Assembly (NCBI RefSeq): GCF_022763245.1
Contig: NZ_JALEGV010000012.1
Span: 620,001 to 684,000 of the forward strand
Direction of reading: 5' to 3'
DNA from: Oricola sp.
GTDB taxonomy: Bacteria; Pseudomonadota; Alphaproteobacteria; Rhizobiales; Rhizobiaceae
DNA: 64,000 bases
Positions 1 through 64,000 of this stretch are shown here, piece by piece (position 1 is the stretch's first letter; each line of letters begins with the position of its first letter). Under the pieces are notes generated by a model that saw only the letters and a list, made by a program, of their open reading frames with translations, was not told the origin of the DNA and made no database searches. A program made the translations under genes and the position numbers.

Positions 1-548
1 ACGCCGCCGGTCTCCGTGAACCGGTCCATCGCCGTCCAGGTCTTCGCCGCGTAATCCGGTCCGGCATAGACCGATCCGATGCCGTCCTTGCCTATGAGGT
101 CGAGCGACATGCCCTCGATGGCGTCGAAATCGAGCTTCAGGCCCGTGGCGACGACGAGATAGTCGTAATCGACGGCCTTGCCGTCGGTCGTCACGACCTT
201 GCGGGCGGTCGGGTCGATCTCGGCCGCCGCCTCCGATATCCACTCGATATCCGACGGCAGCCAGTCCGAGGTGGCGGAGACCGAATAGCCGGCCGGCTTC
301 AGCCCGGCCGCGATCAGCGTGAAGCCGGGCTGGTAGAGATGCTGCTTGCGCGCGTCGATGATGGTGATTTTCGCCCCGTCCAGGCGCTGGGCGAGCCGGT
401 TGGCCATCGCCGTTCCCGCCGCGCCGGCGCCGAGGATCACGATCCTCGCTTTCGTGGGCAGCTTTTCGGCCCGGGCCGGCGAACCGGGCAACAGGACCGT
501 CGCACCTGCGGCCGAAAGGCCGAGAAACTGTCTTCGATTGGTGAGCAT
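1..548 (-). CDS. FAD-dependent sulfide:quinone-type oxidoreductase, N-terminal part
   Basis: Only the first 182 codons are present; the frame runs off the left edge. The protein opens with a twin-arginine-like signal (NRRQFLG, then a hydrophobic stretch ending near ARAE at about residue 28), so export as a folded flavoprotein is likely. A Rossmann FAD motif follows (ILGAGAAGTAMANRL, about residues 36-50), then HLYQPGFTLIAAG, typical of the sulfide:quinone oxidoreductase / flavocytochrome c sulfide dehydrogenase flavoprotein family. The family moves electrons from sulfide to quinone or cytochrome c. The catalytic cysteines lie outside the window, so the substrate is not proven; another NDH-2-like flavoprotein is possible. 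An FNR-type box lies about 100 bp upstream. Confidence 0.75.
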   Translation of the reverse strand, partial: MLTNRRQFLGLSAAGATVLLPGSPARAEKLPTKARIVILGAGAAGTAMANRLAQRLDGAKITIIDARKQHLYQPGFTLIAAGLKPAGYSVSATSDWLPSDIEWISEAAAEIDPTARKVVTTDGKAVDYDYLVVATGLKLDFDAIEGMSLDLIGKDGIGSVYAGPDYAAKTWTAMDRFTETGG

Positions 549-644
549 GCGCACCGCGCCTCCCCGCAACGTCGTTTCGTTTGCCGTCAGTGAGGGTGAC
601 GACTTGATGACATATGCGGATATTGGCATGTGACAGACGCCGCT

Positions 645-658
645 TTGACATGGATCAA
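645..658 (-). promoter_or_regulatory. FNR/Anr-type box upstream of the flavoprotein
   Basis: The sequence TTGACATGGATCAA matches the FNR consensus TTGAT-N4-ATCAA at 9 of 10 defined positions. It lies in the 176-bp gap between the flavoprotein start and the 3' end of the phosphatase gene, so the flavoprotein is its only plausible target here. Oxygen-dependent control is inferred. Confidence 0.45.
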
Positions 659-724
659 AAAGACGTATCTGAAATGCATTTTATCGGGCGCGATCGCGTG
701 CGGCGTCGGTCGCGCGGCGCGGCC

Positions 725-1564
725 TCAGCCTTCGATCAGGAAACCCAGCGTCGCGCGGATCGCGTTCCAGCTCTCTTCGTCGGGCGCCGTGAGAAGCATG
801 CCCTCGCGCATCGTCGCGCGATAGGCGCGGCCGTCGAGGAGTGCGGCATGGCCGCCGGCCTCGCGATGGATCAGTTCTCCGGCAGCGTGGTCCCAGGCGT
901 TCAGGGACGCCGTCAGGCAGAAGGATTCATGGCCCTGCGCCAGCATCCGGTATTCGTGGCACGAGCAGCCGAGCGACCCGACACGGCCGAACGCCATGAG
1001 AGCCGAGGCCAGCGCCGGACGCCGGGCGGCGTCGAACATGTGAAGCGGCACATAGCCGGTCATCGCGTCCAGGGGCCCCGGCGCGGCGGCGCGCAGCCGC
1101 GTCGCCGTTTCGCCCGGCCGGCCAAACCAGGCGCCGCCGCCGCGATGCGCCATCACCCAGTCGTCGCCGATCGGGTCGTAGAGAAGGCCGAAGACCGTCT
1201 CGCCGCCGGCGACCACGGCGAGGATCATCCCGAAGGTCGCGAGACCGTGGGCGTAGTTCCAGGTGCCGTCGATCGGATCGAGGATCACGGCCAGGTCCGC
1301 GCCGTCGAGACGGTCGAGGAGGCCGGGATCCGCGGCGACCGCCTCTTCTCCGATGACCAGCGCGTCAGGCAGCGCGGCATTGATCGCCGCGGTCATGCGC
1401 GCCTCGGAACGCTGATCCGCCTCCGTGACCAGATCCGATGGCGAGGATTTCGCACTGATCGCGTCAGGCCGCAGGTTGCGGAAACGCGGAAGAACTTCGA
1501 CGCGCGCGGCGTCGCGCACGATCTCGAGCAGCCTGTCGGCCGCGGTCTCGTCAAATCGGGTCAT
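725..1564 (-). CDS. inositol monophosphatase family protein
   Basis: A 279-residue protein of the Mg2+-dependent inositol monophosphatase / 3'-phosphoadenosine phosphatase superfamily. The metal-binding motifs are present: GEEA near residue 72, DPIDGTWNYAHG near residues 96-107, and the C-terminal WDHAAGELIHREAGG near residues 223-237. Length is normal for the family (250-290). It probably dephosphorylates a sugar or inositol phosphate; the true substrate cannot be read. It converges with nothing and stands apart from the polysaccharide genes that start 140 bp away on the other strand. Confidence 0.85.
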   Translation of the reverse strand: MTRFDETAADRLLEIVRDAARVEVLPRFRNLRPDAISAKSSPSDLVTEADQRSEARMTAAINAALPDALVIGEEAVAADPGLLDRLDGADLAVILDPIDGTWNYAHGLATFGMILAVVAGGETVFGLLYDPIGDDWVMAHRGGGAWFGRPGETATRLRAAAPGPLDAMTGYVPLHMFDAARRPALASALMAFGRVGSLGCSCHEYRMLAQGHESFCLTASLNAWDHAAGELIHREAGGHAALLDGRAYRATMREGMLLTAPDEESWNAIRATLGFLIEG

Positions 1565-1705
1565 TTCGGATCACATCGACTGGAAGGGCTGGCGGATGGC
1601 GCTCTCACCGGGCGAATAGCAGGCGGGGTCGCAGCCATCAACCGTCGTCAGCCGTCATGGACGGGTTTGACGAGAAGCCGGCAATCCTGTTTCTCGGTGG
1701 GCACG

Positions 1706-2311
1706 ATGATGAGCGCCACCGACCCGCATGCCAGAACGACAGCCGACCGGCTCGCCAAGCGGGTCATGGACCTGGCTTTCGTTGCCACGGTGGCGGTCGC
1801 GTTCTGGTGGCTGCTGCTGGCCATCTGGCTCGCCGTGCGGCTGACCTCGCCCGGTCCGGCGCTGTTTGCCCAGACCCGTGTCGGGCAAGGCGAGAAGGTG
1901 TTCACCTGCTACAAGTTCCGCACCATGCAGGTGGGAACCCCGCAGGCCGGCACGCACGAGGTCTCGCCTGCGGCGATCACCCCGCTCGGGCGCCGGCTGC
2001 GCCGCTGGAAGATCGACGAACTGCCGCAGATCTGGAACGTCGCGCGCGGCGAGATGAGCCTTGTCGGCCCGCGCCCCTGCCTGCCCGGCCAGAGCGAATT
2101 GATCGCCTGGCGCAGACGCCTCGGCGTCTTTGCCTGCAGGCCGGGCATCACCGGCCTGGCGCAGGTGGCCGGCGTCGACATGAGCGAACCGGAGAAACTG
2201 GCCCGTATCGACGCGCGCTATTGCGCGTCGCGCAGCCTGGCTCTCGACCTGCGGCTGGCGGTTCAGACCCTGCCCGTCGGCAGGTTGACGGGGGGTTATC
2301 GCAAGATCTGA
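1706..2311 (+). CDS. bacterial sugar transferase (undecaprenyl-phosphate glycosyl-1-phosphate transferase type)
   Basis: About 201 residues, the short single-domain form of the polyisoprenyl-phosphate sugar-1-phosphate transferase family. One N-terminal membrane helix (residues about 22-42) is followed by the family core: RLTSPGPALFAQTRVG, CYKFRTM, KIDELPQIWNV, GEMSLVGPRP and RPGITGLAQVAG. Members load the first sugar of a surface polysaccharide repeat onto undecaprenyl phosphate at the inner membrane. The frame stays open far upstream, but family homology begins just after ATGATG at 1706, preceded by GGTGGG, so that start was chosen. It lies upstream of the dTDP-rhamnose genes, consistent with rhamnose-containing polysaccharide assembly. 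Confidence 0.85.
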   Translation: MMSATDPHARTTADRLAKRVMDLAFVATVAVAFWWLLLAIWLAVRLTSPGPALFAQTRVGQGEKVFTCYKFRTMQVGTPQAGTHEVSPAAITPLGRRLRRWKIDELPQIWNVARGEMSLVGPRPCLPGQSELIAWRRRLGVFACRPGITGLAQVAGVDMSEPEKLARIDARYCASRSLALDLRLAVQTLPVGRLTGGYRKI

Positions 2312-2428
2312 CGGCGTCCGACCGCAGCTTTGCCGGTTGTTTTTCGCCTTCTTTGCCGATAGCTCCCTCGTGTCGGACATGCAGCGGGCGGGTCGTCCAC
2401 CCGCTCCGGGAAGGATCGCGAGGGGGCC

Positions 2429-3310
2429 ATGAAGGGGATCATACTGGCCGGGGGAACCGGGAGCCGGCTTTATCCGGTGACGATCGCGGTCTCCAAGCAG
2501 ATGCTTCCGATCTACGACAAGCCGATGATCTACTACCCGCTGAGCGTGCTCATGCTGGCGGGCATTCGCGAGATTCTCGTCATTTCCACGCCGCGCGACC
2601 TGCCGCAGTTCCAGCACCTTCTGGGCGACGGCTCCGCGTTCGGCCTGAGTTTCTCCTATGCCGAACAGGCCCAGCCGAACGGTCTGGCGGAAGCCTTCAT
2701 TATCGGCCGCGACTTCGTGGGCGACGACTCGGTCGCCCTGATCCTCGGCGACAACATCTATTACGGCGAGGGCCTGACGGACCTTTGCCAGACGGCCGTC
2801 GGCAAGCCGCATGGCGCGACCGTCTTCGCCTATTACGTCTCCGATCCCGAGCGCTACGGCGTCGTCGGCTTCGACGCCGAGACGGGTCTGGCGCGCTCGA
2901 TCGAGGAAAAGCCGAAGGAGCCCAAATCCAACTGGGCGGTGACCGGGCTTTATTTCTACGACAACGACGTGCTCGACATCGCCGCCTCCGTGACCCCTTC
3001 GGCGCGCGGCGAGCTGGAGATCACCGACGTCAACCGGGCCTATATGGCGCGCGGCGACCTGCATGTGGCGAGGCTCGGCCGCGGATATGCCTGGCTCGAC
3101 ACCGGCACCCATGACAGTTTCCACGAGGCCTCGGCCTTCGTGCGCACCATCGAGCACCGCCAGGGCATCAAGATCGCCTGCCCGGAGGAGATCGGCCTGG
3201 AACAGGGCTGGCTGACGCCCGAAGCGGTGGAGGAACGCGCCGCCACGCTCGGCAAGACGGACTACGCCGAATATCTGCGCCGCCGCGCCAGAGAGATCAT
3301 CCATGGCTGA
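2429..3310 (+). CDS. rmlA: glucose-1-phosphate thymidylyltransferase RmlA
   Basis: A 293-residue nucleotidyltransferase making dTDP-glucose from glucose-1-phosphate and dTTP, the first step of dTDP-L-rhamnose synthesis. The N-terminal signature [16 protein letters not shown] is present, followed by [17 protein letters not shown]; the sugar-binding [18 protein letters not shown] stretch and the WLDTGTHDS motif are intact. Length matches short RmlA (about 290). Start ATG follows AAGGATCGCGAGGGGGCC. It overlaps rmlC by 8 nt, the first link in a tightly packed rmlACBD operon. Confidence 0.95.
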
Positions 3311-3875
3311 GATCCGCGACCTCGGACTGGAGGGCGTCGTCGAGATCGTGCCGCGCAGGTTCGGCGACGAGCGCGGCTTCTTCTCCGAGGTCCACAATGC
3401 GCGCGCCCTGGCCGACGCCGGCATCGACATCGCGTTCTGCCAGGACAATCACTCGCTGTCGCGCGATCGCGGCGTGCTGCGCGGCCTGCATTTCCAGTTG
3501 CCGCCGCATGCCCAGGCCAAGCTGGTGCGGGTGACGCGCGGCGCGATCTTCGACGTCGCCGTCGACATCCGCAAGGGTTCGCCGACCTTCGGCCGCTGGG
3601 TGGGGCTGGAAGTGTCGGCGGACAAATGGAACCAGATCCTCGTGCCGAAAGGCTTCGCGCACGGCTTCGTCACGCTCGCGCGGGACACCGAGGTGCAGTA
3701 CAAGGTGGACGCGTATTACGCGCCCGACTGCGACCGCTCGATCCGCTTCGACGACCCCGCGCTCGGCATCGACTGGCCGGTCGCGGCGAGCGACGTGATC
3801 CTGTCGGCGAAGGACGCGAACGCTCCGATGCTCGCCGATGTCGACACCGGCTTCGTCTACGCAAACGGAGGCTAG
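3303..3875 (+). CDS. rmlC: dTDP-4-dehydrorhamnose 3,5-epimerase RmlC
   Basis: A 190-residue cupin-fold epimerase converting dTDP-4-keto-6-deoxyglucose to dTDP-4-keto-rhamnose. Visible motifs are [20 protein letters not shown], which carries the catalytic His, then VPKGFAHGF and VQYKVDAYY with the active-site Tyr region. Length is the family norm (180-190). The start lies 8 nt inside the end of rmlA, which suggests translational coupling; rmlB follows after 4 nt. Confidence 0.95.
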
Positions 3876-3879
3876 CCCC

Positions 3880-4947
3880 ATGCGGATCATGGTCACCGGC
3901 GGCGCCGGCTTCATCGGATCGGCGGTCTGCCGGCATCTCGTGTCGAAGGGCGAGGATGTCGTCCTCAATCTCGACGCTTTGACCTATGCCGGCAACCTGC
4001 AGTCGCTCAAGCCGATCGAGAACCACCCGAACCACATCTTCCTGAAGGCCGACATCCGCGACGAGGAGACGGTGTTCGCGGCGATGCAGGCGCATGACAT
4101 CGACGCCGTCATGCATCTCGCCGCAGAAAGCCATGTCGACCGCTCCATCGACGGCCCGGACATCTTCCTGGACACCAACGTGATCGGGACCGGCCGGATG
4201 CTGTCGGCGGCGCGGCGCCACTGGGACACGCTGTCGGCCGAGCGGCGCGAGGCGTTCCGCTTCCACCACGTCTCCACCGACGAGGTCTATGGCGACCTGC
4301 CCTTCGATCGCGGCATCTTCACCGAGGAGACGCCCTACCAGCCGTCTTCGCCCTATTCGGCCTCCAAGGCGGCGTCGGATCACCTCGTGCGCGCCTGGCA
4401 CCACACCTACGGCCTGCCGGTGGTGCTGTCGAACTGCTCCAACAATTACGGCCCGTTCCACTTCCCCGAAAAGCTGATCCCGCTGGTGACGCTGAACGCG
4501 CTCGACGGCCGCGACCTGCCGGTCTACGGCAAGGGCGAGAACATCCGCGACTGGCTCTACGTGGAAGACCATGCCCGCGCGCTGGAAACGGTCGTGAAGT
4601 CCGGCGTTCCCGGCGAGACCTACAATATCGGCGGCCGCTCGGAACGCACCAATATCGACGTCGTGCGCGCCATCTGCGCGATCCTCGACACGGAACGCCC
4701 GCTCGGCGGCGACACAAGCTACGCCGAGCAGATCCGCTTCGTCACCGACCGCCCCGGCCATGACCGGCGCTACGCGATCGACCCGACCAAGATCGAGCGC
4801 GACCTCGGCTGGACGGCCGAGGAGACGTTCGAGACTGGCCTGGCGAAGACCATCCGCTGGTATCTCGACAATGACTGGTGGTGGGCCCCGATCCGCGAGA
4901 CCGACGCCGGCGAGCGACGGGGCAAGGTCGAAAGCCATGCCGGATAG
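3880..4947 (+). CDS. rmlB: dTDP-glucose 4,6-dehydratase RmlB
   Basis: A 355-residue extended short-chain dehydrogenase that oxidises, dehydrates and reduces dTDP-glucose to dTDP-4-keto-6-deoxyglucose. It shows [13 protein letters not shown] (NAD binding), [15 protein letters not shown], the STDEVYGDL catalytic segment and the YSASKAASD Tyr-x3-Lys pair, as in authentic RmlB. An upstream in-frame extension to 3838 lies inside rmlC and was rejected because the Rossmann motif begins right after ATG at 3880. The 3' end overlaps rmlD by 11 nt. Confidence 0.95.
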
Positions 4948-5821
4948 GCCTATGCGCATCGTCGTCACCGGCCGCGACGGCCAGGTCGCAAGGGCGCTCG
5001 CCGAACGCGTCGCGGCCACCACCGGCCACGACCTCGTCCACGCCGCCCGGCCGGAGTTCGACCTGGAAGCGCCGGACACGCTCGCCGAGGCGATCGCCGC
5101 GCTTGAGCCCGACCTCGTCGTCAACGCGGCGGCCTACACAGCCGTCGACAAGGCGGAGAGCGAGCCGGAGCGGGCGATGGCGGTCAACGCGACCGCCGCC
5201 GGCGAGATCGCGCGCGGGGCGAGGCTGGCGGGCGCGCCGATCGTGCAGCTCTCGACCGACTACGTCTTCGACGGCGCGCTTGACCGGCCGTATCGCGAGG
5301 ACGACCCCGTCGCGCCGCTCGGCGCCTATGGCCGCAGCAAGCTCGCCGGCGAGATCGCCGTGCGCGAAGCCAATCCGCGCCATGTCATCCTGCGCACCGC
5401 CTGGGTCTATTCGCCCTTCGGCGCCAACTTCGTGAAGACCATGCTGCGCCTCGCCGAAACCAGGGACGAGATGGGCGTCGTTTCCGACCAGCACGGCAAT
5501 CCGACCTCGGCTTTCGACATCGCCGACGCGATCCTCGCGGTCGCCGGCGGGCTGGGGTCCACGAACAGCGGCACCTACCATCTTGCCGGCACGGGCCCGG
5601 CGACCTGGCACGAATTCGCGCAGGCGATCTTCGAGATCGCCGGCCCGCACCTGCCGAAGACACCGCGCGTCAACGCCATCACGACAGCCGACTACCCGAC
5701 ACCCGCCCCGCGCCCGGCCAATTCGCGCCTCGACACCGGGCTCTTCGAACGGACCTTCGGATACCGCGCGCCGGAATGGCGGACATCGCTGCGCGAAACG
5801 GTCGAACGGCTGTTTCCATGA
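4937..5821 (+). CDS. rmlD: dTDP-4-dehydrorhamnose reductase RmlD
   Basis: The last step to dTDP-L-rhamnose, an NAD(P)H-dependent reduction. 294 residues from ATG 4937 (an alternative ATG at 4952 gives 289). Visible motifs are [11 protein letters not shown] (dinucleotide binding), [20 protein letters not shown] and YGRSKLAGE with the catalytic Tyr-x3-Lys; all are standard for RmlD. It overlaps rmlB by 11 nt and its stop codon shares an ATGA overlap with the following glycosyltransferase, so all five genes are probably one transcript. Confidence 0.93.
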
Positions 5822-6765
5822 CTGCCAGAGGGCCGGCAGACGCACCGCGTTTCCTGATCCTGCTCGCGGCCTTCAACGGCGAAAGCCATCTCGACGAGCA
5901 ACTCGCGTCGCTTGCGGCGCTCGACGAAGAGCGCATCGACGTGCTTGCGTCGGATGACGGATCGACCGACCGCACCGCGGACATCCTGTCGACGGCGGCG
6001 ACGGATTGGACGAAGGGCCGCTTCGACATCCAGGCCGGGCCCCGCGCCGGCGCCGCGGAAAATTTCCGGTCGCTGATCCGCAACGCCGAGACCGGCGCGG
6101 ACTATGTCGCATTCTGCGACCAGGACGACCTCTGGGACCCGGACAAGCTCGGCCATGCGCTGCGCAACCTGAGCGATGTCCCGACCTCCATGCCGGCGCT
6201 CTATTGCGGCGCGACCCGCACCATGTCCGAGACCGGCCAGCAAACCGGAACGTCGCCGCTCATGCCGCGGCCGCCGTCCTTTCGAAACGCTCTCGTCCAG
6301 TCGATCGCCGGCGGCAACACGATGGTCATGAACCGCGCCGCGTTCCACCTGCTGCAAGAGGCAAGCGACAAGGCGCCCTTCGTCCTGCATGACTGGTGGA
6401 GCTACATCGTGATCTCCGGCGCCGGCGGCACGATCGCCTACGACCCGACGCCCCGCGTTTCCTATCGCCAGCACGGCGGCAATCTGATCGGCACGAACAC
6501 GGGCTTTCAGGCACGCATGCGGCGGGTCAGGCAGCTTCTGCGGGGCGGATGGTCGGACTGGATCGACACCAATCTGTCGGCCTTGAGCGAAGCGCGCGAG
6601 CTGCTCACGGAAGAAAACCGGCGCGTGCTCGACGAGTTCGTCGCGCTACGCAGGGACCGCAACCCGCTGCGGCGAGTCCGCCGCCTTCAAGCGTTGCGGA
6701 TCCACCGCCAGCAGGAAACGGGCAACATGTCGATGGCGGTCGCGGCGCTCATCGGCAAGTTGTGA
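5818..6765 (+). CDS. family 2 glycosyltransferase, probably rhamnosyltransferase
   Basis: A 315-residue GT-A fold glycosyltransferase. The N-terminus has LLAAFNGESHLDEQLASL and ASDDGSTDRT (nucleotide-sugar binding), then the metal-binding CDQDDLWDPDKL near residue 100. This DQDD form is common in RfbF/RgpF-type rhamnosyltransferases. No membrane helices are evident. Because it is coupled to rmlD by an ATGA overlap, dTDP-rhamnose is the obvious donor; the acceptor is unknown. The C-terminal 80 residues are Arg-rich and helical. Confidence 0.85.
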   Translation: MTARGPADAPRFLILLAAFNGESHLDEQLASLAALDEERIDVLASDDGSTDRTADILSTAATDWTKGRFDIQAGPRAGAAENFRSLIRNAETGADYVAFCDQDDLWDPDKLGHALRNLSDVPTSMPALYCGATRTMSETGQQTGTSPLMPRPPSFRNALVQSIAGGNTMVMNRAAFHLLQEASDKAPFVLHDWWSYIVISGAGGTIAYDPTPRVSYRQHGGNLIGTNTGFQARMRRVRQLLRGGWSDWIDTNLSALSEARELLTEENRRVLDEFVALRRDRNPLRRVRRLQALRIHRQQETGNMSMAVAALIGKL

Positions 6766-6775
6766 GGCAAACCCG

Positions 6776-8239
6776 TCACGCGGCGTTGACGTTGCGGGCC
6801 GCTTCCTTGCGCTTTTCGGCGTAGTATTCCCGTTTCTGGACATACATCAGATAGTCGGCGCGTCCGACGACGGACTCCATGCTTTCGCCCGGCTCGCTGA
6901 CGGCGACGCCCAGCGCGATCTCCAGCGGGGCGTCGGAATAGAACTGGTTGTTGATCTTCAACAGCTTGCGGATGTTCTCGACCAGCGCCGCTGCCTCCAG
7001 CCATCCGCTGCCCGGCATGAGGATGGCGAATTCGTCGCCGCCGATCCTGGCCGCACAATTCGGCTGGGGAACCGCTTCCTTCAGCACCTCGCCGAGCCTG
7101 CGCAACATGTTGTCGCCGGCTTCGTGGCCGAGGCTGTCATTGGTTTCCTTCAGGCCGTTCAGATCGATGACGATGGCCGACACCGGACGCAGCGGCTTCC
7201 TGTCGAGCCGGTTCATTTCGTCGGTGTAGAAGGCGCGGTTGTAAAGCTTCGTCAGCACGTCGTGCTTGCCCAGATATTCCAGATAGGCTTCCGCCTTCTT
7301 GCGCGCGGTGATGTCGGTCAGAGAAACCTGGACGAGGGACCAGTCTTCCTCGTGGCCGGGAAAGACCGAGAACTGCAGCAGGACATGGCGCTCGGTACCG
7401 TCCAGCGCATAGTTCAGCACTTCGCGGCTATGCGACAGGTTGCCGTCCCAAAGCTCGATCAGTTGCTCGCGGAAATGCTGTTCCATGTCGTCGCGAAAGA
7501 TCTCCTGCTGGCGCTGCAGCAGGGTGTGCCGGTCGGGCGCGCGGAAGAGGTCGAGCGTCGCGTTGTTGACCCGGATCACGCGGATCTCGCTCATGCACTG
7601 GCGCACGAATTCGGGATGGACGTCGGTGAAGACGCGGAAATCGTTGATCCCCTGTTCGCGCACGCCCTCGAGCAGCCGCTTGATCGTGCTGAAATCCTCG
7701 ACCCACAGCGATACGGGCGAATGCTCGAAGATACCGTCGGCGTAGCGGCGCTGTTCCTGCTCGCGGCGGCGCGCCTCTTCGCGCGCCGTGACGTCTTCCG
7801 TCGTCAGCAGCAGCCGGTCCATCTTCTCCTCATGGCCGGGCAGGATCGAGCCGCGCAACTGGATGTCGAGGCGCCGGCCGCTCAATGTGTAGTTGACGGC
7901 GTTGCTGGAAAACTCGCGCTTGCCATCCCAGAGCTGCGCCAGTTCCTCGATATGGGTGGTCAGCATGTCGTCGCGGAACACCGTGCCGAGATTGGCGATC
8001 AGTTCGTCCTGATCGGCCGCCTCGAACAGTTCCAGCGTCCGGCGGTTCACCTGCAAGACGCGGATCGCCGCCGAACAGGCGGCGGCCCGTGAGAGGTCTT
8101 CTGTCAGATAGGCGCGGATGTCCTCCACGCCTTCGGCGCGCCAGCGATCAAACAGCGCCTTTACGCCACTGAAATCCTCGATCCACATGGCGACTGGAGC
8201 AAGGTCGAAGACCTGTTGTTCATGAATAGCAGTGTTCAC
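6776..8239 (-). CDS. diguanylate cyclase with two tandem PAS-like sensor domains
   Basis: About 487 residues from the GTG at 8239, which has GGGAG 8 nt upstream; a TTG at 8293 would add 18 residues. The C-terminus is a GGDEF domain with the intact motif RIGGDEFAIL, so c-di-GMP synthesis is likely. No RxxD inhibitory site sits five residues before it. The sensor half holds two similar copies of a roughly 130-residue PAS-like unit, each opening with W(I/V)EDFS-x-(V/I)K and ending near LPGHEE or FPGHEE, then DVTA or DITA. No membrane helices or signal peptide are seen, so it should be cytosolic. It converges with the glycosyltransferase and may regulate surface polysaccharide, but that is inference. 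Confidence 0.85.
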   Translation of the reverse strand: MNTAIHEQQVFDLAPVAMWIEDFSGVKALFDRWRAEGVEDIRAYLTEDLSRAAACSAAIRVLQVNRRTLELFEAADQDELIANLGTVFRDDMLTTHIEELAQLWDGKREFSSNAVNYTLSGRRLDIQLRGSILPGHEEKMDRLLLTTEDVTAREEARRREQEQRRYADGIFEHSPVSLWVEDFSTIKRLLEGVREQGINDFRVFTDVHPEFVRQCMSEIRVIRVNNATLDLFRAPDRHTLLQRQQEIFRDDMEQHFREQLIELWDGNLSHSREVLNYALDGTERHVLLQFSVFPGHEEDWSLVQVSLTDITARKKAEAYLEYLGKHDVLTKLYNRAFYTDEMNRLDRKPLRPVSAIVIDLNGLKETNDSLGHEAGDNMLRRLGEVLKEAVPQPNCAARIGGDEFAILMPGSGWLEAAALVENIRKLLKINNQFYSDAPLEIALGVAVSEPGESMESVVGRADYLMYVQKREYYAEKRKEAARNVNAA

Positions 8240-8349
8240 GACGCGCTCCCGTATTGGCTTGTCGCCGCAATTCTGACGCGAAAAAGTATCCAAGCGTTTA
8301 AGCCCCTGCGTCAGGTCACAAGCCCGATCACCCGCGCTCTACCGCGAAA

Positions 8350-9135
8350 TTACGCTTCGTCTCCACCGTTTTCGGCCAAAGAGGCCAGAAGTGAGCGCGC
8401 CGCGCCGACCAAAAGCCCCGTATCGACGCCCCCCGCGACGAAGCGGTAGCCCCAGTTGCGGTAACGTGTCGCATCCTGCGCGCGGGTCGCGAGAATGCCA
8501 GGAACCTTGCCTGCAGCGGCAATGCGTCCGGCAGCCGCGCGAATCGCGTCCTGCACCTCTGGCGCGCCCGGATTGCCGAGATGCCCCATCGAGGCCGAAA
8601 GGTCGGACGGACCGATGAAGACGCCGTCGACGCCATCGACCGCGGCGATCTCTTCCAGACGCGCCAGCGCGTCCGCCGTCTCGATCTGCACGAGGACGCA
8701 GATCTGCTCGTTGGCCTTCTTGAGATAGTCCGTCGCCATGCCGTAGCGGCTGGCCCGCGTCGAGCCGGCGACGCCGCGAATGCCCTCCGGCGGATAGCGC
8801 GTCGCCCGGACCGCCGCGGCGGCCTCCTCGGGCGTCTCCACGAAGGGAACGAGAAGCGTCTGCACGCCGATGTCGAGCAGTTTCTTGATCAGCACCTTGT
8901 CGTTCCAGGCGGGCCGCGCGACCGCCGCCGCGCTGCCGGTCGCCGCCGCCTGCAGGATGGGCTGCAGCGACGCGACCTCGACCGGCGAATGTTCGGTGTC
9001 GAACAGCATCCAGTCGAAGCCGACCAGCGACAGCGCCTCGGCCGCGACCGGGCTGGCCAGCGAATTCCAGACGCCCCATTGGGTCTCGCCCGCTGCGAGC
9101 CGTGCCTTGAAGCGGTTGACCGGCGCCTCGATCAT
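8350..9135 (-). CDS. HpcH/HpaI family aldolase
   Basis: A 261-residue class II (metal-dependent) pyruvate aldolase of the 4-hydroxy-2-oxoheptanedioate aldolase family. Visible are FDTEHSPVE (catalytic His region), the Arg of VARPAWND, the metal ligand Glu of LVQIETADAL and Asp of GPSDLSASMG. In aromatic meta-cleavage pathways this enzyme releases pyruvate plus an aldehyde in the final step. Start ATG 9135 overlaps the stop of the hydratase gene (ATGA). Much longer open frames upstream are antisense-composition extensions inside that gene. Confidence 0.9.
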   Translation of the reverse strand: MIEAPVNRFKARLAAGETQWGVWNSLASPVAAEALSLVGFDWMLFDTEHSPVEVASLQPILQAAATGSAAAVARPAWNDKVLIKKLLDIGVQTLLVPFVETPEEAAAAVRATRYPPEGIRGVAGSTRASRYGMATDYLKKANEQICVLVQIETADALARLEEIAAVDGVDGVFIGPSDLSASMGHLGNPGAPEVQDAIRAAAGRIAAAGKVPGILATRAQDATRYRNWGYRFVAGGVDTGLLVGAARSLLASLAENGGDEA

Positions 9136-9914
9136 GTGAACTGCACCGCGACCGAGCCGAGCGGGCCGAAATCGGCATGTAGCGTGTCGCCTTTCGCCGC
9201 CCAGACCGGCCGGGTGAACGAGCCGGACAGCATCAGGTGGCCGGGCTCCAGCGTTGTGCCGAACGGGCCGAGCTTGTTGGCAAGCCAGGCGATCGCCATG
9301 GCCGGATGGCCGAGGACGCCGGCGGCGACGCCGGTCTCCTCGATCTCGGAATTGCGGTAGAAGAGCGCGCCGACCCAGCGCAGATCGACATCCTCCGGCC
9401 GCACGGGACGTCCGCCCAGCACGATGCCGGCGGCCGCGCCGTTGTCGGCGACTGTGTCGAAGATCTTGCGCGGCTCCGTCACGCGCGCGTCGATGATCTC
9501 GATCGACGGCACGACCCATTCGGTCGCCCGCAGCACGTCGACGAGGCCGACGCCGGGGCCCTTGAGCGGCTCCTTCAGGATGAAGGTCAGTTCCGGCTCG
9601 ACGCGCGGCACGCAGAAGCTGTCGAACGGCACCTTGGCGCCGTCCTGCAGGACAAGGTCGTCGAAGAGGTAGCCATAGTCCGGCTCGTCGATCTTGGACG
9701 AGGCCTGCATGGCCTTCGAGGTGAGCCCGATCTTGTGGCCGACGATTCTGCGCCCCTGCCGCACGCGCTCCTGCGCGACGGCGGACGAGATCGCGTAGGA
9801 ATCCTCGATCTCGATCTCGGGAAACATCTCCGACGGGCGCTTGCCCTGCACTTTCGTGCGATGGCTTTCAAGCAGGGAGGCGACCGCCTCCGCGCGCTGG
9901 TCTTCACTTAGCAT
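9132..9914 (-). CDS. 2-oxo-hept-4-ene-1,7-dioate hydratase / fumarylpyruvate-type hydratase (HpaH-like)
   Basis: 260 residues of the 2-keto-4-pentenoate hydratase / oxaloacrotonate decarboxylase family. Motifs GHKIGLTSKAMQ and PRVEPELTFIL contain the metal-binding carboxylates. The closest functional analogues are HpaH and MhpD; the same fold also serves as the 4-oxalocrotonate decarboxylase of meta pathways, so decarboxylase activity is not excluded. Start ATG 9914 lies 7 nt after the dehydrogenase stop, and the 3' end has an ATGA overlap with the aldolase gene, so hydratase and aldolase are coupled as in hpaHI. Confidence 0.88.
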   Translation of the reverse strand: MLSEDQRAEAVASLLESHRTKVQGKRPSEMFPEIEIEDSYAISSAVAQERVRQGRRIVGHKIGLTSKAMQASSKIDEPDYGYLFDDLVLQDGAKVPFDSFCVPRVEPELTFILKEPLKGPGVGLVDVLRATEWVVPSIEIIDARVTEPRKIFDTVADNGAAAGIVLGGRPVRPEDVDLRWVGALFYRNSEIEETGVAAGVLGHPAMAIAWLANKLGPFGTTLEPGHLMLSGSFTRPVWAAKGDTLHADFGPLGSVAVQFT

Positions 9915-9921
9915 TTGGTCC

Positions 9922-11364
9922 TCAAAGCTTGATGCAGACGTTTCTGAGTTCGGAGTAGAACTCCATCGAATGGACGCCGCCCTCGCGACCGATGCCGCTG
10001 GCCTTGGCGCCGCCGAACGGGGTTCGAAGATCGCGCAGGAACCAGCAATTGACCCAGGTGATGCCGACATCCACCGCCGCGGCGACGCGATGCCCGCGGG
10101 TCAGGTTCTCGGTCCAGATCGAGGTCGCGAGGCCGTAGGGCGAGGCATTGGCGAGTTCGATCGCCTCCTCTTCGGTGTCGAAGGGCGTGAGATGCGTGCA
10201 CGGGCCGAAGATCTCCTCCGACACGATCGGCGAACTCTCGGGCAGCCCGGTCCACACCGTCGGCTCGACGAAGTAGCCATTCTCGTAGCCCTGCAGGTCC
10301 GGCACGCCGCCGCCGATCAGCACTTGCGCGCCCTCTTCGCGGGCCTTGTCGTAATAGGACAGCACCTTCGCGCGGTGTTCCTCGGAGATGACAGGGCCCA
10401 TCGTCGTGGCGTTGTCGAAGGGATCGCCGAACTGATAGGCGCGCGCCTTCCTTGCGAGGCCGTCCGCGATCCGGTCGAAGATGCCACGCTGGACGTAGAT
10501 CCGCTCCGTGCCGAGGCAGACCTGGCCGGTATTGGCGAAGCAGGCGCGGCCGATGCCCTCCATCGTCTTGTCGAAATCGGCGTCGTCGAAGATGATGCCG
10601 GGGTTCTTGCCGCCGAGTTCCAGCGAGACCGGGCGCACGCCGCGCGCCGCGGCCGCCATGATCGCCTCGCCGGTGCGGGTCTCGCCGGTAAAGGTGATGC
10701 CGTCGACGTCCGGATGGGAGGTCAGGAATTCGCCCGCGCAGCCCGGGCCGCGGCCGTGCACGACATTGTAGACGCCCGCCGGGATGCCGACCTCGTTCAT
10801 CACCTCGCCGAGCAGCGTCGCGGTGGCCGGCGTTTCCTCCGACGGCTTGACGACGACGGTGTTGCCGCAGGCGAGCGCCGGCGCGACCTTCCAGGTCATC
10901 AGCAGCAGCGGCAGGTTCCACGGGCAGATGACCGCGATCACGCCGCGCGGCGTGCGCACCGCGTAATTGAGGGCGCCGGCGCCGTCCGGGGTCGACTGGG
11001 CGAAGCTCTCCGTGCCGAGCACCGACACCTGGTCGGCGAAGACGTTGAAATTGGCCGCGCCGCGCGGAATGTCGACATGGCTGGCGATCGAGCGGGGCTT
11101 GCCGGTGTCGCGGATCTCGGCGGCCAGGAAATCGTCGAACCGCGCATTGATGCCGTCGGCGAGCTTGCGCAGCAGTCCGATGCGCTCCGGAACCGACATC
11201 CGCCCCCAGGGGCCCTTCAGGGCGGCGCGCGCGGCGCCGACCGCCGCATCGACCTGGTCGCGGTCGGCCGAGCGGATCTCGCCGATCACCTCGCCGGTCG
11301 TCGGAAAATGATTGGCGAACCCCTCGCCCCGGCCCGAAACATACTGGCCGTCGATGAAATTCAT
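9922..11364 (-). CDS. semialdehyde dehydrogenase of the HpaE/XylG type
   Basis: 480 residues of the NAD-dependent aldehyde dehydrogenase superfamily. The catalytic Glu is in VSLELGGKNPGIIF and the catalytic Cys in NTGQVCLGTERIYVQ; CPWNLPLLL and the SEE-x-FGP motif are intact. The family oxidises ring-cleavage semialdehydes such as 5-carboxymethyl-2-hydroxymuconate or 2-hydroxymuconate semialdehyde. ATG 11364 was taken as start; a TTG at 11376 overlaps the stop of the upstream gene (TTGA) and would add four residues. It sits third from the end of the ring-cleavage operon. Confidence 0.88.
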   Translation of the reverse strand: MNFIDGQYVSGRGEGFANHFPTTGEVIGEIRSADRDQVDAAVGAARAALKGPWGRMSVPERIGLLRKLADGINARFDDFLAAEIRDTGKPRSIASHVDIPRGAANFNVFADQVSVLGTESFAQSTPDGAGALNYAVRTPRGVIAVICPWNLPLLLMTWKVAPALACGNTVVVKPSEETPATATLLGEVMNEVGIPAGVYNVVHGRGPGCAGEFLTSHPDVDGITFTGETRTGEAIMAAAARGVRPVSLELGGKNPGIIFDDADFDKTMEGIGRACFANTGQVCLGTERIYVQRGIFDRIADGLARKARAYQFGDPFDNATTMGPVISEEHRAKVLSYYDKAREEGAQVLIGGGVPDLQGYENGYFVEPTVWTGLPESSPIVSEEIFGPCTHLTPFDTEEEAIELANASPYGLATSIWTENLTRGHRVAAAVDVGITWVNCWFLRDLRTPFGGAKASGIGREGGVHSMEFYSELRNVCIKL

Positions 11365-11372
11365 GAACTCGG

Positions 11373-12065
11373 TCAACGTGTGCCGTCCTTGTGTTCGTTG
11401 GGCTTCTCCGGGTCCCCTGCCGTCAGATGGTCCCACATGCGTTCAATGATCAGCCCGGCCCTGGTGGCGCGGGCCTCTGCGTCCGCGGCGGTCAGCGCAG
11501 GTGCGTCTGCGAGCCCCGCCGAGCGCGCCGCCAGCTCGACCCGGCACATGTCCTCCAGGTACCAGGCGAGCACCGTCGCCTCCCGGAGGCTCGCACCCGC
11601 GGTCACCGCCCCGTTGCCGCGCATCAGCAGGCCGGCGCCGGGTCCCATTGCCGCGATCGCGCCGTCTGCGCGGGCGTCGTCGCGGACGAGTTGCGGATCG
11701 CTCCAGTAGCCCACCTCCGGCGCGAAATAGGCGCCGAAGCCGTGCCGCATGGCGGGCACCACGCCGAGCGCGCAAAGCGCCATGGCGTTGGGGCCCATGA
11801 AGCGCGTCACCCCGCCGGCATCCGGCCGCGACGCGTAGATGCGCTGATGCAGCCGGACCTCGCCGAGGACGCCGTCCGGAAGAGGCCCCTCGACGGGCAC
11901 CTCCACGCAGGCCGCACCCGGCTCGGTCAGTCCCATCGGCACCGGCGGGCAGACGAGGAAGCGGTCCGCGTCGATGCGGGCCGAGCAATGGCCGTAGGCG
12001 TGCACCAGACCGGCGCGCGCCAGCGCCCGTGCGGCCAGCCGGACCGTGACGGCGAGATCGCTCAT
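11373..12065 (-). CDS. class II aldolase/adducin-fold protein, candidate ring-cleavage-product decarboxylase
   Basis: 230 residues with the class II aldolase/adducin fold, e.g. LVHAYGHCSARID near residue 20 in place of the usual GNxSxR. Metal-dependent aldolases carry HxH and GHG; here the equivalent stretches read VTRFMGPNAMAL and LLMRGNGAV. From memory, the family branch that decarboxylates catecholic acids or their ring-cleavage products (CmtD and 3,4-dihydroxyphthalate decarboxylase relatives) has such changes, so a decarboxylase fits better than an aldolase. It is coupled by ATGA overlap to the VOC dioxygenase gene upstream. This assignment is inference from motif and context. Confidence 0.65.
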   Translation of the reverse strand: MSDLAVTVRLAARALARAGLVHAYGHCSARIDADRFLVCPPVPMGLTEPGAACVEVPVEGPLPDGVLGEVRLHQRIYASRPDAGGVTRFMGPNAMALCALGVVPAMRHGFGAYFAPEVGYWSDPQLVRDDARADGAIAAMGPGAGLLMRGNGAVTAGASLREATVLAWYLEDMCRVELAARSAGLADAPALTAADAEARATRAGLIIERMWDHLTAGDPEKPNEHKDGTR

Positions 12066-12931
12066 CCGTCCTTTCCGTTGTCGAAGGCCGCGATCCGCGG
12101 CGCCGCACCCCATTTGCAGAAGCCCTTCGGCGCGAAATGGAACTGGCGGTCGCGCCATGCCGGTTCGTCGTGGATCTCGCAGACGCCGGTCGAATATTCG
12201 AACGTCATGCCGTCCGGCCCGGTGAAATAGAGGAACTCGGCCGTCGACGTCGGATGCCGCCCAGGGCCGAAGGTGATGTTGACCTGGTTGTCGCGCACGA
12301 AGTTGAAGCTGCGCTGTATGTCGTCCGTGCCGCCGACCTGGTGGTTGATGTGCTGGATGCCCGCCTTGTGGAACGGGAACAGCGCGATCGAGTGATGGAT
12401 CGTGCCGAGGCGCATCAGCGGCGCGTCGCCGATCCGGTCGCTGACCCGCGCGCTGCAGACCTTGGTCCAGAACGCCTCGTCGCGCGCCGGATCGGTGGTG
12501 CAGAGCCCGACATGGGAGAAGCCGGTGATGCCCGCGTCGCGCGTGCCGTGATAGTTCTGGCCCGTCGTTTCCGGACGCACGACGAATTCGATCGCGTTGC
12601 CGGTCGGGTCCTTGAAGGCGATGAATTCGCGCACGTAGCGCGCCTCGCATTCCTCGCGGGTGCCGTAATGCACGGCGTGGCCGAGCGCTTCCAGCGTGGA
12701 GGCCGCGGTCTGCAGGTCTTCGCCGCGCCCCAGTTCGAACGCCGTGACCTGGTCTTCCGGGTCCGCGTCGAAATAGCAGAGCGTGTGCGCCCGCTCGTCG
12801 GATTTGAAGTAGGTCGCGCCCTTGCGCCGCTCCGAGACTTCGAGGCCCAGAATGTTGGTCGCGAACCACTCCGCTCCGGCGAGGTCGCGCGTGCCGAGGC
12901 GGCAATAGACGACGTCTCTCAGTTCGATCAT
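12062..12931 (-). CDS. type I extradiol ring-cleavage dioxygenase (VOC family), metal ligands intact
   Basis: 289 residues with two vicinal-oxygen-chelate modules. The C-terminal module retains the iron-binding facial triad: His in GFSHVGL, His in IQHINHQV, and Glu in MTFEYSTG. Just before the Glu is GRHPTSTAEFLYFTGPDG, close to the extradiol dioxygenase signature with its catalytic His and Tyr. Start ATG 12931 has GGAGGAGAG upstream and overlaps the stop of its paralogue (ATGA). It probably opens a catecholic ring next to a hydroxyl pair; the substrate is not evident, and a carboxylated catechol would suit the decarboxylase-like neighbour. Confidence 0.8.
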   Translation of the reverse strand: MIELRDVVYCRLGTRDLAGAEWFATNILGLEVSERRKGATYFKSDERAHTLCYFDADPEDQVTAFELGRGEDLQTAASTLEALGHAVHYGTREECEARYVREFIAFKDPTGNAIEFVVRPETTGQNYHGTRDAGITGFSHVGLCTTDPARDEAFWTKVCSARVSDRIGDAPLMRLGTIHHSIALFPFHKAGIQHINHQVGGTDDIQRSFNFVRDNQVNITFGPGRHPTSTAEFLYFTGPDGMTFEYSTGVCEIHDEPAWRDRQFHFAPKGFCKWGAAPRIAAFDNGKDG

Positions 12932-13794
12932 CGCATCTCTCCTCCGAGAAATTCCGGCTGTTCGGTCATCGAGCCCCAGATGCCGTGGCTGCGCGCGGTG
13001 TCGGCGAACTGGCGCGGACCGCGCGCCTCGATCTGCGGCCCCTTCTCCATCTCGGTGATGTAGCTCATCAGGAGTCCGCGCGGGCCGCGTGTGGTGACGT
13101 AGATGCCGCCCGAGGCCGCCTGCCGGTCGGGGCCGGCCAGCACCGGAAGCTGGCTCTTCTGCATGAAGTACCAGTTGCGCATCAGGCTGTCCTTCTCGTC
13201 CACCTCCCAGCAGGCACCGAGAATGCCGTCGCGCTCCGACGGGTAGAGGACGACCCGGTGATGCGCCTCGTCGAGCGCGAGATAGGCCGCGTCGCCCGCC
13301 CAGTCGGACACGCGAAGGCCGAGGCCGCGCGTCCAGAACGCCTCGTTGGCGGCGATGTCCGTGCAGGCGAGCTGCACCGAATTGAAATCGACGATCCCGG
13401 CGTCGCGCGGTCCGTGATACCGCCAGCCGGACTGCAGCGGACGCCACAGCACCTCGACCGTGACGCCGTTCGGCGCGGCAACGGCGAGAACGGCTTTCGA
13501 CTGGCGTGCGGTCGCCTCGTCGGATGTCAGAAAGGAGGGCGCGTAGCCGGCGGCTTCAAGCTGCGCCTTGACCGCCTCCAGATCGTCCTCGCGCGCCACG
13601 GTCAGCGCGACCGCCTCGCCCTCGCCGCCGGTCGAAAAGCAGACGGAATAGTTGCGTGCGTCGGACCGGAACATGGCGTTGTGATCGTCGCGGTCGCCCG
13701 CCTGCAGACCGAAGACGTCGCTGGCAAATCGCGCCGCGGCGTCGAGATCGTCTACGGATACCCTCAGGTATCGAAGGTCGCGGTATCGGGTCAC
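12928..13794 (-). CDS. VOC-family paralogue of the extradiol dioxygenase lacking the iron ligands
   Basis: 288 residues from GTG 13794, which has GGAGG directly upstream and aligns with the start of the downstream paralogue; another GTG at 13863 overlaps the dctP stop. Co-linear with the neighbouring dioxygenase, including YHGPRDAGI versus YHGTRDAGI and the following 100 residues. All three facial-triad residues are changed: DFNSVQL has Ser for His, GILGACWEV has Gly for His, and LLMSYITE has Ser for Glu; the catalytic His of the signature is also gone. It cannot be a conventional extradiol enzyme. A partner subunit, a binding protein or a new activity are possible. Confidence 0.75.
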   Translation of the reverse strand: MTRYRDLRYLRVSVDDLDAAARFASDVFGLQAGDRDDHNAMFRSDARNYSVCFSTGGEGEAVALTVAREDDLEAVKAQLEAAGYAPSFLTSDEATARQSKAVLAVAAPNGVTVEVLWRPLQSGWRYHGPRDAGIVDFNSVQLACTDIAANEAFWTRGLGLRVSDWAGDAAYLALDEAHHRVVLYPSERDGILGACWEVDEKDSLMRNWYFMQKSQLPVLAGPDRQAASGGIYVTTRGPRGLLMSYITEMEKGPQIEARGPRQFADTARSHGIWGSMTEQPEFLGGEMR

Positions 13795-13859
13795 TGGATC
13801 CTCCCTGCTGCCGTTTCGCACGGGCGGCCATCCGCCCGTGCCCTTGTCTTTCGCCAAAC

Positions 13860-14828
13860 TCACATGCCGGCGGCTTCGGCCTCAAGCTCCTTGAGCATCG
13901 GCGCTTCCTCGCGCCAGCGGGCGTACCAGGCGTCCACGGCCGGGCCGAACCAGGCGCGATCGACGTCCTTCACCGGCACGTCCGTCGTTTCCAGCTTGGC
14001 GCGATAGTCGGCGTCGATGTCGGCATAGCCGGCGACGAGGCCGTCGAGCTTTTCGGAGAACACCTCTTCCACGATCGCGCGGTCCGCCTCGGGCATCGCC
14101 GCCCATTTGCGGCCCGACGCGATGGACGCCATCGGGAACATCATGTGGTCGGAGATGATGATCGACTTGGCGTGCTCGTAATATTTGGAGTTCCAGGTGC
14201 CCTCGACGTCGATCTGCATGCCGTCGACCTGGCCGTTGGCGAAGGCGTCGTAAAGCGCGGGAAGCGGCATCGGCGTCGGCGCCGCGCCCAGTTCCTCCCA
14301 GAAGGCCAGTTCCGGCGCGAACGGGATCGTGCGGATCTTCTCGCCCTTGAGGTCCTCCACCGTCTCGACCTCGTGCGAGGTCACGATCATGCGCATGCCG
14401 GCCATGCCCCAGCCGAGCCCGGCGAGGCCGAAATCGGCCATGCCGTCGAGAAGCTTCTGCGCCGTCTCGCCCTTCAGGAGCTTGCGGGCACCGGCGACGT
14501 CGTCAACGATGAACGGCGCGAGGAAGATGCCGTAGTTGGGGTCGCGGTTTGCGAACTCGCCCAGCGTGAAGAAGGCGAAATCCATCGCACCGGTCTGCAA
14601 TTGCTGCAGCATCTGGGCCTCGTTGCCGAGCTGGCCGGACGGGAACACGAGGATATCGACGCGACCGTCGGTGCGCTCGCGGATTTCATCGGCGACGACG
14701 CTTGCGGTCACGGTCCACTGGTGCGGCGGCGGCGTGATGAGCCCCATCCGGTATTCGTCGGCAGCCGCGCCATTGGCGGCAATCGCGACGATGGAAGCCG
14801 CCAGTGCGGCGCCTGCAAATCGTTTCAT
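13860..14828 (-). CDS. TRAP transporter substrate-binding protein DctP family
   Basis: 322 residues with a Sec signal peptide (MKRFAGAALAASIVAIAANG, cleavage near AAADE at residue 23). The mature part has the TRAP-P architecture: GRVDILVFPSGQLGN, the Arg-containing ligand-anchoring segment GMRMIVTSHEV and the PALYDAFANGQVDGMQ helix. It captures an organic acid in the periplasm for the DctQM permease encoded 2.3 kb upstream. It is unusual that it is separated from dctQM by a dehydrogenase gene and its own promoter region. As first gene of the ring-cleavage operon, its ligand is probably the aromatic acid degraded by it. Confidence 0.88.
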   Translation of the reverse strand: MKRFAGAALAASIVAIAANGAAADEYRMGLITPPPHQWTVTASVVADEIRERTDGRVDILVFPSGQLGNEAQMLQQLQTGAMDFAFFTLGEFANRDPNYGIFLAPFIVDDVAGARKLLKGETAQKLLDGMADFGLAGLGWGMAGMRMIVTSHEVETVEDLKGEKIRTIPFAPELAFWEELGAAPTPMPLPALYDAFANGQVDGMQIDVEGTWNSKYYEHAKSIIISDHMMFPMASIASGRKWAAMPEADRAIVEEVFSEKLDGLVAGYADIDADYRAKLETTDVPVKDVDRAWFGPAVDAWYARWREEAPMLKELEAEAAGM

Positions 14829-14891
14829 GGTCTTCCTCCCTGGATTGACACACCGGCCTGCGGATCCAATTCGCTCCGGACGGCTGGCATG

Positions 14892-14961
14892 AAATATCGA
14901 TTTTCAATCATAATCAAGAAAAATATCGATATTTTTGCGTGAAGTTAAATTTTATCGGTTT
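14892..14961. promoter_or_regulatory. triple TATCGATA-type operator in front of dctP
   Basis: A 134-bp AT-rich gap holds AAATATCGATTTTC (14892-14905), the perfect 18-bp palindrome AAAAATATCGATATTTTT (14919-14936), and a degenerate copy TTTATCGGTTTTT (14951-14963). The CG centres are at 14898, 14927 and 14956, exactly 29 bp apart. The same motif pair recurs in front of the divergent GntR gene, so this is probably that regulator's operator. It lies about 65 bp or more upstream of the dctP start. Confidence 0.7.
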
Positions 14962-14962
14962 T

Positions 14963-15895
14963 TCAATCCTTTGCCGCACCCCCTGCATCGAGGCTGGCCA
15001 GCATCGACAGGATGACGGGAAGGGTCTGGTCCCGGTCGGCGGCCTGTTCCGGCAGCGGCGCGAGCGGCGCCGTCTCGTAGGCGCGCACCAGCGCGGCGCA
15101 GGTCTCGGCATCGAGCCGGGGCGTGCCGAGATCGTCCCAGAGCGCCTCGAACTGCGGCCCGAGCGCGTCGAGAAACCCGCCCATGCCCCGATCGCCTCCG
15201 GCAAGCGCGAAGACGCTGTTCGGCCCGACCCGGCACCAGCGCGGCGCCAGCGCTTCCGTCACGGCGCGCTCGGTGTCGGCCAGGCTGGCGGCCCCGGTGG
15301 CGACCAGATGCACCGCCTCGCGCCAAAGCGCCGCCTGCAGCCGGTTGACGAGATGGCCCGCCACCGGCCTGCGCAATTCCAGCACCGTCTTGCCCATGGC
15401 CTCGTAGAAGGCCCGGGCGCGGGCAAGCGCCTCGTCGGACGTGGCGGCCCCGCCGGCGATCTCGACGACCGGCATCAGATAGGGCGGGTTGCAGGGATGG
15501 CCGATCAGGACGTCCGCGCTGAAGTCGAGGCCGTGGCCGATTGCGTCGGCGGTGAAGCTCGACGAGGAGGAAGCCACCGGCGTTCCCGCAGGCAGGCAGG
15601 GAGCGAGCCCGGCCAGCACCTCGCGTTTCAGGGCGAGGCTTTCCGGCAGGGCTTCCTGCACGAAGCCGGGTTTGCCGATGTCGTCGGTTCGCGTGACGTG
15701 GCGTGGCAGCATCGCGTCGGGTGACAGCGTGCCGAGCCGGTCCATGACGTCATGCGCCGCAAGCCATGTCGCCTCGACGCGCGCCGCCGCGGCGGGGTCA
15801 GGATCGAGCACGACGGTCTCGTGGCCAGCGCCGGCAAACGCGCCGGCCCAGCCAGCGCCGATCAACCCGCCGCCGATGACGAGCACCGTGCTCAT
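14963..15895 (-). CDS. 3-hydroxyacyl-CoA dehydrogenase family oxidoreductase
   Basis: 310 residues of the NAD-dependent beta-hydroxyacid family that includes lambda-crystallin/L-gulonate 3-dehydrogenase, carnitine 3-dehydrogenase and FadB-type enzymes. The N-terminus has VIGGGLIGAGWAGAFAGAG (dinucleotide fold) with the acidic D of VVLDPDPAA favouring NAD. VASSSSSFTADAI and HPCNPPYLMPVVEIAGG carry the catalytic Ser and His region, and NRLQAALWREAVHL follows. The substrate cannot be read. It is coupled by ATGA overlap to dctM, so it probably oxidises a hydroxy acid taken up by the TRAP system or formed from it. Confidence 0.82.
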   Translation of the reverse strand: MSTVLVIGGGLIGAGWAGAFAGAGHETVVLDPDPAAAARVEATWLAAHDVMDRLGTLSPDAMLPRHVTRTDDIGKPGFVQEALPESLALKREVLAGLAPCLPAGTPVASSSSSFTADAIGHGLDFSADVLIGHPCNPPYLMPVVEIAGGAATSDEALARARAFYEAMGKTVLELRRPVAGHLVNRLQAALWREAVHLVATGAASLADTERAVTEALAPRWCRVGPNSVFALAGGDRGMGGFLDALGPQFEALWDDLGTPRLDAETCAALVRAYETAPLAPLPEQAADRDQTLPVILSMLASLDAGGAAKD

Positions 15896-17166
15896 TGCAG
15901 CGCCGCGCCAAGGCCGAGGCTGAGCGCCGGGAAGAAGACCAGCGCGACGATCACGATCGCCACCGCAAGGAAGAACGGCATGATCAGCCGCGCCAGCCGC
16001 TCGGCGCGCACCCCGCCCATCAGGGCTGCGGTGAACAGCCCTGTGCCGACCGGCGGGGTCAGCAGTCCTGCGGTGAGATTGAGGCAGACGATGACGCCGA
16101 ACTGGAACGGGTCGATGTCGTAGACGCCCGTCGCCACCGGCAGGAAGACCGGCACCACAAGGATGATCGCCGGGATCGGATCGGTGACCATGCCGAGGAA
16201 CAGCAGCATCACATTGATGAGCAGCAGGAAGACGATCGGCGAGGACGTCAGCGACTGCACCCAGCTGGCGACGATCGCCGGGATGTTCTCGAAGGTGATG
16301 ACCCAGGAAAACAGCCCCGCCGCCGCGATCAGGAACAGGACGATCGCCGAGGAGGTCGCGGCCCGCATGAAGGCCGGCCAGATGTCGGACAGCGCCAGTT
16401 CGCGATAGACGAAAAGGCCGATCAGCACCGCCATCACGGAGGCGATGGCCGCGGCCTCCGTCGGCGTGGCGAAGCCCCCGAGGATCGAACCGATGATGAC
16501 GATCGGGATCAGCGAGGCGGGCAGCGCGTCGCGCACCGCCGCCGCGCGTCCCATCAGCGAGATGCGTTCGCTCGTCGGAAAGCCGTGGCGGCGGCCGAGC
16601 CAGGCGATCACGGCTAGGAAGACCGCGAACAGGATGACGCCCGGAACGATGCCCGCGACGAAGAGGTCGCCGATCGGCAATTGGGCGATCACGCCGAAGA
16701 TGATGAACAGCATCGAGGGCGGGATGATCGGGGCGAGCATGCCGCCGGCCGCCGTGATCGCGACGCTGACGTCGCGCGGATAGCCGGTGCGCTCCATCTC
16801 CGGTACCGCGATGCGCGACATGATGGTGATCTGCGCCACCGTCGAGCCGAGGATCGAGGCCATCATCATGTTGGCAACGAGATTCACATAGGCGAGCCCG
16901 CCACGCACCGGCCCGAGCAGCGCCATGGCGAGCGCCATCAGCCGCCGTCCGATCCCGCCGGCATTCATGAACTCGCCGAGCAGGATGAAGAGCGGCAGCG
17001 CGAGCAGGCCGTAATTCTCAAGCCCCCCGAAGAATTGCTGAGGAAAGCTCTGGAAAAGGATCGTGTTGCCGCTGGCCCAGATCATCACGATGGCGAGCGC
17101 GACGAGCGCGAAGGCGATCGGCACGCCGACCACCAAGAGGACGAGAAAGGCGACGCCGACCATCAT
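15892..17166 (-). CDS. dctM: TRAP transporter large permease DctM
   Basis: 424 residues from the first of two adjacent ATGs (17166), chosen because it shares an ATGA overlap with dctQ. Very hydrophobic, about 12 helices, with DctM hallmarks: PLFILLGEFMNAGG, STVAQITIMSRIAVPEM, GMLAPIIPPSM and LTPPVGTGLF. It forms the Na+-coupled translocation channel with DctQ. Long open frames reaching to 18.7 kb on this strand are composition artefacts. Confidence 0.92.
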   Translation of the reverse strand: MMVGVAFLVLLVVGVPIAFALVALAIVMIWASGNTILFQSFPQQFFGGLENYGLLALPLFILLGEFMNAGGIGRRLMALAMALLGPVRGGLAYVNLVANMMMASILGSTVAQITIMSRIAVPEMERTGYPRDVSVAITAAGGMLAPIIPPSMLFIIFGVIAQLPIGDLFVAGIVPGVILFAVFLAVIAWLGRRHGFPTSERISLMGRAAAVRDALPASLIPIVIIGSILGGFATPTEAAAIASVMAVLIGLFVYRELALSDIWPAFMRAATSSAIVLFLIAAAGLFSWVITFENIPAIVASWVQSLTSSPIVFLLLINVMLLFLGMVTDPIPAIILVVPVFLPVATGVYDIDPFQFGVIVCLNLTAGLLTPPVGTGLFTAALMGGVRAERLARLIMPFFLAVAIVIVALVFFPALSLGLGAALQ

Positions 17167-17729
17167 TCGGTCTCCGGCATGGCGCCGAAACGGGCGAGCA
17201 CATGCACGATTCCGGACACGCAGAAGACGGGCATCACCAGCCAGAACCAGAGCTTGCGCACGCCGAGCGTCGTCGTCGGCTCCTGGTAGAGGAAGTTGAA
17301 GCTCTCGCGCGCATAGGCACGCAGGCTTTCGGCCGTCAGCACGCCGATCGGGTCGAACCAGTTCCACAGCATCCAGGCGAAACAGGCGAACAGAGCCAGG
17401 AGCGTCGTATCGACGACATAGGTCAGGATCTTGCGGTTGCGGTGGCTCATCGCGTCGGCGATCAGGCTGACGGCGATGTGCTGGCGGCGCGCGATGCCGT
17501 GCGACGCCCCGGAAAACGCGCCGAGCACCATCAGGTAGACCGCCAGTTCGTCGGTCCAGATCAGCGGCCGTCCGAGCCCGCGGGAAACCACGTTGGCCAG
17601 CAGCAGCAGAAGGATCACCATCACGATCGCGCCGGTGAAGCGCGCCTCGAACCAGGCGATGGCCCCGCTCAGCTTCTGAAGCGTCTCGCGTGTCGCCATC
17701 CATGCGCCCGTCTGCGACCCTGCGGCCAT
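17163..17729 (-). CDS. dctQ: TRAP transporter small permease DctQ
   Basis: 188 residues with four predicted helices, including AIVMVILLLLLANVVSRGLG near residues 35-54 and TTLLALFACFAWMLWNWF, which match the DctQ family in length and in the ISR/LGRPLIWTDELAVYLM segment. It is the first gene of a dctQ-dctM-dehydrogenase unit. The start ATG has AGGGAGGA upstream. The promoter lies in the gap to the divergent regulator, with two TATCGATA-type sites. Confidence 0.88.
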   Translation of the reverse strand: MAAGSQTGAWMATRETLQKLSGAIAWFEARFTGAIVMVILLLLLANVVSRGLGRPLIWTDELAVYLMVLGAFSGASHGIARRQHIAVSLIADAMSHRNRKILTYVVDTTLLALFACFAWMLWNWFDPIGVLTAESLRAYARESFNFLYQEPTTTLGVRKLWFWLVMPVFCVSGIVHVLARFGAMPETE

Positions 17730-17777
17730 TGCGCGCTTCCTCCCTGCGGTTCGCTCCCGTCGAATTGGCGCGAAATG

Positions 17778-17822
17778 AATATCGATATTTTTGAGTTGTC
17801 AAACGGAAAATCGATATTCTTG
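17778..17822. promoter_or_regulatory. paired TATCGATA-type operator between dctQ and the GntR gene
   Basis: Two sites, AATATCGATATTTTTG (17778-17793) and AAAATCGATATTCTTG (17807-17822), have CG centres at 17783 and 17812, again 29 bp apart as in front of dctP. The position between divergent genes suggests control of dctQM and autoregulation. Confidence 0.7.
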
Positions 17823-17889
17823 CAATTTGCCGCGATTGGCATATTCTGCGTAACAGGCTAATTACCGAAGCACGGAGGAGTGTCCGGTC

Positions 17890-18579
17890 TTGAACGTCGT
17901 CGATTCCAAGCTGCCGGAGAAAACCATCGCGGAGCGCGCTTACCGCACGATCCGCGATGACATCGTGTCGGGCATCCTCAAGCCGGGCGAGAAGCTCAAG
18001 ATCGACACGCTGCGCCAGCATTACGGCTTCGGCGCCGCGCCGCTGCGCGAGGCGCTGTCGCGGCTCTCGGGCGACCACCTCGTCCAGGTGATGGGCCAGC
18101 GCGGCTTCGTGGTCGCGCCGATTTCGCCCCGCGACGCAGCCGAGATCGGCGACCTGCGCAAGCTGCTGGAGGTCGAGGCGCTCGCCCGCTCGATCCCGCG
18201 CGGCGACCTCGCCTGGGAGGAACGCCTGATCACCAGCTATCACCGCCTGTCGCGCCTCGAGACCGGCGAAAACCAGGGCATCGACGAATTGGACCTCTGG
18301 GAAAAGCACAATTCGGCGTTTCACGACGCGACGGTGGCGGCCTGCGATTCCATGTGGCTGCTCCGGCTGCGCGAGCAACTGTTCCGCCAGCACGAACGCT
18401 ACCGGCGCTTCAGCCGGATCAAGTCGGTACGCACGCGCCACATCCACGAGGAGCACGAGGCGCTCTTCGAGGCGGCGATGGCGCGCGACGTCGACAAGGC
18501 GGTCGGCATCATCTCGACCCATATCCAACGCACGACCGAAGCCGTCGTCGCGGCGCTGGACGAGCGCGGCGGCGCGTAA
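17890..18579 (+). CDS. GntR family regulator, FCD subgroup, of the ring-cleavage/TRAP cluster
   Basis: 229 residues. N-terminal winged helix (RTIRDDIVSGILKPGEKLK ... LREALSRLSGDHLV, about residues 15-80) and a C-terminal all-helical FCD ligand domain with its metal-binding acid and histidines (NSAFHDAT, HIHEEHEALFEA, STHIQRT). The start is TTG preceded by GGAGGAG with about 10 nt spacing. FCD regulators usually bind a metabolite acid and release a short palindrome; the TATCGATA sites flanking the two catabolic transcription units are the likely targets. Confidence 0.88.
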   Translation: MNVVDSKLPEKTIAERAYRTIRDDIVSGILKPGEKLKIDTLRQHYGFGAAPLREALSRLSGDHLVQVMGQRGFVVAPISPRDAAEIGDLRKLLEVEALARSIPRGDLAWEERLITSYHRLSRLETGENQGIDELDLWEKHNSAFHDATVAACDSMWLLRLREQLFRQHERYRRFSRIKSVRTRHIHEEHEALFEAAMARDVDKAVGIISTHIQRTTEAVVAALDERGGA

Positions 18580-18879
18580 AGCGCGCGGTGGATGCGAACG
18601 CGGCGGGCGGAAAGGCCCAGCCCGCCAACCGCGGCAACACCCTTGTGTACCAACGCGTCGCCGGCCGGCCGATCGGCCCCGCCCCGCTGCCTCCGCCGCC
18701 CCGAATTCGCGAAGCCCTCCCGGCAGCGTTGCAGCGCCCAAACGCCTTCAACCACGGGGTCGGACGATCCTGCGCGGACCGGGATGAAGTTGTCCACCGG
18801 TGACATACACCCCTCGAATCCATGCTTTGCCAAACGGTGAAAGCCAGAGTATCAAGGAGGCGCCTACCGGAATGAACAG
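18580..18879. other. 300-bp gap without a recognisable gene
   Basis: A short inverted repeat GGCGGGC/GCCCGCC (18602-18626) just after the regulator could act as a weak terminator, but no T-run follows. No convincing promoter motif, including the EcfG type found further right, was seen before the kinase gene. Confidence 0.5.
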
Positions 18880-20490
18880 ATGAAGCGTCTTCTTCCCACG
18901 GCCGTGTTTTTGATCGTCGCATTGCTCGGCGCCGGGATTACATGGGTCGTTTATCAAGCCATCCACGACACTGCCAAAGCCGAGTTCAAGTCGCTGGCCG
19001 GCGAAGCCGTCAACCGCGTCACGTCGCGCATCGATCAGCATCTCTCACTGCTGACCGCGACGCATTCGCTGTTCACGGCCGGCGGCGGACAGATCGGCGC
19101 GGGGCCTTTCAGGACGTTCATCACCGAGCTCGACATCGAGGGCCAGTATGACGGCATCCAGGGCATCGGCTTCGCGCAGATGATCCGCACCGGCGAGGAG
19201 GCCCTCGCCGAAGCCCGGTTGCGGCGCGAATATGATCTCGAACGCGCCGTCTGGCCGGAAACCGACCAGCCTTACCGCACGCCGATCGTCCTCCTGGAAC
19301 CGCACGATTCGCGCAACGACAAGGCGCTCGGCTTCGACATGTTCAGCGAGGAGAAGCGCCGCCGCGCGATGCAGGTCGCCATGCGCAGCCAGGACACGAC
19401 CGCTTCTCCGCCGGTCGCGCTGGTGCAGGAAATCACCGCCGTCAAGCAGATGGGCTTCCTCGTCTACAGGCCGTTCTACGCCGACGAGTCCCGGACGTCG
19501 GGCACGCCGGACGGCTTCGTCTACGCGCCGTTCCGGGCCGGAGACCTGCACGCCGCCGCGCTGGAGGAACCGCCGGTTCTGCCGGTCGTGCTCAAGACAT
19601 ATGACGTCACCGACGACGAGCCGGTGCTGCTCTACGAATCGCCGGGCTTCGACCAATTGCAGGCCCCCGACGCCATGACCGACACGATCGAGGCCGACAT
19701 TGCGGGCCGCATCTGGCGCTTCGAGGTCGCCTCGACCGGCAGCGCCGCCGCCTATGCCGAGTTCCTGCCGGTCTATGCGCTCTGCGCCGTCCTGATCGTG
19801 CTGGCCGGCTCGCTGGCCGCCGGCGCCCGCTGGCAGCACCGGGCCGTGGAAGCGGCCGTCGCGCTGCACGAGGCGAGCCGCCAGAGCCTGAGCGAAAAGG
19901 AGCTTCTCGTCCAGGAGATGCGGCATCGCATCAAGAACTCGATCTCGCGGATGATGGCGATCGCGCGCCAGACGGCGGCGACGTCGGAGACGCTGGAGGA
20001 TTTCACCAAGTCCTTCTCCTCGCGCATGAACGCGATGGCGAAGGCGCAGGACCTGCTGGCGCGTTCCCATTGGGGCCGCGCCGACCTCGGCGACCTCTTG
20101 AAGACGGAACTCGGCCAGGTCTTCGGCGACCATCTGGACGAATCCCAGGTCGACGGCCCGCCGATCGATCTCAACGAACGCGCCACCCAGGCGCTCGGCC
20201 TGGTGTTTCACGAACTGGCGACGAACGCGCTCAAATATGGCGGCGTGGCCGACGACACGACGGAATTGACCGTGCGCTGGCGATTCGAGGGCAAGCGCGA
20301 CAAGCGCAAGCTGAAGCTGGTCTGGGCGGAAAAGGGCAACGTCGTCGAGAAGCAGCCAGAAAGCAAGGGCTTCGGCACGCGCCTCGTGGATGCCAGCGTG
20401 CGCGGCGAGCTGAACGGCGAGATCGACCGCAGCTTCGACGCGAACGGCATGACCGTCACCTTCACCATTCCGGCGAAATCGATCGGCTGA
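18880..20490 (+). CDS. membrane-bound CHASE-domain sensor histidine kinase, HWE type
   Basis: 536 residues. One N-terminal helix (residues about 5-25), a periplasmic CHASE domain (FKSLAGEAVNRVTSRIDQHL ... YDGIQGIGFAQMI ... GFDMFSEEKRR), a second helix near residues 295-315, then a cytosolic HWE kinase: QEMRHRIKNSISRM with the phospho-accepting His, HELATNALKYGG (N box) and LVWAEKGN carrying the W-x-E pair. HWE and HisKA_2 kinases are the usual phosphodonors for PhyR, whose gene lies 8 kb away, so an input to the general stress response is a reasonable inference. GGAGG is 19 nt before the ATG, longer than usual. Confidence 0.85.
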   Translation: MKRLLPTAVFLIVALLGAGITWVVYQAIHDTAKAEFKSLAGEAVNRVTSRIDQHLSLLTATHSLFTAGGGQIGAGPFRTFITELDIEGQYDGIQGIGFAQMIRTGEEALAEARLRREYDLERAVWPETDQPYRTPIVLLEPHDSRNDKALGFDMFSEEKRRRAMQVAMRSQDTTASPPVALVQEITAVKQMGFLVYRPFYADESRTSGTPDGFVYAPFRAGDLHAAALEEPPVLPVVLKTYDVTDDEPVLLYESPGFDQLQAPDAMTDTIEADIAGRIWRFEVASTGSAAAYAEFLPVYALCAVLIVLAGSLAAGARWQHRAVEAAVALHEASRQSLSEKELLVQEMRHRIKNSISRMMAIARQTAATSETLEDFTKSFSSRMNAMAKAQDLLARSHWGRADLGDLLKTELGQVFGDHLDESQVDGPPIDLNERATQALGLVFHELATNALKYGGVADDTTELTVRWRFEGKRDKRKLKLVWAEKGNVVEKQPESKGFGTRLVDASVRGELNGEIDRSFDANGMTVTFTIPAKSIG

Positions 20491-20499
20491 CGCGAAAAG

Positions 20500-20521
20500 G
20501 GCGACCGCCTCAGCGGTCGCC
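20500..20521. terminator. hairpin between convergent genes
   Basis: Stem GGCGACCGC/GCGGTCGCC (9 bp) with loop CTCA. On the minus strand it is followed by TTTTCGCG, so it fits a terminator for the holin-like gene, whose stop codon lies within the hairpin; it could also stop the kinase transcript. Confidence 0.6.
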
Positions 20522-20941
20522 GCGCGGCGGTTTCATGAAGGCCGCGGTGGCCGCGAAGGCGAGGATGGCGGCGACCGGCAGCAGCGCCGGTGTCGCGCTT
20601 CGGCCGGCAAGCGCGCCCATCTGCGTGGCTTCGGCCATCGCCGCCGAGCGCAAGGCGGAAGCGCGCAACGCCATGCGCGCATGGCGGCGGCGCAGGATCG
20701 CGTTGACCATCAGGGCCACCAAGCCGAGAAGGGCGAGGAAGACGGCTGCGACCGCCAGCCCCTCGATCACGCCGAGCCGCTCCACGAGCGCGATGATCGC
20801 CGCGGCGGCGCCAAGCGCGAAGGCGGCGACAAACGCCAATCCGGCAAGACCGTAGCAGATCGTCGCCGACGCGGCGCGCGCCTTGAGGCGCGCGGCGTCG
20901 GCCTGCAGCGTGCCGGCCAGGATCTTGAAACCCGACAGCAT
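20510..20941 (-). CDS. phage holin family (superfamily III-like) membrane protein
   Basis: 143 residues with two long helices near residues 27-50 and 60-83 (ATICYGLAGLAFVAAFALG, GLAVAAVFLALLGLVALMV) and a third near the C-terminus. The pattern matches the small phage-holin-family proteins often found next to DUF883/YqjD genes in alphaproteobacterial stress loci, where no lytic role has been shown. It follows the DUF883 gene after 4 nt and is the last gene of a three-gene unit. Confidence 0.7.
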   Translation of the reverse strand: MLSGFKILAGTLQADAARLKARAASATICYGLAGLAFVAAFALGAAAAIIALVERLGVIEGLAVAAVFLALLGLVALMVNAILRRRHARMALRASALRSAAMAEATQMGALAGRSATPALLPVAAILAFAATAAFMKPPRGDR

Positions 20942-20945
20942 CGCG

Positions 20946-21284
20946 TCAGCGGCGCGTGATCAGTGCGGCGAGGAAGCCGATCCCGGCAGCCATGCCGAGC
21001 GCCTGCAGCGGATGACGGCGGATCTGGGCGGACGCCTCGCGCTCGAACGCGCTGGCGCGCGCGGAGATGTCCGCATAGACGGCCTCGCCCTTCTCGCGGG
21101 CGGCGGTGCGGGTCTCGCGCGAATAGTCGGCGGCGGTGCGCATGCCGGCCTCGCCGAGCTGGGCGAAACGGTCGGTCAGCGCGGAGAGATCCTTGCGCAG
21201 ACCCTCGATTTCGGCGGCGAGTTCGGCCTCGCTCGCGAGGCTGCCGTTCTTGTCGGTTCGTGCGGTCTTGGTTGCCGTGGTCAT
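20946..21284 (-). CDS. DUF883/YqjD-ElaB-type ribosome- or membrane-associated protein
   Basis: 112 residues from ATG 21284, preceded by AAAGGAG. Strongly helical and charged (AELAAEIEGLRKDLSALTDR ... YSRETRTAAREKGEAVYADI) ending in one membrane helix after RRHPLQALGMAAGIGF, a hallmark of the YqjD/ElaB family. E. coli members tether stationary-phase ribosomes to the inner membrane. It overlaps the AI-2E transporter stop (ATGA). Longer open frames on this strand up to 21734 are not coding. Confidence 0.8.
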   Translation of the reverse strand: MTTATKTARTDKNGSLASEAELAAEIEGLRKDLSALTDRFAQLGEAGMRTAADYSRETRTAAREKGEAVYADISARASAFEREASAQIRRHPLQALGMAAGIGFLAALITRR

Positions 21285-22417
21285 GTTGGTCTCCTTTCTG
21301 GAGAGCCAACGCGCGCCGACGCGATCGGTTCCATCGCCTCGCCCGGACGGCGGCGCGGCGTCAGAAGGCGCCGCACGGCCGAAAGCGAGACCGACCGCTC
21401 GGCAACCGCCTTCAGCACGATCAGCGTGGGAACGGCGATGATCAGGCCGGCAAGGCCCCACAGCCAGCCCCAGAACAGGAGCGACAGCACGATCGCGAGC
21501 GGCGCAAGGTTGAGGCGACGGCCGAGGAAATGCGGCGTGACCACGTTGGCCTCGATGAAATTGATCGCCAGATAGGCGAGCGCCGGCGCGAAGATCTCGA
21601 AGCCCGTGTCGAAGGTGATGATCGAGGCGGCCAGCAGCGCCATCGTGCCGACGGCGGGGCCGACGAACAGGATGAAGTTCAGGAGCGCGACAGCGATGCC
21701 CCAGACATGCGGCAGCGGAACGCCGAGCGCCCACAGCGCCAGTCCGACCGCGACGCCGAGCGTGGCGTTGATGATGCTGGCGACAACGAAATAGTGGCTG
21801 ACTTCGCGCTCGACGGCCTTCCAGATCCGCGCCGCGCGCAATTTGCTCTCCGTCGTCGCGAACGGCATGGTCGCGAGCGTCAGGAAGGGGCGGCGCATCA
21901 CCAGGATGAAGGCCGAAATGGTCAGCGTGACGACGATGCCCGTGGCGATGTCGGCAAGCGAAGTGGCCGCGCGCGCGATGAAATTCGGCTCGCGCACCAC
22001 GACTTCCGGCACCTCGGAATCCTCGACGATGTTCTTGACCTCGTCGGCGACCTTGGAGATCGCGTCGCTCGCCTGTTCGGCGGCGGCGAAGGTCTCGCGC
22101 AGGTGAAACAGCTTGACGCGCAGTTCGGAGACGATCTGCGGATAGGCCTCGAAGGTTTCGGAAATCGGGCCGGCGGTCAGCACGAAGATCAGCCCGAGAA
22201 GGCCGCCTGCCGCCGAGATGATCAGGGCCACCGCAAGGATCTTGGGCAGGCCGGCGCGGTAGAGCGCCATGATCGGAAGATGCAGGACCAGCGCGGCCAG
22301 AAGTCCAAGCGCGATCGGCAGGAAGACAGCCTTGGCGAAAAACAAAGCCGCCACGATCGCGATGAGAAGCGAGAGTGTGGCGAGCGACCGGAAGAGCAGG
22401 CTGTCGAATGCGATCAT
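21281..22417 (-). CDS. AI-2E family transporter (PerM/TqsA type)
   Basis: 378 residues, about eight membrane helices, with the family segments FAKAVFLPIALGLLAALVLH, the central cytosolic region RETFAAAEQASDAIS and the C-terminal GVPLPHVWGIAVALLNFI and LAYLAINFIEANVVTPHFLG. Members include TqsA and PerM exporters; substrates are mostly unknown. There is no room for its own promoter after the hairpin at 22437-22462, so expression may come from read-through of the PRC-barrel transcript. Confidence 0.85.
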   Translation of the reverse strand: MIAFDSLLFRSLATLSLLIAIVAALFFAKAVFLPIALGLLAALVLHLPIMALYRAGLPKILAVALIISAAGGLLGLIFVLTAGPISETFEAYPQIVSELRVKLFHLRETFAAAEQASDAISKVADEVKNIVEDSEVPEVVVREPNFIARAATSLADIATGIVVTLTISAFILVMRRPFLTLATMPFATTESKLRAARIWKAVEREVSHYFVVASIINATLGVAVGLALWALGVPLPHVWGIAVALLNFILFVGPAVGTMALLAASIITFDTGFEIFAPALAYLAINFIEANVVTPHFLGRRLNLAPLAIVLSLLFWGWLWGLAGLIIAVPTLIVLKAVAERSVSLSAVRRLLTPRRRPGEAMEPIASARVGSPERRPT

Positions 22418-22436
22418 GCGCGTTGTCCTGAAAAGT

Positions 22437-22462
22437 GCCGCGCCCCGGTGAAGGGACGCGGC
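22437..22462 (-). terminator. terminator or attenuator after the PRC-barrel gene
   Basis: Stem GCCGCGCCCC/GGGACGCGGC (one G-T or A-C mismatch) with a 6-nt loop, followed on the minus strand by CACTTTT. It lies only 20 bp before the AI-2E start, so it probably reduces rather than abolishes read-through. Confidence 0.55.
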
Positions 22463-22472
22463 AGGGCCGGTA

Positions 22473-23456
22473 TTATTCGACCGGAGCGATCAGGATCACC
22501 GAGTCCTTGTCGGACTCATACTGGCCTTCGGTGTAGGCCTTGTGGTTTTCCAGAGCGTCCTTGGTCAGGCCGGTCTTGATCGCCGTCCAGTCGCTGGAAC
22601 CTTCGGCGCGGGCGAACTGAAGTTCGTCGAACGAGACCGCGACCGGCTTTTCGTTGATGCCGAGAAAGCCGCCAACGTCGACGATGAAGGCTTCGACCTT
22701 GCCGCCTTCGTCGATCAGGATGTCGCCGACTTCGCCGATCGTTTCGTTTTCGGCGTCGATGACGGACATGCCGATGATGGTGTCGGCCTTCAGGTCGGCT
22801 TCAGTCGCCGGCACGGTCTCCATCTTCGGGGTGGAAGCGGTGATGATCGTGTCGTCGGTCGCCTGGGTCATGTCGTCATTGGCGGCCATCTTGTCGTCGG
22901 ACATCTTGTCGTCGACCTTGGGCATGGTCTCGTCGGCGGCCACGGCGTCGTTGGTCGGAACGCGCGACTGCGTGCCGTCCATCGCCGTCTGGGCGTCGGC
23001 CTCGAGAGCCGCACGGTCGAAGTCCGGAGCGTTTTCGAGCTGCTCCTTGGTCAGGCTGGTCACGAGAACCATGTCGCCGTCTTCGGCGGTCATCCAGGCC
23101 AGCTCGTCGATGGACACGGCGACTTCCTTCTCGCCGATGCCGAGGAAACCGCCGACGCCGGCGATCACGGCCACGGCGCGGCCGTCGGGCGTCATGATGA
23201 TGTCGTTGACGTCGCCGATCGTTTCGGCCTCTTCACCTGCGCCACTGTGGATGTTGGCGCCGATGAAGCGGGTCGCCAGGACCTGATGGGGATCGGCGGA
23301 ATAGAAGCCGTCGACGGGGCCGGTGCCCTCGAACTGCTCGCCGGTGAAGACGGGCGCATTGGGCGAAACGTCGGCATTCGACGCATCCTGGGCGTAAGCC
23401 ATCGGGGTAACGAACAGTGCAATGGCGGCGGTGGTGGCCAAAAGACGCTTATTCAT
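22473..23456 (-). CDS. exported protein with two PRC-barrel domains
   Basis: 327 residues with a signal peptide (MNKRLLATTAAIALFVTPMA, cleavage near YAQDA). Two PRC-barrel units follow: one near residues 55-130 (TIGDVNDIIMTPDGRAVAVI, GGFLGIGEKEVAVSIDEL) and one near residues 230-310 (TIGEVGDILIDEGGKVEAFI, GGFLGINEKPVAVSFDEL). An Asp/Thr/Lys-rich linker (MPKVDDKMSDDKMAANDDM) separates them. Alphaproteobacterial paralogues are common stress-induced periplasmic proteins of unknown function. ATG 23456 has GAGGAA upstream. A perfect EcfG-type promoter lies about 90 bp upstream. Confidence 0.85.
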   Translation of the reverse strand: MNKRLLATTAAIALFVTPMAYAQDASNADVSPNAPVFTGEQFEGTGPVDGFYSADPHQVLATRFIGANIHSGAGEEAETIGDVNDIIMTPDGRAVAVIAGVGGFLGIGEKEVAVSIDELAWMTAEDGDMVLVTSLTKEQLENAPDFDRAALEADAQTAMDGTQSRVPTNDAVAADETMPKVDDKMSDDKMAANDDMTQATDDTIITASTPKMETVPATEADLKADTIIGMSVIDAENETIGEVGDILIDEGGKVEAFIVDVGGFLGINEKPVAVSFDELQFARAEGSSDWTAIKTGLTKDALENHKAYTEGQYESDKDSVILIAPVE

Positions 23457-23541
23457 AGTAGTATTCCTCTTCGTGAGTGTTGCTACTCGCACATCCGGTG
23501 GCCGTGAGCTTCCAACAAGCGGTCACCGGGTGCCCCTCTCC

Positions 23542-23566
23542 AACGCGCCGCCCTGCCGGTGGTTCC
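23542..23566 (-). promoter_or_regulatory. EcfG-type promoter of the PRC-barrel gene
   Basis: On the minus strand GGAAC (23566-23562), 16 nt, CGTT (23545-23542), a full match to the alphaproteobacterial EcfG consensus GGAAC-N16/17-CGTT, correctly oriented about 86 bp before the start codon. Confidence 0.8.
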
Positions 23567-23647
23567 GTAAAAGTTCGAAAAGCTTTTTACGTTACGGCAT
23601 TTGCATCCCCGCGCGCCTCGCGGAAAGCGTCGTCACGAACGCAAATG

Positions 23648-23672
23648 GGAACGCAAAAGGCTTTCGCTCGTT
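23648..23672 (+). promoter_or_regulatory. EcfG-type promoter of the small stress gene at 23694
   Basis: GGAAC (23648-23652), 16 nt, CGTT (23669-23672): full consensus. Transcription would start near 23680, giving a very short leader that still includes the AAGGAG ribosome site. Confidence 0.8.
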
Positions 23673-23693
23673 GTCTTCGCGAAGGAGATGACG

Positions 23694-24032
23694 ATGGAAA
23701 ACCTTGTATTCGCCATACTCATGCTCGGTTGCGACCACGCGCTCGACGAGTGCGTCTATGTTCCCACGCCCGCGGAATACTATTCGACGCAGGCCGAATG
23801 CGAGGACATCCTCCCCCTCGCCTTCCACGAAGCCGAAGACCATCCGGTCGCGCTGGGCGACTGCATCGCCGTTCCGCGCGAATGGATGGAGAAGGACGTC
23901 GCCTTCGAATGGTCGATCGACACGGACGACCGGCTGAAGGTCGCCGTTGTGGGTCCGCAGAACGAAGTGTTCGGCGAGGATCCCTCCTCCGCCGTCGCCT
24001 CCGACAAGACCCGCCGCATTCCGGCCGGCTGA
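23694..24032 (+). CDS. small Cys-containing protein of unknown function, EcfG-controlled
   Basis: 112 residues from ATG 23694 (GAAGGAG 7 nt upstream; an ATG at 23688 is too close to it). Acidic, with four cysteines (LGCDHALDEC, AECED, LGDC) and a short hydrophobic N-terminus (MENLVFAILMLG) that may be a weak signal or anchor. No family recognised. Codon use follows the neighbours, and the perfect EcfG promoter directly upstream supports a real gene in the stress regulon. Confidence 0.7.
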   Translation: MENLVFAILMLGCDHALDECVYVPTPAEYYSTQAECEDILPLAFHEAEDHPVALGDCIAVPREWMEKDVAFEWSIDTDDRLKVAVVGPQNEVFGEDPSSAVASDKTRRIPAG

Positions 24033-24046
24033 CACCGTCTGGCGCC

Positions 24047-24071
24047 GGAACCTTTGACGGCCCGGCGCATT
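24047..24071 (+). promoter_or_regulatory. near-consensus EcfG-type promoter
   Basis: GGAAC (24047-24051), 16 nt, CATT (24068-24071); one mismatch in the -10 element. Placed about 35 bp before the next start codon and likely serving the small membrane protein and dps. Confidence 0.5.
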
Positions 24072-24105
24072 CAAACACGCATCGAAAACAGAAAAGGAGA
24101 AAGCC

Positions 24106-24288
24106 ATGCAGAAGCTTTCGCCACAGGAAGCACGCCAGGGCGAACGCGGTCGTCCCGTGCTCTACGTGCTGATCGCCGGCCTTGCACTCGCCGGCGTCGC
24201 CGCCCTTTTCCTGCATCCCTACCAGCAGGATGCAGGCACGCTGGATCAGACCCCGATCGCCGCCGAGAGCGAAGCGACGACCGGCTGA
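24106..24288 (+). CDS. 60-residue single-pass membrane protein
   Basis: A short protein with one helix (RPVLYVLIAGLALAGVAALF, about residues 17-36), a basic N-terminus and an acidic C-terminal tail (AESEATTG). AAAGGAG precedes the ATG. No family recognised. It lies 48 bp before dps in the same direction behind a near-consensus EcfG promoter, so it is probably a stress-induced inner-membrane peptide. Confidence 0.65.
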   Translation: MQKLSPQEARQGERGRPVLYVLIAGLALAGVAALFLHPYQQDAGTLDQTPIAAESEATTG

Positions 24289-24336
24289 TCCGCCTTCCCC
24301 CCGACCTCAAACACGAAAAAGACGAAGGAGAACGAC

Positions 24337-24843
24337 ATGACCCATGCAGTTCTGAAAGCGAAGCTTGGCAACGAAAAGCCGGACACAGGCATCGACAATG
24401 CCGCCCGCAAGGAAATCGCCGAGCACCTGTCCGGCATCCTGACCGACACCTATTTCCTGACCATCAAGTCGCATGTCTATCACTGGAACGTGGTCGGCCC
24501 GATGTTCCATTCCATCCACGTGCTGACCGAGGAACATTACGGCGACCTGTTCCAGGCTGCCGACGTGATCGCGGAGCGCATCCGCGCGCTCGGCTTCCAC
24601 GCCCCGGTGGTCGATGCGGCCGGCCCGGACAACGCCGTCGTCTCGCTCAACACCGCCGCGAAATCGGCGCATGACATGGTGAGCGACCTGATCAAGGACC
24701 ACGAGGCGGCGATCCGCAAGATGCGCGACGCGGCAGAGATCGCCGAAAAGCACGAGGATTTCGTGTCCCACGACATGCTCGTCGCGCGTTTGAGCTTCCA
24801 CGAGAAGGCCGTCTGGATGCTGCGCTCGCTGATCACCGAATAA
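24337..24843 (+). CDS. dps: Dps/ferritin-like DNA protection protein
   Basis: 168 residues of the Dps family, which forms dodecamers that oxidise and store iron and protect DNA. Inter-subunit ferroxidase ligands are visible: KSHVYHWNVVGPMFHSIHVL (His and Trp of the typical HWNV-x3-F motif) and EEHYGDLFQAADVIAERIRA with its Asp/Glu pair. GAAGGAG lies 6 nt before the ATG. A long two-way terminator follows. It is a standard member of alphaproteobacterial EcfG regulons and probably shares the transcript of the preceding small gene. Confidence 0.9.
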   Translation: MTHAVLKAKLGNEKPDTGIDNAARKEIAEHLSGILTDTYFLTIKSHVYHWNVVGPMFHSIHVLTEEHYGDLFQAADVIAERIRALGFHAPVVDAAGPDNAVVSLNTAAKSAHDMVSDLIKDHEAAIRKMRDAAEIAEKHEDFVSHDMLVARLSFHEKAVWMLRSLITE

Positions 24844-24880
24844 GCGACGGGGCCGCTCCGCCCCGCTCATCGAAAGAAAA

Positions 24881-24913
24881 AACGCCCGCCGGTTTCGTCC
24901 GGCGGGCGTTTTC
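24881..24913. terminator. bidirectional rho-independent terminator
   Basis: Perfect 12-bp stem AACGCCCGCCGG/CCGGCGGGCGTT with loop TTTCGT, flanked by an A-run on the left and T-run on the right. It separates dps and the convergent Crp/Fnr gene. Confidence 0.85.
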
Positions 24914-24938
24914 ATTGGCGGGTCGAACGATCGGACTG

Positions 24939-25694
24939 TCAGATGAAGGGACGAGCAACCTCGGGCAGGCCGTCCCAGCCCGCGATCTGCTTCAAGACGT
25001 CGATGTCCTTGATCTCGAACCCTGAATCGAGCCAGGCGATGGCGTTCTGCGACGTCAGCTTGCGAAGCGTCTTGTTGGTGTGAACCAGCGACAGGCCGAG
25101 CGTGTCGGCGACATGCTGCTGCGTGAGCGGCGCAATGCGATTGCCGCGCGAGAAGAGCGCGACGGATTCCGCCCGCTCGTTGAGGAACGCCAGCAGATAG
25201 GCCGCGCGTTCGGCGGCCGAGCGGCGCCCGACGCTGAGGAGATGCTCGTCGAGCATCTGCTCCTCGCGGGCCGCGAGCCAGGTGATGTCGAAACCCAGTT
25301 CGGGATGTTTCTCGTACAGTTCGAAGAGCCGGCTGCGCTCGAAGACGCACAGGATCATGTCCGACAGCGCCTCGACCGAATGATGCATTTCGGACAGGAG
25401 CGAACCCTGCACGCCGATGAAATCGCCGGGAAGCACGTAATTCAGGATCTGGCGGCGCCCGTCCTCGAGCGTCTTGTAGCGAAAGCCCCACCCCGATAGC
25501 ACCGTGTAGAGATGCGGGCTGTGCGTGCCTTCCACCAGGATCGTCGATCCGGCGTCGCTGACGAGCTCGCCGCGCTTGAACGTGCTGACGAACCGCAGCT
25601 CTGCGTCGGAAAACGCCCTGAAATCTCCGCTGCAGACGAGCGGACACTCATCGCAGGCGATGTTGCGCTTCGGTTTCGGTGACTTTGCATCCAT
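24939..25694 (-). CDS. Crp/Fnr family regulator with FNR-like cysteines
   Basis: 251 residues: cyclic-nucleotide-binding-fold sensor (about 30-150) and winged-helix DNA-binding domain (TQQHVADTLGLSLVHTNKTL near residues 193-212). Cys14, Cys17 and Cys21 (ACDECPLVCSG) precede the sensor and Cys116 (MILCVFE) lies in it. The arrangement C-x2-C-x3-C plus a central Cys resembles the four [4Fe-4S] ligands of FNR, where the third spacing is x5, so oxygen or NO sensing is plausible. An FNR-type box exists in front of the flavoprotein at 0.6 kb. No cAMP-binding Arg-Ser motif was recognised. Confidence 0.8.
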   Translation of the reverse strand: MDAKSPKPKRNIACDECPLVCSGDFRAFSDAELRFVSTFKRGELVSDAGSTILVEGTHSPHLYTVLSGWGFRYKTLEDGRRQILNYVLPGDFIGVQGSLLSEMHHSVEALSDMILCVFERSRLFELYEKHPELGFDITWLAAREEQMLDEHLLSVGRRSAAERAAYLLAFLNERAESVALFSRGNRIAPLTQQHVADTLGLSLVHTNKTLRKLTSQNAIAWLDSGFEIKDIDVLKQIAGWDGLPEVARPFI

Positions 25695-25825
25695 GGCCGG
25701 ACCCGGTTCTCAAAAAACTGATCATTCCGCCCGGGCAGTGTGTCTTTTTTTAATGACCCGGCGGGATTTCTCGCACATAGCTGAAGGCTGATGCTCTCAA
25801 ATTAAGGCTCTTGGAGTTATCAGCC

Positions 25826-26185
25826 GTGCTGTCGGGCAAAAGCATTCTGATCGTCGAAGAGGCCGCACTGATCGCCGTGGACATCGAAACCGTCCTCGGC
25901 GAGCTGGGCGCGGCGCAGGTCGTCACCATGGGTGGCGGCGAGACACCTCTTCCCGCAAGCGTCAAGGACGGCGCGATCGATCTTGCCATTCTCGACATCA
26001 GCACGGCCGCCAGTCGCGGAGACGACCTCTCCTCGACCATCGACAAGGCCGGCGCGCCGGTCATCTTTCTGACGACCGACCCGCAGGTCGATGCCGTTCC
26101 CGATTTCGGCGGCCGGTTCCAGACCGTCCAGAAGCCATTCACGTATGAGGAGCTTTGCGGGGCGCTTGCCAGGCTCATGGCCTGA
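25826..26185 (+). CDS. single-domain response regulator
   Basis: About 119 residues, a lone receiver domain with Asp57 (AILDIST) as phospho-acceptor and Lys103 (VQKPFTYEEL). The acidic pocket reads Glu11-Glu12 (ILIVEEAALIAVDIETVL), close in sequence to the PhyR receiver ([15 protein letters not shown]) but without Asp. GTG 25826 with GGAG 9 nt upstream is the likely start; TTG 25811 is an alternative. It lies next to ecfG and may take or pass phosphate in the PhyR network, like other single-domain regulators of this system. Confidence 0.75.
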   Translation: MLSGKSILIVEEAALIAVDIETVLGELGAAQVVTMGGGETPLPASVKDGAIDLAILDISTAASRGDDLSSTIDKAGAPVIFLTTDPQVDAVPDFGGRFQTVQKPFTYEELCGALARLMA

Positions 26186-26209
26186 CCGGCATCCCGCCTT
26201 TTTTCCTCG

Positions 26210-26770
26210 TCAGGCGGCATTGCCGACCAGCGGCCGGTTCATCACATGCGTCGATACGCCGTCCGGACCGAACTCGCTGCTGTCGGTGACGTCCAGCAAC
26301 TGGCTCAGCCTTGTGCGGGCACGCGACACGCGGCTCTTCACCGTGCCGACCGCGCAACCGCAGATCTCGGCGGCTTCCTCGTAGGACAGGCCCGACGCAC
26401 CGACGAGGATGATCGCTTCGCGCTGATCGTCGGGCAATTTGACGAGCGCTGCCTGGAAATCCTGCATGTCGAGCTTGCCGGCCTGTTCGGGGTGAGCGGC
26501 CATGGCTGCCGTCAGGGCGCCGTCGGCGTCGGAAACCTCACGGCCGCGCTTGCGCATCTGGCTGTAGAATTCGTTGCGCAGGATCGTGAAAAGCCAGGCC
26601 CGAAGATTGGTGCCGGGCTGGAATGACGCCTGCTTGTCCCAGGCACGCACCAGCGTTTCCTGCACGAGATCGTCTGCCTTGTCGGCGGCGCCGCACAAAG
26701 ACATGGCGAAAGCGCGCAGATTGGGAATGGCGGCGAGAAGGCCGTCCTTGAAACTCTGGGCGTCACTCAT
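26210..26770 (-). CDS. ecfG: general stress response ECF sigma factor EcfG
   Basis: 186 residues with sigma2 (NLRAFAMSLCGAADKADDLVQETLVRAW) and sigma4 (PDDQREAIILVGASGLSYEE, AVGTVKSRVSRARTRL) and a short C-terminal tail, typical of the ECF15/EcfG group. ATG 26770 was chosen because AAGGA sits 8 nt upstream; ATG 26779 directly abuts it. The start overlaps the nepR stop by 8 nt, the conserved nepR-ecfG coupling. EcfG recognises GGAAC-N16/17-CGTT, found repeatedly in this window. Confidence 0.93.
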   Translation of the reverse strand: MSDAQSFKDGLLAAIPNLRAFAMSLCGAADKADDLVQETLVRAWDKQASFQPGTNLRAWLFTILRNEFYSQMRKRGREVSDADGALTAAMAAHPEQAGKLDMQDFQAALVKLPDDQREAIILVGASGLSYEEAAEICGCAVGTVKSRVSRARTRLSQLLDVTDSSEFGPDGVSTHVMNRPLVGNAA

Positions 26771-26978
26771 CGGCGCCATCCTTCGACGGTTTCTGTTCCG
26801 CGGCTTCCAGCCTGTTCAACAGATCGACGAACCGATCCGGAACCGGCTCGCTCAACACCTCGTCGAACTGCGCCCGCAGCTTCTTTCCAATTTGCGAAAC
26901 GGCGAGATCGTCCAGTTTCGGTGGTTTGTCTCTGCGTTCCGGCATGTCCATATGCGCCTGATTTTCCGTTGCAGTCAT
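26763..26978 (-). CDS. nepR: anti-sigma factor NepR
   Basis: 71 residues. The diagnostic helix is present: SEPVPDRFVDLLNRLEAAE, which binds sigma or PhyR, preceded by IGKKLRAQFDEVL. Start ATG 26978 behind AGGTGAAAGG; the open frame further upstream lacks homology. In unstressed cells NepR holds EcfG inactive and is titrated by phosphorylated PhyR, encoded divergently. Gene order nepR-ecfG / phyR is the classical one. Confidence 0.93.
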   Translation of the reverse strand: MTATENQAHMDMPERRDKPPKLDDLAVSQIGKKLRAQFDEVLSEPVPDRFVDLLNRLEAAEQKPSKDGADE

Positions 26979-27041
26979 GGGCCTTTCACCTCTCCAATCT
27001 ACGCCACAACGCATCAGAGGAAAATTGGTTGCAAAAAAAAT

Positions 27042-27068
27042 GGAACTTTTCTTTGGTGATATCGTTCC
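27042..27068. promoter_or_regulatory. overlapping divergent EcfG-type promoters of phyR and nepR-ecfG
   Basis: Plus strand: GGAAC (27042-27046), N16, CGTT (27063-27066), full consensus for phyR. The same 27 bp read on the minus strand give GGAAC (27068-27064), N16, AGTT (27047-27044), one mismatch, for nepR-ecfG. The two promoters thus share their elements head-on. Confidence 0.75.
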
Positions 27069-27103
27069 TACGTCATCGGAAGTGACTATCAGGAGGGAAT
27101 GAC

Positions 27104-27895
27104 ATGTCGCTTGCAGCCGCCTTGACAGGCGAGATTCCCTATCTTCGACGCTACGCGCGATCGGTGATGGGATCCCAATCCAGCGCGGACAACTACGTCG
27201 CCGCGCTGCTCGAAACGCTTATTTCCGATCCATCGTCCCTGCCGAATGAACGCGACATGCGTTCCGGCCTCTACAAGATGTTCGTGTCGCTGTGGTCGTC
27301 GATCGACATCAACCTGCGCGACCAGCAGAGCGCCGGCATCGAGAGCAGCGCGACACGCAATCTCCAGGCCCTGTCGCCCCTGCCCCGCCAGGCGTTCCTT
27401 CTGGTCTCCGTCGAGGGCTTCACGCGCGAGAAGGCGGCCTACATCCTCGGCGTCGATGAAGGCGAACTGGACGAATTGCTCGACGAGGCCAATCACGACA
27501 TCGCCGCCCAGGTGGCGACGAAGGTGTTGATCATCGAGGACGAGCCGCTGATCGCGATGGACATCCAGACGATGGTCGAGGATCTCGGCCACACCGTGAC
27601 CGGCATCGCGCGCACCCACACCGAGGCGGTGAAGATGGTCGCCGAAGACCGGCCCGGCATCGTCCTGGCCGACATTCAGCTCGCCGACGGAAGCTCGGGG
27701 CTGGATGCCGTCAACGAAATTTTGCAGCAGCTCACGCTGCCGGTGATCTTCATCACCGCCTTCCCCGAACGCCTGCTGACCGGCGAGCGTCCGGAGCCAG
27801 CGTTCCTGGTGACCAAGCCGTTCGAGCCCGCCGCGGTTTCGGCGCTGATCAGCCAAGCGCTGTTCTTCCAGGAGGACGTGAAAAACGCGGCCTGA
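27104..27895 (+). CDS. phyR: PhyR, anti-anti-sigma response regulator
   Basis: 263 residues: an N-terminal sigma-like domain (about 1-135; [35 protein letters not shown]) that mimics EcfG and binds NepR, and a C-terminal receiver with Glu145-Asp146, phospho-acceptor Asp190 ([10 protein letters not shown]) and Lys238 (VTKPFEP). ATG 27104 follows AGGAGG. On phosphorylation PhyR sequesters NepR and frees EcfG. It sits divergent from nepR-ecfG under a perfect EcfG promoter, giving positive feedback. Confidence 0.95.
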
Positions 27896-27909
27896 TTGCC
27901 GCTTTATTG

Positions 27910-27934
27910 GGAACCGGAGGAGGGCATGCGCGTT
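27910..27934 (+). promoter_or_regulatory. EcfG-type promoter of the DUF1328 gene
   Basis: GGAAC (27910-27914), 16 nt, CGTT (27931-27934): full consensus, about 32 bp before the start codon of the small gene. Confidence 0.8.
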
Positions 27935-27965
27935 ATTACCTTGTGCAAAACAAAGGAGACACGAC

Positions 27966-28130
27966 ATGCTTGGTTGGGCACTTACTTTTCTGGTTGTCGC
28001 TCTTATCGCGGCTTTTCTCGGTTTCGGCGGCATTGCCGGCGCATCCGCAGGAATCGCACAGATCCTGTTCTTCGTATTCCTGATCCTCTTCGTGGTCAGT
28101 CTCGTCGCCAGGGCGGTGCGCAGAGTGTAA
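27966..28130 (+). CDS. DUF1328 small membrane protein
   Basis: 54 residues, nearly all hydrophobic, forming two helices ([20 protein letters not shown] and [19 protein letters not shown]) with the family's [10 protein letters not shown] turn and basic end RAVRRV. These peptides are widespread stress-induced inner-membrane proteins of unknown function. AAAGGAG lies 8 nt before the ATG, and a perfect EcfG promoter lies just upstream. Confidence 0.88.
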
Positions 28131-28142
28131 TCCTTGATGCGG

Positions 28143-28162
28143 GCGGACCTGAAAAGGTCCGC
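28143..28162. terminator. tetraloop hairpin between DUF1328 and kinase genes
   Basis: Perfect stem GCGGACCT/AGGTCCGC with a GAAA loop, only 24 nt before the kinase start. No T-run follows, so it may be an intrinsic attenuator, an RNA-stability element or a processing site rather than a full terminator. Confidence 0.45.
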
Positions 28163-28186
28163 TCGCCAAAATGTATGGCGTAGGGA

Positions 28187-29158
28187 ATGCCGAACCGGAA
28201 CATCATACTGAAGTCCCTGGAGGGAACGCCCGTCACGATTTTCTTCCAGGATCTGGGCGGCACTTATGAATGGTTCGTAAACCCGCAATCCGTCTGGGCG
28301 AGACAAGATTTCAGCGGCAGAAGCGAATGCGAGGTCTTCAACGAGAAGGATCTGGCGAAACTCGCCAAGGCCAAATCCGAAGCCACGGAGACCGGCGAAC
28401 CGCGCGCGCTCGAGGTGATCGCGCGGGCCCGTGACGACAAGACCGGCCGGGATATCCGCTGGAACCTGCACCTGACGATCAACAAGACCGTCGACCGCAA
28501 CACCGGCACCGACGGCTTCATCTATTCCTGCACCGACATCACCGAACAGCGCCAGCGCGAGCAGACGCTGAAGAACCTGCTGCGAGAGGTCTCGCACAGG
28601 TCCAAGAACATGCTCGCCATGGTGCTGAGCCTGTCCGCCCAGACCGCGCGCGTGGCCCCGACGAAGAGCGAATATATCCGCCGTTTCACCGGCCGGCTGC
28701 AGTCGCTCGCCAAATCCCAGGACGTCATTACCGATCGCGACTGGCGTGGCTCCAGCCTGTCGGAACTGGTGCGCCGGCAGGTGCTGGAAGTGCTGCCCAT
28801 GCAGGACGGCCAGATCACCTTCGAGGGCGACGACGTCGAGCTCGGCCCGAACGGCACGCTGCATGTCGGCCTGGCGCTGCACGAGCTGGTCACCAACGCG
28901 CTGGTGCACGGAGCCCTGACGCTCGGCAAGGGCAAGGTCGTGATCCGCTGCGACCGCGCGCCCGACCCCGACGACGGAGCGACGTTGCTCTGGACGGAAA
29001 CGCCGCGTGTCTTTTCGGCCGACACGCCGATCAAGAGCTTCGGACGCACGATGCTGGAACGCATCGTTCCGGCCGCCGTCAACGGCACCGGAAAGCTCGA
29101 ACTGACCGACGACGCGGTCAATTACCGTCTGACAATCGCTGAATCCGAAATCGTCTGA
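28187..29158 (+). CDS. soluble PAS-containing HWE/HisKA_2 histidine kinase
   Basis: 323 residues without membrane helices. N-terminal PAS-like domain (TIFFQDLGGTYEWFVNPQSV ... FIYSCTDITEQRQ, about 15-118), then the kinase with REVSHRSKNMLAMVLSLSAQ carrying the phosphorylated His near residue 133, HELVTNALVHGAL (N box) and LLWTETPR with a W-x-E pair. Position directly after phyR and the DUF1328 gene makes it the best candidate cytosolic PhyR kinase here; kinases of this class often adjoin phyR. No strong ribosome site is visible, so translation may be weak. Confidence 0.85.
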   Translation: MPNRNIILKSLEGTPVTIFFQDLGGTYEWFVNPQSVWARQDFSGRSECEVFNEKDLAKLAKAKSEATETGEPRALEVIARARDDKTGRDIRWNLHLTINKTVDRNTGTDGFIYSCTDITEQRQREQTLKNLLREVSHRSKNMLAMVLSLSAQTARVAPTKSEYIRRFTGRLQSLAKSQDVITDRDWRGSSLSELVRRQVLEVLPMQDGQITFEGDDVELGPNGTLHVGLALHELVTNALVHGALTLGKGKVVIRCDRAPDPDDGATLLWTETPRVFSADTPIKSFGRTMLERIVPAAVNGTGKLELTDDAVNYRLTIAESEIV

Positions 29159-29160
29159 TC

Positions 29161-29178
29161 TGCCCGCAAGGGCGGGCA
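29161..29178 (+). terminator. hairpin after the kinase gene
   Basis: Stem TGCCCGC/GCGGGCA with loop AAGG begins 3 nt after the stop codon. The following T-rich stretch (TTCGTTCTTTTCTG) is imperfect, so termination is probable but not certain. Confidence 0.55.
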
Positions 29179-29204
29179 TATCCGCTTCGTTCTTTTCTGT
29201 TGCC

Positions 29205-29251
29205 AAAAAAAAATGAGGAGAGAACCGGGCGGGGTGACCCGGTTCTCTCCT
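29205..29251 (-). terminator. strong rho-independent terminator
   Basis: Read on the minus strand, a perfect 14-bp stem (29238-29251 with 29216-29229, 8-nt loop) is followed by CTCATTTTTTTTT. It would end transcription of the small gene at 29371. A second inverted repeat AACGGCGCC/GGCGCCGTT (29255-29295) with a very G-rich loop lies between them. Confidence 0.8.
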
Positions 29252-29370
29252 GAAAACGGCGCCGAGGGGGGGGTGCGGAGGGGGGCTGGCGCCGTTGTCT
29301 CGAATGTCCGTTCTTGTGTTCGCTTCAGGAACGCGCGCCGGCGGGATTGGTTCCGCCGATTGAAAGAAAA

Positions 29371-29634
29371 TCAGTGATCGCGCAGCGCATCGATGAGTTC
29401 GGCCTTGTCCATGTCGGAACGCCCGTCGATGCCGATCTCGCGGGCGCGGTCATAGAGCTCGTCCTTCGTCCACTCCTCGTAGGGCGAGGATTGCCCGCCC
29501 TTCTTCGACGGATTGCGCCGGCCGTCGGCTTTCGCATTGGCGATGCGGGCCGCCTTTTCCTTGGACGCGCCGTCTTCGCGCAGCGCCTCGTAAACGTCGT
29601 CGTTCTTGATGCTCGGGCCGTGGTCCTTGGCCAT
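29371..29634 (-). CDS. small basic Rho-N/SAP-like helical protein (DUF7218-type)
   Basis: 87 residues, highly charged. The N-terminal half (MAKDHGPSIKNDDVYEALRE ... AARIANAKADGRRNPSKKGG) resembles a widespread stress-associated family; the C-terminal half (TKDELYDRAREIGIDGRSDM ... AELIDALRD) is a Rho-termination-factor N-like helix-turn-helix that often binds nucleic acid. AAAGGAC precedes the ATG and a near-consensus EcfG promoter lies about 62 bp upstream. The exact function is not known. Confidence 0.75.
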   Translation of the reverse strand: MAKDHGPSIKNDDVYEALREDGASKEKAARIANAKADGRRNPSKKGGQSSPYEEWTKDELYDRAREIGIDGRSDMDKAELIDALRDH

Positions 29635-29695
29635 GGTGTCGTCCTTTCATCCGATGGGCGGCGCGCGGCTCGGCCGCAGCGCCCTCTTGGGATGC

Positions 29696-29720
29696 AACGC
29701 ACCGGCGCGCAGATCGTTCA
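29696..29720 (-). promoter_or_regulatory. near-consensus EcfG-type promoter
   Basis: On the minus strand TGAAC (29720-29716), 16 nt, CGTT (29699-29696): one mismatch in the -35 element, positioned upstream of the Rho-N-like gene. Confidence 0.5.
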
Positions 29721-29791
29721 CCCGGCAAAAGCCGTTGCCCGGCCGACGCCGCCTCCGCTATCCCTTAGGTCAAATAGGAGACCATCAACGC

Positions 29792-31066
29792 GTGTTTAGA
29801 AACCTGCAGCGGCAATTCATCTCCATTCAGGGCCTGATCACCGTCCCGGGCGCGATCGCGCTCGTCATCTGGGCGCTGAGCGTGCCGCTCCTGTGGCTCG
29901 ACCACGAGTACCGGCCGCAGATCGCCGACGCCCTCGGCATGCTGCACAGCCTCCCGCCCGAGACCGCATCCGACGTCCTGTCGACCATCGCGACGGCCGC
30001 CATCACCACGCTGAGCCTCGTCTACTCGCTGGTGCTCGTCGTCTTCACCCTGGCCGCCGGCAACATTGCGCCGCGGCTGCTGAAGGTGTTCACGAGCGAC
30101 CGCGTCAACCAGGTGACGGCCGGCCTGCTCGGCGGCGCCTTCCTGTTCGCGCTGACCGTGCTCTACCGCGTCCGGCCGGATTTCGTGCCGATCCTGTCGG
30201 TCGCCGTCGCCATTATGCTGGCGGCGCTGTTCGTCCTGCAGTTGATCTATTTCGTGCATTCCGTGTCGCGCAGCGTCACGATCGACGAGGAGATTGCCAG
30301 CATCTCGTCACAGCTGGAGGAACGGATCTCGACGATGGTGCGCGAAGACGAGGAGGAGGCCTCCGATCCGCGTCCCCCGCTCGATTTCCCCTATCCGGTC
30401 ACAAACCGCCAGTCGGGTTATCTTAACGCCGTCGACGAGGAGGTGCTCTACCAGCTGGCCTGCGAGAACGACATGACGGTGCAATTGCAGGCAAAGCCCG
30501 GCGAGTTCATCCTGGAAGGCCAGGCGATCGCGAAAGTGTCGCGAATGCCGGACGGCAAGGCCGACGAGATCAACAAGGTCATCCACGAGGCGCTGCTGAT
30601 CCTGCCGTCGCGCACCACGGTCGGCGACATCGAATATTCGATCAACCTCCTGCTCGAGATCGCGCTTCGTGCGCTTTCGCCCGGCGTCAACGACACCTTC
30701 ACCGCCATCGCCTCCCTCGACCGCATGACCGCGGCGTTTTCGGCCGCCGTCCGGCACGGATTGCGCAGCCGCGACGTCAGCGACGAAGACGCGGTGGTCA
30801 GGGTCGAGATCCCCGGCCTGAGCCTCAAGGACATGCTGAACACGGCCTTCCACCCGCTGCGGCAGGCGGCCTCCGGCAACATGTTGATGATGATCCATAT
30901 CGCCGACGCGCTCGCCCGGCTGCACGAAATCGGGAACCAAAAGGCACGGACGCTCATTTCGTCCCATGGAGAGCTGCTGCTTGCGAGTTGCCGGGCATCC
31001 GGCCCGCTCGACGAGGACTACGCCTTTCTGGAGCAGCGGCTTCCGTTCCTCAAACAGGGAGAGTGA
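29792..31066 (+). CDS. DUF2254 membrane protein
   Basis: 424 residues from GTG 29792 (GGAG 11 nt upstream; family homology starts at FRNLQRQFISIQG). Four N-terminal helices (LITVPGAIALVIWALSVPLL, ITTLSLVYSLVLVVFTLAAG, GLLGGAFLFALTVLYRV, ILSVAVAIMLAALFVLQLIY) precede a cytosolic domain with LRALSPGVNDTFTAIASLDR, the family's best-conserved stretch. Function unknown; such proteins are common in alphaproteobacteria. It is followed after 2 nt by a small membrane gene, so both are probably co-transcribed. Confidence 0.85.
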   Translation: MFRNLQRQFISIQGLITVPGAIALVIWALSVPLLWLDHEYRPQIADALGMLHSLPPETASDVLSTIATAAITTLSLVYSLVLVVFTLAAGNIAPRLLKVFTSDRVNQVTAGLLGGAFLFALTVLYRVRPDFVPILSVAVAIMLAALFVLQLIYFVHSVSRSVTIDEEIASISSQLEERISTMVREDEEEASDPRPPLDFPYPVTNRQSGYLNAVDEEVLYQLACENDMTVQLQAKPGEFILEGQAIAKVSRMPDGKADEINKVIHEALLILPSRTTVGDIEYSINLLLEIALRALSPGVNDTFTAIASLDRMTAAFSAAVRHGLRSRDVSDEDAVVRVEIPGLSLKDMLNTAFHPLRQAASGNMLMMIHIADALARLHEIGNQKARTLISSHGELLLASCRASGPLDEDYAFLEQRLPFLKQGE

Positions 31067-31068
31067 CG

Positions 31069-31251
31069 ATGCCCGAAGACCGCACAGCCAATATCGATTC
31101 GCAGAACCGCCATATCGCCCAGGAAGCGCAGACCGACACCGATCTGGAGAGCGTGGTGCCCCCGACCTGGCGCACGGACGCCCGGTGGCGCATCGCCGCC
31201 CTCGCCGTCGTCGGCGCGGTCATCATCGTGGCGCTGACCCAGGCACTTTGA
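31069..31251 (+). CDS. 60-residue tail-anchored membrane protein
   Basis: Polar, acidic N-terminal 35 residues and one C-terminal helix (WRIAALAVVGAVIIVALTQA). It starts 2 nt after the DUF2254 stop with GGGAGAG upstream of the ATG, and ends before a bidirectional terminator. No family recognised; the coupling suggests a partner or regulator of the DUF2254 protein. Confidence 0.65.
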   Translation: MPEDRTANIDSQNRHIAQEAQTDTDLESVVPPTWRTDARWRIAALAVVGAVIIVALTQAL

Positions 31252-31267
31252 TCCATCCCGCCGCACG

Positions 31268-31299
31268 AAAAAAGGCCACCCGATCGGGTGGCCTTTTTC
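31268..31299. terminator. bidirectional rho-independent terminator
   Basis: Near-perfect palindrome with core GGCCACCCGATCGGGTGGCC (31274-31293) flanked by six A and five T. It separates the small membrane gene from convergent csbD. Confidence 0.88.
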
Positions 31300-31318
31300 G
31301 TCGTGCACGGCTGATCGC

Positions 31319-31516
31319 TCAAAGCGAGTTGATCCAGTCGTCGACTTCACGCGCCGCTTCTTCCTTGGTCTTGCCGTAGCGGTACTGAATCTTGCCGGCG
31401 AGTTCCTCGCGCTTGCCGTTGACCTCGGCGAGGTCGTCATCGGTCAGGGCGCCCCAGGACTGGCGGGCCTTGCCCTTGTACTCGGTCCATTTGCCTTCGA
31501 TCTGATCCCAATTCAT
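31319..31516 (-). CDS. CsbD family stress protein
   Basis: 65 residues with the CsbD pattern MNWDQIEGKWTEYKGKARQS, WGALTDDDLAEVNGKREELA and GKIQYRYGKTKEEA. ATG 31516 chosen because AGGAG is 7 nt upstream; ATG 31522 is too close. CsbD proteins are abundant, disordered general-stress proteins of unknown action. It lies 71 bp downstream of the DUF992 gene and may be read from the same EcfG promoter. Confidence 0.9.
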   Translation of the reverse strand: MNWDQIEGKWTEYKGKARQSWGALTDDDLAEVNGKREELAGKIQYRYGKTKEEAAREVDDWINSL

Positions 31517-31587
31517 TGTCATTCTCCTTTGCTGGGTGGTGGGGAAGTTCTGCGGCGGCCGGCACCGAAGCGCCGGCCGTATTCCGG

Positions 31588-32106
31588 TCAGTCGGCGCTG
31601 GAGCGCAGCTCCAGTTCGCTGACGGCGAGTGCGAAGTTCAGCCCCGTCTGACCGGTCACGCTGATCGGCTGCAGCGCGATCGTCTCGCTCGATCCGCCGA
31701 GCAGGGCGTTCACGCCCACGCCGGCTCCGGCGGTCGCTTCCGCGGTCACGCCGTAATAGTTGCCCGCGAGCGCGCCCGGGCGGAAATCATCCGTGGTCGG
31801 CGCGAGCACCGCCCAGGTCATGTAGGTGACGTCGGTCGTGCCGATATCGACACCGTATTTCGAGATCGCGCCGAAATAGGGCTCCTGCGCGCCGTCGCCG
31901 CTGGGGCGATAGATGCAGCTCAGATCCTTGGTCGATCCGAACACGAAACCGGGGCCGCCCTCCACGACGCAATCGAGGATGCCGATCTCGACACGCTCGA
32001 TATCGTCGGCCGGCGTGGCGTCGGTTTCCTGTGCCGTGGCGGTGCCGGCCACGAGGGCGGCGGTCAGGGCCAGGGCACCGGAAGCGATCGTCTTGCTGAG
32101 TTTCAT
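31588..32106 (-). CDS. DUF992 exported protein
   Basis: 172 residues with signal peptide (MKLSKTIASGALALTAALVA, cleavage near ATAQE). The mature part matches DUF992: VEIGILDCVVEGGPGFVFGS, LSCIYRP, YFGAISKYGVDIG and AVLAPT, with two cysteines likely to form a disulfide. A small periplasmic protein of unknown role in alphaproteobacteria. ATG 32106 is preferred over 32109 from the AAGGAG spacing. A perfect EcfG promoter lies about 150 bp upstream. Confidence 0.85.
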   Translation of the reverse strand: MKLSKTIASGALALTAALVAGTATAQETDATPADDIERVEIGILDCVVEGGPGFVFGSTKDLSCIYRPSGDGAQEPYFGAISKYGVDIGTTDVTYMTWAVLAPTTDDFRPGALAGNYYGVTAEATAGAGVGVNALLGGSSETIALQPISVTGQTGLNFALAVSELELRSSAD

Positions 32107-32254
32107 CATTGTCTCCTTGCAGTCTTATTGGCCGAGCCGGCCTGCGGGCGAACGCAATCCCTTCCGCTCCGGAACCGTGGTCCCGCAAGAGGCTGACTTG
32201 GGTCGTCGCATTCGGCTTGTCGGCGATCGCGGGAACTGCCGCGGTCGTGCAGTC

Positions 32255-32279
32255 AACGCGTGACGCCGCAGTCGGTTCC
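32255..32279 (-). promoter_or_regulatory. EcfG-type promoter of DUF992-csbD
   Basis: On the minus strand GGAAC (32279-32275), 16 nt, CGTT (32258-32255): full consensus with a roughly 140-nt leader to the DUF992 start. Confidence 0.75.
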
Positions 32280-32349
32280 TGCGATCAGGAGATGGAGGCG
32301 AGATAAATGTCGGAGCCCGCCGTCGCGCGACGAGTAATCCCGTCCGGGC

Positions 32350-33378
32350 TCAGACCACGGTTGCGCGCTGGTCGGGCATGCCCATGGAGGCGAGGAACGG
32401 CGCGTGGTCCTGCCGGGCCCGAAAATCGCCCTTGTCGCCCATGCCGTACCATTCGGCGAGGATGAGGGACTGGGCGACGGCGCCGCCGAGCGTCGTGCCC
32501 GGGCCCGTGATGATGAAGAGGTCAGGCGCGAATTCGCGGGCCGCCACCGTCACGGCGCGGGTGAAATCGTAAGCCTCGGTCACCTGCGCGCCGAGCGTGT
32601 AGTCCCACAGAGCCTGCGTGTCGGTCGCGCCCGGCCACCAGATGGCCCCGCGTCCGTCGATCATCGGCAGATCGGGCTGGCCGAACAGAGAGGCTGGCAG
32701 TCGTTCGCGCCCCTCATTCGCCACCGGCGCCTGAAGCTGGGTGTGGAACGCCGCGTGATTGGCGAGCCGCATCGGAAACCGCTCCTGCGCCGGTTCGACC
32801 GCCTTTTCGAAGGCGGCGAGCCCCGACTCATTGCCGGCAAGCACCAGCATGCCGCCGAGCGCGATCGACAGGGCGAGCACATGACCGTCGCGCGAGGCGA
32901 TGTCGGCGACGAGGTTCAAAAGCGCGGCCCGCCGCGCGGGATCCGGCCGCCAGTCCTCGCCGACGAATGGGTAGATCAACTGCCCGCCGATGAGCGCGTT
33001 CTGCATCAGCGTGCCCATCGTGTTGGAGACGCGAAAGCCGTCTTGCGGCGACAGGGAGCCGCCGCAGGCCAGAGCCGAATACCAGCCCATGGAATTGCCG
33101 GTCACCGCCACGATCTCGATCCGCGCGCGGTCGATCGACAGGAAGTCGCCGAGCGTCGCCGCATAGATCAGCGCGGACGCGTTGTCGCCGCGCGTGTGGG
33201 TCGCCACGGAGAAGCGGGACGCACCGTCCAGCTCGCCAAGCGTCGTCTGCCCCTGGGCGCCGCGTTGCGCGTCGAAATCCGACAGAAGCACCTGATCGGG
33301 GAAATGGCGCGACAGATAACCGAGCTCCGCCTTGTTGTAGGTTCCCCGGCCAGGACAGATCACGACCGCCGTTTTCAT
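32350..33378 (-). CDS. FabD-fold acyltransferase-like protein
   Basis: 342 residues resembling malonyl-CoA:ACP transacylases: VVICPGRGTYNKAELGYLS near the N-terminus, the nucleophile elbow TGNSMGWYSALACGGSL (Ser near residue 107) and the His region LANHAAFHTQLQAPV. The elbow is GNSMG rather than the usual GHSLG. It starts with an ATGA overlap on the fused E1 gene, so it probably works with that enzyme, for example by handling an acyl group. The acyl donor and acceptor are unknown; no acyl carrier protein gene is nearby. Confidence 0.65.
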   Translation of the reverse strand: MKTAVVICPGRGTYNKAELGYLSRHFPDQVLLSDFDAQRGAQGQTTLGELDGASRFSVATHTRGDNASALIYAATLGDFLSIDRARIEIVAVTGNSMGWYSALACGGSLSPQDGFRVSNTMGTLMQNALIGGQLIYPFVGEDWRPDPARRAALLNLVADIASRDGHVLALSIALGGMLVLAGNESGLAAFEKAVEPAQERFPMRLANHAAFHTQLQAPVANEGRERLPASLFGQPDLPMIDGRGAIWWPGATDTQALWDYTLGAQVTEAYDFTRAVTVAAREFAPDLFIITGPGTTLGGAVAQSLILAEWYGMGDKGDFRARQDHAPFLASMGMPDQRATVV

Positions 33379-35564
33379 GCCTGGGCTCCCGCGAGCGCCC
33401 GGGCCGCGGCCACGATCCCGTCGGCAGATGGCATAGTGGCGGCATAGGCAGGGCCGGTCGCGATGAAGCTGTCCTCCGCGCTCAGGCGGGCATGCGGCAC
33501 GTCCGTACGTTCCGTCAAAAGCGTCATCAAGGCTTCGGCGAGCCCGCCCGTGCGCCGTGTTTCGTCGACCACCAGCACATGCCGGCAACCCGAGACGGCC
33601 TCGAGGATCGCGTCCTCCGGCAGCGGCGAAAGCCAGCGAATGTCGATCACTCGCGCGGCGATCCCGTCAGCTTCCAGCCGTTTCTGTGCCTGACGCGACA
33701 GATAGGCCCCGTTGCCGAATGTCAGGATCGCCAGATCCTCGCCATTGCCGTGCTGACCGACCTCGCCGAAACCGATCCGCTCGGACGGGTCGGGGTAGCG
33801 CGTCAGCCAGCCCCCGTCGCCCGCCTCGTGCAGGTCTCGCATGGGATAGAGCGCAATCGGTTCGAGGAACACGACGAGCCGCTGCTCCTCGCGTGTCAGT
33901 CGCACGCATTCGCGAAGCATCATCGCCGCATCCGCCCCGTTCGACGGGCAAGCAAGGATGAGGCCCGGAATGTCACGCAACACGGCGACCGAATTGTCGT
34001 TATGGAAATGACCGCCGAACCCCTTCTGGTAGCCGAGGCCGGCAATCCGGACGACCATCGGGTTGGTGTATTGGCCGTTGGAGAAGAAAGGCAGCGTCGC
34101 CGCCTCGCCGCGCAATTGGTCCTCGGCATTGTGCAGATAGGCGAGAAACTGGATTTCGGGGATCGGCAGGAAGCCGTTATGGGCAAGCCCGATGCCCAGC
34201 CCGAGGATCGACTGTTCGTCGAGTAGCGTGTCGATCACGCGCGCCGAGCCGAAGCGCGCGATCAGTTTCTGCGTCACGCCATAGACCCCGCCCTTTCGGC
34301 CGACATCCTCGCCCATCAGCGCGATTTCGCCATGGGCGAGCATCACGTCGGTCAGCGCCCAGTTGATCAGGCGGGACATGATCTGCGGTTCGCCCATCGC
34401 TTTCAGATCGCCGCCGAAGGTCTCGGCGCGCGCTTCGGCGGTTGGACCGTTCGTCGGCCGGCAGGCGCGCGCCGGCGGAATGAGGCTCGCCATCACCTCG
34501 CTTGCCGTCTTCAGGCGCGGCCGGGTGACAGCCTCCTCCGCCACGCGTTCGACGCGGGAATTGGTCTCCTCGTAGATGGCCAGCGCCGCGGTGGGTTCGA
34601 GCGCTCCCGTCTCGGACAGCAGCCGAACCGAATGCAGCAGCGGATCGTTCGCCTCCTCGGCTTCCACTTCCTCGCGACGCATATAAGTCGTCGGCACGTC
34701 GGCGCCGGCATGGCCATAGAGGCGCACGGTGCGCATATGCAGGAACGCCGGCTTGCGCCGGGTGCGGACATAGGCGGCGGCTTCGGAGGCGACCTTGTAG
34801 GTGTCGTAGATGTCGAGGCCGTCGCTGGAGAAGTATTTCAGTCCGGGCCGGTGCGCGAAATTCGCGCTGATCCAGCCCTGCGGCGTCTTGGTCGAGATCC
34901 CGATGCCGTTGTCCTCGCAGACGAACAGAAGCGGCATCGGCACGGACTGGTAGCTCGTCCATTGCGCCGTGTTGAACGCGCCCTGCGCGGTGGAATGGTT
35001 CGCCGACGCATCGCCGAAGGAACACATGATGATCGCGTCGTCCGGCAGCGCCTTGTGCTCCGGCGGGTGCCTGCGGGCGAGCCCGAGCGAATAGGCCGCG
35101 CCGACCGCCTTCGGAAGATGACTGGCAATGGTCGAGGTCTGCGGCGGAATGTTCAGCGCCTTCGAGCCCAAGACCTTGTGCCGCCCGCCGGAGATCGGGT
35201 CTTCCGACGAACAGGCAAAGGACAGCAGCATGTCCCAGGTGATCGACTGGCCGGGAACCTGCTCGGCGCGCTGGATCTGGAAGGCCGCGTCCCGGTAATG
35301 CAGGAACGCCATGTCGGTCGGCCGAAGCGCGGCGGCGACGGCGGCCATGCCCTCATGACCGGACGAACCGATCGTGTAATAGCCCTGCCCCGCCGCCTGC
35401 ATGGCCCGGCTCTTGCGATCGAGCGCGCGGCACAGGCACGCGGACCGGTAGATCGAGACGGCCTGCGCCTGGCTCAAAGGACCTTCGGGCGCGCGGCCCG
35501 GCGGCAGATCCCCTGCCGCGACCCTGCGCAGGAAGTTCTCGTGGACGATCGACGAACGGTCCAT
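33375..35564 (-). CDS. fused alpha-beta E1 component of a 2-oxoacid dehydrogenase
   Basis: 729 residues with both halves of a thiamine-diphosphate E1 in one chain. The alpha part (about 1-360) has GSSGHEGMAAVAAALRP, HYRDAAFQI, and CSFGDASANHSTAQGAFN, the GD...N diphosphate motif. The beta part (about 385-729) has MGEDVGRKGGVYGVTQ, EIQFLAY and ETRRTGGLAEALM. Fused branched-chain-type E1 proteins are known in some bacteria. No E2 or E3 genes are seen in this window. With glutaryl-CoA dehydrogenase next door, 2-oxoadipate is a possible substrate, but branched-chain acids are equally possible. Confidence 0.85.
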   Translation of the reverse strand: MDRSSIVHENFLRRVAAGDLPPGRAPEGPLSQAQAVSIYRSACLCRALDRKSRAMQAAGQGYYTIGSSGHEGMAAVAAALRPTDMAFLHYRDAAFQIQRAEQVPGQSITWDMLLSFACSSEDPISGGRHKVLGSKALNIPPQTSTIASHLPKAVGAAYSLGLARRHPPEHKALPDDAIIMCSFGDASANHSTAQGAFNTAQWTSYQSVPMPLLFVCEDNGIGISTKTPQGWISANFAHRPGLKYFSSDGLDIYDTYKVASEAAAYVRTRRKPAFLHMRTVRLYGHAGADVPTTYMRREEVEAEEANDPLLHSVRLLSETGALEPTAALAIYEETNSRVERVAEEAVTRPRLKTASEVMASLIPPARACRPTNGPTAEARAETFGGDLKAMGEPQIMSRLINWALTDVMLAHGEIALMGEDVGRKGGVYGVTQKLIARFGSARVIDTLLDEQSILGLGIGLAHNGFLPIPEIQFLAYLHNAEDQLRGEAATLPFFSNGQYTNPMVVRIAGLGYQKGFGGHFHNDNSVAVLRDIPGLILACPSNGADAAMMLRECVRLTREEQRLVVFLEPIALYPMRDLHEAGDGGWLTRYPDPSERIGFGEVGQHGNGEDLAILTFGNGAYLSRQAQKRLEADGIAARVIDIRWLSPLPEDAILEAVSGCRHVLVVDETRRTGGLAEALMTLLTERTDVPHARLSAEDSFIATGPAYAATMPSADGIVAAARALAGAQA

Positions 35565-35571
35565 GCCGCCC

Positions 35572-36774
35572 TCAGAAGAACGCCTGCAGGCCGGTCTGCG
35601 CCCGGCCGAGGATCAGGGCGTGCACGTCATGCGTGCCTTCATAGGTGTTGACCGTTTCGAGGTTCGCCATGTGACGGAAAACCTGGAACTCCTCCGAGAT
35701 GCCGTTGCCGCCGTGCATGTCGCGGGCGGCCCGCGCGATGTCGAGCGCCTTGCCGCAATTGTTGCGCTTGATCAGCGAGATCATCTCCGGCGCGGCATTG
35801 CCCTCGTCCATCAGCCTGCCGACGCGCAGCGCCGCCTGCAGCCCGAGAGCGATCTCCGTCTGCATGTCGGCGAGCTTCTTCTGGAAGAGCTGCGTGCCCG
35901 CGAGCGGCTTGCCGAACTGCTTGCGGTCGAGCCCGTATTGGCGCGCCGCCTGCCAGCAGAATTCCGCCGCGCCCATCGCGCCCCATGCGATGCCGTAACG
36001 CGCCCGGTTGAGACAGCCGAACGGCCCCTTCAGCCCCTCGACATTCGGCAGCAACGCATCCTCGCCAACTTCGACGCCATCGAGGACAATTTCGCCGGTG
36101 ACGGAGGTCCGCAGGCTGAGCTTGCCGCCAACCTTCGGCGCGGACAGGCCCTTCATGCCCTTCTCCAGCACGAAGCCCCGGATCTTGCCGCCATGCGCCT
36201 CCGATTTCGCCCAGACGACGAAGACGTCGGCGATCGGCGCGTTGGAGATCCACATCTTCGAACCATTCAGCACATAGCCGCCATCGACCTTCGCCGCGGT
36301 GGTTTTCATGCCTCCGGGATCAGATCCGGCGTCGGGCTCTGTCAGCCCGAAACAGCCGATCCATTCGCCCGCCGCCAGTTTCGGCAGGTATTTCCTGCGC
36401 TGTTCCTCCGAGCCATACGCGTGGATCGGATACATGACGAGCGAGGATTGCACGCTCATCATAGAGCGATAGCCGGAATCGACACGCTCCACCTCGCGCG
36501 CGACGAGGCCATACGAGACGTAGCCAGCGCCCGCCCCGCCATATTCTTCCGGCACCGTCACGCCGAGCAGGCCCGTTGCGCCCATTTCGGCGAAGACCGA
36601 CGGATCGACCGTTTCCTCGCGATAGGCGTCGATGACGCGCGGCTGCAGCTTCTCCTGCGCATAGGCCGCGGCGGTGTCACGGATGAGGCGCTCTTCCTCG
36701 CCAAGCTGGTTCTCAAGGAGAAGCGCGTCCGGCCAGGAAAAGGCCGTCAGCGAAGGGCCGTGTCCGTCACTCAT
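35572..36774 (-). CDS. gcdH: glutaryl-CoA dehydrogenase-like acyl-CoA dehydrogenase
   Basis: 400 residues of the FAD acyl-CoA dehydrogenase family. [51 protein letters not shown] and the C-terminal catalytic Glu in [19 protein letters not shown] match glutaryl-CoA dehydrogenase, which oxidises and decarboxylates glutaryl-CoA to crotonyl-CoA in lysine and tryptophan breakdown. ATG 36774 has GGAAGGA 7 nt upstream. First gene of a three-gene unit with the fused E1 and FabD-fold genes (7-nt gap, then ATGA). Confidence 0.85.
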
Positions 36775-37202
36775 GATCAAATCCTTCCCGGGCCTCGCCG
36801 ATGCGCGTCAGGCCCGTCCTCACTTGTTCCTCCCGCCGGTGCACAGCGGCCCGAAACCGCTATTCCCACTCCATCATCTCTGAGACAAGTCGCTTCTTGT
36901 TTGTGCGACTGCTATTTCGTCCGGACAAGCCGCACCGCGAGAAACTCCTGAACAATTACAAACCGTTGAATTATATCGCTATTTCCAGGGGTCGCGTATT
37001 TTTTGTGACCTACCGATTCCAGAGAAAGTGGTACCAATAACCCATAGGACTGAAACCGCAGGACGGCCTGGATTCCCGATGGGCCTCCCCCTATCGAGGG
37101 AAGGAACTCCGTTCAATCCATCACCATCGCAGCAGGAAGCAATCCGGTCCACCGCTTCGATCTCGCGGGGAGGAATGAATGGGCCGGCGATGACAGAATG
37201 CG
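36775..37202. other. 428-bp gap holding one copy of an att-like repeat
   Basis: AT-richer sequence without a convincing gene. It includes the 14-bp repeat at 36866-36879 and the left edge of the malonate-type block. The promoter for gcdH should lie in the first 90 bp. No terminator hairpin was found for the ABC operon that ends at 37203. Confidence 0.5.
36866..36879 (-). repeat. left copy of att-like direct repeat
   Basis: TCCCACTCCATCAT occurs here and at 47821-47834 in the same orientation, bracketing the malonate-type block. Read on the minus strand each copy ends an open stretch coding (D/E)MMEWE-stop, similar to the end of GMP synthase genes (TIEWE-stop), a known target of site-specific integration. 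A 14-mer repeat alone is expected by chance in 64 kb, so position is the main argument. Confidence 0.35.
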
Positions 37203-38261
37203 CTAATGCATCTGCACTGCCTGCCGCTGGTCAAGGCTGACCCAGGGTGTGCTGCCGACCTCGAAGACCGCCGCAGGCGGAGCGACGGTCCGGATCGAAG
37301 TCGTCTCGCCCAGACGCACGGTGTAGTCCCAATACTCGCCGAGGAACGCGCGCTCGAGCACGGTCCCTTTCATCGCGGGTCCGTTGACAGTGGCGGGTTC
37401 CTGCACGTGCAGGGTGAAGGCCTGTGGGCGCATCGAGAACACTACGCCCGACTGCGGCGGCGGACTCTCGCAGCAGTCGGCCGGCAGGTTGAAGCCGTCG
37501 AATTCCAGCCGCTCGCCGGCAGGCCGTGCCTCCAGGAAGTTCGTGCGACCGATGAAGCTGGCGACGAACTTCGTCCTCGGCCGGTTGTAGAGTTCGAACG
37601 GGGACGCCACCTGCTCGATCTTGCCGTGGTTCATCACCGCGATCCGGTCCGAGGTCACCATCGCCTCTCCCTGGTCATGCGTGACGTAGACCGAGGTAAT
37701 GCGGAACTCGTCGTGGATGCGCTTGATCTCGAAGCGCATTTCCTCGCGCAGCGACGCATCGAGATTCGAGAGCGGTTCGTCCAGCAACAGGACCTCGGGA
37801 CGGATCACGACCGCACGCGCCAGCGCCACGCGCTGCTGCTGCCCTCCCGACAGTTCCGATGGATAGCGGTCCGCGAGCTGGTTCAGCCGCACGACCTCCA
37901 GGATTTCGCCCACCCGCTTGTTGATCTCCGCCGTGGGAAGCTTGCGCAGCTTGAGACCGAACGCGACGTTCTGTGCGACGGTCATGTTCGGCCAGATCGC
38001 ATAGCTCTGAAAGATCATAGACATGCCGCGCTTCTCCGGCGGCACCGTTCCGGCGGGCGTCGCCAGAACCCTGCCGTTGAGAGTGATCGCGCCCGACGTG
38101 GGTTCGAGAAATCCGGCGATCATACGCAGCGTGGTTGTCTTGCCGCAGCCCGAGGGGCCGAGCAGCGAGACGAACTCGCCTTCCTCAAGCACGAGATCAA
38201 GGTCGAGGACCGCATCGACAGCGCCGAACTTGCGGCCAAGTCGTTCCAGTTCCAGTCCCAT
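37203..38261 (-). CDS. ABC transporter ATPase, Fe3+/polyamine (FbpC/PotA) type
   Basis: 352 residues: Walker A GPSGCGKTTT near residue 37, FQSYAIWPNMTVAQNVAFGL, signature LSGGQQQRVALARA, Walker B VLLLDEPLSNLD and His-switch YVTHDQGEAM; then a C-terminal TOBE-like regulatory domain. It energises the permease encoded immediately upstream (TGATG overlap). The FbpC/PotA/UgpC families cannot be told apart by ATPase sequence alone, so the substrate is open. Confidence 0.9.
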   Translation of the reverse strand: MGLELERLGRKFGAVDAVLDLDLVLEEGEFVSLLGPSGCGKTTTLRMIAGFLEPTSGAITLNGRVLATPAGTVPPEKRGMSMIFQSYAIWPNMTVAQNVAFGLKLRKLPTAEINKRVGEILEVVRLNQLADRYPSELSGGQQQRVALARAVVIRPEVLLLDEPLSNLDASLREEMRFEIKRIHDEFRITSVYVTHDQGEAMVTSDRIAVMNHGKIEQVASPFELYNRPRTKFVASFIGRTNFLEARPAGERLEFDGFNLPADCCESPPPQSGVVFSMRPQAFTLHVQEPATVNGPAMKGTVLERAFLGEYWDYTVRLGETTSIRTVAPPAAVFEVGSTPWVSLDQRQAVQMH

Positions 38262-40003
38262 CAACTTCTCCTTACCATGAAATCCCTGCCAAGCAGGCGG
38301 ATGCCAAGCAGCACCATGATTGTGATGATGACCAGCAGCACGGAACCCAGCGCCGCCAGCTTTTCCATTTCGCCTTCCTCGGTCATGTCCAGGAGGACGA
38401 CCGAGACAACTCGGGTCTTCGGTCCGACGAGAAAGACCGCGGTGCTCAGCTCCTGGGCGGCCGGCACAAAAATCAGCAGCCAGCCGGCGGCCAGCGGTCG
38501 CTTCAGGAGCGGCGCGACCACCTTGCGGATCGCATAAAGCCGGCCACCGCCGAGAATCCGCACGGCTTCTTCCATCTCCGGATGGATGGCTCGCACGCCA
38601 GCCGACCCCGTCGTGTAGGCGATCGGTAGAAACCGGGTGACGAAGGCCAGCGCGAGGATCGTGTAGGTGCCGTACAGCGCCACCGGCGGAAGGGCGTAGA
38701 CCGAGTAGAACGCGATCGCCAGCACGATGCCCGGAATGACGAACGGCGCCATGCAGAGATAGCCCAGCACCCCCGGCATCGGCACCAGCTTACGCTGCAC
38801 GATGTAGGAAATGGACAGCGCCAGCAGCACGGCGAAGGTCGCCGCCACCGCGCCCAGCCCGAGGCTCGTGACGATGGCCTGCTGCGAGGTCGCGTGCTCG
38901 AAGAGAACGTAGTTGAAATTCTGGAGCGTCAGGTTCGACAGGGACAGGCCGCCGACCCAGGAACTGCTGAATGCCGCCATGAAGAGCACCAGCGCGGGCA
39001 TGGCGACGGACAGCGCCACGACGAAGGCGCTGTAGCCGAAGAGGACCCAGCGCCACGGGCCCAGCCGCACCATTCTGCGCTCGCCGCCCTTGCCGGTGAC
39101 TGCCGTATATCCCTTGCGTGACAGGATTAGCCGCTGCAGCAAGAGCAACACCGCCGTGATCAGCAAAAGCGGGATCGAATAGGCGGCGGCAGTCTCGATG
39201 CGCAGCGGATAGGAAAAGAACTCGGACAGCTGAATCACCACCACCGGGAAGCGCGCGGGGATCGAAATCAGCGCCGGTACCCCGTACAACGCGATACACA
39301 CCAGGAAAGTCAGCAGCGCGCTGCCCAGGATCGAGGGGAGCACCAACGGGAACGTTACCTTCCACGCCGTCTTGATCGGTCCGGCACCGAGGATGTTGGC
39401 CGCATCCTCAAGCTCGGAATTCAGCATCTCGAAGGCGGCGCTGATAAGAACGAACATCGTGAAGTAGAGGTTGATCGCCATCACCAGAACCAGCCCCTCG
39501 AAGCTGAAGATGTTGACGATGGAGGCCTCGCTGCCGGTCAGGCCCTGCCAGGCACGGTTGAGCCAGCCTGAATTCGGCCCCGCCAAAAGGATCCAGCCGA
39601 TGCCGCCAAGATAGGGCGGTATGATGAAGGCGCCGAACACGCCCGCCCGGATGAAGGACTTGAACGGCATATCTGTACGGGAACAACCCCAGGCCAGCGG
39701 CAGGGCGAAGGCGAGGCTCAGCGCCACGACGGCGACGCCCATGTAGAGCGTGTTGACCAGCGCCTGCACGTGCCGTGCCTTGCCATAGGCGTCGATATAG
39801 TTCGCGACGGTGAATCCGCCTGTCGCGGGATCCGTGAAGCTCTTGACGATCAGCGCGGTCAGGGGCGCGACGATCAGCACGACCAACACCAGACTCATGC
39901 CGATGAAGACGAGACTGCTTGGTTGAAACCGGTTCAGAAGTCCGACACGTGGCCTGGCGGCTGCGCCGCCATAGGCGACGTTCGTCGAAGTCGTGGTCGA
40001 CAC
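38261..40003 (-). CDS. ABC transporter permease, fused two-domain FbpB type
   Basis: 580 residues from GTG 40003 (GAGGAG 9 nt upstream), with about 12 helices in two homologous halves, each carrying an EAA-like loop (NSELEDAANILGAGPIKTAW and HPEMEEAVRILGGGRLYAIR). This is the usual build of FbpB/SfuB and 2-aminoethylphosphonate permeases. It overlaps the ATPase gene and lies 70 bp after the binding-protein gene. Confidence 0.9.
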   Translation of the reverse strand: MSTTTSTNVAYGGAAARPRVGLLNRFQPSSLVFIGMSLVLVVLIVAPLTALIVKSFTDPATGGFTVANYIDAYGKARHVQALVNTLYMGVAVVALSLAFALPLAWGCSRTDMPFKSFIRAGVFGAFIIPPYLGGIGWILLAGPNSGWLNRAWQGLTGSEASIVNIFSFEGLVLVMAINLYFTMFVLISAAFEMLNSELEDAANILGAGPIKTAWKVTFPLVLPSILGSALLTFLVCIALYGVPALISIPARFPVVVIQLSEFFSYPLRIETAAAYSIPLLLITAVLLLLQRLILSRKGYTAVTGKGGERRMVRLGPWRWVLFGYSAFVVALSVAMPALVLFMAAFSSSWVGGLSLSNLTLQNFNYVLFEHATSQQAIVTSLGLGAVAATFAVLLALSISYIVQRKLVPMPGVLGYLCMAPFVIPGIVLAIAFYSVYALPPVALYGTYTILALAFVTRFLPIAYTTGSAGVRAIHPEMEEAVRILGGGRLYAIRKVVAPLLKRPLAAGWLLIFVPAAQELSTAVFLVGPKTRVVSVVLLDMTEEGEMEKLAALGSVLLVIITIMVLLGIRLLGRDFMVRRS

Positions 40004-40073
40004 TGGGTAGGCTCCTCGTGGTTCGCCGCTTTGGGAGAGGGGAGCGCGGCCGAACCGCGCTCCCGAAGGGTCG

Positions 40074-41123
40074 TCAGATTCCGAAGGTTTCGCGGAACTT
40101 CTCGGTGGTCGGACCGACCTTTTCGGCGGCGGTGCCCGGATTGGCCGTGATCATCGGCGTGTTCGCGAGAGAGGGCACGCCGTCTGCCGTCGGCACGTCG
40201 CTGCGCAACGGAAAGCGGTGGGCGTCGGCGAGCATCTGCGCCGCTTCCTTGCCGAGCAGGAACTCCTCGAAGAGCTTTCCGGCGTTCGGGTGCGGTGCGG
40301 CGGCGAGCAGGCCGGTACCGCTCGGAGGCAGCATCAACCCGTCCTCGGGCACGACGATGTCGACCGGCTTGCCGCCCATCTTTCCGCCGAGACCGAGCGT
40401 AATCGGCGCGATGGCGACCTTGCGCTCGCCCGACACGACGAGGTTGTAGCCGTCCGAGACCGAACGGCCGATCTGCGGCTTGTTGGCCTCGAGTTTTTCG
40501 AAATACTCCCAGCCATAGGCCTCTTCAACCGCCACGGTGAACATGCTCATGCTGCCCGAAAAGCCCGGATGGGCAATGGCCAGCTGATCCTTCCATTTCG
40601 GATCGAGCAAGTCGTTCCAGGTCTTCGGCGCTTCGTCCGCAGGGACCAGATCGGTGTTGTAAACGATCCCGTACGGCGAGATGTTTGAGGCGTACCAGTA
40701 TCCGTCCTGGTTGCCGGCCGCCTTCATCGACGGAAGCATGTGTTCGAGATTGTGGGGCTTGTAGGCCGCAAGTGCGTCGGCCTTCAGCATCTCGACGAAG
40801 TCGGTGTCGTCGTTCGAGGAATAGACATCGCCCTGCACGGCGTTCGCCTGCACTTCCTGCATGACGCGCTGGAACGTGACGCTGCCGGTGGCGCGGATCG
40901 CGTCACAGGTCACGTCGGGATAACGCTTTGCGAATTCCGCGCAGATCGCGTTGGCCATTTCGCTGGTGGTCTGCGAAACATACCACACCACGCCGCCCTC
41001 TTCTTTGGCCGCGTCATAGAGCTCCTGCTCCCATGGCTCATAGCTCTGGGCCGAGGCCGGCATCGACGCGAGGCCGGCGCAGATGGCCGCCGCCGCGGCG
41101 AATGTCTTGGTCGCAAATTTCAT
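40074..41123 (-). CDS. ABC transporter substrate-binding protein
   Basis: 349 residues with signal peptide (MKFATKTFAAAAAICAGLAS, cleavage near ASAQS). Class II periplasmic binding fold of the FbpA/thiamine/phosphonate cluster: GGVVWYVSQTTSEMANAICA, NISPYGIVYNTDLV, WNDLLDPKWKDQLAIAHP and GYNLVVSGERKVAIAP. The paired tyrosines of classical ferric-binding proteins were not recognised, so iron is not a safe guess. The next gene upstream encodes a GntR regulator, linking it to the reductase-like genes. Confidence 0.85.
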   Translation of the reverse strand: MKFATKTFAAAAAICAGLASMPASAQSYEPWEQELYDAAKEEGGVVWYVSQTTSEMANAICAEFAKRYPDVTCDAIRATGSVTFQRVMQEVQANAVQGDVYSSNDDTDFVEMLKADALAAYKPHNLEHMLPSMKAAGNQDGYWYASNISPYGIVYNTDLVPADEAPKTWNDLLDPKWKDQLAIAHPGFSGSMSMFTVAVEEAYGWEYFEKLEANKPQIGRSVSDGYNLVVSGERKVAIAPITLGLGGKMGGKPVDIVVPEDGLMLPPSGTGLLAAAPHPNAGKLFEEFLLGKEAAQMLADAHRFPLRSDVPTADGVPSLANTPMITANPGTAAEKVGPTTEKFRETFGI

Positions 41124-41180
41124 GTCTTCCTCCCTGGTTGTCATGGATTGGCCAAAGGCCGTTGGACTGAATCTATGCCC

Positions 41181-41909
41181 TCAACGCGTGGCTTGCCGTG
41201 CGCCGACCGGCTCGCTGCCGACCGGACCCGACGAAATCGCCATCAGGAAATCGCTGAAGGAATCTCCCTGGACGATGATGTGCTGGCGCATCAGTTCGTC
41301 GGCGCGGTTCGGGTCGCGCGCCCGAAGCGCCTCGATCACCGAATTGTGCTCGGAGGCGGAATGCGCCAGCCGGTTCGGCACCCGCAACTGCAGGCGGCGG
41401 AAGGGCTTCAGCCGGGTGTGCAACTGCCCGGCTATCTGGGCCAGATACTTGTTGCCGCTGGAATCGTAGAGGTGCCGGTGGAACAGTTCGTTGGCGTAAT
41501 AGTAGTCGTCCGCCGCCTGCCGCTCGCAGGCCGCCATGCAATCGGCTTGCAGCGCCTCCAGCACCGCCAGGCTCTCATCGGTCATCCGGCGCGCCGCCAG
41601 ACGAGCGCACATGCCCTCAAGCTCCGCCATGACCTCGAACATGCCGATCAGGTCGGCCATCGTGACCTCGTTGACGAAACAGCCCTTGTTCGGAATCCAC
41701 TGGACCAGCCCCATCGCGCTCAACTGCATCAGCGCCTCGCGGATCGGCGTACGCGAGACTGAATGCCGGTTGGCGAGTTCCGTCTCGTCCAGCCGGGCGC
41801 CGGGCGGATAATGACCGCTGACGATATCCTGCTCGATGGCTTCCCGCAGATGTCCGGCCCGGCCGCTGCGGCCCGTCGCGTTCTGCTTGTTCTGTCCGTT
41901 CGTGCTCAT
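41181..41909 (-). CDS. GntR family regulator, FCD subgroup, MatR-like
   Basis: 242 residues: winged helix (LREAIEQDIVSGHYPPGARL, VSRTPIREALMQLSAMGLVQ, about 20-85) and FCD domain (ANELFHRHLYDSSGNKYLA, ASEHNSVIEALRARDPNRAD, MRQHIIVQGDSF) with its metal His residues. It is coupled by ATGA overlap to the thioredoxin reductase-like gene. Malonate operons of rhizobia are controlled by an FCD regulator, MatR, that binds a TTGTATACA-type palindrome; such sites lie in the divergent gap at 44.6-44.8 kb. Confidence 0.88.
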   Translation of the reverse strand: MSTNGQNKQNATGRSGRAGHLREAIEQDIVSGHYPPGARLDETELANRHSVSRTPIREALMQLSAMGLVQWIPNKGCFVNEVTMADLIGMFEVMAELEGMCARLAARRMTDESLAVLEALQADCMAACERQAADDYYYANELFHRHLYDSSGNKYLAQIAGQLHTRLKPFRRLQLRVPNRLAHSASEHNSVIEALRARDPNRADELMRQHIIVQGDSFSDFLMAISSGPVGSEPVGARQATR

Positions 41910-42847
41910 GCCGCGACCTCCTCGAGAGTATGCGCCGACGTGACGGCGCGATGGGCCGATATTGCGGCAGTCGCACCCTCTCCCGCCGCGGCAGAGAGAA
42001 GGCTCACCGCGCCCGCGCGGATGTCGCCCGCAGCGAAGACCATCGGATGCGAGCTTTGCAGATCGCCATCGGTCCGGATGCGGCCATCGGCGTCCAACTC
42101 CAGCAAGCCGCCAAGAAAGTCGGTGTTCGGATCAAGGCCCAGATAGAAGAACACGCCGTCCGCGGCGACGGTTTCGACCTCACCGCTCACGGTGTCGCAC
42201 AGCCGGACCGCCGTCAGGCCGCCTTCGCCTTCCAGCGCCTCCACGGTGGTGTTGGGTCTTTGAACGATGTTGTCGCGCGCATCCGCTTCGGCGACCGCCC
42301 GCTGCTGGGCCCGGGGCGCGTCGCTCCGATAAGCCAGGATCACTGTGTTCGCGTAGTCCGACAGCACCGCCGCCTCGTCGAAGGCCGAGTCGCCCCCGCC
42401 GACGACAACGGCCGCGCGGTCCCGAAGAAGCGGACCGTCGCAGGAGGCGCAATGCGAAACGCCGCGCCCCTCGAGCGCTTCCTCACCGGGAAGCCCCGAC
42501 TTTCGACGGCTCGAACCCGCCGCCACGATCACAGCCCGGCACGAGACGTCTCCGTCGTCGCAGGAAACGGTCAGCCCGTCCTCCGACCCGACGATCCCGA
42601 TAACCGACGCCAGCCGCATCTCGGCCCCGAACGCCTCGGCCTGCTCCTGCAGAAGCGGGCCGAGCTCGATCCCCGAGATCGGTTCCGGAAAGCCGGGGAA
42701 ATTGCTGATCCGGTCCACCGTCATCACCTGACCGCCCACGCCCATCGAATCGATGACCAGCGTATGCGAACCCAGCCGCGCCGCCGTCGCGGCGGCGGTC
42801 AGCCCGGCCACGCCGGCACCGATGATGATGATGTCGTAATCCGCCAT
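41906..42847 (-). CDS. thioredoxin reductase-like flavoprotein
   Basis: 313 residues with FAD motif DIIIIGAGVAGLTAAATA, redox pair SHCASCDG (Cys near 134 and 137), NAD(P) motif VVVGGGDSAFDEAAVL and FAD-closing MVFAAGDIRAGAVSLL. Typical low-molecular-weight thioredoxin reductase length. No thioredoxin gene adjoins. It starts 7 nt after the UGSC-like gene, so the two are probably a functional pair with the flavoprotein reducing its neighbour's dithiol. Confidence 0.88.
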   Translation of the reverse strand: MADYDIIIIGAGVAGLTAAATAARLGSHTLVIDSMGVGGQVMTVDRISNFPGFPEPISGIELGPLLQEQAEAFGAEMRLASVIGIVGSEDGLTVSCDDGDVSCRAVIVAAGSSRRKSGLPGEEALEGRGVSHCASCDGPLLRDRAAVVVGGGDSAFDEAAVLSDYANTVILAYRSDAPRAQQRAVAEADARDNIVQRPNTTVEALEGEGGLTAVRLCDTVSGEVETVAADGVFFYLGLDPNTDFLGGLLELDADGRIRTDGDLQSSHPMVFAAGDIRAGAVSLLSAAAGEGATAAISAHRAVTSAHTLEEVAA

Positions 42848-42854
42848 CGCCGCC

Positions 42855-44525
42855 TTACCGCCAATCATCGATCAGGACGGTCGCCTGCGGGCGAGCGCCA
42901 TAGATCTGCCAGTAACCGTTGGTTTCTCCGCCCACCACGACAACGGTGATCTCTTCCTTGCGGAACATGTTGATCATCGCGTCATCGCCTTCGGCGAGCC
43001 GCTCCGCGAAGGGCGCGTCGCCGAATGTGGCGAGCGGGTAGATGTAGTTCTGCACGAGCTGCAGGTCCCAGTATTCGCTCGCCTTCATCCGTGCGGTTTC
43101 GTGGAGCCAGTCGATGAGGTCCTGCTTCTTTGCGAATCCGCCGCGGCTGACGAATTGCCGCGCGACGATCGGGTCGAGGACCAGGACCGGAGCAGTGATC
43201 GCATCCGTGCCGCGCAGCATGTGGCCGATATGCTCGCGCCAGTGCTTCTCGCGCAGACCGAGATTGTTGGTGTTGGACCGGCAGCCCCAGAATATCGAGA
43301 CGGTGCTCTGCTCTGGCTTGTATCCCTTCTGCACATGCAGAGGTTCCCACGGCGACCGCTCTTCGTTTTCGGCGAAAGTCAGGCCGGTGTAGAGATAGTT
43401 GTTGCCGAGCGACCCCATGTAGCTCTCGCCAGGCACCGACCCGCCTTGAAGATTTTGCGAAAGCAGGCTGTACGCCCGTCCGATGGTCGTGTTGGCGTGA
43501 TTGTACGGGCCGAGCGCGCCCAGCCCGCAATTCATGCCGATCTCCTTGCGGATGGGGCCGTTGACGATGCTCATCGTCGCCGCCGAGCTGGAAGAGCTCG
43601 ACCGCGCGCTATAGCTCGCCGCGGCCTGCGCGAGGATCACCGGGAAATATTCCGGCGTCGCCCCCGCCATGACCGCGTTTACGGCGACGTTTTCGACGGT
43701 ATAGCTCCACAGCCCGCGGTTCTTTGTCGGCTGCATGCGCCCGACGATCTCGTCCGGCTTGCGGCTTGTACCCGCCAGCATCTCCGCCACCCGCTCTTCT
43801 GTCGGCGGGACGATCGGCAACTGGTCGGTCCAGTGATTGCTGCGGAACAACTCCTGCACCGCCGCCTCAGATTCCGCCGAGATCACGCGCGTGCGCTCGA
43901 TTGCCGGCGCTCCGATCTGGCTCGCATCGGGCTGAGGCAGGGCCTTGGTCAGCCCGTCGACGATTTCGCGCATGACGCCGTTGCCGGTCACCGGATCGTC
44001 GCCCTTCACATAGTCGGCCAGTTCGGCCGGCGTCTTGCCCATCACCGGCTGCGGCACGAAGACGAGCGGCGCCTGCGGCAGGCCCGCCATGCGGGTGACC
44101 GACCGGACGACGCGCACGAACTTCTCCGTATGCACGGCGACCGTCGGCACGCCGTACTTCGTTTCCAGCGTCACCGCATGGGTCGAAACGGCGGGCGCGC
44201 AGGTGCTGCAATGCCCGACCCCGATGATGGCGGCATGACCCTGGTCGCGAATTTCTTCCCAAAGCTCCGGGTCGTCCTTGGCGTAGGTGCTGGCCAACTG
44301 CACCAGCTTCGTCCGGACGCTGGGCATCTGTTCGGCGAACCAGAGCTGGATCTGCTTAAGCAACTCGATGGAATCGTCGAACCGGCTGTCGATCAGGTAA
44401 ACAAGCTTGTCATTCAGACTGTCGAGCCGGGGAGCGGCATCCTTGCCCGTCACCTTCGGCGGCGTGCCGCGCGGATCGAGCACAGCAATTCCGCCGTCTC
44501 TCGTCGTGGCGCTTCTGTCGAGCAT
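42855..44525 (-). CDS. UGSC (seleno)protein family member with Cys in place of Sec
   Basis: 556 residues, ATG 44525 behind GGGAGG. The N-terminal domain (about 1-220) contains IIGVGHCSTCAPAVSTHAVT, with Cys106 and Cys109 at the position of the U-G-S-C redox motif of the UGSC family, followed by VPTVAVHTEKF. A second domain (about 235-556) has QLPIVPPTEERVAEMLAGT, a serine run (ARSSSSSSAATMSIVNGP) and NCGLGALGPYNHAN. No family function is established. Coupling to a thioredoxin reductase-like gene supports a thiol-dependent reductase; the second domain might bind the substrate taken up by the ABC importer. Confidence 0.7.
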   Translation of the reverse strand: MLDRSATTRDGGIAVLDPRGTPPKVTGKDAAPRLDSLNDKLVYLIDSRFDDSIELLKQIQLWFAEQMPSVRTKLVQLASTYAKDDPELWEEIRDQGHAAIIGVGHCSTCAPAVSTHAVTLETKYGVPTVAVHTEKFVRVVRSVTRMAGLPQAPLVFVPQPVMGKTPAELADYVKGDDPVTGNGVMREIVDGLTKALPQPDASQIGAPAIERTRVISAESEAAVQELFRSNHWTDQLPIVPPTEERVAEMLAGTSRKPDEIVGRMQPTKNRGLWSYTVENVAVNAVMAGATPEYFPVILAQAAASYSARSSSSSSAATMSIVNGPIRKEIGMNCGLGALGPYNHANTTIGRAYSLLSQNLQGGSVPGESYMGSLGNNYLYTGLTFAENEERSPWEPLHVQKGYKPEQSTVSIFWGCRSNTNNLGLREKHWREHIGHMLRGTDAITAPVLVLDPIVARQFVSRGGFAKKQDLIDWLHETARMKASEYWDLQLVQNYIYPLATFGDAPFAERLAEGDDAMINMFRKEEITVVVVGGETNGYWQIYGARPQATVLIDDWR

Positions 44526-44624
44526 GCAAAACCTCCCACTGCACATCCCTGCCCTTCGATGAAGGCCCGGATCCGGTTTGACGATAGGCACAAACTCGCC
44601 CTCACGCAACACAATAACGACAAG

Positions 44625-44636
44625 ATTGCATACAAT
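44625..44636. promoter_or_regulatory. MatR-type operator candidate, UGSC side
   Basis: ATTGCATACAAT, a near-perfect palindrome of the TTGTATACAA type, about 100 bp upstream of the UGSC-like gene in the 367-bp divergent gap. It is the likely binding site of the FCD regulator encoded two genes downstream. Confidence 0.55.
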
Positions 44637-44764
44637 TCGATATCGATGGCATGCATACCGTCATAAATGGAGGGAAACCTCCCCGACTCACACCCAACCC
44701 GAGAGACGACGCCAAGCCCGAAATTTCCGACAGGATCGGGCTAGTTCCGCATTTCAGCGCCTTC

Positions 44765-44811
44765 CATACGCCCGCGTTATGGCGTATCGTCTGAAAAATA
44801 TTGTATACACA
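44765..44811. promoter_or_regulatory. operator and inverted repeat upstream of malonyl-CoA decarboxylase
   Basis: ATTGTATACACA (44800-44811) contains TTGTATACAC, which as I recall is the core of the rhizobial MatR operator. Just left of it is an inverted repeat ATACGCC/GGCGTAT (44766-44787). Both lie 80-130 bp before the decarboxylase start. Together with the site at 44625 this suggests shared control of the divergent genes. Confidence 0.55.
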
Positions 44812-44892
44812 TATCGTGTTTCGGAATACAAAACCGATCTGTTTGCACTCAGAAAATTGACCCCTGACGCCCGTTGAAAACCGAGAGTCGCG

Positions 44893-46137
44893 ATGAGTTT
44901 CCTCGCCGAGATCATGTCTACGCTGTTTGACCGGAGGCTCGGGCAGCGGATCGAAATCGGCGGCGATGACCGGTCGATCGAGGACATCTGCCAGGCGCTC
45001 GCGAATTCCGCCGCGGAGTCTTCCGCGGCCGTTCTGGGTGGCAGCATCCTCGGAAAATATGAGGAACTCGACGATACGGGAAAGCTCGCCTTCTTCCGCT
45101 TCATCGCCCACGAAATGACCATCGACGCGGATCGCGTGCGGGAAGCGCTCGCCCTTCTCGAAAAGGGCGCCACGCGCGAAACTTACGGCGCGTTCATGGA
45201 AGCCGTCGAGCCGCCGCGCCAGGAGCTCATCCGTCGGATCAACCGGGTGCCGAACGCGACCGGGAAACTCGTCCGCATGCGGCAGGACCTGCTGCGCCTC
45301 GGATCCGGCGAACCGGACCTCCAGGCGCTGGACCTCGATTTCCGCCACCTCTTCGCGTCCTGGTTCAATCGCGGCTTCCTGGTGCTGCGGCGGATCAGCT
45401 GGGAGAGCCCGGCTCATATCCTCGAGAAGATTATCGCCTACGAGGCCGTCCACGCCATCGACAGCTGGGATGAACTGAGGCGTCGTCTGGAGCCGCCGGA
45501 CCGGCGCTGCTTTGCATTCTTCCACCCGGCCATGCCGGATGAACCGCTGATCTTCGTCGAGGTCGCCCTGACGAGCGGCGTCCCCGGCAACATTCGGACG
45601 TTGCTCGCCGACGACCGTGAGCGCCTGAGGCCCGAGGATGCCGACACCGCCGCCTTCTATTCAATTTCCAACTGTCAGGCCGGCCTCTCCGGCATCTCCT
45701 TCGGCAATTCACTGATCAAGCAGGTCGCGGCCGATCTTTCCATGGAACTGCCGGCCCTGAAGACTTTCGTCACGCTCTCGCCGATCCCCGGGCTCTGCAA
45801 GTGGTTGGAGCAGATGGGCGCGGCATTGGGGCCCGACGACGACCTCATCCTGCGGGCAGCCGCCCGCTATATTCTGACAGCCAAACGCACGGACGGCCTG
45901 CCGCTTGATCCGGTGGCGCGGTTTCATCTCGGCAACGGGGCCGAGGTGCATGCGGTGCATGCGGGCGCAGACCTCTCGCCCAGGGGACAGGAGCAGTCCG
46001 CAGGCGCGATGGTGAACTATCTCTATGACCTGCCGAAGGCCTCGCAGAACCAGGAGCGGTTTGCCGCCGCCGGCAGGATCGCCGCCTCCGCACAGGTGAA
46101 ATCACTGGCCGCTGCGGCATTCGAATTGCAGACCTGA
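44893..46137 (+). CDS. matA: malonyl-CoA decarboxylase
   Basis: 414 residues of the MCD family, which converts malonyl-CoA to acetyl-CoA and CO2. A helical N-terminal domain (about 1-130) precedes the GNAT-like catalytic domain with FFHPAMPDEPLIFVEVAL, YSISNCQAGLSGISFGN (conserved Ser), TLSPIPGLCKWL and VARFHLGNGAEVH (catalytic His). Length matches bacterial MatA (about 410-460). The malonyl-CoA synthetase gene follows 9 nt later, an operon order seen in rhizobial mat loci. Confidence 0.92.
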   Translation: MSFLAEIMSTLFDRRLGQRIEIGGDDRSIEDICQALANSAAESSAAVLGGSILGKYEELDDTGKLAFFRFIAHEMTIDADRVREALALLEKGATRETYGAFMEAVEPPRQELIRRINRVPNATGKLVRMRQDLLRLGSGEPDLQALDLDFRHLFASWFNRGFLVLRRISWESPAHILEKIIAYEAVHAIDSWDELRRRLEPPDRRCFAFFHPAMPDEPLIFVEVALTSGVPGNIRTLLADDRERLRPEDADTAAFYSISNCQAGLSGISFGNSLIKQVAADLSMELPALKTFVTLSPIPGLCKWLEQMGAALGPDDDLILRAAARYILTAKRTDGLPLDPVARFHLGNGAEVHAVHAGADLSPRGQEQSAGAMVNYLYDLPKASQNQERFAAAGRIAASAQVKSLAAAAFELQT

Positions 46138-46146
46138 GGAGAGCCA

Positions 46147-47700
46147 ATGCCCAATCCACTTTACGACCGGCTGTTCGGACGCCACGCAGGCAGGACGACG
46201 CCGTTCCTGCATCTCCCCGACGGCACGGCGGTCAGCTACGCGGACTTCCTCTCCGACGCCGCCCGGATGGCGAACGTGCTGGTCCAACGCGGCCTCGAAC
46301 CGGGCGATCGGATCGCGGCCCAGGTCGAAAAGTCGCCGGACGCGCTCGCTCTCTACGCAGCCTGCGTTCAGTCCGGCATCATATTCCTGCCGCTGAACAC
46401 TGCCTACACGACCGAGGAGCTGGCGTATTTCGTCGAGGACAGCGGATCGCAGCTCGTGGTCTGCGACAGCGGCAAGGAAGCCCAGCTCACGGATATGGCA
46501 GAAGCCCTCGGCGCAAGCATCATGACGCTTGACGCGAACGGCACCGGCACGTTCGCCGAAGCGGCGAATACCATGCCGTCGACATTCGCGACCGCGCCTC
46601 GCGAGACGAACGACATCGCCGCCCTCCTCTACACTTCGGGCACCACTGGCCGCTCCAAGGGCGCCATGCTGACCCAAGGCAATTTGCTGTCGAATGCCGA
46701 AACGCTGGTGGAGTGCTGGCGCTTCGATCAAGACGACGTGCTTCTGCACGCGCTGCCGATTTTTCACACACACGGGCTTTTCGTCGCGACGAATGTCGTT
46801 CTGATGGCCGGCGGATCGATGATTTTCCTGCCCAAGTTCGACGTCGATGACATCATCGGCCAGCTTCCCGCTGCGACGTCGATGATGGGCGTGCCGACCT
46901 TCTACACGAGGCTCCTCGACCATCCCCGGCTGACGCCAGACCTGGTCGCCCATATGCGGCTCTTCACCTCCGGCAGCGCCCCGCTCCTGTCCGAAACCCA
47001 TGTCCGCTTCGAAAAGGCGACCGGCCATAGAATCCTCGAACGATACGGCATGACCGAGACCAACATGAACACGTCCAACCCGTATGAGGGCGAGCGGCGT
47101 GCCGGCACGGTCGGGTTTCCCCTGCCCGGCGTCGAGTTGAAGATAACGGATCCCGAAACCGGGGAGGAGCTCGCCCAGGGCCAAGTAGGCCAGATCGAGG
47201 TACGCGGTCCGAACGTTTTTGCCGGCTACTGGCAAATGCCCGAAAAGACAGCCGCAGAGCTGCGCGACAACGGGTTTTTCATCACCGGAGACCTCGGCCG
47301 GATCGACGAGGACGGTTATGTCCACATCGTCGGGCGAAACAAGGATCTGATCATTTCCGGCGGGTACAATATCTATCCGAAGGAAATCGAATTGATTCTC
47401 GATGAACAGCCTGGCGTCATCGAGAGCGCCGTGATCGGCGTACCGCACGCGGACTTTGGCGAATCGGTGGTTGGGTTGATCGTGCCCAAGCCCGGGGAAA
47501 CGCCGGATCTGGAGGCGATCAAGTCAGCGGTCGGAAACCGCCTCGCCCGTTTCAAGCAGCCCCGGAAACTGCTGCTCTTGGACGATCTGCCGCGTAACAC
47601 CATGGGCAAGGTCCAGAAGAATGTCCTGCGCGACGCCTACAGCAAACTGTTCATGGATGAACCGGCTGCTCGGCAGGACGTTGAGGCCGGCTCCAAGTGA
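46147..47700 (+). CDS. matB: malonyl-CoA synthetase MatB
   Basis: 517 residues of the acyl-adenylate family: P-loop YTSGTTGRSKGAMLTQGNL, ERYGMTETNMNTSNPYEGER, ITGDLGRIDEDGYVHIVGR and C-terminal Lys in NTMGKVQKNVLRD. The TETNMN variant with downstream Arg residues is as in MatB, which activates malonate or methylmalonate. GAGGAG lies 5 nt before the ATG. No MatC carrier follows; uptake may depend on the ABC system across the divergent promoter. Confidence 0.92.
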   Translation: MPNPLYDRLFGRHAGRTTPFLHLPDGTAVSYADFLSDAARMANVLVQRGLEPGDRIAAQVEKSPDALALYAACVQSGIIFLPLNTAYTTEELAYFVEDSGSQLVVCDSGKEAQLTDMAEALGASIMTLDANGTGTFAEAANTMPSTFATAPRETNDIAALLYTSGTTGRSKGAMLTQGNLLSNAETLVECWRFDQDDVLLHALPIFHTHGLFVATNVVLMAGGSMIFLPKFDVDDIIGQLPAATSMMGVPTFYTRLLDHPRLTPDLVAHMRLFTSGSAPLLSETHVRFEKATGHRILERYGMTETNMNTSNPYEGERRAGTVGFPLPGVELKITDPETGEELAQGQVGQIEVRGPNVFAGYWQMPEKTAAELRDNGFFITGDLGRIDEDGYVHIVGRNKDLIISGGYNIYPKEIELILDEQPGVIESAVIGVPHADFGESVVGLIVPKPGETPDLEAIKSAVGNRLARFKQPRKLLLLDDLPRNTMGKVQKNVLRDAYSKLFMDEPAARQDVEAGSK

Positions 47701-48176
47701 ATGCCCACTTGGCGTTCCCTGATTGCAGCCGGTCAACGGAAGCCGAAAGTAGGAAAGAAAAATCGTCGGCGCAACGTCCGTACGTCGGCCTTGACTGAAG
47801 ACCGTTCAGGTTCCCCTTACTCCCACTCCATCATATCTCAAAGTTATAACTGTTTGATTTCATAAGCGGTTTTCGCGCAGGCAAACTCGCGTACCGGCAG
47901 AAATACCGTCGAAACTTAAGTGATTGTTTTGACATCGTTTTTCGATATTCACGTTTCCGTGAGCAACATTAGGTTTGTGCAATCAAACCCACTGTTTCAA
48001 GTTCTGCACTTGACCTTACAGCTTTGCGTTCTGGTTGCGAGAGCGCGCAACCACCGATACCGACATTCATTACTAGTGGTCATCTAATACGCAACCTGGC
48101 CCCGAGAACTCATGTCACCATCGGTTCGAAGGAAGATCGTATGCCTAGGTGCCAGGACCAATGAACAGAACGAGAC
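47701..48176. other. 476-bp gene-free junction region
   Basis: AT-richer than its left neighbour, no open frame with plausible coding character. It contains the right copy of the att-like repeat and leads into insertion-sequence remnants. No terminator hairpin for matAB was recognised. Confidence 0.5.
47821..47834 (-). repeat. right copy of att-like direct repeat
   Basis: TCCCACTCCATCAT, identical to 36866-36879. On the minus strand it reads ATGATGGAGTGGGAGTAA, coding MMEWE-stop. The copies are 10.9 kb apart and bracket the ABC/UGSC/mat block; no integrase gene is seen between them. Confidence 0.35.
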
Positions 48177-48318
48177 TGGGACGGCGGCCAGGCCGCCCGG
48201 GTGTTCCGCGACTTCATGTGGTCGACCAAGGAAAGTTGGCCGCGCCGCAGGCGGGTCGTCGCCAAGGCCAGTGCACTACACTGGGCCCCAATCCGCGCTT
48301 CATCGTCATCTCGCTCTT
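48177..48318 (+). pseudogene. IS1380-type transposase remnant
   Basis: A fragment reading ARVFRDFMWSTKESWPRRRR then VVAKA resembles the conserved segment of IS1380 family transposases. It shifts frame near 48285 and continues as NPRFIVISLF in another frame, then stops matching at the join with the IS3 remnant. Both termini are missing, so the element is dead. Confidence 0.6.
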
Positions 48319-48516
48319 CAGGTTTGCATTCTCTTCCTCGAGCGCCTTCAACCGCTTGGTGTCCGATACGTCCAAGCCGCCGTACTTCTTGCGCTAGGTG
48401 TAGAACGTCGCATCAGAGATGCCGTGCTTGCGGCACAGTTCGGCTGTCGACATGCCTGCCTGGTGCTCATTTGGGATGCCGGTGATCTGTTCTTCCGAGA
48501 ATCGTGAACATTTCAT
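48312..48516 (-). pseudogene. IS3 family OrfA remnant
   Basis: From ATG 48516 it reads MKCSRFSEEQITGIPNEHQA, then ELCRKHGISDATFYT, an in-frame TAG where the family has Trp, then KKYGGLDVSDTKRLKALEEE. Homology ends after NANLKSE, where it meets the IS1380 fragment. OrfB is absent. AAAGGAGACAGGC precedes the start, and the upstream ACCCAAAATCGGGAACATC may be part of the terminal repeat. Confidence 0.75.
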
Positions 48517-48676
48517 TGCCTGTCTCCTTTGTTGAGGAACAAGCTAACCCAAAATCGGGAACATCTCAGGGTAGCAGGTCAAGCGCAACGTTTCTATGGG
48601 AACTTGTTCGTCCATGCCGTGAATGATGATGACTGCCTGCTTCACGGGTTTCGCCGCCTTTCCCTATTCACACTGT

Positions 48677-49522
48677 TTAAGGGATGTTCCATTCAACCCG
48701 CATGAAATAGCGCACCATGCCGGCGAACGGCTGCGGCGCGTGCGTCATGTCGTGCATGATATCCTGGACGTCATCGCGCACGCTGCCTGTCGCCACATCG
48801 GCGATGTTCTTAAGTTTCAGCAGTCTCTCGTACGTCTGCCAGCGCAGGAACAGAAGCTCGTCGCGATTGAGGTCGATTACATTTTCAGCCGCTTTAGCCG
48901 CGGCCTGCGCCTTGGGACTTGCGTCGCGCGCCTTGATCCATACCTCCTGCAGAACTTCGTCGGCCTCCCAAGCGAACAAGGGTTCGGGATCGACGTAGTA
49001 TGGATTGGGTAGATCGCCTTGCTCTTGGGTGGCTAGTTGGATGAACTGTGCCACCATCGCTGTATCGCGCGGTTCCGGCACGGTTGCCTCCGCTAGCGCC
49101 AGGATTTGCGCTTCGGTCATGTTTTGCGCAAAAATGGGCGCCGGCACGCGATTACCGGAAAAGCCGTGCGTATTGCTTTTCTTGCCGTTGCACACGCGGC
49201 AACTGAAGAGGAAGTTCTCATAGCAATAGGCCATCCACCAATAAGCGGACTTAGGCCGGAAATGCTCAATATCGCCGAAATAGACCGCCGATGTCGGCGT
49301 TTCGCAAAACGCACATTTACCCGACGTTTCTGCCTGAAGCTGCGGCTTTGCTTTCTTCCAGCGGCTGGAAGAGAAGAGCTTTTTCTTGACCGCCGTATCG
49401 CCGAGCGTGCCGTTAAAGGCCTCGGTGAAAAGCTCTTTCAGGTCATCCCTACGATCGGGGTCAAGGAAGCTTGAATGTATGGCCGTGCGATCGTGTGTGA
49501 GGCTGATCATGTCCGACCTCAC
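48677..49522 (-). CDS. HNH endonuclease, PtuB-like partner of an AAA ATPase
   Basis: 281 residues from a GTG that overlaps the ATPase stop (GTGA); ATG 49510 is an alternative with AGG 6 nt upstream. Zinc-ribbon HNH features are present: CAFCETP near residue 70, DIEHFRPKSAYWWMAYCYEN with the catalytic His, and CRVCNGKKSNTHGF. The C-terminal half (about 150-281) is helical. Such HNH proteins pair with AAA ATPases in Septu and as effectors of some retrons. No reverse transcriptase is here, so a stand-alone Septu-like anti-phage pair is the best reading. Confidence 0.78.
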   Translation of the reverse strand: MRSDMISLTHDRTAIHSSFLDPDRRDDLKELFTEAFNGTLGDTAVKKKLFSSSRWKKAKPQLQAETSGKCAFCETPTSAVYFGDIEHFRPKSAYWWMAYCYENFLFSCRVCNGKKSNTHGFSGNRVPAPIFAQNMTEAQILALAEATVPEPRDTAMVAQFIQLATQEQGDLPNPYYVDPEPLFAWEADEVLQEVWIKARDASPKAQAAAKAAENVIDLNRDELLFLRWQTYERLLKLKNIADVATGSVRDDVQDIMHDMTHAPQPFAGMVRYFMRVEWNIP

Positions 49523-50805
49523 TCTTCTCTAAGGCGGCGTTCGATCTGAGAGGTGGTTGCATCCAATTTGTCGTAGAACTCCTGCAACACTTCGTTGCCA
49601 AGCGCATCGGTACGCTTGCGACTGCTGGGCAGCACTTCGAGCATCTCTTCCGCCTGATCCAATTCTTTGGCTTCGCTGTCGCTCAGTTCCGAGCGTGCCT
49701 TGCCAGATAACTCACGATAGATGTCCTTGCTTTTCTCAATTTCCCAGGAATCCAACGAACTGATCTTGAAGCCGAGGTCGTAGATTTGGTGAAGACGCAA
49801 CTTGGAAGGATCGCCAGGAAACGTTGTAGCAGCCACACGGTTCTCTTCACCGCGCGTTAAGACCATCGCCTCGCCTTCGTGTGCCTGCTGCAGAGTCAGC
49901 GCAGAGTGTGTCGTGGCCAGAATTTGGAAATTCGGTAGCGTGTTGCTCAGGAACTGACGCAGTCGCCGCTGCCATGATGGGTGAAGATGGGCATCGATCT
50001 CATCAATGAGCAAGATCCCGCGCGCATTGAGCGGATTGTTGTGGTGTGAGAAAGCATCGGTTACTCGATAGAGAAGATCTCCGATCCAAGCGGCGACATT
50101 CTGATAGCCGTCACTAAGTTGTTCCAACGGCATCTCGCCGTCTAGCGTCTGGAACATCAGGGTTTTTTTGTCTTTGTCGATCCCGAGGAACCCAACGTCG
50201 GGCATCAGTGTATTGATGGAGCGCCGAACGACATCCAGCCCGTCTTCGCCGCGCCGGTAGTCCAAGTCCATAGCCCACTCTTGAATCGGATGGACCGCAA
50301 TATTCGTGTCGAACAGCGTCGCCAGACCATGCGCACGTACAGGTATGCGCTGGCTGGAGGATGCAAACCCCGGGTCGGTATTCAAACGCCGGTAAGGACC
50401 ATATCCGACCGCGAAATAATTCTGATCGGCGTGCTCCAGCGCATCGTCCAGCGGAGCCAGCCCATCCAAATTACGCCGTATCAGGCTGGTGGGACCATCA
50501 TCCGCCTTAATTACCAACTCTATGTCCCGCGGTTCCCAGTCACTCGTGCGCAGTCGTGCCGCGATGCGCCCCTGCTCTGTCCCCCGACGCACCCAGCTTG
50601 AAGGATTGCCGATAAGGTGGGTGATGCTGTCCGAGCCGGCAAGCAGTAAGCCAACCGCTTTCAGTACGGTCGATTTACCTGTGCCGTTTTCACCGACGAA
50701 CAGGCTCCATTGGCGCACATCCTGCTTGTCGTCTTCGGTAACGAAATTCGCTTCGAACGTGGATAACGAACGAATATTTTCTATTGCAATGCTTTCAATG
50801 AACAT
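49519..50805 (-). CDS. AAA/ABC-type ATPase, PtuA-like component of a defence pair
   Basis: 428 residues. Walker A VGENGTGKSTVLKAVG near residue 40, an ABC-like signature LEQLSDGYQNVAAWIGDL, Walker B GILLIDEIDAHLHPSWQ and H-loop ATTHSALTLQQA define an OLD/SMC-like overcoming ATPase as in Septu PtuA. The start MFIESIAIENIRSLSTF is the usual RecF-like N-terminus. Codon use is AT-richer than the flanking metabolic genes, as expected for transferred DNA. It probably assembles into a complex that controls the HNH nuclease on phage infection. Confidence 0.8.
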   Translation of the reverse strand: MFIESIAIENIRSLSTFEANFVTEDDKQDVRQWSLFVGENGTGKSTVLKAVGLLLAGSDSITHLIGNPSSWVRRGTEQGRIAARLRTSDWEPRDIELVIKADDGPTSLIRRNLDGLAPLDDALEHADQNYFAVGYGPYRRLNTDPGFASSSQRIPVRAHGLATLFDTNIAVHPIQEWAMDLDYRRGEDGLDVVRRSINTLMPDVGFLGIDKDKKTLMFQTLDGEMPLEQLSDGYQNVAAWIGDLLYRVTDAFSHHNNPLNARGILLIDEIDAHLHPSWQRRLRQFLSNTLPNFQILATTHSALTLQQAHEGEAMVLTRGEENRVAATTFPGDPSKLRLHQIYDLGFKISSLDSWEIEKSKDIYRELSGKARSELSDSEAKELDQAEEMLEVLPSSRKRTDALGNEVLQEFYDKLDATTSQIERRLREE

Positions 50806-51380
50806 CAGTTGGTTCGTTGGGTGCCAGGTTAATCGAAAATCGGAAGCTTGTCTTCAGCCGAATAAATATACAACTATTTCATATTTGTCTCAATCAGGCG
50901 ATTGCGACTACTTGAACATTTTACGTTCGAGATTCGCGAAAACCCATAGTGCTTCGTCAGTTTCCATGCCTAACTTACGCGCTCTCTGCCCTACCTTTTA
51001 GAAACTTAGTCATAAAACACTCCATAATGCCACTGACCACGAGGCCCATACGCGTAATCAGTTACGATAACTGAGAAGTATCGTAACGGCCTCGAACCTA
51101 GAACGCCTATCACATTCCGTTTAGGCGATCTTCAATCGCGCCGATCGAAACAAGAACATCTTCGAATTCAGGTTCACCTGCGCCGTTTTAGCCGAAACGC
51201 CAGAGTCCATCTCTTTTTTGCCGGACCGTACGGATTCGCCTTCTTTTTAGGCCAGAACCACAAGTCTTATGGTCCCTCGACAGTCTATAAATGGGACTTT
51301 GAAGGCCTGCGATCTGGCGGATCTTACCCGCCGCTCGTTGAGCCCGAAAACGTGGCAACGAGCGCATCGCCGGTCAGCCG
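50806..51380. other. 575-bp AT-rich region upstream of the ATPase/HNH pair
   Basis: No complete gene. A perfect inverted repeat GTTACGATA-N9-TATCGTAAC lies at 51061-51087. On the minus strand 51013-50909 codes, with one frameshift, a short peptide ending METDEALWVFANLERKMFK, perhaps the remnant of a lost gene. The promoter of the defence pair should lie in this region. Confidence 0.45.
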
Positions 51381-51899
51381 CTAGGCTGCCGCCGCATCAC
51401 CGGTGATTTCCGAACTCAGCCAATCCTCCAGAACCGGAAGTTCCGGAACGAGTTCGGTCGCAAAGCCACCGACAAAATCAAGAAACGCATCCTGGTTTAG
51501 CCGGTTGATACCGACAAGAACGGGAATATCCCTCGCAAGGGCATCCGCAATTACCGGTCTGAAACCACGCCCCTCAGCCTCGTGCTTGCCGAATTTGTTC
51601 ACGATCAGGCAATCGGCACCCTTGAACAGCTCAGCCTCTACAAGTCCTACTGCGGTTTCAAGCGCAGCGGGATCGAGCCGACACCCTCGGGACGCACGCC
51701 CGAGCGCCTGGGAAATGCGAATGGTGCCCCCGTCCGGCAATATCTTGACGTCCATATCACAGGGGCCGGCGTCAGACTCGGTATTGATCTGGACTGTGCC
51801 TACGGGGCGATGACCCTGCTCGATGATCGAGCAAGCCAAAGCATGCAATACCAGATCCGTATCGCCCCGCCCCGGCGCCATCGTGTATGCAAGTTTCAT
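51381..51899 (-). CDS. DUF2478 nucleotide-binding-like protein
   Basis: 172 residues of DUF2478, usually found beside molybdenum enzymes and transporters. Visible are LAYTMAPGRGDTDLVLHALA (P-loop-like), DAGPCDMDVKILPDGGTIRI, ASRGCRLDPAALETAVGLVE and CLIVNKFGKHEAEGRGFRPV. Function unproven; the family is related to NTPases linked to molybdopterin supply. It lies 12 bp downstream of moeA at the end of the nitrate reductase gene string. Confidence 0.85.
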   Translation of the reverse strand: MKLAYTMAPGRGDTDLVLHALACSIIEQGHRPVGTVQINTESDAGPCDMDVKILPDGGTIRISQALGRASRGCRLDPAALETAVGLVEAELFKGADCLIVNKFGKHEAEGRGFRPVIADALARDIPVLVGINRLNQDAFLDFVGGFATELVPELPVLEDWLSSEITGDAAAA

Positions 51900-51911
51900 C
51901 TCATTTGGTCC

Positions 51912-53192
51912 TTACGTCTGGTGGAAAGGCTGGAACTCGATCAGTGCCCCTTCAGGCAGATGTTCCGCTTCGGCCGGTATGAACAGCAGGCCACTCGCGT
52001 CGGGCAGTCTCGCCACATGAGCAGAACTGACAGTATCGTCGAAGTCCACGACCTCGCGCCCTTGACCATCAAACCCCACGATGCGCGCCGGCCGAATTTC
52101 GCACCGTCCCGGCTTACGGTAGATTTGCTTTCCAGCCACGACGTGGCGCCGGTTGCGCGTTCCGCGCAGTCTTCCCGAAAGAACATCGAGCAGCGGCAAT
52201 CCGAAAACATACCAGGTTGCGAACGCCGACTGGGGATTGCCGGGCAGGCCTAGCCAAACCGCTTTCCCAAGCCGTCCGAAACTCACCGGCTTGCCGGGTT
52301 TGATAGCGACGCCACTGAAATGGATATCTGCCCCCAGGGCCTCCAGGACCGGCTTGACGTGATCTTCCTCTCCCACCGAGATCCCGCCGGTCGTGACGAT
52401 CAGATCGACGGTTTCAGCCATGTCAGCAAGACAGCGGCGCAGTTCGGTGCGGTCGTCCACGCCTTGCGTGACCTTGACCAGATCGACGTCCGGTCGCGAG
52501 AGTTCAGAACAGAGCATCGGCGTATTCACGTCCCAGATCTGGGCGGCTTGACGACTGGAGCCGGTATGCCGGATCTCGCTGCCGGTCACGAGCAGTCCAA
52601 CCCGCAAGGCGCGGCGGATATGGACGCGGGCCGCACCGGCGGCTGCACAGGCAGCGATTTCGCGAGCCCCGAGCCGCACTCCGTCCCGCAAAACAATCTC
52701 GCCGAGACGCATGTCGTCACCTGCGCGGCGGATATTGTTTCCGGGCAGCGGACGCCGGTCCAGAATGACCGTGGCGCCGTCGCGTATGACACTCTCCTGC
52801 TTTACAACGGTATCTGCTCCAGGCGGCACTGGTGCGCCAGTGAGTATCCGGGCGGCCGTTCGGCGGGAGACTTGTCCGGCCGCCACTTCGCCGGCGGCAA
52901 TGCGCTCCACGACCGACAGCCTCCAAGGGCCGCCACCCTCCAGTGCCGTGCTATCGAGTGCGTAGCCGTCCATTGCGGCATTGTCGAAGGGTGGGGTCAT
53001 CGCGACCGCCCGCACCGGCTCCGCAAGAACGCGCCCTGGCGCCGAGGAGAGCGGCGCAGTCTCCGTCCCGTCAACCGGCGCGGCGTTCTTTGCAATGCGC
53101 CGCAAGGCCTCATCGATAGAGATAAGGGGTGACGCGGCGTCGAACACCTCGCATCCGCAACTCCCGGTGTCGATCCTCTGCACTATCGTCAT
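51912..53192 (-). CDS. moeA: molybdopterin molybdenumtransferase MoeA
   Basis: 426 residues, inserting molybdate into adenylated molybdopterin to make the cofactor needed by NarG. SPGR-type segment APGRVLAEPVRAVAMTPPFD, NAAMDGYALDS, TGAPVPPGADTVVKQE, VTGSEIRH, VTTGGISVGEEDHVK and LGLPGNPQSAFATWYVF are present. The short N-terminal extension before SIDEALRRI (TGSCGCEVFD) is unusual. ATG 53192 overlaps the carbonic anhydrase stop (ATGA). Confidence 0.93.
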   Translation of the reverse strand: MTIVQRIDTGSCGCEVFDAASPLISIDEALRRIAKNAAPVDGTETAPLSSAPGRVLAEPVRAVAMTPPFDNAAMDGYALDSTALEGGGPWRLSVVERIAAGEVAAGQVSRRTAARILTGAPVPPGADTVVKQESVIRDGATVILDRRPLPGNNIRRAGDDMRLGEIVLRDGVRLGAREIAACAAAGAARVHIRRALRVGLLVTGSEIRHTGSSRQAAQIWDVNTPMLCSELSRPDVDLVKVTQGVDDRTELRRCLADMAETVDLIVTTGGISVGEEDHVKPVLEALGADIHFSGVAIKPGKPVSFGRLGKAVWLGLPGNPQSAFATWYVFGLPLLDVLSGRLRGTRNRRHVVAGKQIYRKPGRCEIRPARIVGFDGQGREVVDFDDTVSSAHVARLPDASGLLFIPAEAEHLPEGALIEFQPFHQT

Positions 53193-53806
53193 CGCGCCGT
53201 CTCCTCGACGAAGTGGCCCGGTCCGGTAGAGCAATCGAGATTGCGCAGCCTACCGTCCTTCAGACCGTAAATCAGTCCATGCACGCGGACATCTGCGCCG
53301 CGTGCCCATGCTTTCTGCAGTATCGGCGTCTCCGATACGCGTCTGACCCCTTCGATGACGTTCAGTTCAGCCAGCTTGTCGCGGCGATCTTCATCATCTC
53401 CACAAGCGGCGAGATCCACCGCGTAGGACCGCGCAAGCCGACGGATCGGTTCGAGCCAATGGTCCGACAGACCATGCGGCAGGTCTTCCGTGGCAGCCTT
53501 GACCCCGCCACATCCATAGTGCCCGCAGACGATGATCTCGCGCACTTTCAATGCTTCTACCGCGAATTCCAGTGCCGAGAGCAGATTCAGATCGGCCGAG
53601 TGCACCACGTTGGCAACGTTGCGGTGAACGAAGACCTCGCCGGGATCGAGACCCGCCACCACATTCGCCGGCACGCGGCTGTCCGAACACCCGATCCAGA
53701 AGAACTCCGGGGCCTGCAACGCGGCAAGGCGCGCGAAATAGCCAGGGTCAGCGTCATGACGCGCGGCGGACCATTCGATGTTTCGCGCAAGCAATGATTC
53801 CAGCAT
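53189..53806 (-). CDS. beta-class carbonic anhydrase
   Basis: 205 residues with zinc ligands and catalytic dyad in WIGCSDSRVPANVVAGLDPG (Cys, Asp, Arg) and CGHYGCGGVKAA (His, Cys). Interconverts CO2 and bicarbonate. Its place between moeA and a hemerythrin gene in a nitrate reductase operon is unusual; a role in pH or CO2 balance during anaerobic respiration would be inference. It lies 4 nt after the hemerythrin stop. Confidence 0.92.
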   Translation of the reverse strand: MLESLLARNIEWSAARHDADPGYFARLAALQAPEFFWIGCSDSRVPANVVAGLDPGEVFVHRNVANVVHSADLNLLSALEFAVEALKVREIIVCGHYGCGGVKAATEDLPHGLSDHWLEPIRRLARSYAVDLAACGDDEDRRDKLAELNVIEGVRRVSETPILQKAWARGADVRVHGLIYGLKDGRLRNLDCSTGPGHFVEETAR

Positions 53807-53810
53807 GACA

Positions 53811-54368
53811 TCACGCTTGCATGTCGGCGATCCGTCGCTGGATCATGGCGTTACGCAGTCGGACGATATCCTCTTCCGTCAATCTCGCCTGTGCGATGGG
53901 CAATACGATCGCGTTCTCCACGATCAGGTGGCGGCGGAGGCGGTCCGCAAAGTCGCGCAGAAAGGCCGCTTCGTTGTCCTTGGCTGGTCGCTTGTCATCG
54001 TGCATCTCCCTAAGCATCGAACGGAGGCGCGGGCATGAGTTGCCAAGCGCTTCATGCTCGGCCTTCAATCGCTCGAGCGTTGGTCCGATGTCATCTTCCG
54101 GGGTGCACCGGACCAGGAGCATCCCGCGCAACTCGTCATCCTCGTCATGGATCAGCAGTCCGATTTCGTGATCGAGAAAATGCAACAATCGCGAGATTTC
54201 GACCGGGCCCGGTGACGGGCTTTGCGAAACCTGCTCCATTTCCTCACAAACCGCGCGCATATGCATGTGATCCTCGCGGATGAACTCAAGAGGATTCTGA
54301 AGCAAATTCAGATCGGTCGGATCCCGTTCGCTACCGCCGCGTCGTGCGTTGGACAATTGGCCCTTCAT
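53811..54368 (-). CDS. hemerythrin-domain protein
   Basis: 185 residues forming a four-helix bundle with diiron-type ligands: IREDHMHMRAVCEEM, LHFLDHEIGLLIHDEDDELR, LKAEHEALG and LRRHLIVENAIVLPIA. Hemerythrin-like proteins in nitrate respiration loci are linked to NO or oxygen sensing and iron-sulfur repair, as in the YtfE group. ATG 54368 has GGAGGAG 4 nt upstream; the start lies 38 nt inside the end of the isomerase gene. Confidence 0.85.
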   Translation of the reverse strand: MKGQLSNARRGGSERDPTDLNLLQNPLEFIREDHMHMRAVCEEMEQVSQSPSPGPVEISRLLHFLDHEIGLLIHDEDDELRGMLLVRCTPEDDIGPTLERLKAEHEALGNSCPRLRSMLREMHDDKRPAKDNEAAFLRDFADRLRRHLIVENAIVLPIAQARLTEEDIVRLRNAMIQRRIADMQA

Positions 54369-55239
54369 GATCTCCTCCCTGTGTGCGGTTTCCGATCTCG
54401 GCGCCGGAAATTCGGGCAGAAGCGACGAGCCGATCCGCAAATTCCCGGGCGTTGCGTGCCCAGGCCGCCTTTTCCATCGCGTCGGCAATCTTCGATCGCA
54501 CTGTCTCGTAGGGGAGTGCCGCGCCCTCAGCGATCGCATCCATACGGATGACGTGCCAGCCGTGACGGGTGAGCACCGGCTCAGATGTGATTTCACCTTC
54601 TCTCATCTCGCGCAGCGCGGCTTCGAACTCGGGCACCGTGTCACCCGGGCCGAGCTGTCCGAGCGCACCACCCGAAGTCTTGGATCCGCAATCGCTGTGC
54701 GCCGATGCCAGCCTGGCGAAACCTTGCGGATCACCCTCCACTCGTGCGGCCAAACTCGTCGCGCGCGTGAATGCGGCGTTGCGTTCGTCATCATTGCGCG
54801 GGTCGCAGGCGCACAGGATATGGGAGACTTCCCAAAGCGGCGGCGCACGGAACCGTTCCGGGCCACGCGCCCACTCAGCCCGGATTTCATCCTCGGTTGG
54901 TGGCGAGACTTCAACCGCGACCTCGAGAAGGCTTCGGATCAGGGCCTCCTCCTCCGTTTCGAAGCGCCCCGGCCCGACCTCGGCCGGTTCGGGCCGTATT
55001 CCTCGCTGCTTCGCCTCCTGGAGCAGAAGCGTGCGCATGGCGACGGCATTCGCCGCCTTGCGCCACGCGAGCCCCGGTTGATTTTTGGGAGCTGCGTGAT
55101 TCTGCACCTCCGCAGCTATTACCTTCGTCGGGACAGTCACCCCGTTGACCACGAGGGGTTCCGGATTGTCTGCGCCAGTCCGAACGGTCGATGTTCCGGC
55201 ATCGTGTCGCGGGTTTGCGGTTGATAGGACCGTGACCAT
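54331..55239 (-). CDS. parvulin-type peptidyl-prolyl isomerase of the nar operon
   Basis: 302 residues. N-terminal chaperone-like helices (VNGVTVPTKVIAAEVQNHAA ... RTLLLQEAKQRGIRPEPA) and a C-terminal rotamase domain (WEVSHILCACDP, FARLASAHSDCGSKTSGGAL, GEITSEPVLTRHGWHVIRMD). No signal peptide, so it is cytosolic, unlike SurA/PrsA. Genes of this type follow narGHJI in many proteobacteria and may help maturation of the nitrate reductase. ATG 55239 is 5 nt after the narI stop region. Confidence 0.88.
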   Translation of the reverse strand: MVTVLSTANPRHDAGTSTVRTGADNPEPLVVNGVTVPTKVIAAEVQNHAAPKNQPGLAWRKAANAVAMRTLLLQEAKQRGIRPEPAEVGPGRFETEEEALIRSLLEVAVEVSPPTEDEIRAEWARGPERFRAPPLWEVSHILCACDPRNDDERNAAFTRATSLAARVEGDPQGFARLASAHSDCGSKTSGGALGQLGPGDTVPEFEAALREMREGEITSEPVLTRHGWHVIRMDAIAEGAALPYETVRSKIADAMEKAAWARNAREFADRLVASARISGAEIGNRTQGGDHEGPIVQRTTRR

Positions 55240-55244
55240 AGTCG

Positions 55245-55991
55245 TCACTCCGCCGGTTGCTTTGCACTCGCCGGCGGATTCGATCCGCGTGCCGACAGCA
55301 CCGCTTGCCGGCGTGTGCGGACGATTTGGTACCCCTTGCGAGCGAAAAGATAACGAACGGGAGCAGCAAAACCGGACAGAATGTGCACCAGACGGGTGAA
55401 GGGGAAGACGAGAAAGATCGTCAGTCCCAGGACGATGTGAAGCTTGTAGATCAGCGGCACATGCGCGATGTGCTCGGCCGCTCCGGGCTGGAATGTGAAG
55501 ATGCCCTGCGCCCACTCCATGAACAGGATCACCTCGCCGTGCTCGGCCGTGGCGATGGACCAGGGCACGCTGATGAGGCCGAGCGCCAGTTGTCCGATCA
55601 ACATCAGCAGGATCGCGATGTCCCAGAAGCTGGAATTCGTGCGGATGCGCGGATCGACCAGGCGGCGATGCGCCAGCATCACTCCGCCCACGATCGCGGC
55701 GATGCCGGCGATCCCGCCCGCGATGGCAGCGAGCAACTGCTTTGCCTCGGCGTGAATGCCGAACGCTTCGTAGATCTCGTGCGGGACAAGCAGTCCGAAG
55801 AGATGACCGAAGAAGATGACCAGCACACCGACATGGAATAGCACCGAACCGATCATCAACTGCCGCCGCCGCAGCATCTGGCTCGACGACGATTTCCAGG
55901 TGAACGGGTCCCGCTCGTACCGCGCGACAGAGCCGATGAGCAGCACCGCCAGGGCGATGTAGGGATAGATTCCGAAGAAGAAGTTGTTCAT
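55245..55991 (-). CDS. narI: nitrate reductase gamma subunit NarI
   Basis: 248 residues, five membrane helices. Cytochrome b subunit that oxidises quinol and anchors NarGH. Heme ligands are visible as His in MIGSVLFHVGVLVIFFGHLF and in AHVPLIYKLHIVLGLTIFLV and FTRLVH. The C-terminal 25 residues (ARGSNPPASAKQPAE) are polar and longer than in E. coli. ATG 55991 has GGAGG 6 nt upstream; the gene starts 11 nt after narJ. Confidence 0.95.
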   Translation of the reverse strand: MNNFFFGIYPYIALAVLLIGSVARYERDPFTWKSSSSQMLRRRQLMIGSVLFHVGVLVIFFGHLFGLLVPHEIYEAFGIHAEAKQLLAAIAGGIAGIAAIVGGVMLAHRRLVDPRIRTNSSFWDIAILLMLIGQLALGLISVPWSIATAEHGEVILFMEWAQGIFTFQPGAAEHIAHVPLIYKLHIVLGLTIFLVFPFTRLVHILSGFAAPVRYLFARKGYQIVRTRRQAVLSARGSNPPASAKQPAE

Positions 55992-56002
55992 TTCAGCCTC
56001 CG

Positions 56003-56722
56003 TTACTCGGCCGCCGCCCGGGGCGCGGGATTGATCGGAAGGTCCATCTGCGCCAGCATGTCTCGCACCTGCGGGCATCCAGCGTTCGGATCCGGGCCGA
56101 AGCGAACCTCGCTTTCCTCCCAGACCTCGTCGAGTGCCTCGAGATCGTCGGCCGCGATGTCGGGCTGGTCGAGCAACTCGGCCACGACCTCCTTGTCGGC
56201 TGCGGCACCGGCAAGCTGGAAAAGGGCGGCGAACACCGCTCCATAGGGGCTCTCCCGCCGGACAAGCCGTGTATTGAGGACCTCGAAAATATGCGCGGCG
56301 TCCGCGAGTATTTCCCGAGCCTCGTCTGCGGGACGCGTGGACAGAAACTCGAGAAGGACCGGAAGGTGATCCGGCAGTTCACTGGTCGCTGGCTCGAAAC
56401 CCTTCTCACGATAGGTTTCGACCAATGACACCATTGCGCCGCCGCGATCCCGGCTTTCGCCGTGAACATGTTCGAACAGGTTCAGCGACAGCGCGCGCGA
56501 GCGGTCGAAGAGCATCACATACTGCTCTTCCAGGTCGTAGATGTCGCGCGTTTGCAGCTCGTCCAGCAATGGGCGAAGCGCACGCCGCGCCGCCGCTGTC
56601 AGCCGCCGCTCCGCCGACAGGACGCCACCGATTTCCGGCATCGCCTGCTGCAGCTCCTTCTTGGGATAACTCAAGATGAGCGACAACGCCTTGAGGGTGC
56701 GATCTTGCAGAACGAGGGTCAT
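56003..56722 (-). CDS. narJ: nitrate reductase assembly chaperone NarJ
   Basis: 239 residues of the TorD/DmsD/NarJ helical chaperone family: LKALSLILSYPKKELQQAMP, YVMLFDRSRALSLNLFEHVH and GPDPNAGCPQVRDMLAQ. It binds the NarG N-terminus and assists insertion of the Mo cofactor and heme. The start shares a TGATG overlap with narH. Confidence 0.93.
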   Translation of the reverse strand: MTLVLQDRTLKALSLILSYPKKELQQAMPEIGGVLSAERRLTAAARRALRPLLDELQTRDIYDLEEQYVMLFDRSRALSLNLFEHVHGESRDRGGAMVSLVETYREKGFEPATSELPDHLPVLLEFLSTRPADEAREILADAAHIFEVLNTRLVRRESPYGAVFAALFQLAGAAADKEVVAELLDQPDIAADDLEALDEVWEESEVRFGPDPNAGCPQVRDMLAQMDLPINPAPRAAAE

Positions 56723-58245
56723 CAGCGCACCTCCTGCGGCATTCTCAGCGGCTTTTTGGAGCCTCCGAAGAGCGACCCCTTGGAGACGCCGGTGGAACAA
56801 CCGTTGCCGTCGGTGAAGCCGCAACCGCCGCGCAGGTCGTAGGCTTCCTCAACCTGTTCGCGGTGCGTCGTGGGAATGACGAAGCGGTCTTCGTAGTCCG
56901 CCAGCGCCATGATGCGATACATGTCCTCGATCATCCGCCCCGTGATGCCGACGCGGGTGGCGATCGCCTCGTCGGTCACACCCTCGACGCTCTTGGCGCG
57001 CATATAGGCGCGCATGGCCAGCATCCGCTCCAGCGCCTGGGCAATCGGCTTTTCGTCGCCGGCCGTCAGCATGTTGGCGAGATATCTGAGCGGGATGCGC
57101 AGATTCTTCACGTCCGGCATCGCACCGTCCATGCCGATCGCGCCCGCTTCGGCCGCGTTCTGGATCGGGCTGAGCGGCGGAATGTACCAGACCATCGGCA
57201 GCGTCCGGTATTCGGGATGCAGCGGGAACGCGACCTTCCATTCCATCGCCATCTTCCAGATCGGACTTTCCTGCGCGGCCTTGATCCAGTCCTGCGGGAT
57301 ACCCTGCTTCTGCGCTTCGGCGATGATGGCGGGGTCCTTGGGATCGAGGAACACGCCGAGTTGGGCGTCGTAGAGGTCCACCTTCTCGGCCGCGTTCGCG
57401 GCCTCCTCGATCTTGTCGGCATCATAGAGCATCACGCCGATGTAGCGGATGCGACCGACGCAGGTTTCCGAGCAGACGGTTGGGTTGCCGCTTTCGATCC
57501 GGGGATAGCACAGCGTGCATTTCTCGGACTTTCCCGTAGACCAGTTATAGTAGACCTTCTTGTAAGGGCAGCCTGAGACGCACATGCGCCAGCCGCGGCA
57601 CTTCTCCTGGTCGATCAGGACGATGCCGTCCTCCTCGCGCTTGTAGATCGCGCCCGAGGGGCACGACGCCGCGCAGGCCGGGTTCAGGCAGTGCTCGCAG
57701 AGCCGGGGGAGATACATCATGAAGGTGTTCTCGTATTCCCCGTAGATCTGCTTCTGGATTCCCTCGAAATTGTAGTCCTGCGACCGTTTCTCGAATTCGC
57801 CGCCGAGGATCTCCTCCCAGTTCGGACCCTTCTCGATCTTCTGCATCCTCTCGCCTGAGATTTTCGAGCGCGGGCGCGCCGTCGGGAACGCCTTGCCCTC
57901 GGGCGCCGATTTCAGGTGGTCGTAGTCAAAGTCGAACGGCTCGTAATAGTCGTCGATCTCCGGCAGATCGGGGTTGGCGAAGATGTTCGCCAGGATTCGC
58001 CACTTTGCCCCCTGCTTGGGCTGGAGCTTGCCGGACTTCGTCCGGGTCCAGCCACCGTTCCAGCGGTCCTGGTTCTCCCAGTCCGTCGGATATCCGGTTC
58101 CGGGCTTGGTCTCGACATTGTTGAACCATGCGTATTCCACGCCGTCGCGGCTGGTCCAGACGTTCTTGCAGGTGACCGAACACGTGTGACATCCGATACA
58201 TTTGTCGAGGTTCAGCACCATGCCGATTTGCGCACGAATCTTCAT
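56722..58245 (-). CDS. narH: nitrate reductase beta subunit NarH
   Basis: 507 residues, iron-sulfur electron-transfer subunit. Cysteine clusters are visible in LDKCIGCHTCSVTCKNVWTS, LCEHCLNPACAASCPSGAIY, EKCRGWRMCVSGCPYKKVYY (Trp replaces one Cys, as expected for the [3Fe-4S] cluster) and EKCTLC...CSETCVGR. Length matches E. coli NarH (512). It overlaps narG by 4 nt (ATGA). Confidence 0.96.
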   Translation of the reverse strand: MKIRAQIGMVLNLDKCIGCHTCSVTCKNVWTSRDGVEYAWFNNVETKPGTGYPTDWENQDRWNGGWTRTKSGKLQPKQGAKWRILANIFANPDLPEIDDYYEPFDFDYDHLKSAPEGKAFPTARPRSKISGERMQKIEKGPNWEEILGGEFEKRSQDYNFEGIQKQIYGEYENTFMMYLPRLCEHCLNPACAASCPSGAIYKREEDGIVLIDQEKCRGWRMCVSGCPYKKVYYNWSTGKSEKCTLCYPRIESGNPTVCSETCVGRIRYIGVMLYDADKIEEAANAAEKVDLYDAQLGVFLDPKDPAIIAEAQKQGIPQDWIKAAQESPIWKMAMEWKVAFPLHPEYRTLPMVWYIPPLSPIQNAAEAGAIGMDGAMPDVKNLRIPLRYLANMLTAGDEKPIAQALERMLAMRAYMRAKSVEGVTDEAIATRVGITGRMIEDMYRIMALADYEDRFVIPTTHREQVEEAYDLRGGCGFTDGNGCSTGVSKGSLFGGSKKPLRMPQEVR

Positions 58246-61200
58246 TCCGCTGCCTCCTTCGGGGTCGCTTCATCGTCGAGCCAGTCGACCTTGTTCATCT
58301 TGCGCACGATGACGAATTCATCGCGGTTGGAGCCCACGGTTCCGTAGTAGTTGAACCCGTAGGATTGCTGGGCATAGCCGCCGATCATGTGGGTCGGCTT
58401 CAGGACCGCCCGGGTGACCGAGTTATGGATCCCGCCGCGCAGGCCGGTCTTCTCCGAGCCAGGCGTGTTCACGATCTTTTCCTGAGCGTGGTACATGAAG
58501 GTCGTTCCATCCTTCATGCGCTGAGACACCACCGCCCGCGCGGTCAGCGCGCCGTTGGCGTTGTAAAGTTCCACCCAGTCGTTATCGACGATGCCCGCCT
58601 TCGCCGCGTCGTTTTCGGAGATCCAGATCACCGGACCGCCGCGATTGAGCGTCAGCATCAGCAGGTTGTCGGTATAGGTCGAGTGAATGCCCCATTTCTG
58701 GTGCGGCGTGATGAAGTTCAGCACGACATGCGGTTTGTCCTTGTCGGTATGGATCGCATCGGTGACGGTCTTGAGATCCACCGGTGGCCGGTAGGACATG
58801 AAACCCTCGCCGAAGGCCCGCATCCAGAGGTGATCCTGATAGAGCTGCTGGCGGCCGGTCAGGGTACGCCAGGGGATCAATTCGTGGACATTGGTGTAAC
58901 CGGCGTTGTAGCTGACATGCTCGCTTTCGATGCCCGACCATGTCGGCGAGGAGATGATCTTGCGCGGCTGGACGGCGATATCGCGGAAGCGGATCTTGTT
59001 GTGATGCTCGCCCTCAGCCAGATGCACATGATCGCGCCCCGTCGCCTTGCCAAGCGCCTCCCAGGCCTTGACCGCCACCTCGCCGTTGGTTTCAGGCGCC
59101 AGCATCAATACCACCTCGGCGGCGTCGATCGCGGTGTTGATCGCGGGACGTCCCTTTGCCGATCCGTCGAGCCGCTCGCCGTTCAGCGCCTTCAGCGCGG
59201 CGACCTCGTCCTCGGTATTCCAGGAGATGCCCTTGCCGCCATTGCCGAGCTTGTCGAGTAGCGGGCCAAGCGCGGTGAAGCGGTCATAGACCGCGGAATA
59301 GTCCCGCTCGACCGCGATATAGTTCGGCGCGGTCTTGCCCGGGATCAGGTCGCATTCGTCCTTTTTCCAATCCTTGACCTGGTCCTGCGCAATCTCTGCA
59401 GGGGTGTCGTGCAGAATGGGCAACGCGACGACGTCGGTTTCCTGACCCAGATATCCGGGCACCACCTCCTGGAACTTCTTCGCGATGGATTTGAAGATTT
59501 CCCAGTCGGATTTCGACTCGTAGGCCGGGTCCACCGCCGCCTGCAGCGGGTGGATGAACGGATGCATGTCCGAGGTGTTGAGGTCGTCCTTTTCGTACCA
59601 GCTCGCCGTCGGCAGAACGATATCGGAGTAGACGCAAGTGGTGGACATGCGGAAGTCGATGGTCACCAGCAGGTCGAGTTTGCCGCGCGGAGCGTCCTCG
59701 TGCCATTTCGCCTCCTTGGGAAGCTGTCGGCCCTCCTCGCCCATGTCCTTGCCCATCACGCCATTGTCGGTGCCGAGCAGGTGCTTGAGGAAATACTCGT
59801 GCCCCTTGCCTGACGACCCAAGCAGGTTCGAGCGCCAGACGAACAGGTTGCGTGGCCAGTTGGCAGGATCATCCGGATCCTGGCAGGACATTTCCAGCGC
59901 ACCGGATTTCAGCTGTTCGGCGACATACGGGGCGAGGTCCTTGCCCGCCTTCCTGGCGGCTTTCGCCACCTCCAGCGGGTTGGTCTTCAGCTGCGGCGCA
60001 GAGGGTAGCCAGCCCATCCGCTCGGCTCGGATGTTGTAATCGATGAGCCCGATGTCCCAATCGCCCTCCGGCGCCGTCGGCGAGAGGATTTCGCCCGCGG
60101 TCAACGTCTCGTAGCGCCATTGGTCGGTATGGGCATACCAGGCCGAGGTCGAATTCATGTGCCGCGGCGGCCGTCCCCAGTCGAGCGCAAACGCCAGGGG
60201 AAGCCAGCCGGTCTGCGGGCGAAGCTTTTCCTGGCCCACATAGTGCGCCCAGCCGCCGCCGGACTGACCCACACAGCCGCACATCACCAGCATGTTGATG
60301 ATGCCGCGGTAGTTCATGTCCATGTGGTACCAGTGGTTCATCCCGGCGCCGACAATGACCATGGACCGGCCACGGGTCTTTTCGGCGTTGTCGGCGAATT
60401 CGCGGGCGACATGGATGATCTTGGCGCGGTCGACGCCGGTGATCTTCTCCGCCCAGGCAGGAGTGCCCGGGACGTCCTCGTCGTAGGACTGGGCCACCCA
60501 TTCGCCGCCCAGGCCGCGATCCAGTCCGTAGTTGGCGCAGAACAGGTCGAAAACGGTGGCGACGGCGATCTCACCGCCCTTCGTCTTGATCCGTTTCACC
60601 GGCACGTTTTTGGTCAGGACGTTGGGGCGTTTGTCGCCGGTTGAGAAGGCTTCGGTCGCGTCGGCGCCGAAATAGGGAAAATCGACTCCGAGCACGTCGT
60701 CCTGGTCGCTGTCGAGGACCAGAGACATCTTCAGCCGGGTTTCGGCTCCGGCCGCCTTTTCCTCGAGGTTCCATTCGCCCTGCTCACCCCAGCGGTAGCC
60801 AATGGAGCCGTTGGGCGCGACCAGTCCGCCGGAGGACTCGTCGACAGCGACGGTCTTCCATTCGGGGTTGTTGTCCTCGCCCAGCTTGCCGTCCAGGTCG
60901 TCCGCCCGCAGAAAGCGTCCCGGGACGAAGGATCCATTCTTCTCTTCCAGCTTCACCAGCATCGGGAAGTCGGAATATTTCCGGCAATACTCCTCGAAAT
61001 ACTCGGCCTGCCGATCGAGGTGGAACTCACGCAGGATGACATGGCCAAAGGCCATCGCCAGCGCCGCATCGGTCCCTTGCTTGGCGTTCAGCCACACATC
61101 GCCGAATTTCGCGGCCTCGGAATAGTCCGGGCAAATCACCGCGGATTTGGCGCCCTTATAACGCACCTCAGTGTAGAAATGCGCGTCGGGCGTGCGGGTC

Positions 61201-61976
61201 TGCGGGACGTTGGAGCCCCAGAGCAGGAGGTAGTTGGAATTGTACCAGTCCGCGGATTCCGGCACATCTGTCTGCTCACCCCAGGTCATCGGCGAGGCAG
61301 GCGGCAGATCACAGTACCAGTCGTAGAACGACATGCAGGTCCCACCCAAGAGCGACAGGTAGCGGGTGCCGGCCGCATAGGAGATCATCGACATCGCGGG
61401 AATGGGCGAGAAGCCGAAGATCCGGTCGGGCCCGTAGGTCTTGGCCGTATAGGCGTTGGCGGCGGCAACGATTTCGGTCGCCTCGTCCCAAGTCGCGCGG
61501 ACAAAGCCGCCCTTGCCGCGGGTCTCGACATAGCCTTGGCGCAGGATCGGGTCGTTCTGGATCGCGGTCCAGGCCTCGATCGGGCTCTTCGTCTCGCGCA
61601 TCTTGCGCCAGACCTTCATCAGCTTGCCGCGGATCAACGGATTCTTCACCCGGTTGGCGGAATAGAGATACCAGCTGTAGGAGGCGCCGCGGGCGCAACC
61701 GCGCGGTTCGTGGTTCGGCAGGTCGGGCCGGGTTCGCGGGTAATCCGTCTGCTGGGTCTCCCAGGTGACTATCCCGGATTTTACGTAGATCTTCCAGGAA
61801 CAGGACCCGGTACAGTTCACCCCGTGGGTCGAGCGCACGATCTTGTCGTGTCGCCAACGGTTTCTGTAGGTGTCCTCCCAGTCACGATTCTCACGCGTGA
61901 CCTGGCCGTGCCCGTTGGAGAACTGTTCCGTTCCCTTCGACTGGAGGAAGTTCAATCTGTCGAGAAGATGGCTCAT
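58242..61976 (-). CDS. narG: nitrate reductase alpha subunit NarG
   Basis: 1244 residues, the Mo-bisMGD catalytic subunit that reduces nitrate to nitrite on the cytosolic face. The N-terminus holds the FS0 cluster ligands STHGVNCTGSCSWKIYVKSG (His then Cys). SFYDWYCDLPPASPMTWGEQ carries the Asp that ligates Mo, and LLLWGSNVPQTRTPDAHF follows. Length equals E. coli NarG (1247). ATG 61976 follows AAGGACAGCCAG. It is first in narGHJI, 63 bp after narK. Confidence 0.97.
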   Translation of the reverse strand: MSHLLDRLNFLQSKGTEQFSNGHGQVTRENRDWEDTYRNRWRHDKIVRSTHGVNCTGSCSWKIYVKSGIVTWETQQTDYPRTRPDLPNHEPRGCARGASYSWYLYSANRVKNPLIRGKLMKVWRKMRETKSPIEAWTAIQNDPILRQGYVETRGKGGFVRATWDEATEIVAAANAYTAKTYGPDRIFGFSPIPAMSMISYAAGTRYLSLLGGTCMSFYDWYCDLPPASPMTWGEQTDVPESADWYNSNYLLLWGSNVPQTRTPDAHFYTEVRYKGAKSAVICPDYSEAAKFGDVWLNAKQGTDAALAMAFGHVILREFHLDRQAEYFEEYCRKYSDFPMLVKLEEKNGSFVPGRFLRADDLDGKLGEDNNPEWKTVAVDESSGGLVAPNGSIGYRWGEQGEWNLEEKAAGAETRLKMSLVLDSDQDDVLGVDFPYFGADATEAFSTGDKRPNVLTKNVPVKRIKTKGGEIAVATVFDLFCANYGLDRGLGGEWVAQSYDEDVPGTPAWAEKITGVDRAKIIHVAREFADNAEKTRGRSMVIVGAGMNHWYHMDMNYRGIINMLVMCGCVGQSGGGWAHYVGQEKLRPQTGWLPLAFALDWGRPPRHMNSTSAWYAHTDQWRYETLTAGEILSPTAPEGDWDIGLIDYNIRAERMGWLPSAPQLKTNPLEVAKAARKAGKDLAPYVAEQLKSGALEMSCQDPDDPANWPRNLFVWRSNLLGSSGKGHEYFLKHLLGTDNGVMGKDMGEEGRQLPKEAKWHEDAPRGKLDLLVTIDFRMSTTCVYSDIVLPTASWYEKDDLNTSDMHPFIHPLQAAVDPAYESKSDWEIFKSIAKKFQEVVPGYLGQETDVVALPILHDTPAEIAQDQVKDWKKDECDLIPGKTAPNYIAVERDYSAVYDRFTALGPLLDKLGNGGKGISWNTEDEVAALKALNGERLDGSAKGRPAINTAIDAAEVVLMLAPETNGEVAVKAWEALGKATGRDHVHLAEGEHHNKIRFRDIAVQPRKIISSPTWSGIESEHVSYNAGYTNVHELIPWRTLTGRQQLYQDHLWMRAFGEGFMSYRPPVDLKTVTDAIHTDKDKPHVVLNFITPHQKWGIHSTYTDNLLMLTLNRGGPVIWISENDAAKAGIVDNDWVELYNANGALTARAVVSQRMKDGTTFMYHAQEKIVNTPGSEKTGLRGGIHNSVTRAVLKPTHMIGGYAQQSYGFNYYGTVGSNRDEFVIVRKMNKVDWLDDEATPKEAAE

Positions 61977-62039
61977 CTGGCTGTCCTTTCGTGGGGCGTG
62001 GGTCCGGGCGACCTTGGCAGCCGCCCGGATCGGGCATGG

Positions 62040-64000
62040 TTATTGAGCGGGCGCAGGGGCGGGCATGGCTGGCTGACCGCGCCGTTCCAGCTCGTGCAGG
62101 AGACCGCCGCGCCGCGTGTAGTAGGCCCAGGTGATGGCCAGGCAGACCGCGTAGAAGATCAGGAAGGCCCAAAGCGCGCCGACGGGTGATCCGGTCATCG
62201 CGATCGAGGTGCCGTAGGCCTTGGGGATGAAGAAGGCCCCATAGGCGGCAATCGCGCTGGTGAAGGCGATGATTGCCGCGCTTTCGCGCTCCGATTGCCG
62301 GCGCAGCATGTTGCCATCCAGTTCCGGCATCAGACGCGGCACTTCACGGCCCATGATCGCGGGGATCATCTGGAACGTGGAGGCGTTGCCGACCCCGGTC
62401 AGGAAGAACAGTGCCATGAAGGCGGCGAAGAAGCCGGCAAAGCTGTCTGCGCCAAGCGATGCGATCACACCAAACACCGCGACGATCATGCCCGCAAAAG
62501 TCCAGAACGTGACTCGCCCGCCACCAAAGCGGTCACTGATCCAGCCGGTGCCCGCGCGGCTGAGTGCGCCGACAAGCGGTCCGAGGAACACATACTGCAG
62601 GGCGTTCACCTCGGGGAAAGCGAGTTTGGTCAGCAGCGGGAAGCCCGCCGAGTAGCCAATGAAGCTACCGAAGGTGCCCGTGTAGAGCACGCACATCAGC
62701 CAATTGTGCTTGCGGCTGAAGATGATCGCCTGCTCGCGGAAGCTCGCTTTGGCGTCGGCGATGTCGTTCATGCCAAGCCAAGCCGCGACCGTGGCAAGCA
62801 GAATGAACGGCACCCAGACAAAGCCCGCGTTCTGCATCCAGAGTTCGCCACCGTCCGTCAACGTCTGCGGTGCGCCGCCCATGGCGCCAAATACGCCGGC
62901 GGTGATGACGATCGGCACGAGGAATTGCATGACCGAGACGCCGAGATTGCCCAAACCCGCATTCAGCGCCAGCGCATTGCCCTTTTCCGCCTTCGGGAAG
63001 AAGAAGGCGATATTCGCCATCGAAGAGGCGAAGTTGCCGCCTCCGAAGCCGCACAACAGCGCCAGGGTGAGGAAGATCAGGTAGGGCGTGTCAGGGTTTT
63101 GGACCGCATATCCGATACCCATTGCCGGCAGCAGCAGCGAGGCGGTCGAGAGCGTCGTCCACAGCCGGCCACCGAAGATCGGCACCATGAAGCTGTAGAA
63201 TATCCTGAGTGTGGCGCCTGACAGGCCCGGAAGCGCCGCCAGCCAGAAGAGCTGTCCGGTCGAGAATTCGAACCCGATGGCGGGCAGCCGGGCGACGACC
63301 ATCGACCAAACCATCCAGACCGAGAAGGCGAGGAGAAGCGCCGGGATCGAAATCCACAGATTGCGGCGGGCGATTCCGCGGCCCTTCTCCTCCCAGAATG
63401 TCTCGTCTTCGGGCTGCCAATCTTGCAGGACCCGCGGCATCTCCGTCTTGCCCGGAACATGGACCTCCTGCAGTTCCGGGACCGTCGGCAGCGTATCGAG
63501 TTCCTTGCCGAGCGCGGCGCGTTCCATTGCGCGGATCGACAGGTGCATCCAGGTCAGCATGATCGCTACCAGGCCGACAAGGATCGCGAAGCACGAGGTA
63601 TAGATCCCCGTCAGATCGAGCGCTGCACCGAATACGATCGGCAGGACAAAGCCGCCAAGCCCACCGATCATGCCGACGAGACCGCCGACCGCGCCGACAT
63701 GTCCGGGGTAGTAGACCGGTATATGCTTGTAGACGGCCGCCTTGCCGAGGCTCATGAAGAAGCCGAGGCCAAACAGTATGATGATGAAGGGCCAGAAATC
63801 CAATTCGGTCGAGAAGGCGATCGGTCCGTCCTTGCCCTGTACGACATAATCTGTCGGCGGATAGGACAGCATGAACAGGAAGATCAGGCTGAAGCCGAAG
63901 GTCCAGTACATCACCGTCCGCGCGCCGAACTTGTCGCTGAGATGTCCGCCATAGGCCCGGAACAGTGAGGCCGACAGGCTGAAAGAGGCGGCCGCCATGC
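62040..64000 (-). CDS. narK: fused NarK1-NarK2 nitrate/nitrite transporter, 5' end outside window
   Basis: At least 652 residues are seen and the frame runs off the right edge. The N-terminal part is the end of one major-facilitator unit (RAYGGHLSDKFGARTVMYWT, YPGHVGAVGGLVGMIGGLGG), a linker of about 60 residues (LPTVPELQEVHVPGKTEMPR), then a complete second unit with FGGGNFASSMANIAFFFPKA and GNASTFQMIPAIMG nitrate signatures. Two-unit NarK fusions are known from Paracoccus and relatives, combining nitrate/proton symport with nitrate/nitrite exchange. It lies directly upstream of narG. Confidence 0.92.
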   Translation of the reverse strand, partial: MAAASFSLSASLFRAYGGHLSDKFGARTVMYWTFGFSLIFLFMLSYPPTDYVVQGKDGPIAFSTELDFWPFIIILFGLGFFMSLGKAAVYKHIPVYYPGHVGAVGGLVGMIGGLGGFVLPIVFGAALDLTGIYTSCFAILVGLVAIMLTWMHLSIRAMERAALGKELDTLPTVPELQEVHVPGKTEMPRVLQDWQPEDETFWEEKGRGIARRNLWISIPALLLAFSVWMVWSMVVARLPAIGFEFSTGQLFWLAALPGLSGATLRIFYSFMVPIFGGRLWTTLSTASLLLPAMGIGYAVQNPDTPYLIFLTLALLCGFGGGNFASSMANIAFFFPKAEKGNALALNAGLGNLGVSVMQFLVPIVITAGVFGAMGGAPQTLTDGGELWMQNAGFVWVPFILLATVAAWLGMNDIADAKASFREQAIIFSRKHNWLMCVLYTGTFGSFIGYSAGFPLLTKLAFPEVNALQYVFLGPLVGALSRAGTGWISDRFGGGRVTFWTFAGMIVAVFGVIASLGADSFAGFFAAFMALFFLTGVGNASTFQMIPAIMGREVPRLMPELDGNMLRRQSERESAAIIAFTSAIAAYGAFFIPKAYGTSIAMTGSPVGALWAFLIFYAVCLAITWAYYTRRGGLLHELERRGQPAMPAPAPAQ

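What the first reader, a model, noticed from the sequence alone, without database searches (positions are those of the whole stretch)
36880..47820. Malonate operon joined to a UGSC-family/thioredoxin reductase pair and an ABC importer
Seen: malonyl-CoA decarboxylase and synthetase on one strand; divergent from them a Cys-type UGSC-family protein, a thioredoxin reductase-like protein, an FCD-GntR regulator and a binding-protein ABC importer. Known: malonate loci usually have MatR, MatA, MatB and a MatC carrier; UGSC proteins have no assigned role. Inference: the importer brings in a compound that the thiol pair cleaves reductively, in the manner of glycine reductase, leaving malonate for MatB/MatA. 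I know of no described pathway with this gene set.
Basis: partly seen in the sequence, partly recalled or inferred. Interest (0 to 1): 0.7.

Follow-up and report, generated by a model that had tools for sequence, protein, structure and literature searches.

The report
Malonate genes joined to thiol reductase
A bacterial gene cluster links ordinary malonate-breakdown genes, under apparently shared control, to an importer and to an enzyme related to one part of selenium-dependent glycine reductase, which hints at an undescribed route that reduces some small acid to malonate.

Summary
MCD, MatB and UGSC trees indicate that the coupling arose twice (AU p 1.8e-5 and 0.0016). The cluster's GntR groups with mat-locus GntRs, and TGYATAC sites lie before both the mat and the UGSC genes.

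The UGSC protein has two domains. The N-terminal one resembles the selenocysteine domain of GrdB/PrdB (hhalign 94%, P 1e-7; 11 other sets at most 8%), with CxxC in register with UxxC; for the C-terminal domain no relative was found. A Sec paralogue in the same genome lies in a UGSC-selD-TrxR-selA-selB-tRNA-Sec island.

Best reading: an imported malonate-like acid, probably 2-substituted, is cleaved reductively to malonate, then MatB/MCD. Module and co-regulation are well supported; a thiol reductase is likely; substrate and product are inferred. Against: the module also occurs without mat genes (L097), and Aminobacter lacks MCD.

The parts
37203..38264 (-). ABC importer ATPase
   Evidence: PF00005 + TOBE_2; 64-67% identical to the copies in the Neorhizobium/Rhizobium clusters and L097
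38261..40003 (-). ABC importer permease, two permease units fused
   Evidence: PF00528, two stretches; 67-71% identical in the other full clusters and L097 (the frame-broken copy in L004 left aside)
40074..41144 (-). periplasmic binding protein of the importer
   Evidence: PF13343 SBP_bac_6; weak PDB matches named Fe3+-type periplasmic components, a PLP-binding protein and a putative 2-AEP-binding protein
41181..41909 (-). GntR/FCD regulator, MatR-like by tree
   Evidence: PF00392 + PF07729; in one clade with GntRs of ordinary mat loci, apart from the other GntR rows sampled
41906..42868 (-). thioredoxin-reductase-like flavoprotein with CASC
   Evidence: PF07992; TIGR01292 280.7 bits, below cut-off 343.45; the 44 PDB rows are 41 thioredoxin reductases and 3 AhpF; sequence
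42855..44525 (-). two-domain UGSC protein, Cys form (likely start ATG 44525; longest frame runs to 44612)
   Evidence: PF24696; start from GGGAGG here and before homologues; model pLDDT 83.7
44007..44483 (-). UGSC domain, related to the Sec domain of GrdB/PrdB
   Evidence: PF24696 residues 44-202; hhalign with a GRDB profile 94.2%
44199..44210 (-). CSTC redox motif; its first Cys stands at the Sec position
   Evidence: 13 of 23 homologous loci have a single in-frame TGA here, 10 have Cys
42858..43892 (-). C-terminal domain, no Pfam match and no solved relative found
   Evidence: no Pfam match at E<=1; Foldseek no match at E<=0.001
44624..44637 (+). operator-like site GATTGCATACAATT
44649..44662 (+). 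operator-like site GCATGCATACCGTC
44799..44812 (+). operator-like site TATTGTATACACAT
44893..46137 (+). malonyl-CoA decarboxylase (MatA), short subfamily
   Evidence: PF05292 + PF17408; positions 148-192 of PF05292 unmatched, a like gap in G758, G762, G802, G851
46147..47700 (+). malonyl-CoA synthetase (MatB)
   Evidence: PRK07514 822.5 bits, cut-off 558

Best explanation
The eight genes form one catabolic unit under a MatR-like regulator. Proposed flow: the ABC importer takes up a small acid; the two-domain UGSC protein holds it in its C-terminal domain; the Cys (Sec in relatives) of the GrdB-like N-terminal domain removes a substituent reductively; the neighbouring Cys closes a disulfide; the TrxR-like flavoprotein reopens it with NAD(P)H, directly or through a thioredoxin; malonate is released, activated by MatB and decarboxylated by MCD to acetyl-CoA. 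Shown here: gene set, recurrence, two joinings with mat genes, operator-like sites before both parts, regulator kinship, kinship of the UGSC domain to the GrdB/PrdB Sec domain, frequent pairing with TrxR. Inferred: the reductive reaction, a 2-substituted malonate (for example amino- or halomalonate) as substrate, malonate as product.
For: Same eight genes collinear in L011, L013, L014, L015, L016, L019, L029 (7 of 23 loci) and in N. galegae records. Two joinings: one-clade test MCD p 1.8e-5, MatB p 0.0016; UGSC tree needs 2 changes, 0% of 200 bootstrap trees give 1. Same-genus G802 has mat genes beside a GntR and a TRAP importer (DctQ by Pfam) and no UGSC match. TGYATAC: 6 strand matches in the 64-kb window, 4 of them (3 places) in the 280-bp UGSC/MCD gap; a pair before MCD and a pair in the MatB-UGSC gap in all 7 full loci. 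GntR clade with mat-locus GntRs; MatR serves as a malonate biosensor in R. leguminosarum (PMC11683335, passage). UGSC domain against GRDB profile 94.2%, P 1.1e-7, reverse 95.4%, P 1.7e-8; 11 other sets (9 unrelated, plus GrdE and GrdC) at most 8.1%, P >= 0.0042. TrxR-like gene beside UGSC in 11 of 23 loci. Precedent: a GrdB/GrdE-like operon with its own transporter is proposed for fluoroacetate reduction (PMC10838667, passages).
Against: 12 of 23 loci have no TrxR match beside UGSC, some of them cut by contig ends. L097 has UGSC-TrxR-GntR-ABC without MatA/MatB beside it, and L009 and L012 have Cys-type UGSC without mat genes beside it (MCD elsewhere in the genomes of L097 and L012, none found in that of L009), so malonate need not be the family's product. 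G967 and G1057 (Aminobacter type) have no MCD match. The profile match to GRDB leans on few sequences; single ones score from 1.7% to 85.1%. The thioredoxin-like stretches fused to the C-terminal domain are below Pfam cut-offs. The one-clade tests were named after the trees had been seen and rest on quick trees. No ligand, activity or expression data. The seven full loci are close relatives and count as few events.
Confidence: 0.45

Rival explanations
1. Protection: the importer brings in malonate itself (in place of the TRAP carrier), while UGSC and TrxR reduce a reactive or toxic companion compound, or keep thiols reduced, and do not make malonate.
For: In same-genus G802 the mat genes lie beside a TRAP importer, which the window locus lacks; S. 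meliloti matPQM is a malonate TRAP carrier (PMC5237526, passage). TrxR pairing fits a general reductase.
Against: UGSC carries its own large conserved domain with many invariant residues, and elsewhere UGSC genes sit among catabolic genes with several kinds of carboxylate carrier (others by eye), which fits a substrate enzyme better.
Confidence: 0.25
2. Shared regulation only: UGSC-TrxR-GntR-importer degrades some other acid, and it came to lie beside mat genes because its MatR-like regulator and operators already suited them.
For: The module exists without mat genes beside it in L097; regulator and site type are those of mat loci.
Against: Two joinings, and a MatB clade that in this sample holds only UGSC-linked rows (10 rows, 100*), fit a metabolic link; regulation alone would not need adjacency.
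Confidence: 0.2
3. Chance neighbours.
For: Outside the Neorhizobium/Rhizobium and Aminobacter-type loci the mat link was seen only in the window.
Against: Recurrence, two joinings and sites before both parts.
Confidence: 0.04

Closest known systems
Rhizobial mat operons (matRABC; matPQMAB with TRAP importer; PMC5237526, passages)
   Same: MatA, MatB and a GntR regulator of the same clade
   Different: the carrier is an ABC importer and two redox genes (UGSC, TrxR-like) are added
Glycine / D-proline reductase component B (GrdB, PrdB; PF07355) and the far operon for fluoroacetate
   Same: UGSC domain aligns with the Sec domain, C/U-x-x-C in register; a dedicated transporter in far (PMC10838667, passages)
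   Different: Cys instead of Sec; no GrdA, GrdC, GrdD or GrdE among the eight genes; second domain unlike the GrdE and GrdC tested; PF07355 itself not found in this genome
UGSC family (seleno)proteins, PF24696 / NF041046
   Same: PF24696 above cut-off; 13 of 23 homologues carry TGA at the same codon
   Different: fused C-terminal domain (a UGSC/'Unknown_1' fusion is noted in PMC2398784, passages; that it is the same domain is my guess); below the NF041046 cut-off. In the passages I saw of three of the eight papers listed no role is assigned
Selenocysteine island in the same genome (L003)
   Same: UGSC 51% identical and a TrxR-like neighbour
   Different: Sec form with SelA and SelB (Pfam), a selD-like AIRS protein and tRNA-Sec; no mat genes; an FmdA/AmdA amidase and Urt-like importer genes (by eye) nearby

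Membership tests
rhizobial mat operon | malonyl-CoA decarboxylase | tested here: met
   PF05292 309.2 bits, cut-off 23.2
rhizobial mat operon | malonyl-CoA synthetase | tested here: met
   PRK07514 822.5 bits, cut-off 558
rhizobial mat operon | MatR-type GntR regulator | tested here: inconclusive
   groups with mat-locus GntRs (18 rows, 99*), but only GntRs of the fetched loci were sampled
rhizobial mat operon | MatC or MatPQM carrier | tested here: not met
   ABC importer in the cluster instead
glycine reductase | GRDB (PF07355) protein | tested here: not met
   no PF07355 match in the genome (the control genomes did not ring either); UGSC is a relative at profile level only
glycine reductase | GrdA/GrdC/GrdD/GrdE partners | tested here: not met
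   none among the eight genes by Pfam and NCBIfam; C-terminal domain against one GrdE 0.3%, one GrdC 0.1%; the rest of the genome was not searched for them
UGSC family | PF24696 domain | tested here: met
   84.6 bits, cut-off 25
UGSC family | NF041046 equivalog cut-off | tested here: not met
   54 bits, cut-off 125
thioredoxin reductase | TIGR01292 cut-off | tested here: not met
   280.7 bits, cut-off 343.45; CxxC present
2-aminoethylphosphonate importer PhnS2/T2/U2 | TIGR03261/03265/03262 cut-offs | tested here: not met
   88.8 of 392.75; 355.3 of 457.7; 159 of 593.25
reductive lyase | NAD(P)H-dependent cleavage activity | not testable with these tools
   needs protein

The most novel reading that the evidence does not exclude
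UGSC/C-terminal-domain proteins are a broad, undescribed class of selenol or thiol reductases for small organic acids: a GrdB-like redox domain coupled to a new substrate domain, driven by TrxR, with substrates differing from cluster to cluster. It would explain why some members of this family of bacteria carry the genes for selenocysteine in one island with a UGSC gene (whether these genomes have other selenoproteins was not tested), and in the window it would supply malonate.
Probability: 0.4. Interest if true: 0.85.

Novelty: new variant of a known kind. Interest (0 to 1): 0.66.

Why it matters
UGSC-containing proteins were among the most abundant predicted selenoproteins in the Global Ocean Sampling metagenomes (PMC2398784, passages), and a 2026 review lists them among families whose functions remain largely uncharacterized (PMC13188914, passages). 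This locus ties a Cys form to a known downstream pathway and a known type of regulator, which turns an open question (what do UGSC proteins do?) into a short list of growth, binding and enzyme tests. If right, GrdB-like chemistry is not confined to anaerobic fermenters (that rhizobia are aerobes is recalled; that bacterial selenoenzymes such as glycine reductase are mostly of anaerobic metabolism is in PMC10298544, passages).

Tried and rejected
Solved relatives of the whole UGSC protein: none (phmmer, best E 0.61; Foldseek, none at E<=0.001). C-terminal domain alone: none at E<=0.001; the top 22 rows are all fumarate hydratases, but with TMq 0.21-0.27 and rmsd 15.7-18.1, so not used as evidence. 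C-terminal domain as GrdE or GrdC: no match (one sequence of each). 2-aminoethylphosphonate importer: below cut-offs. Single-origin mat coupling: rejected. A hairpin after the TGA was folded for nine Sec-type sequences; the structures were not alike, and I draw nothing from it. Further genes shared by the window and eight loci: none showed, but that script also failed to list two known shared genes (TrxR, ATPase), so it is a weak test. Literature, open-licence library only: 'UGSC family' 0 papers; UGSC + malon* 0; malonate + glycine reductase + selenocysteine 1 review; MCD + MatB + rhizobi* + ABC transporter 0; UGSC + selenoprotein 8. The listings show no title on this gene set.

Limits: the MCD and MatB trees are quick trees with some long branches. 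Rows dropped by me before the trees: MCD six (L004, L100, L095, L093, L094, L064), MatB four (L004, L100, L095, L098), as duplicates or fragments; hits under 250 bits (MCD) and 440 bits (MatB) were not taken. The UGSC tree used 26 sequences and left out L026, L027, L028, L030 and the distant ones. The GntR tree lacks the UGSC-cluster GntRs of L013, L016, L097 and L099 and the mat-locus GntRs of L083 and L089, which the ORF step did not deliver; five further loci (L004, L020, L095, L098, L100) were left out by hand as duplicates. My notebook says 12 of 23 loci with TGA; the recount gives 13.
Full report
Observation. The eight genes exist as described. UGSC, TrxR-like, GntR, binding protein, permease and ATPase lie on the minus strand with short overlaps; MCD and MatB lie divergently on the plus strand. 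The UGSC protein most likely starts at ATG 44525.

Recurrence. A scan of genome contigs with an alignment of three UGSC proteins gave 23 loci. Of these, 7 (L011, L013, L014, L015, L016, L019, L029; Neorhizobium and Rhizobium) hold MCD-MatB-UGSC-TrxR-GntR-SBP-permease-ATPase in one direction; 8 of 23 hold a MatB match near UGSC of 59% identity or more (the 7 plus Aminobacter L010; L023 has two AMP-ligases of 27-28%); and 11 of 23 hold a TrxR-like gene beside UGSC. N. galegae plasmid records show the same set, one of them with broken frames. Among other genomes, L099 repeats the Aminobacter form, MatB-UGSC-TrxR-GntR followed by another carrier (PF03547 in L010) and a TctA gene (PF01970 in L010), and L097 has the six-gene UGSC-to-ATPase module without mat genes beside it. 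MatB of L010, L011 and L099 passes the PRK07514 cut-off. UGSC matches are rare: 7 of 397 genomes drawn from the order, 5 of 398 from the phylum and 15 of 394 from the family, own genome and partial matches included, so lateral transfer is likely.

Two joinings. The own genome has one MCD gene (two pieces of one match). It is nearest to that of G802, a genome of the same genus (64% identity; MatB 71%), where the mat genes lie with a GntR and a TRAP importer (DctQ PF04290; rest by eye) and where no UGSC match was found. The MCDs and MatBs of the Neorhizobium/Rhizobium clusters form other clades, and Aminobacter MatB joins theirs. Holding all UGSC-linked rows in one clade is rejected for MCD (9 rows against 36, p 1.8e-5) and MatB (11 against 32, p 0.0016); the groups were named after the trees were seen. 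In the UGSC tree of 26 proteins the window is sister to Pseudoruegeria L009, which has no mat genes beside it (100/99), and the mat label needs two changes; 0% of 200 bootstrap trees give one.

Regulation. The window GntR and seven UGSC-cluster GntRs lie in one clade (99*) with ten GntRs of mat loci, apart from eight other GntR rows of the fetched loci (two of these the same gene); the UGSC-side group itself has support 89. TGYATAC is found 6 times (strand matches) in the 64-kb window, 4 of these at 3 places in the 280-bp UGSC/MCD gap; a first-order Markov model expects 2.65 in the whole window and 0.04 in the gap, where 0 of 2000 draws reached 4. In each of the 7 full clusters a pair lies before MCD and a pair in the MatB-UGSC gap, 4 of the 5-6 sites in each locus; in L010 and L099 a pair lies before MatB, a single one before UGSC and a palindrome upstream of a gene that resembles TctC only weakly (PF03401 E 0.006 in L010); in L009 two places lie between a like gene (E 0.0035) and the likely UGSC start; in L097 two lie before UGSC. 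L012, where no such GntR was found, and L017 have none there. Mat loci L087, L088 and L089 carry the same kind of site just before their GntR, so the site belongs to this regulator type. MatR is the GntR regulator of malonate use in R. leguminosarum (PMC11683335 and PMC5237526, passages).

Enzyme. The UGSC protein consists of a PF24696 domain and a C-terminal domain of about 345 residues with no Pfam match at E<=1 and no Foldseek match at E<=0.001, whether in the whole model (pLDDT 83.7) or alone (pLDDT 85.3). Of the 23 loci, 10 have Cys at the active position and 13 have one in-frame TGA there (column invariant). The domain aligns with a profile of one GrdB (L110, with GrdE- and GrdC-like neighbours named by eye) and four PrdB-like proteins (named by PF07355 and by eye): 94.2%, P 1.1e-7, with U/C-x-x-C in register; 11 other sets reach at most 8.1%. 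Single sequences score from 1.7% to 85.1%, so the kinship rests on the profile. In L008 the two domains are separate genes (PF24696 157.9 bits in one). In L044, L046 and L051 the C-terminal domain bears a thioredoxin-like CxxC stretch by eye; Pfam gives thioredoxin-type models at E 0.019 (L044) and 0.01 (L046), below cut-offs, and only TraF at 0.25 for L051. A TrxR above cut-off (403 bits) lies close by in L046. The Cys forms are nested among Sec forms in the tree.

The sister in the same genome. L003 holds a Sec-form UGSC 51% identical to the window's, then a selD-like AIRS protein, a TrxR-like gene, SelA, SelB and tRNA-Sec. No SECIS claim is made.

Mechanism. By analogy to glycine and D-proline reductase (thiol-driven reductive cleavage of a C-N bond, PMC10298544, passages) and to the proposed GrdB/GrdE-like fluoroacetate reductase with its own transporter (PMC10838667, passages), I propose reductive removal of a substituent from an imported malonate-like acid, recharged by the TrxR-like protein. 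Carboxylate-type carriers near other UGSC genes support small acids as substrates: Tct and TRAP in plasmid annotations, SDF in L046 and PF03547 in L010, TctA in L010, others by eye. A haloalkane dehalogenase lies 3 kb from UGSC in L012 (381.9 bits, cut-off 241); one case, no more than a lead. The binding protein's weak PDB relatives do not settle a ligand.

Against. The module lives without mat genes beside it in L097, Cys-type UGSC without them in L009 and L012 (MCD elsewhere in the genomes of L097 and L012, none found in that of L009), the Aminobacter-type genomes have no MCD match, and the seven full clusters are close kin. The module and its co-regulation I hold likely (about 0.85), a thiol reductase about 0.65, and malonate as its product about 0.45.

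Noticed in passing
window 48677-50805 (-): PtuA-like ATPase and PtuB-like protein, a Septu-type candidate defence pair
   Followed up: partly
L003 10161-17523: selenocysteine island in the same genome: Sec-form UGSC, selD-like, TrxR-like, SelA, SelB, tRNA-Sec
   Followed up: partly
window 44893-46137 and genomes G758, G762, G802, G851: MCD subfamily that skips about 35-45 positions of PF05292
   Followed up: no
L110: GrdB with GrdE- and GrdC-like neighbours (by eye) in a Deltaproteobacteria MAG that also has a UGSC protein
   Followed up: no
window 42858-43892 (model md079cef062ba): weak but uniform Foldseek resemblance of the C-terminal domain to fumarate hydratases, then to barbiturase-type hydrolases
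   Followed up: no
window 32350-36780 (-): by eye: malonyltransferase-like, fused 2-oxoacid dehydrogenase E1 and acyl-CoA dehydrogenase genes beside the cluster
   Followed up: no
L005: UGSC gene with an in-frame TGA at the Sec position on an Acidovorax IncP plasmid, near IS1071 and an aroA gene
   Followed up: no
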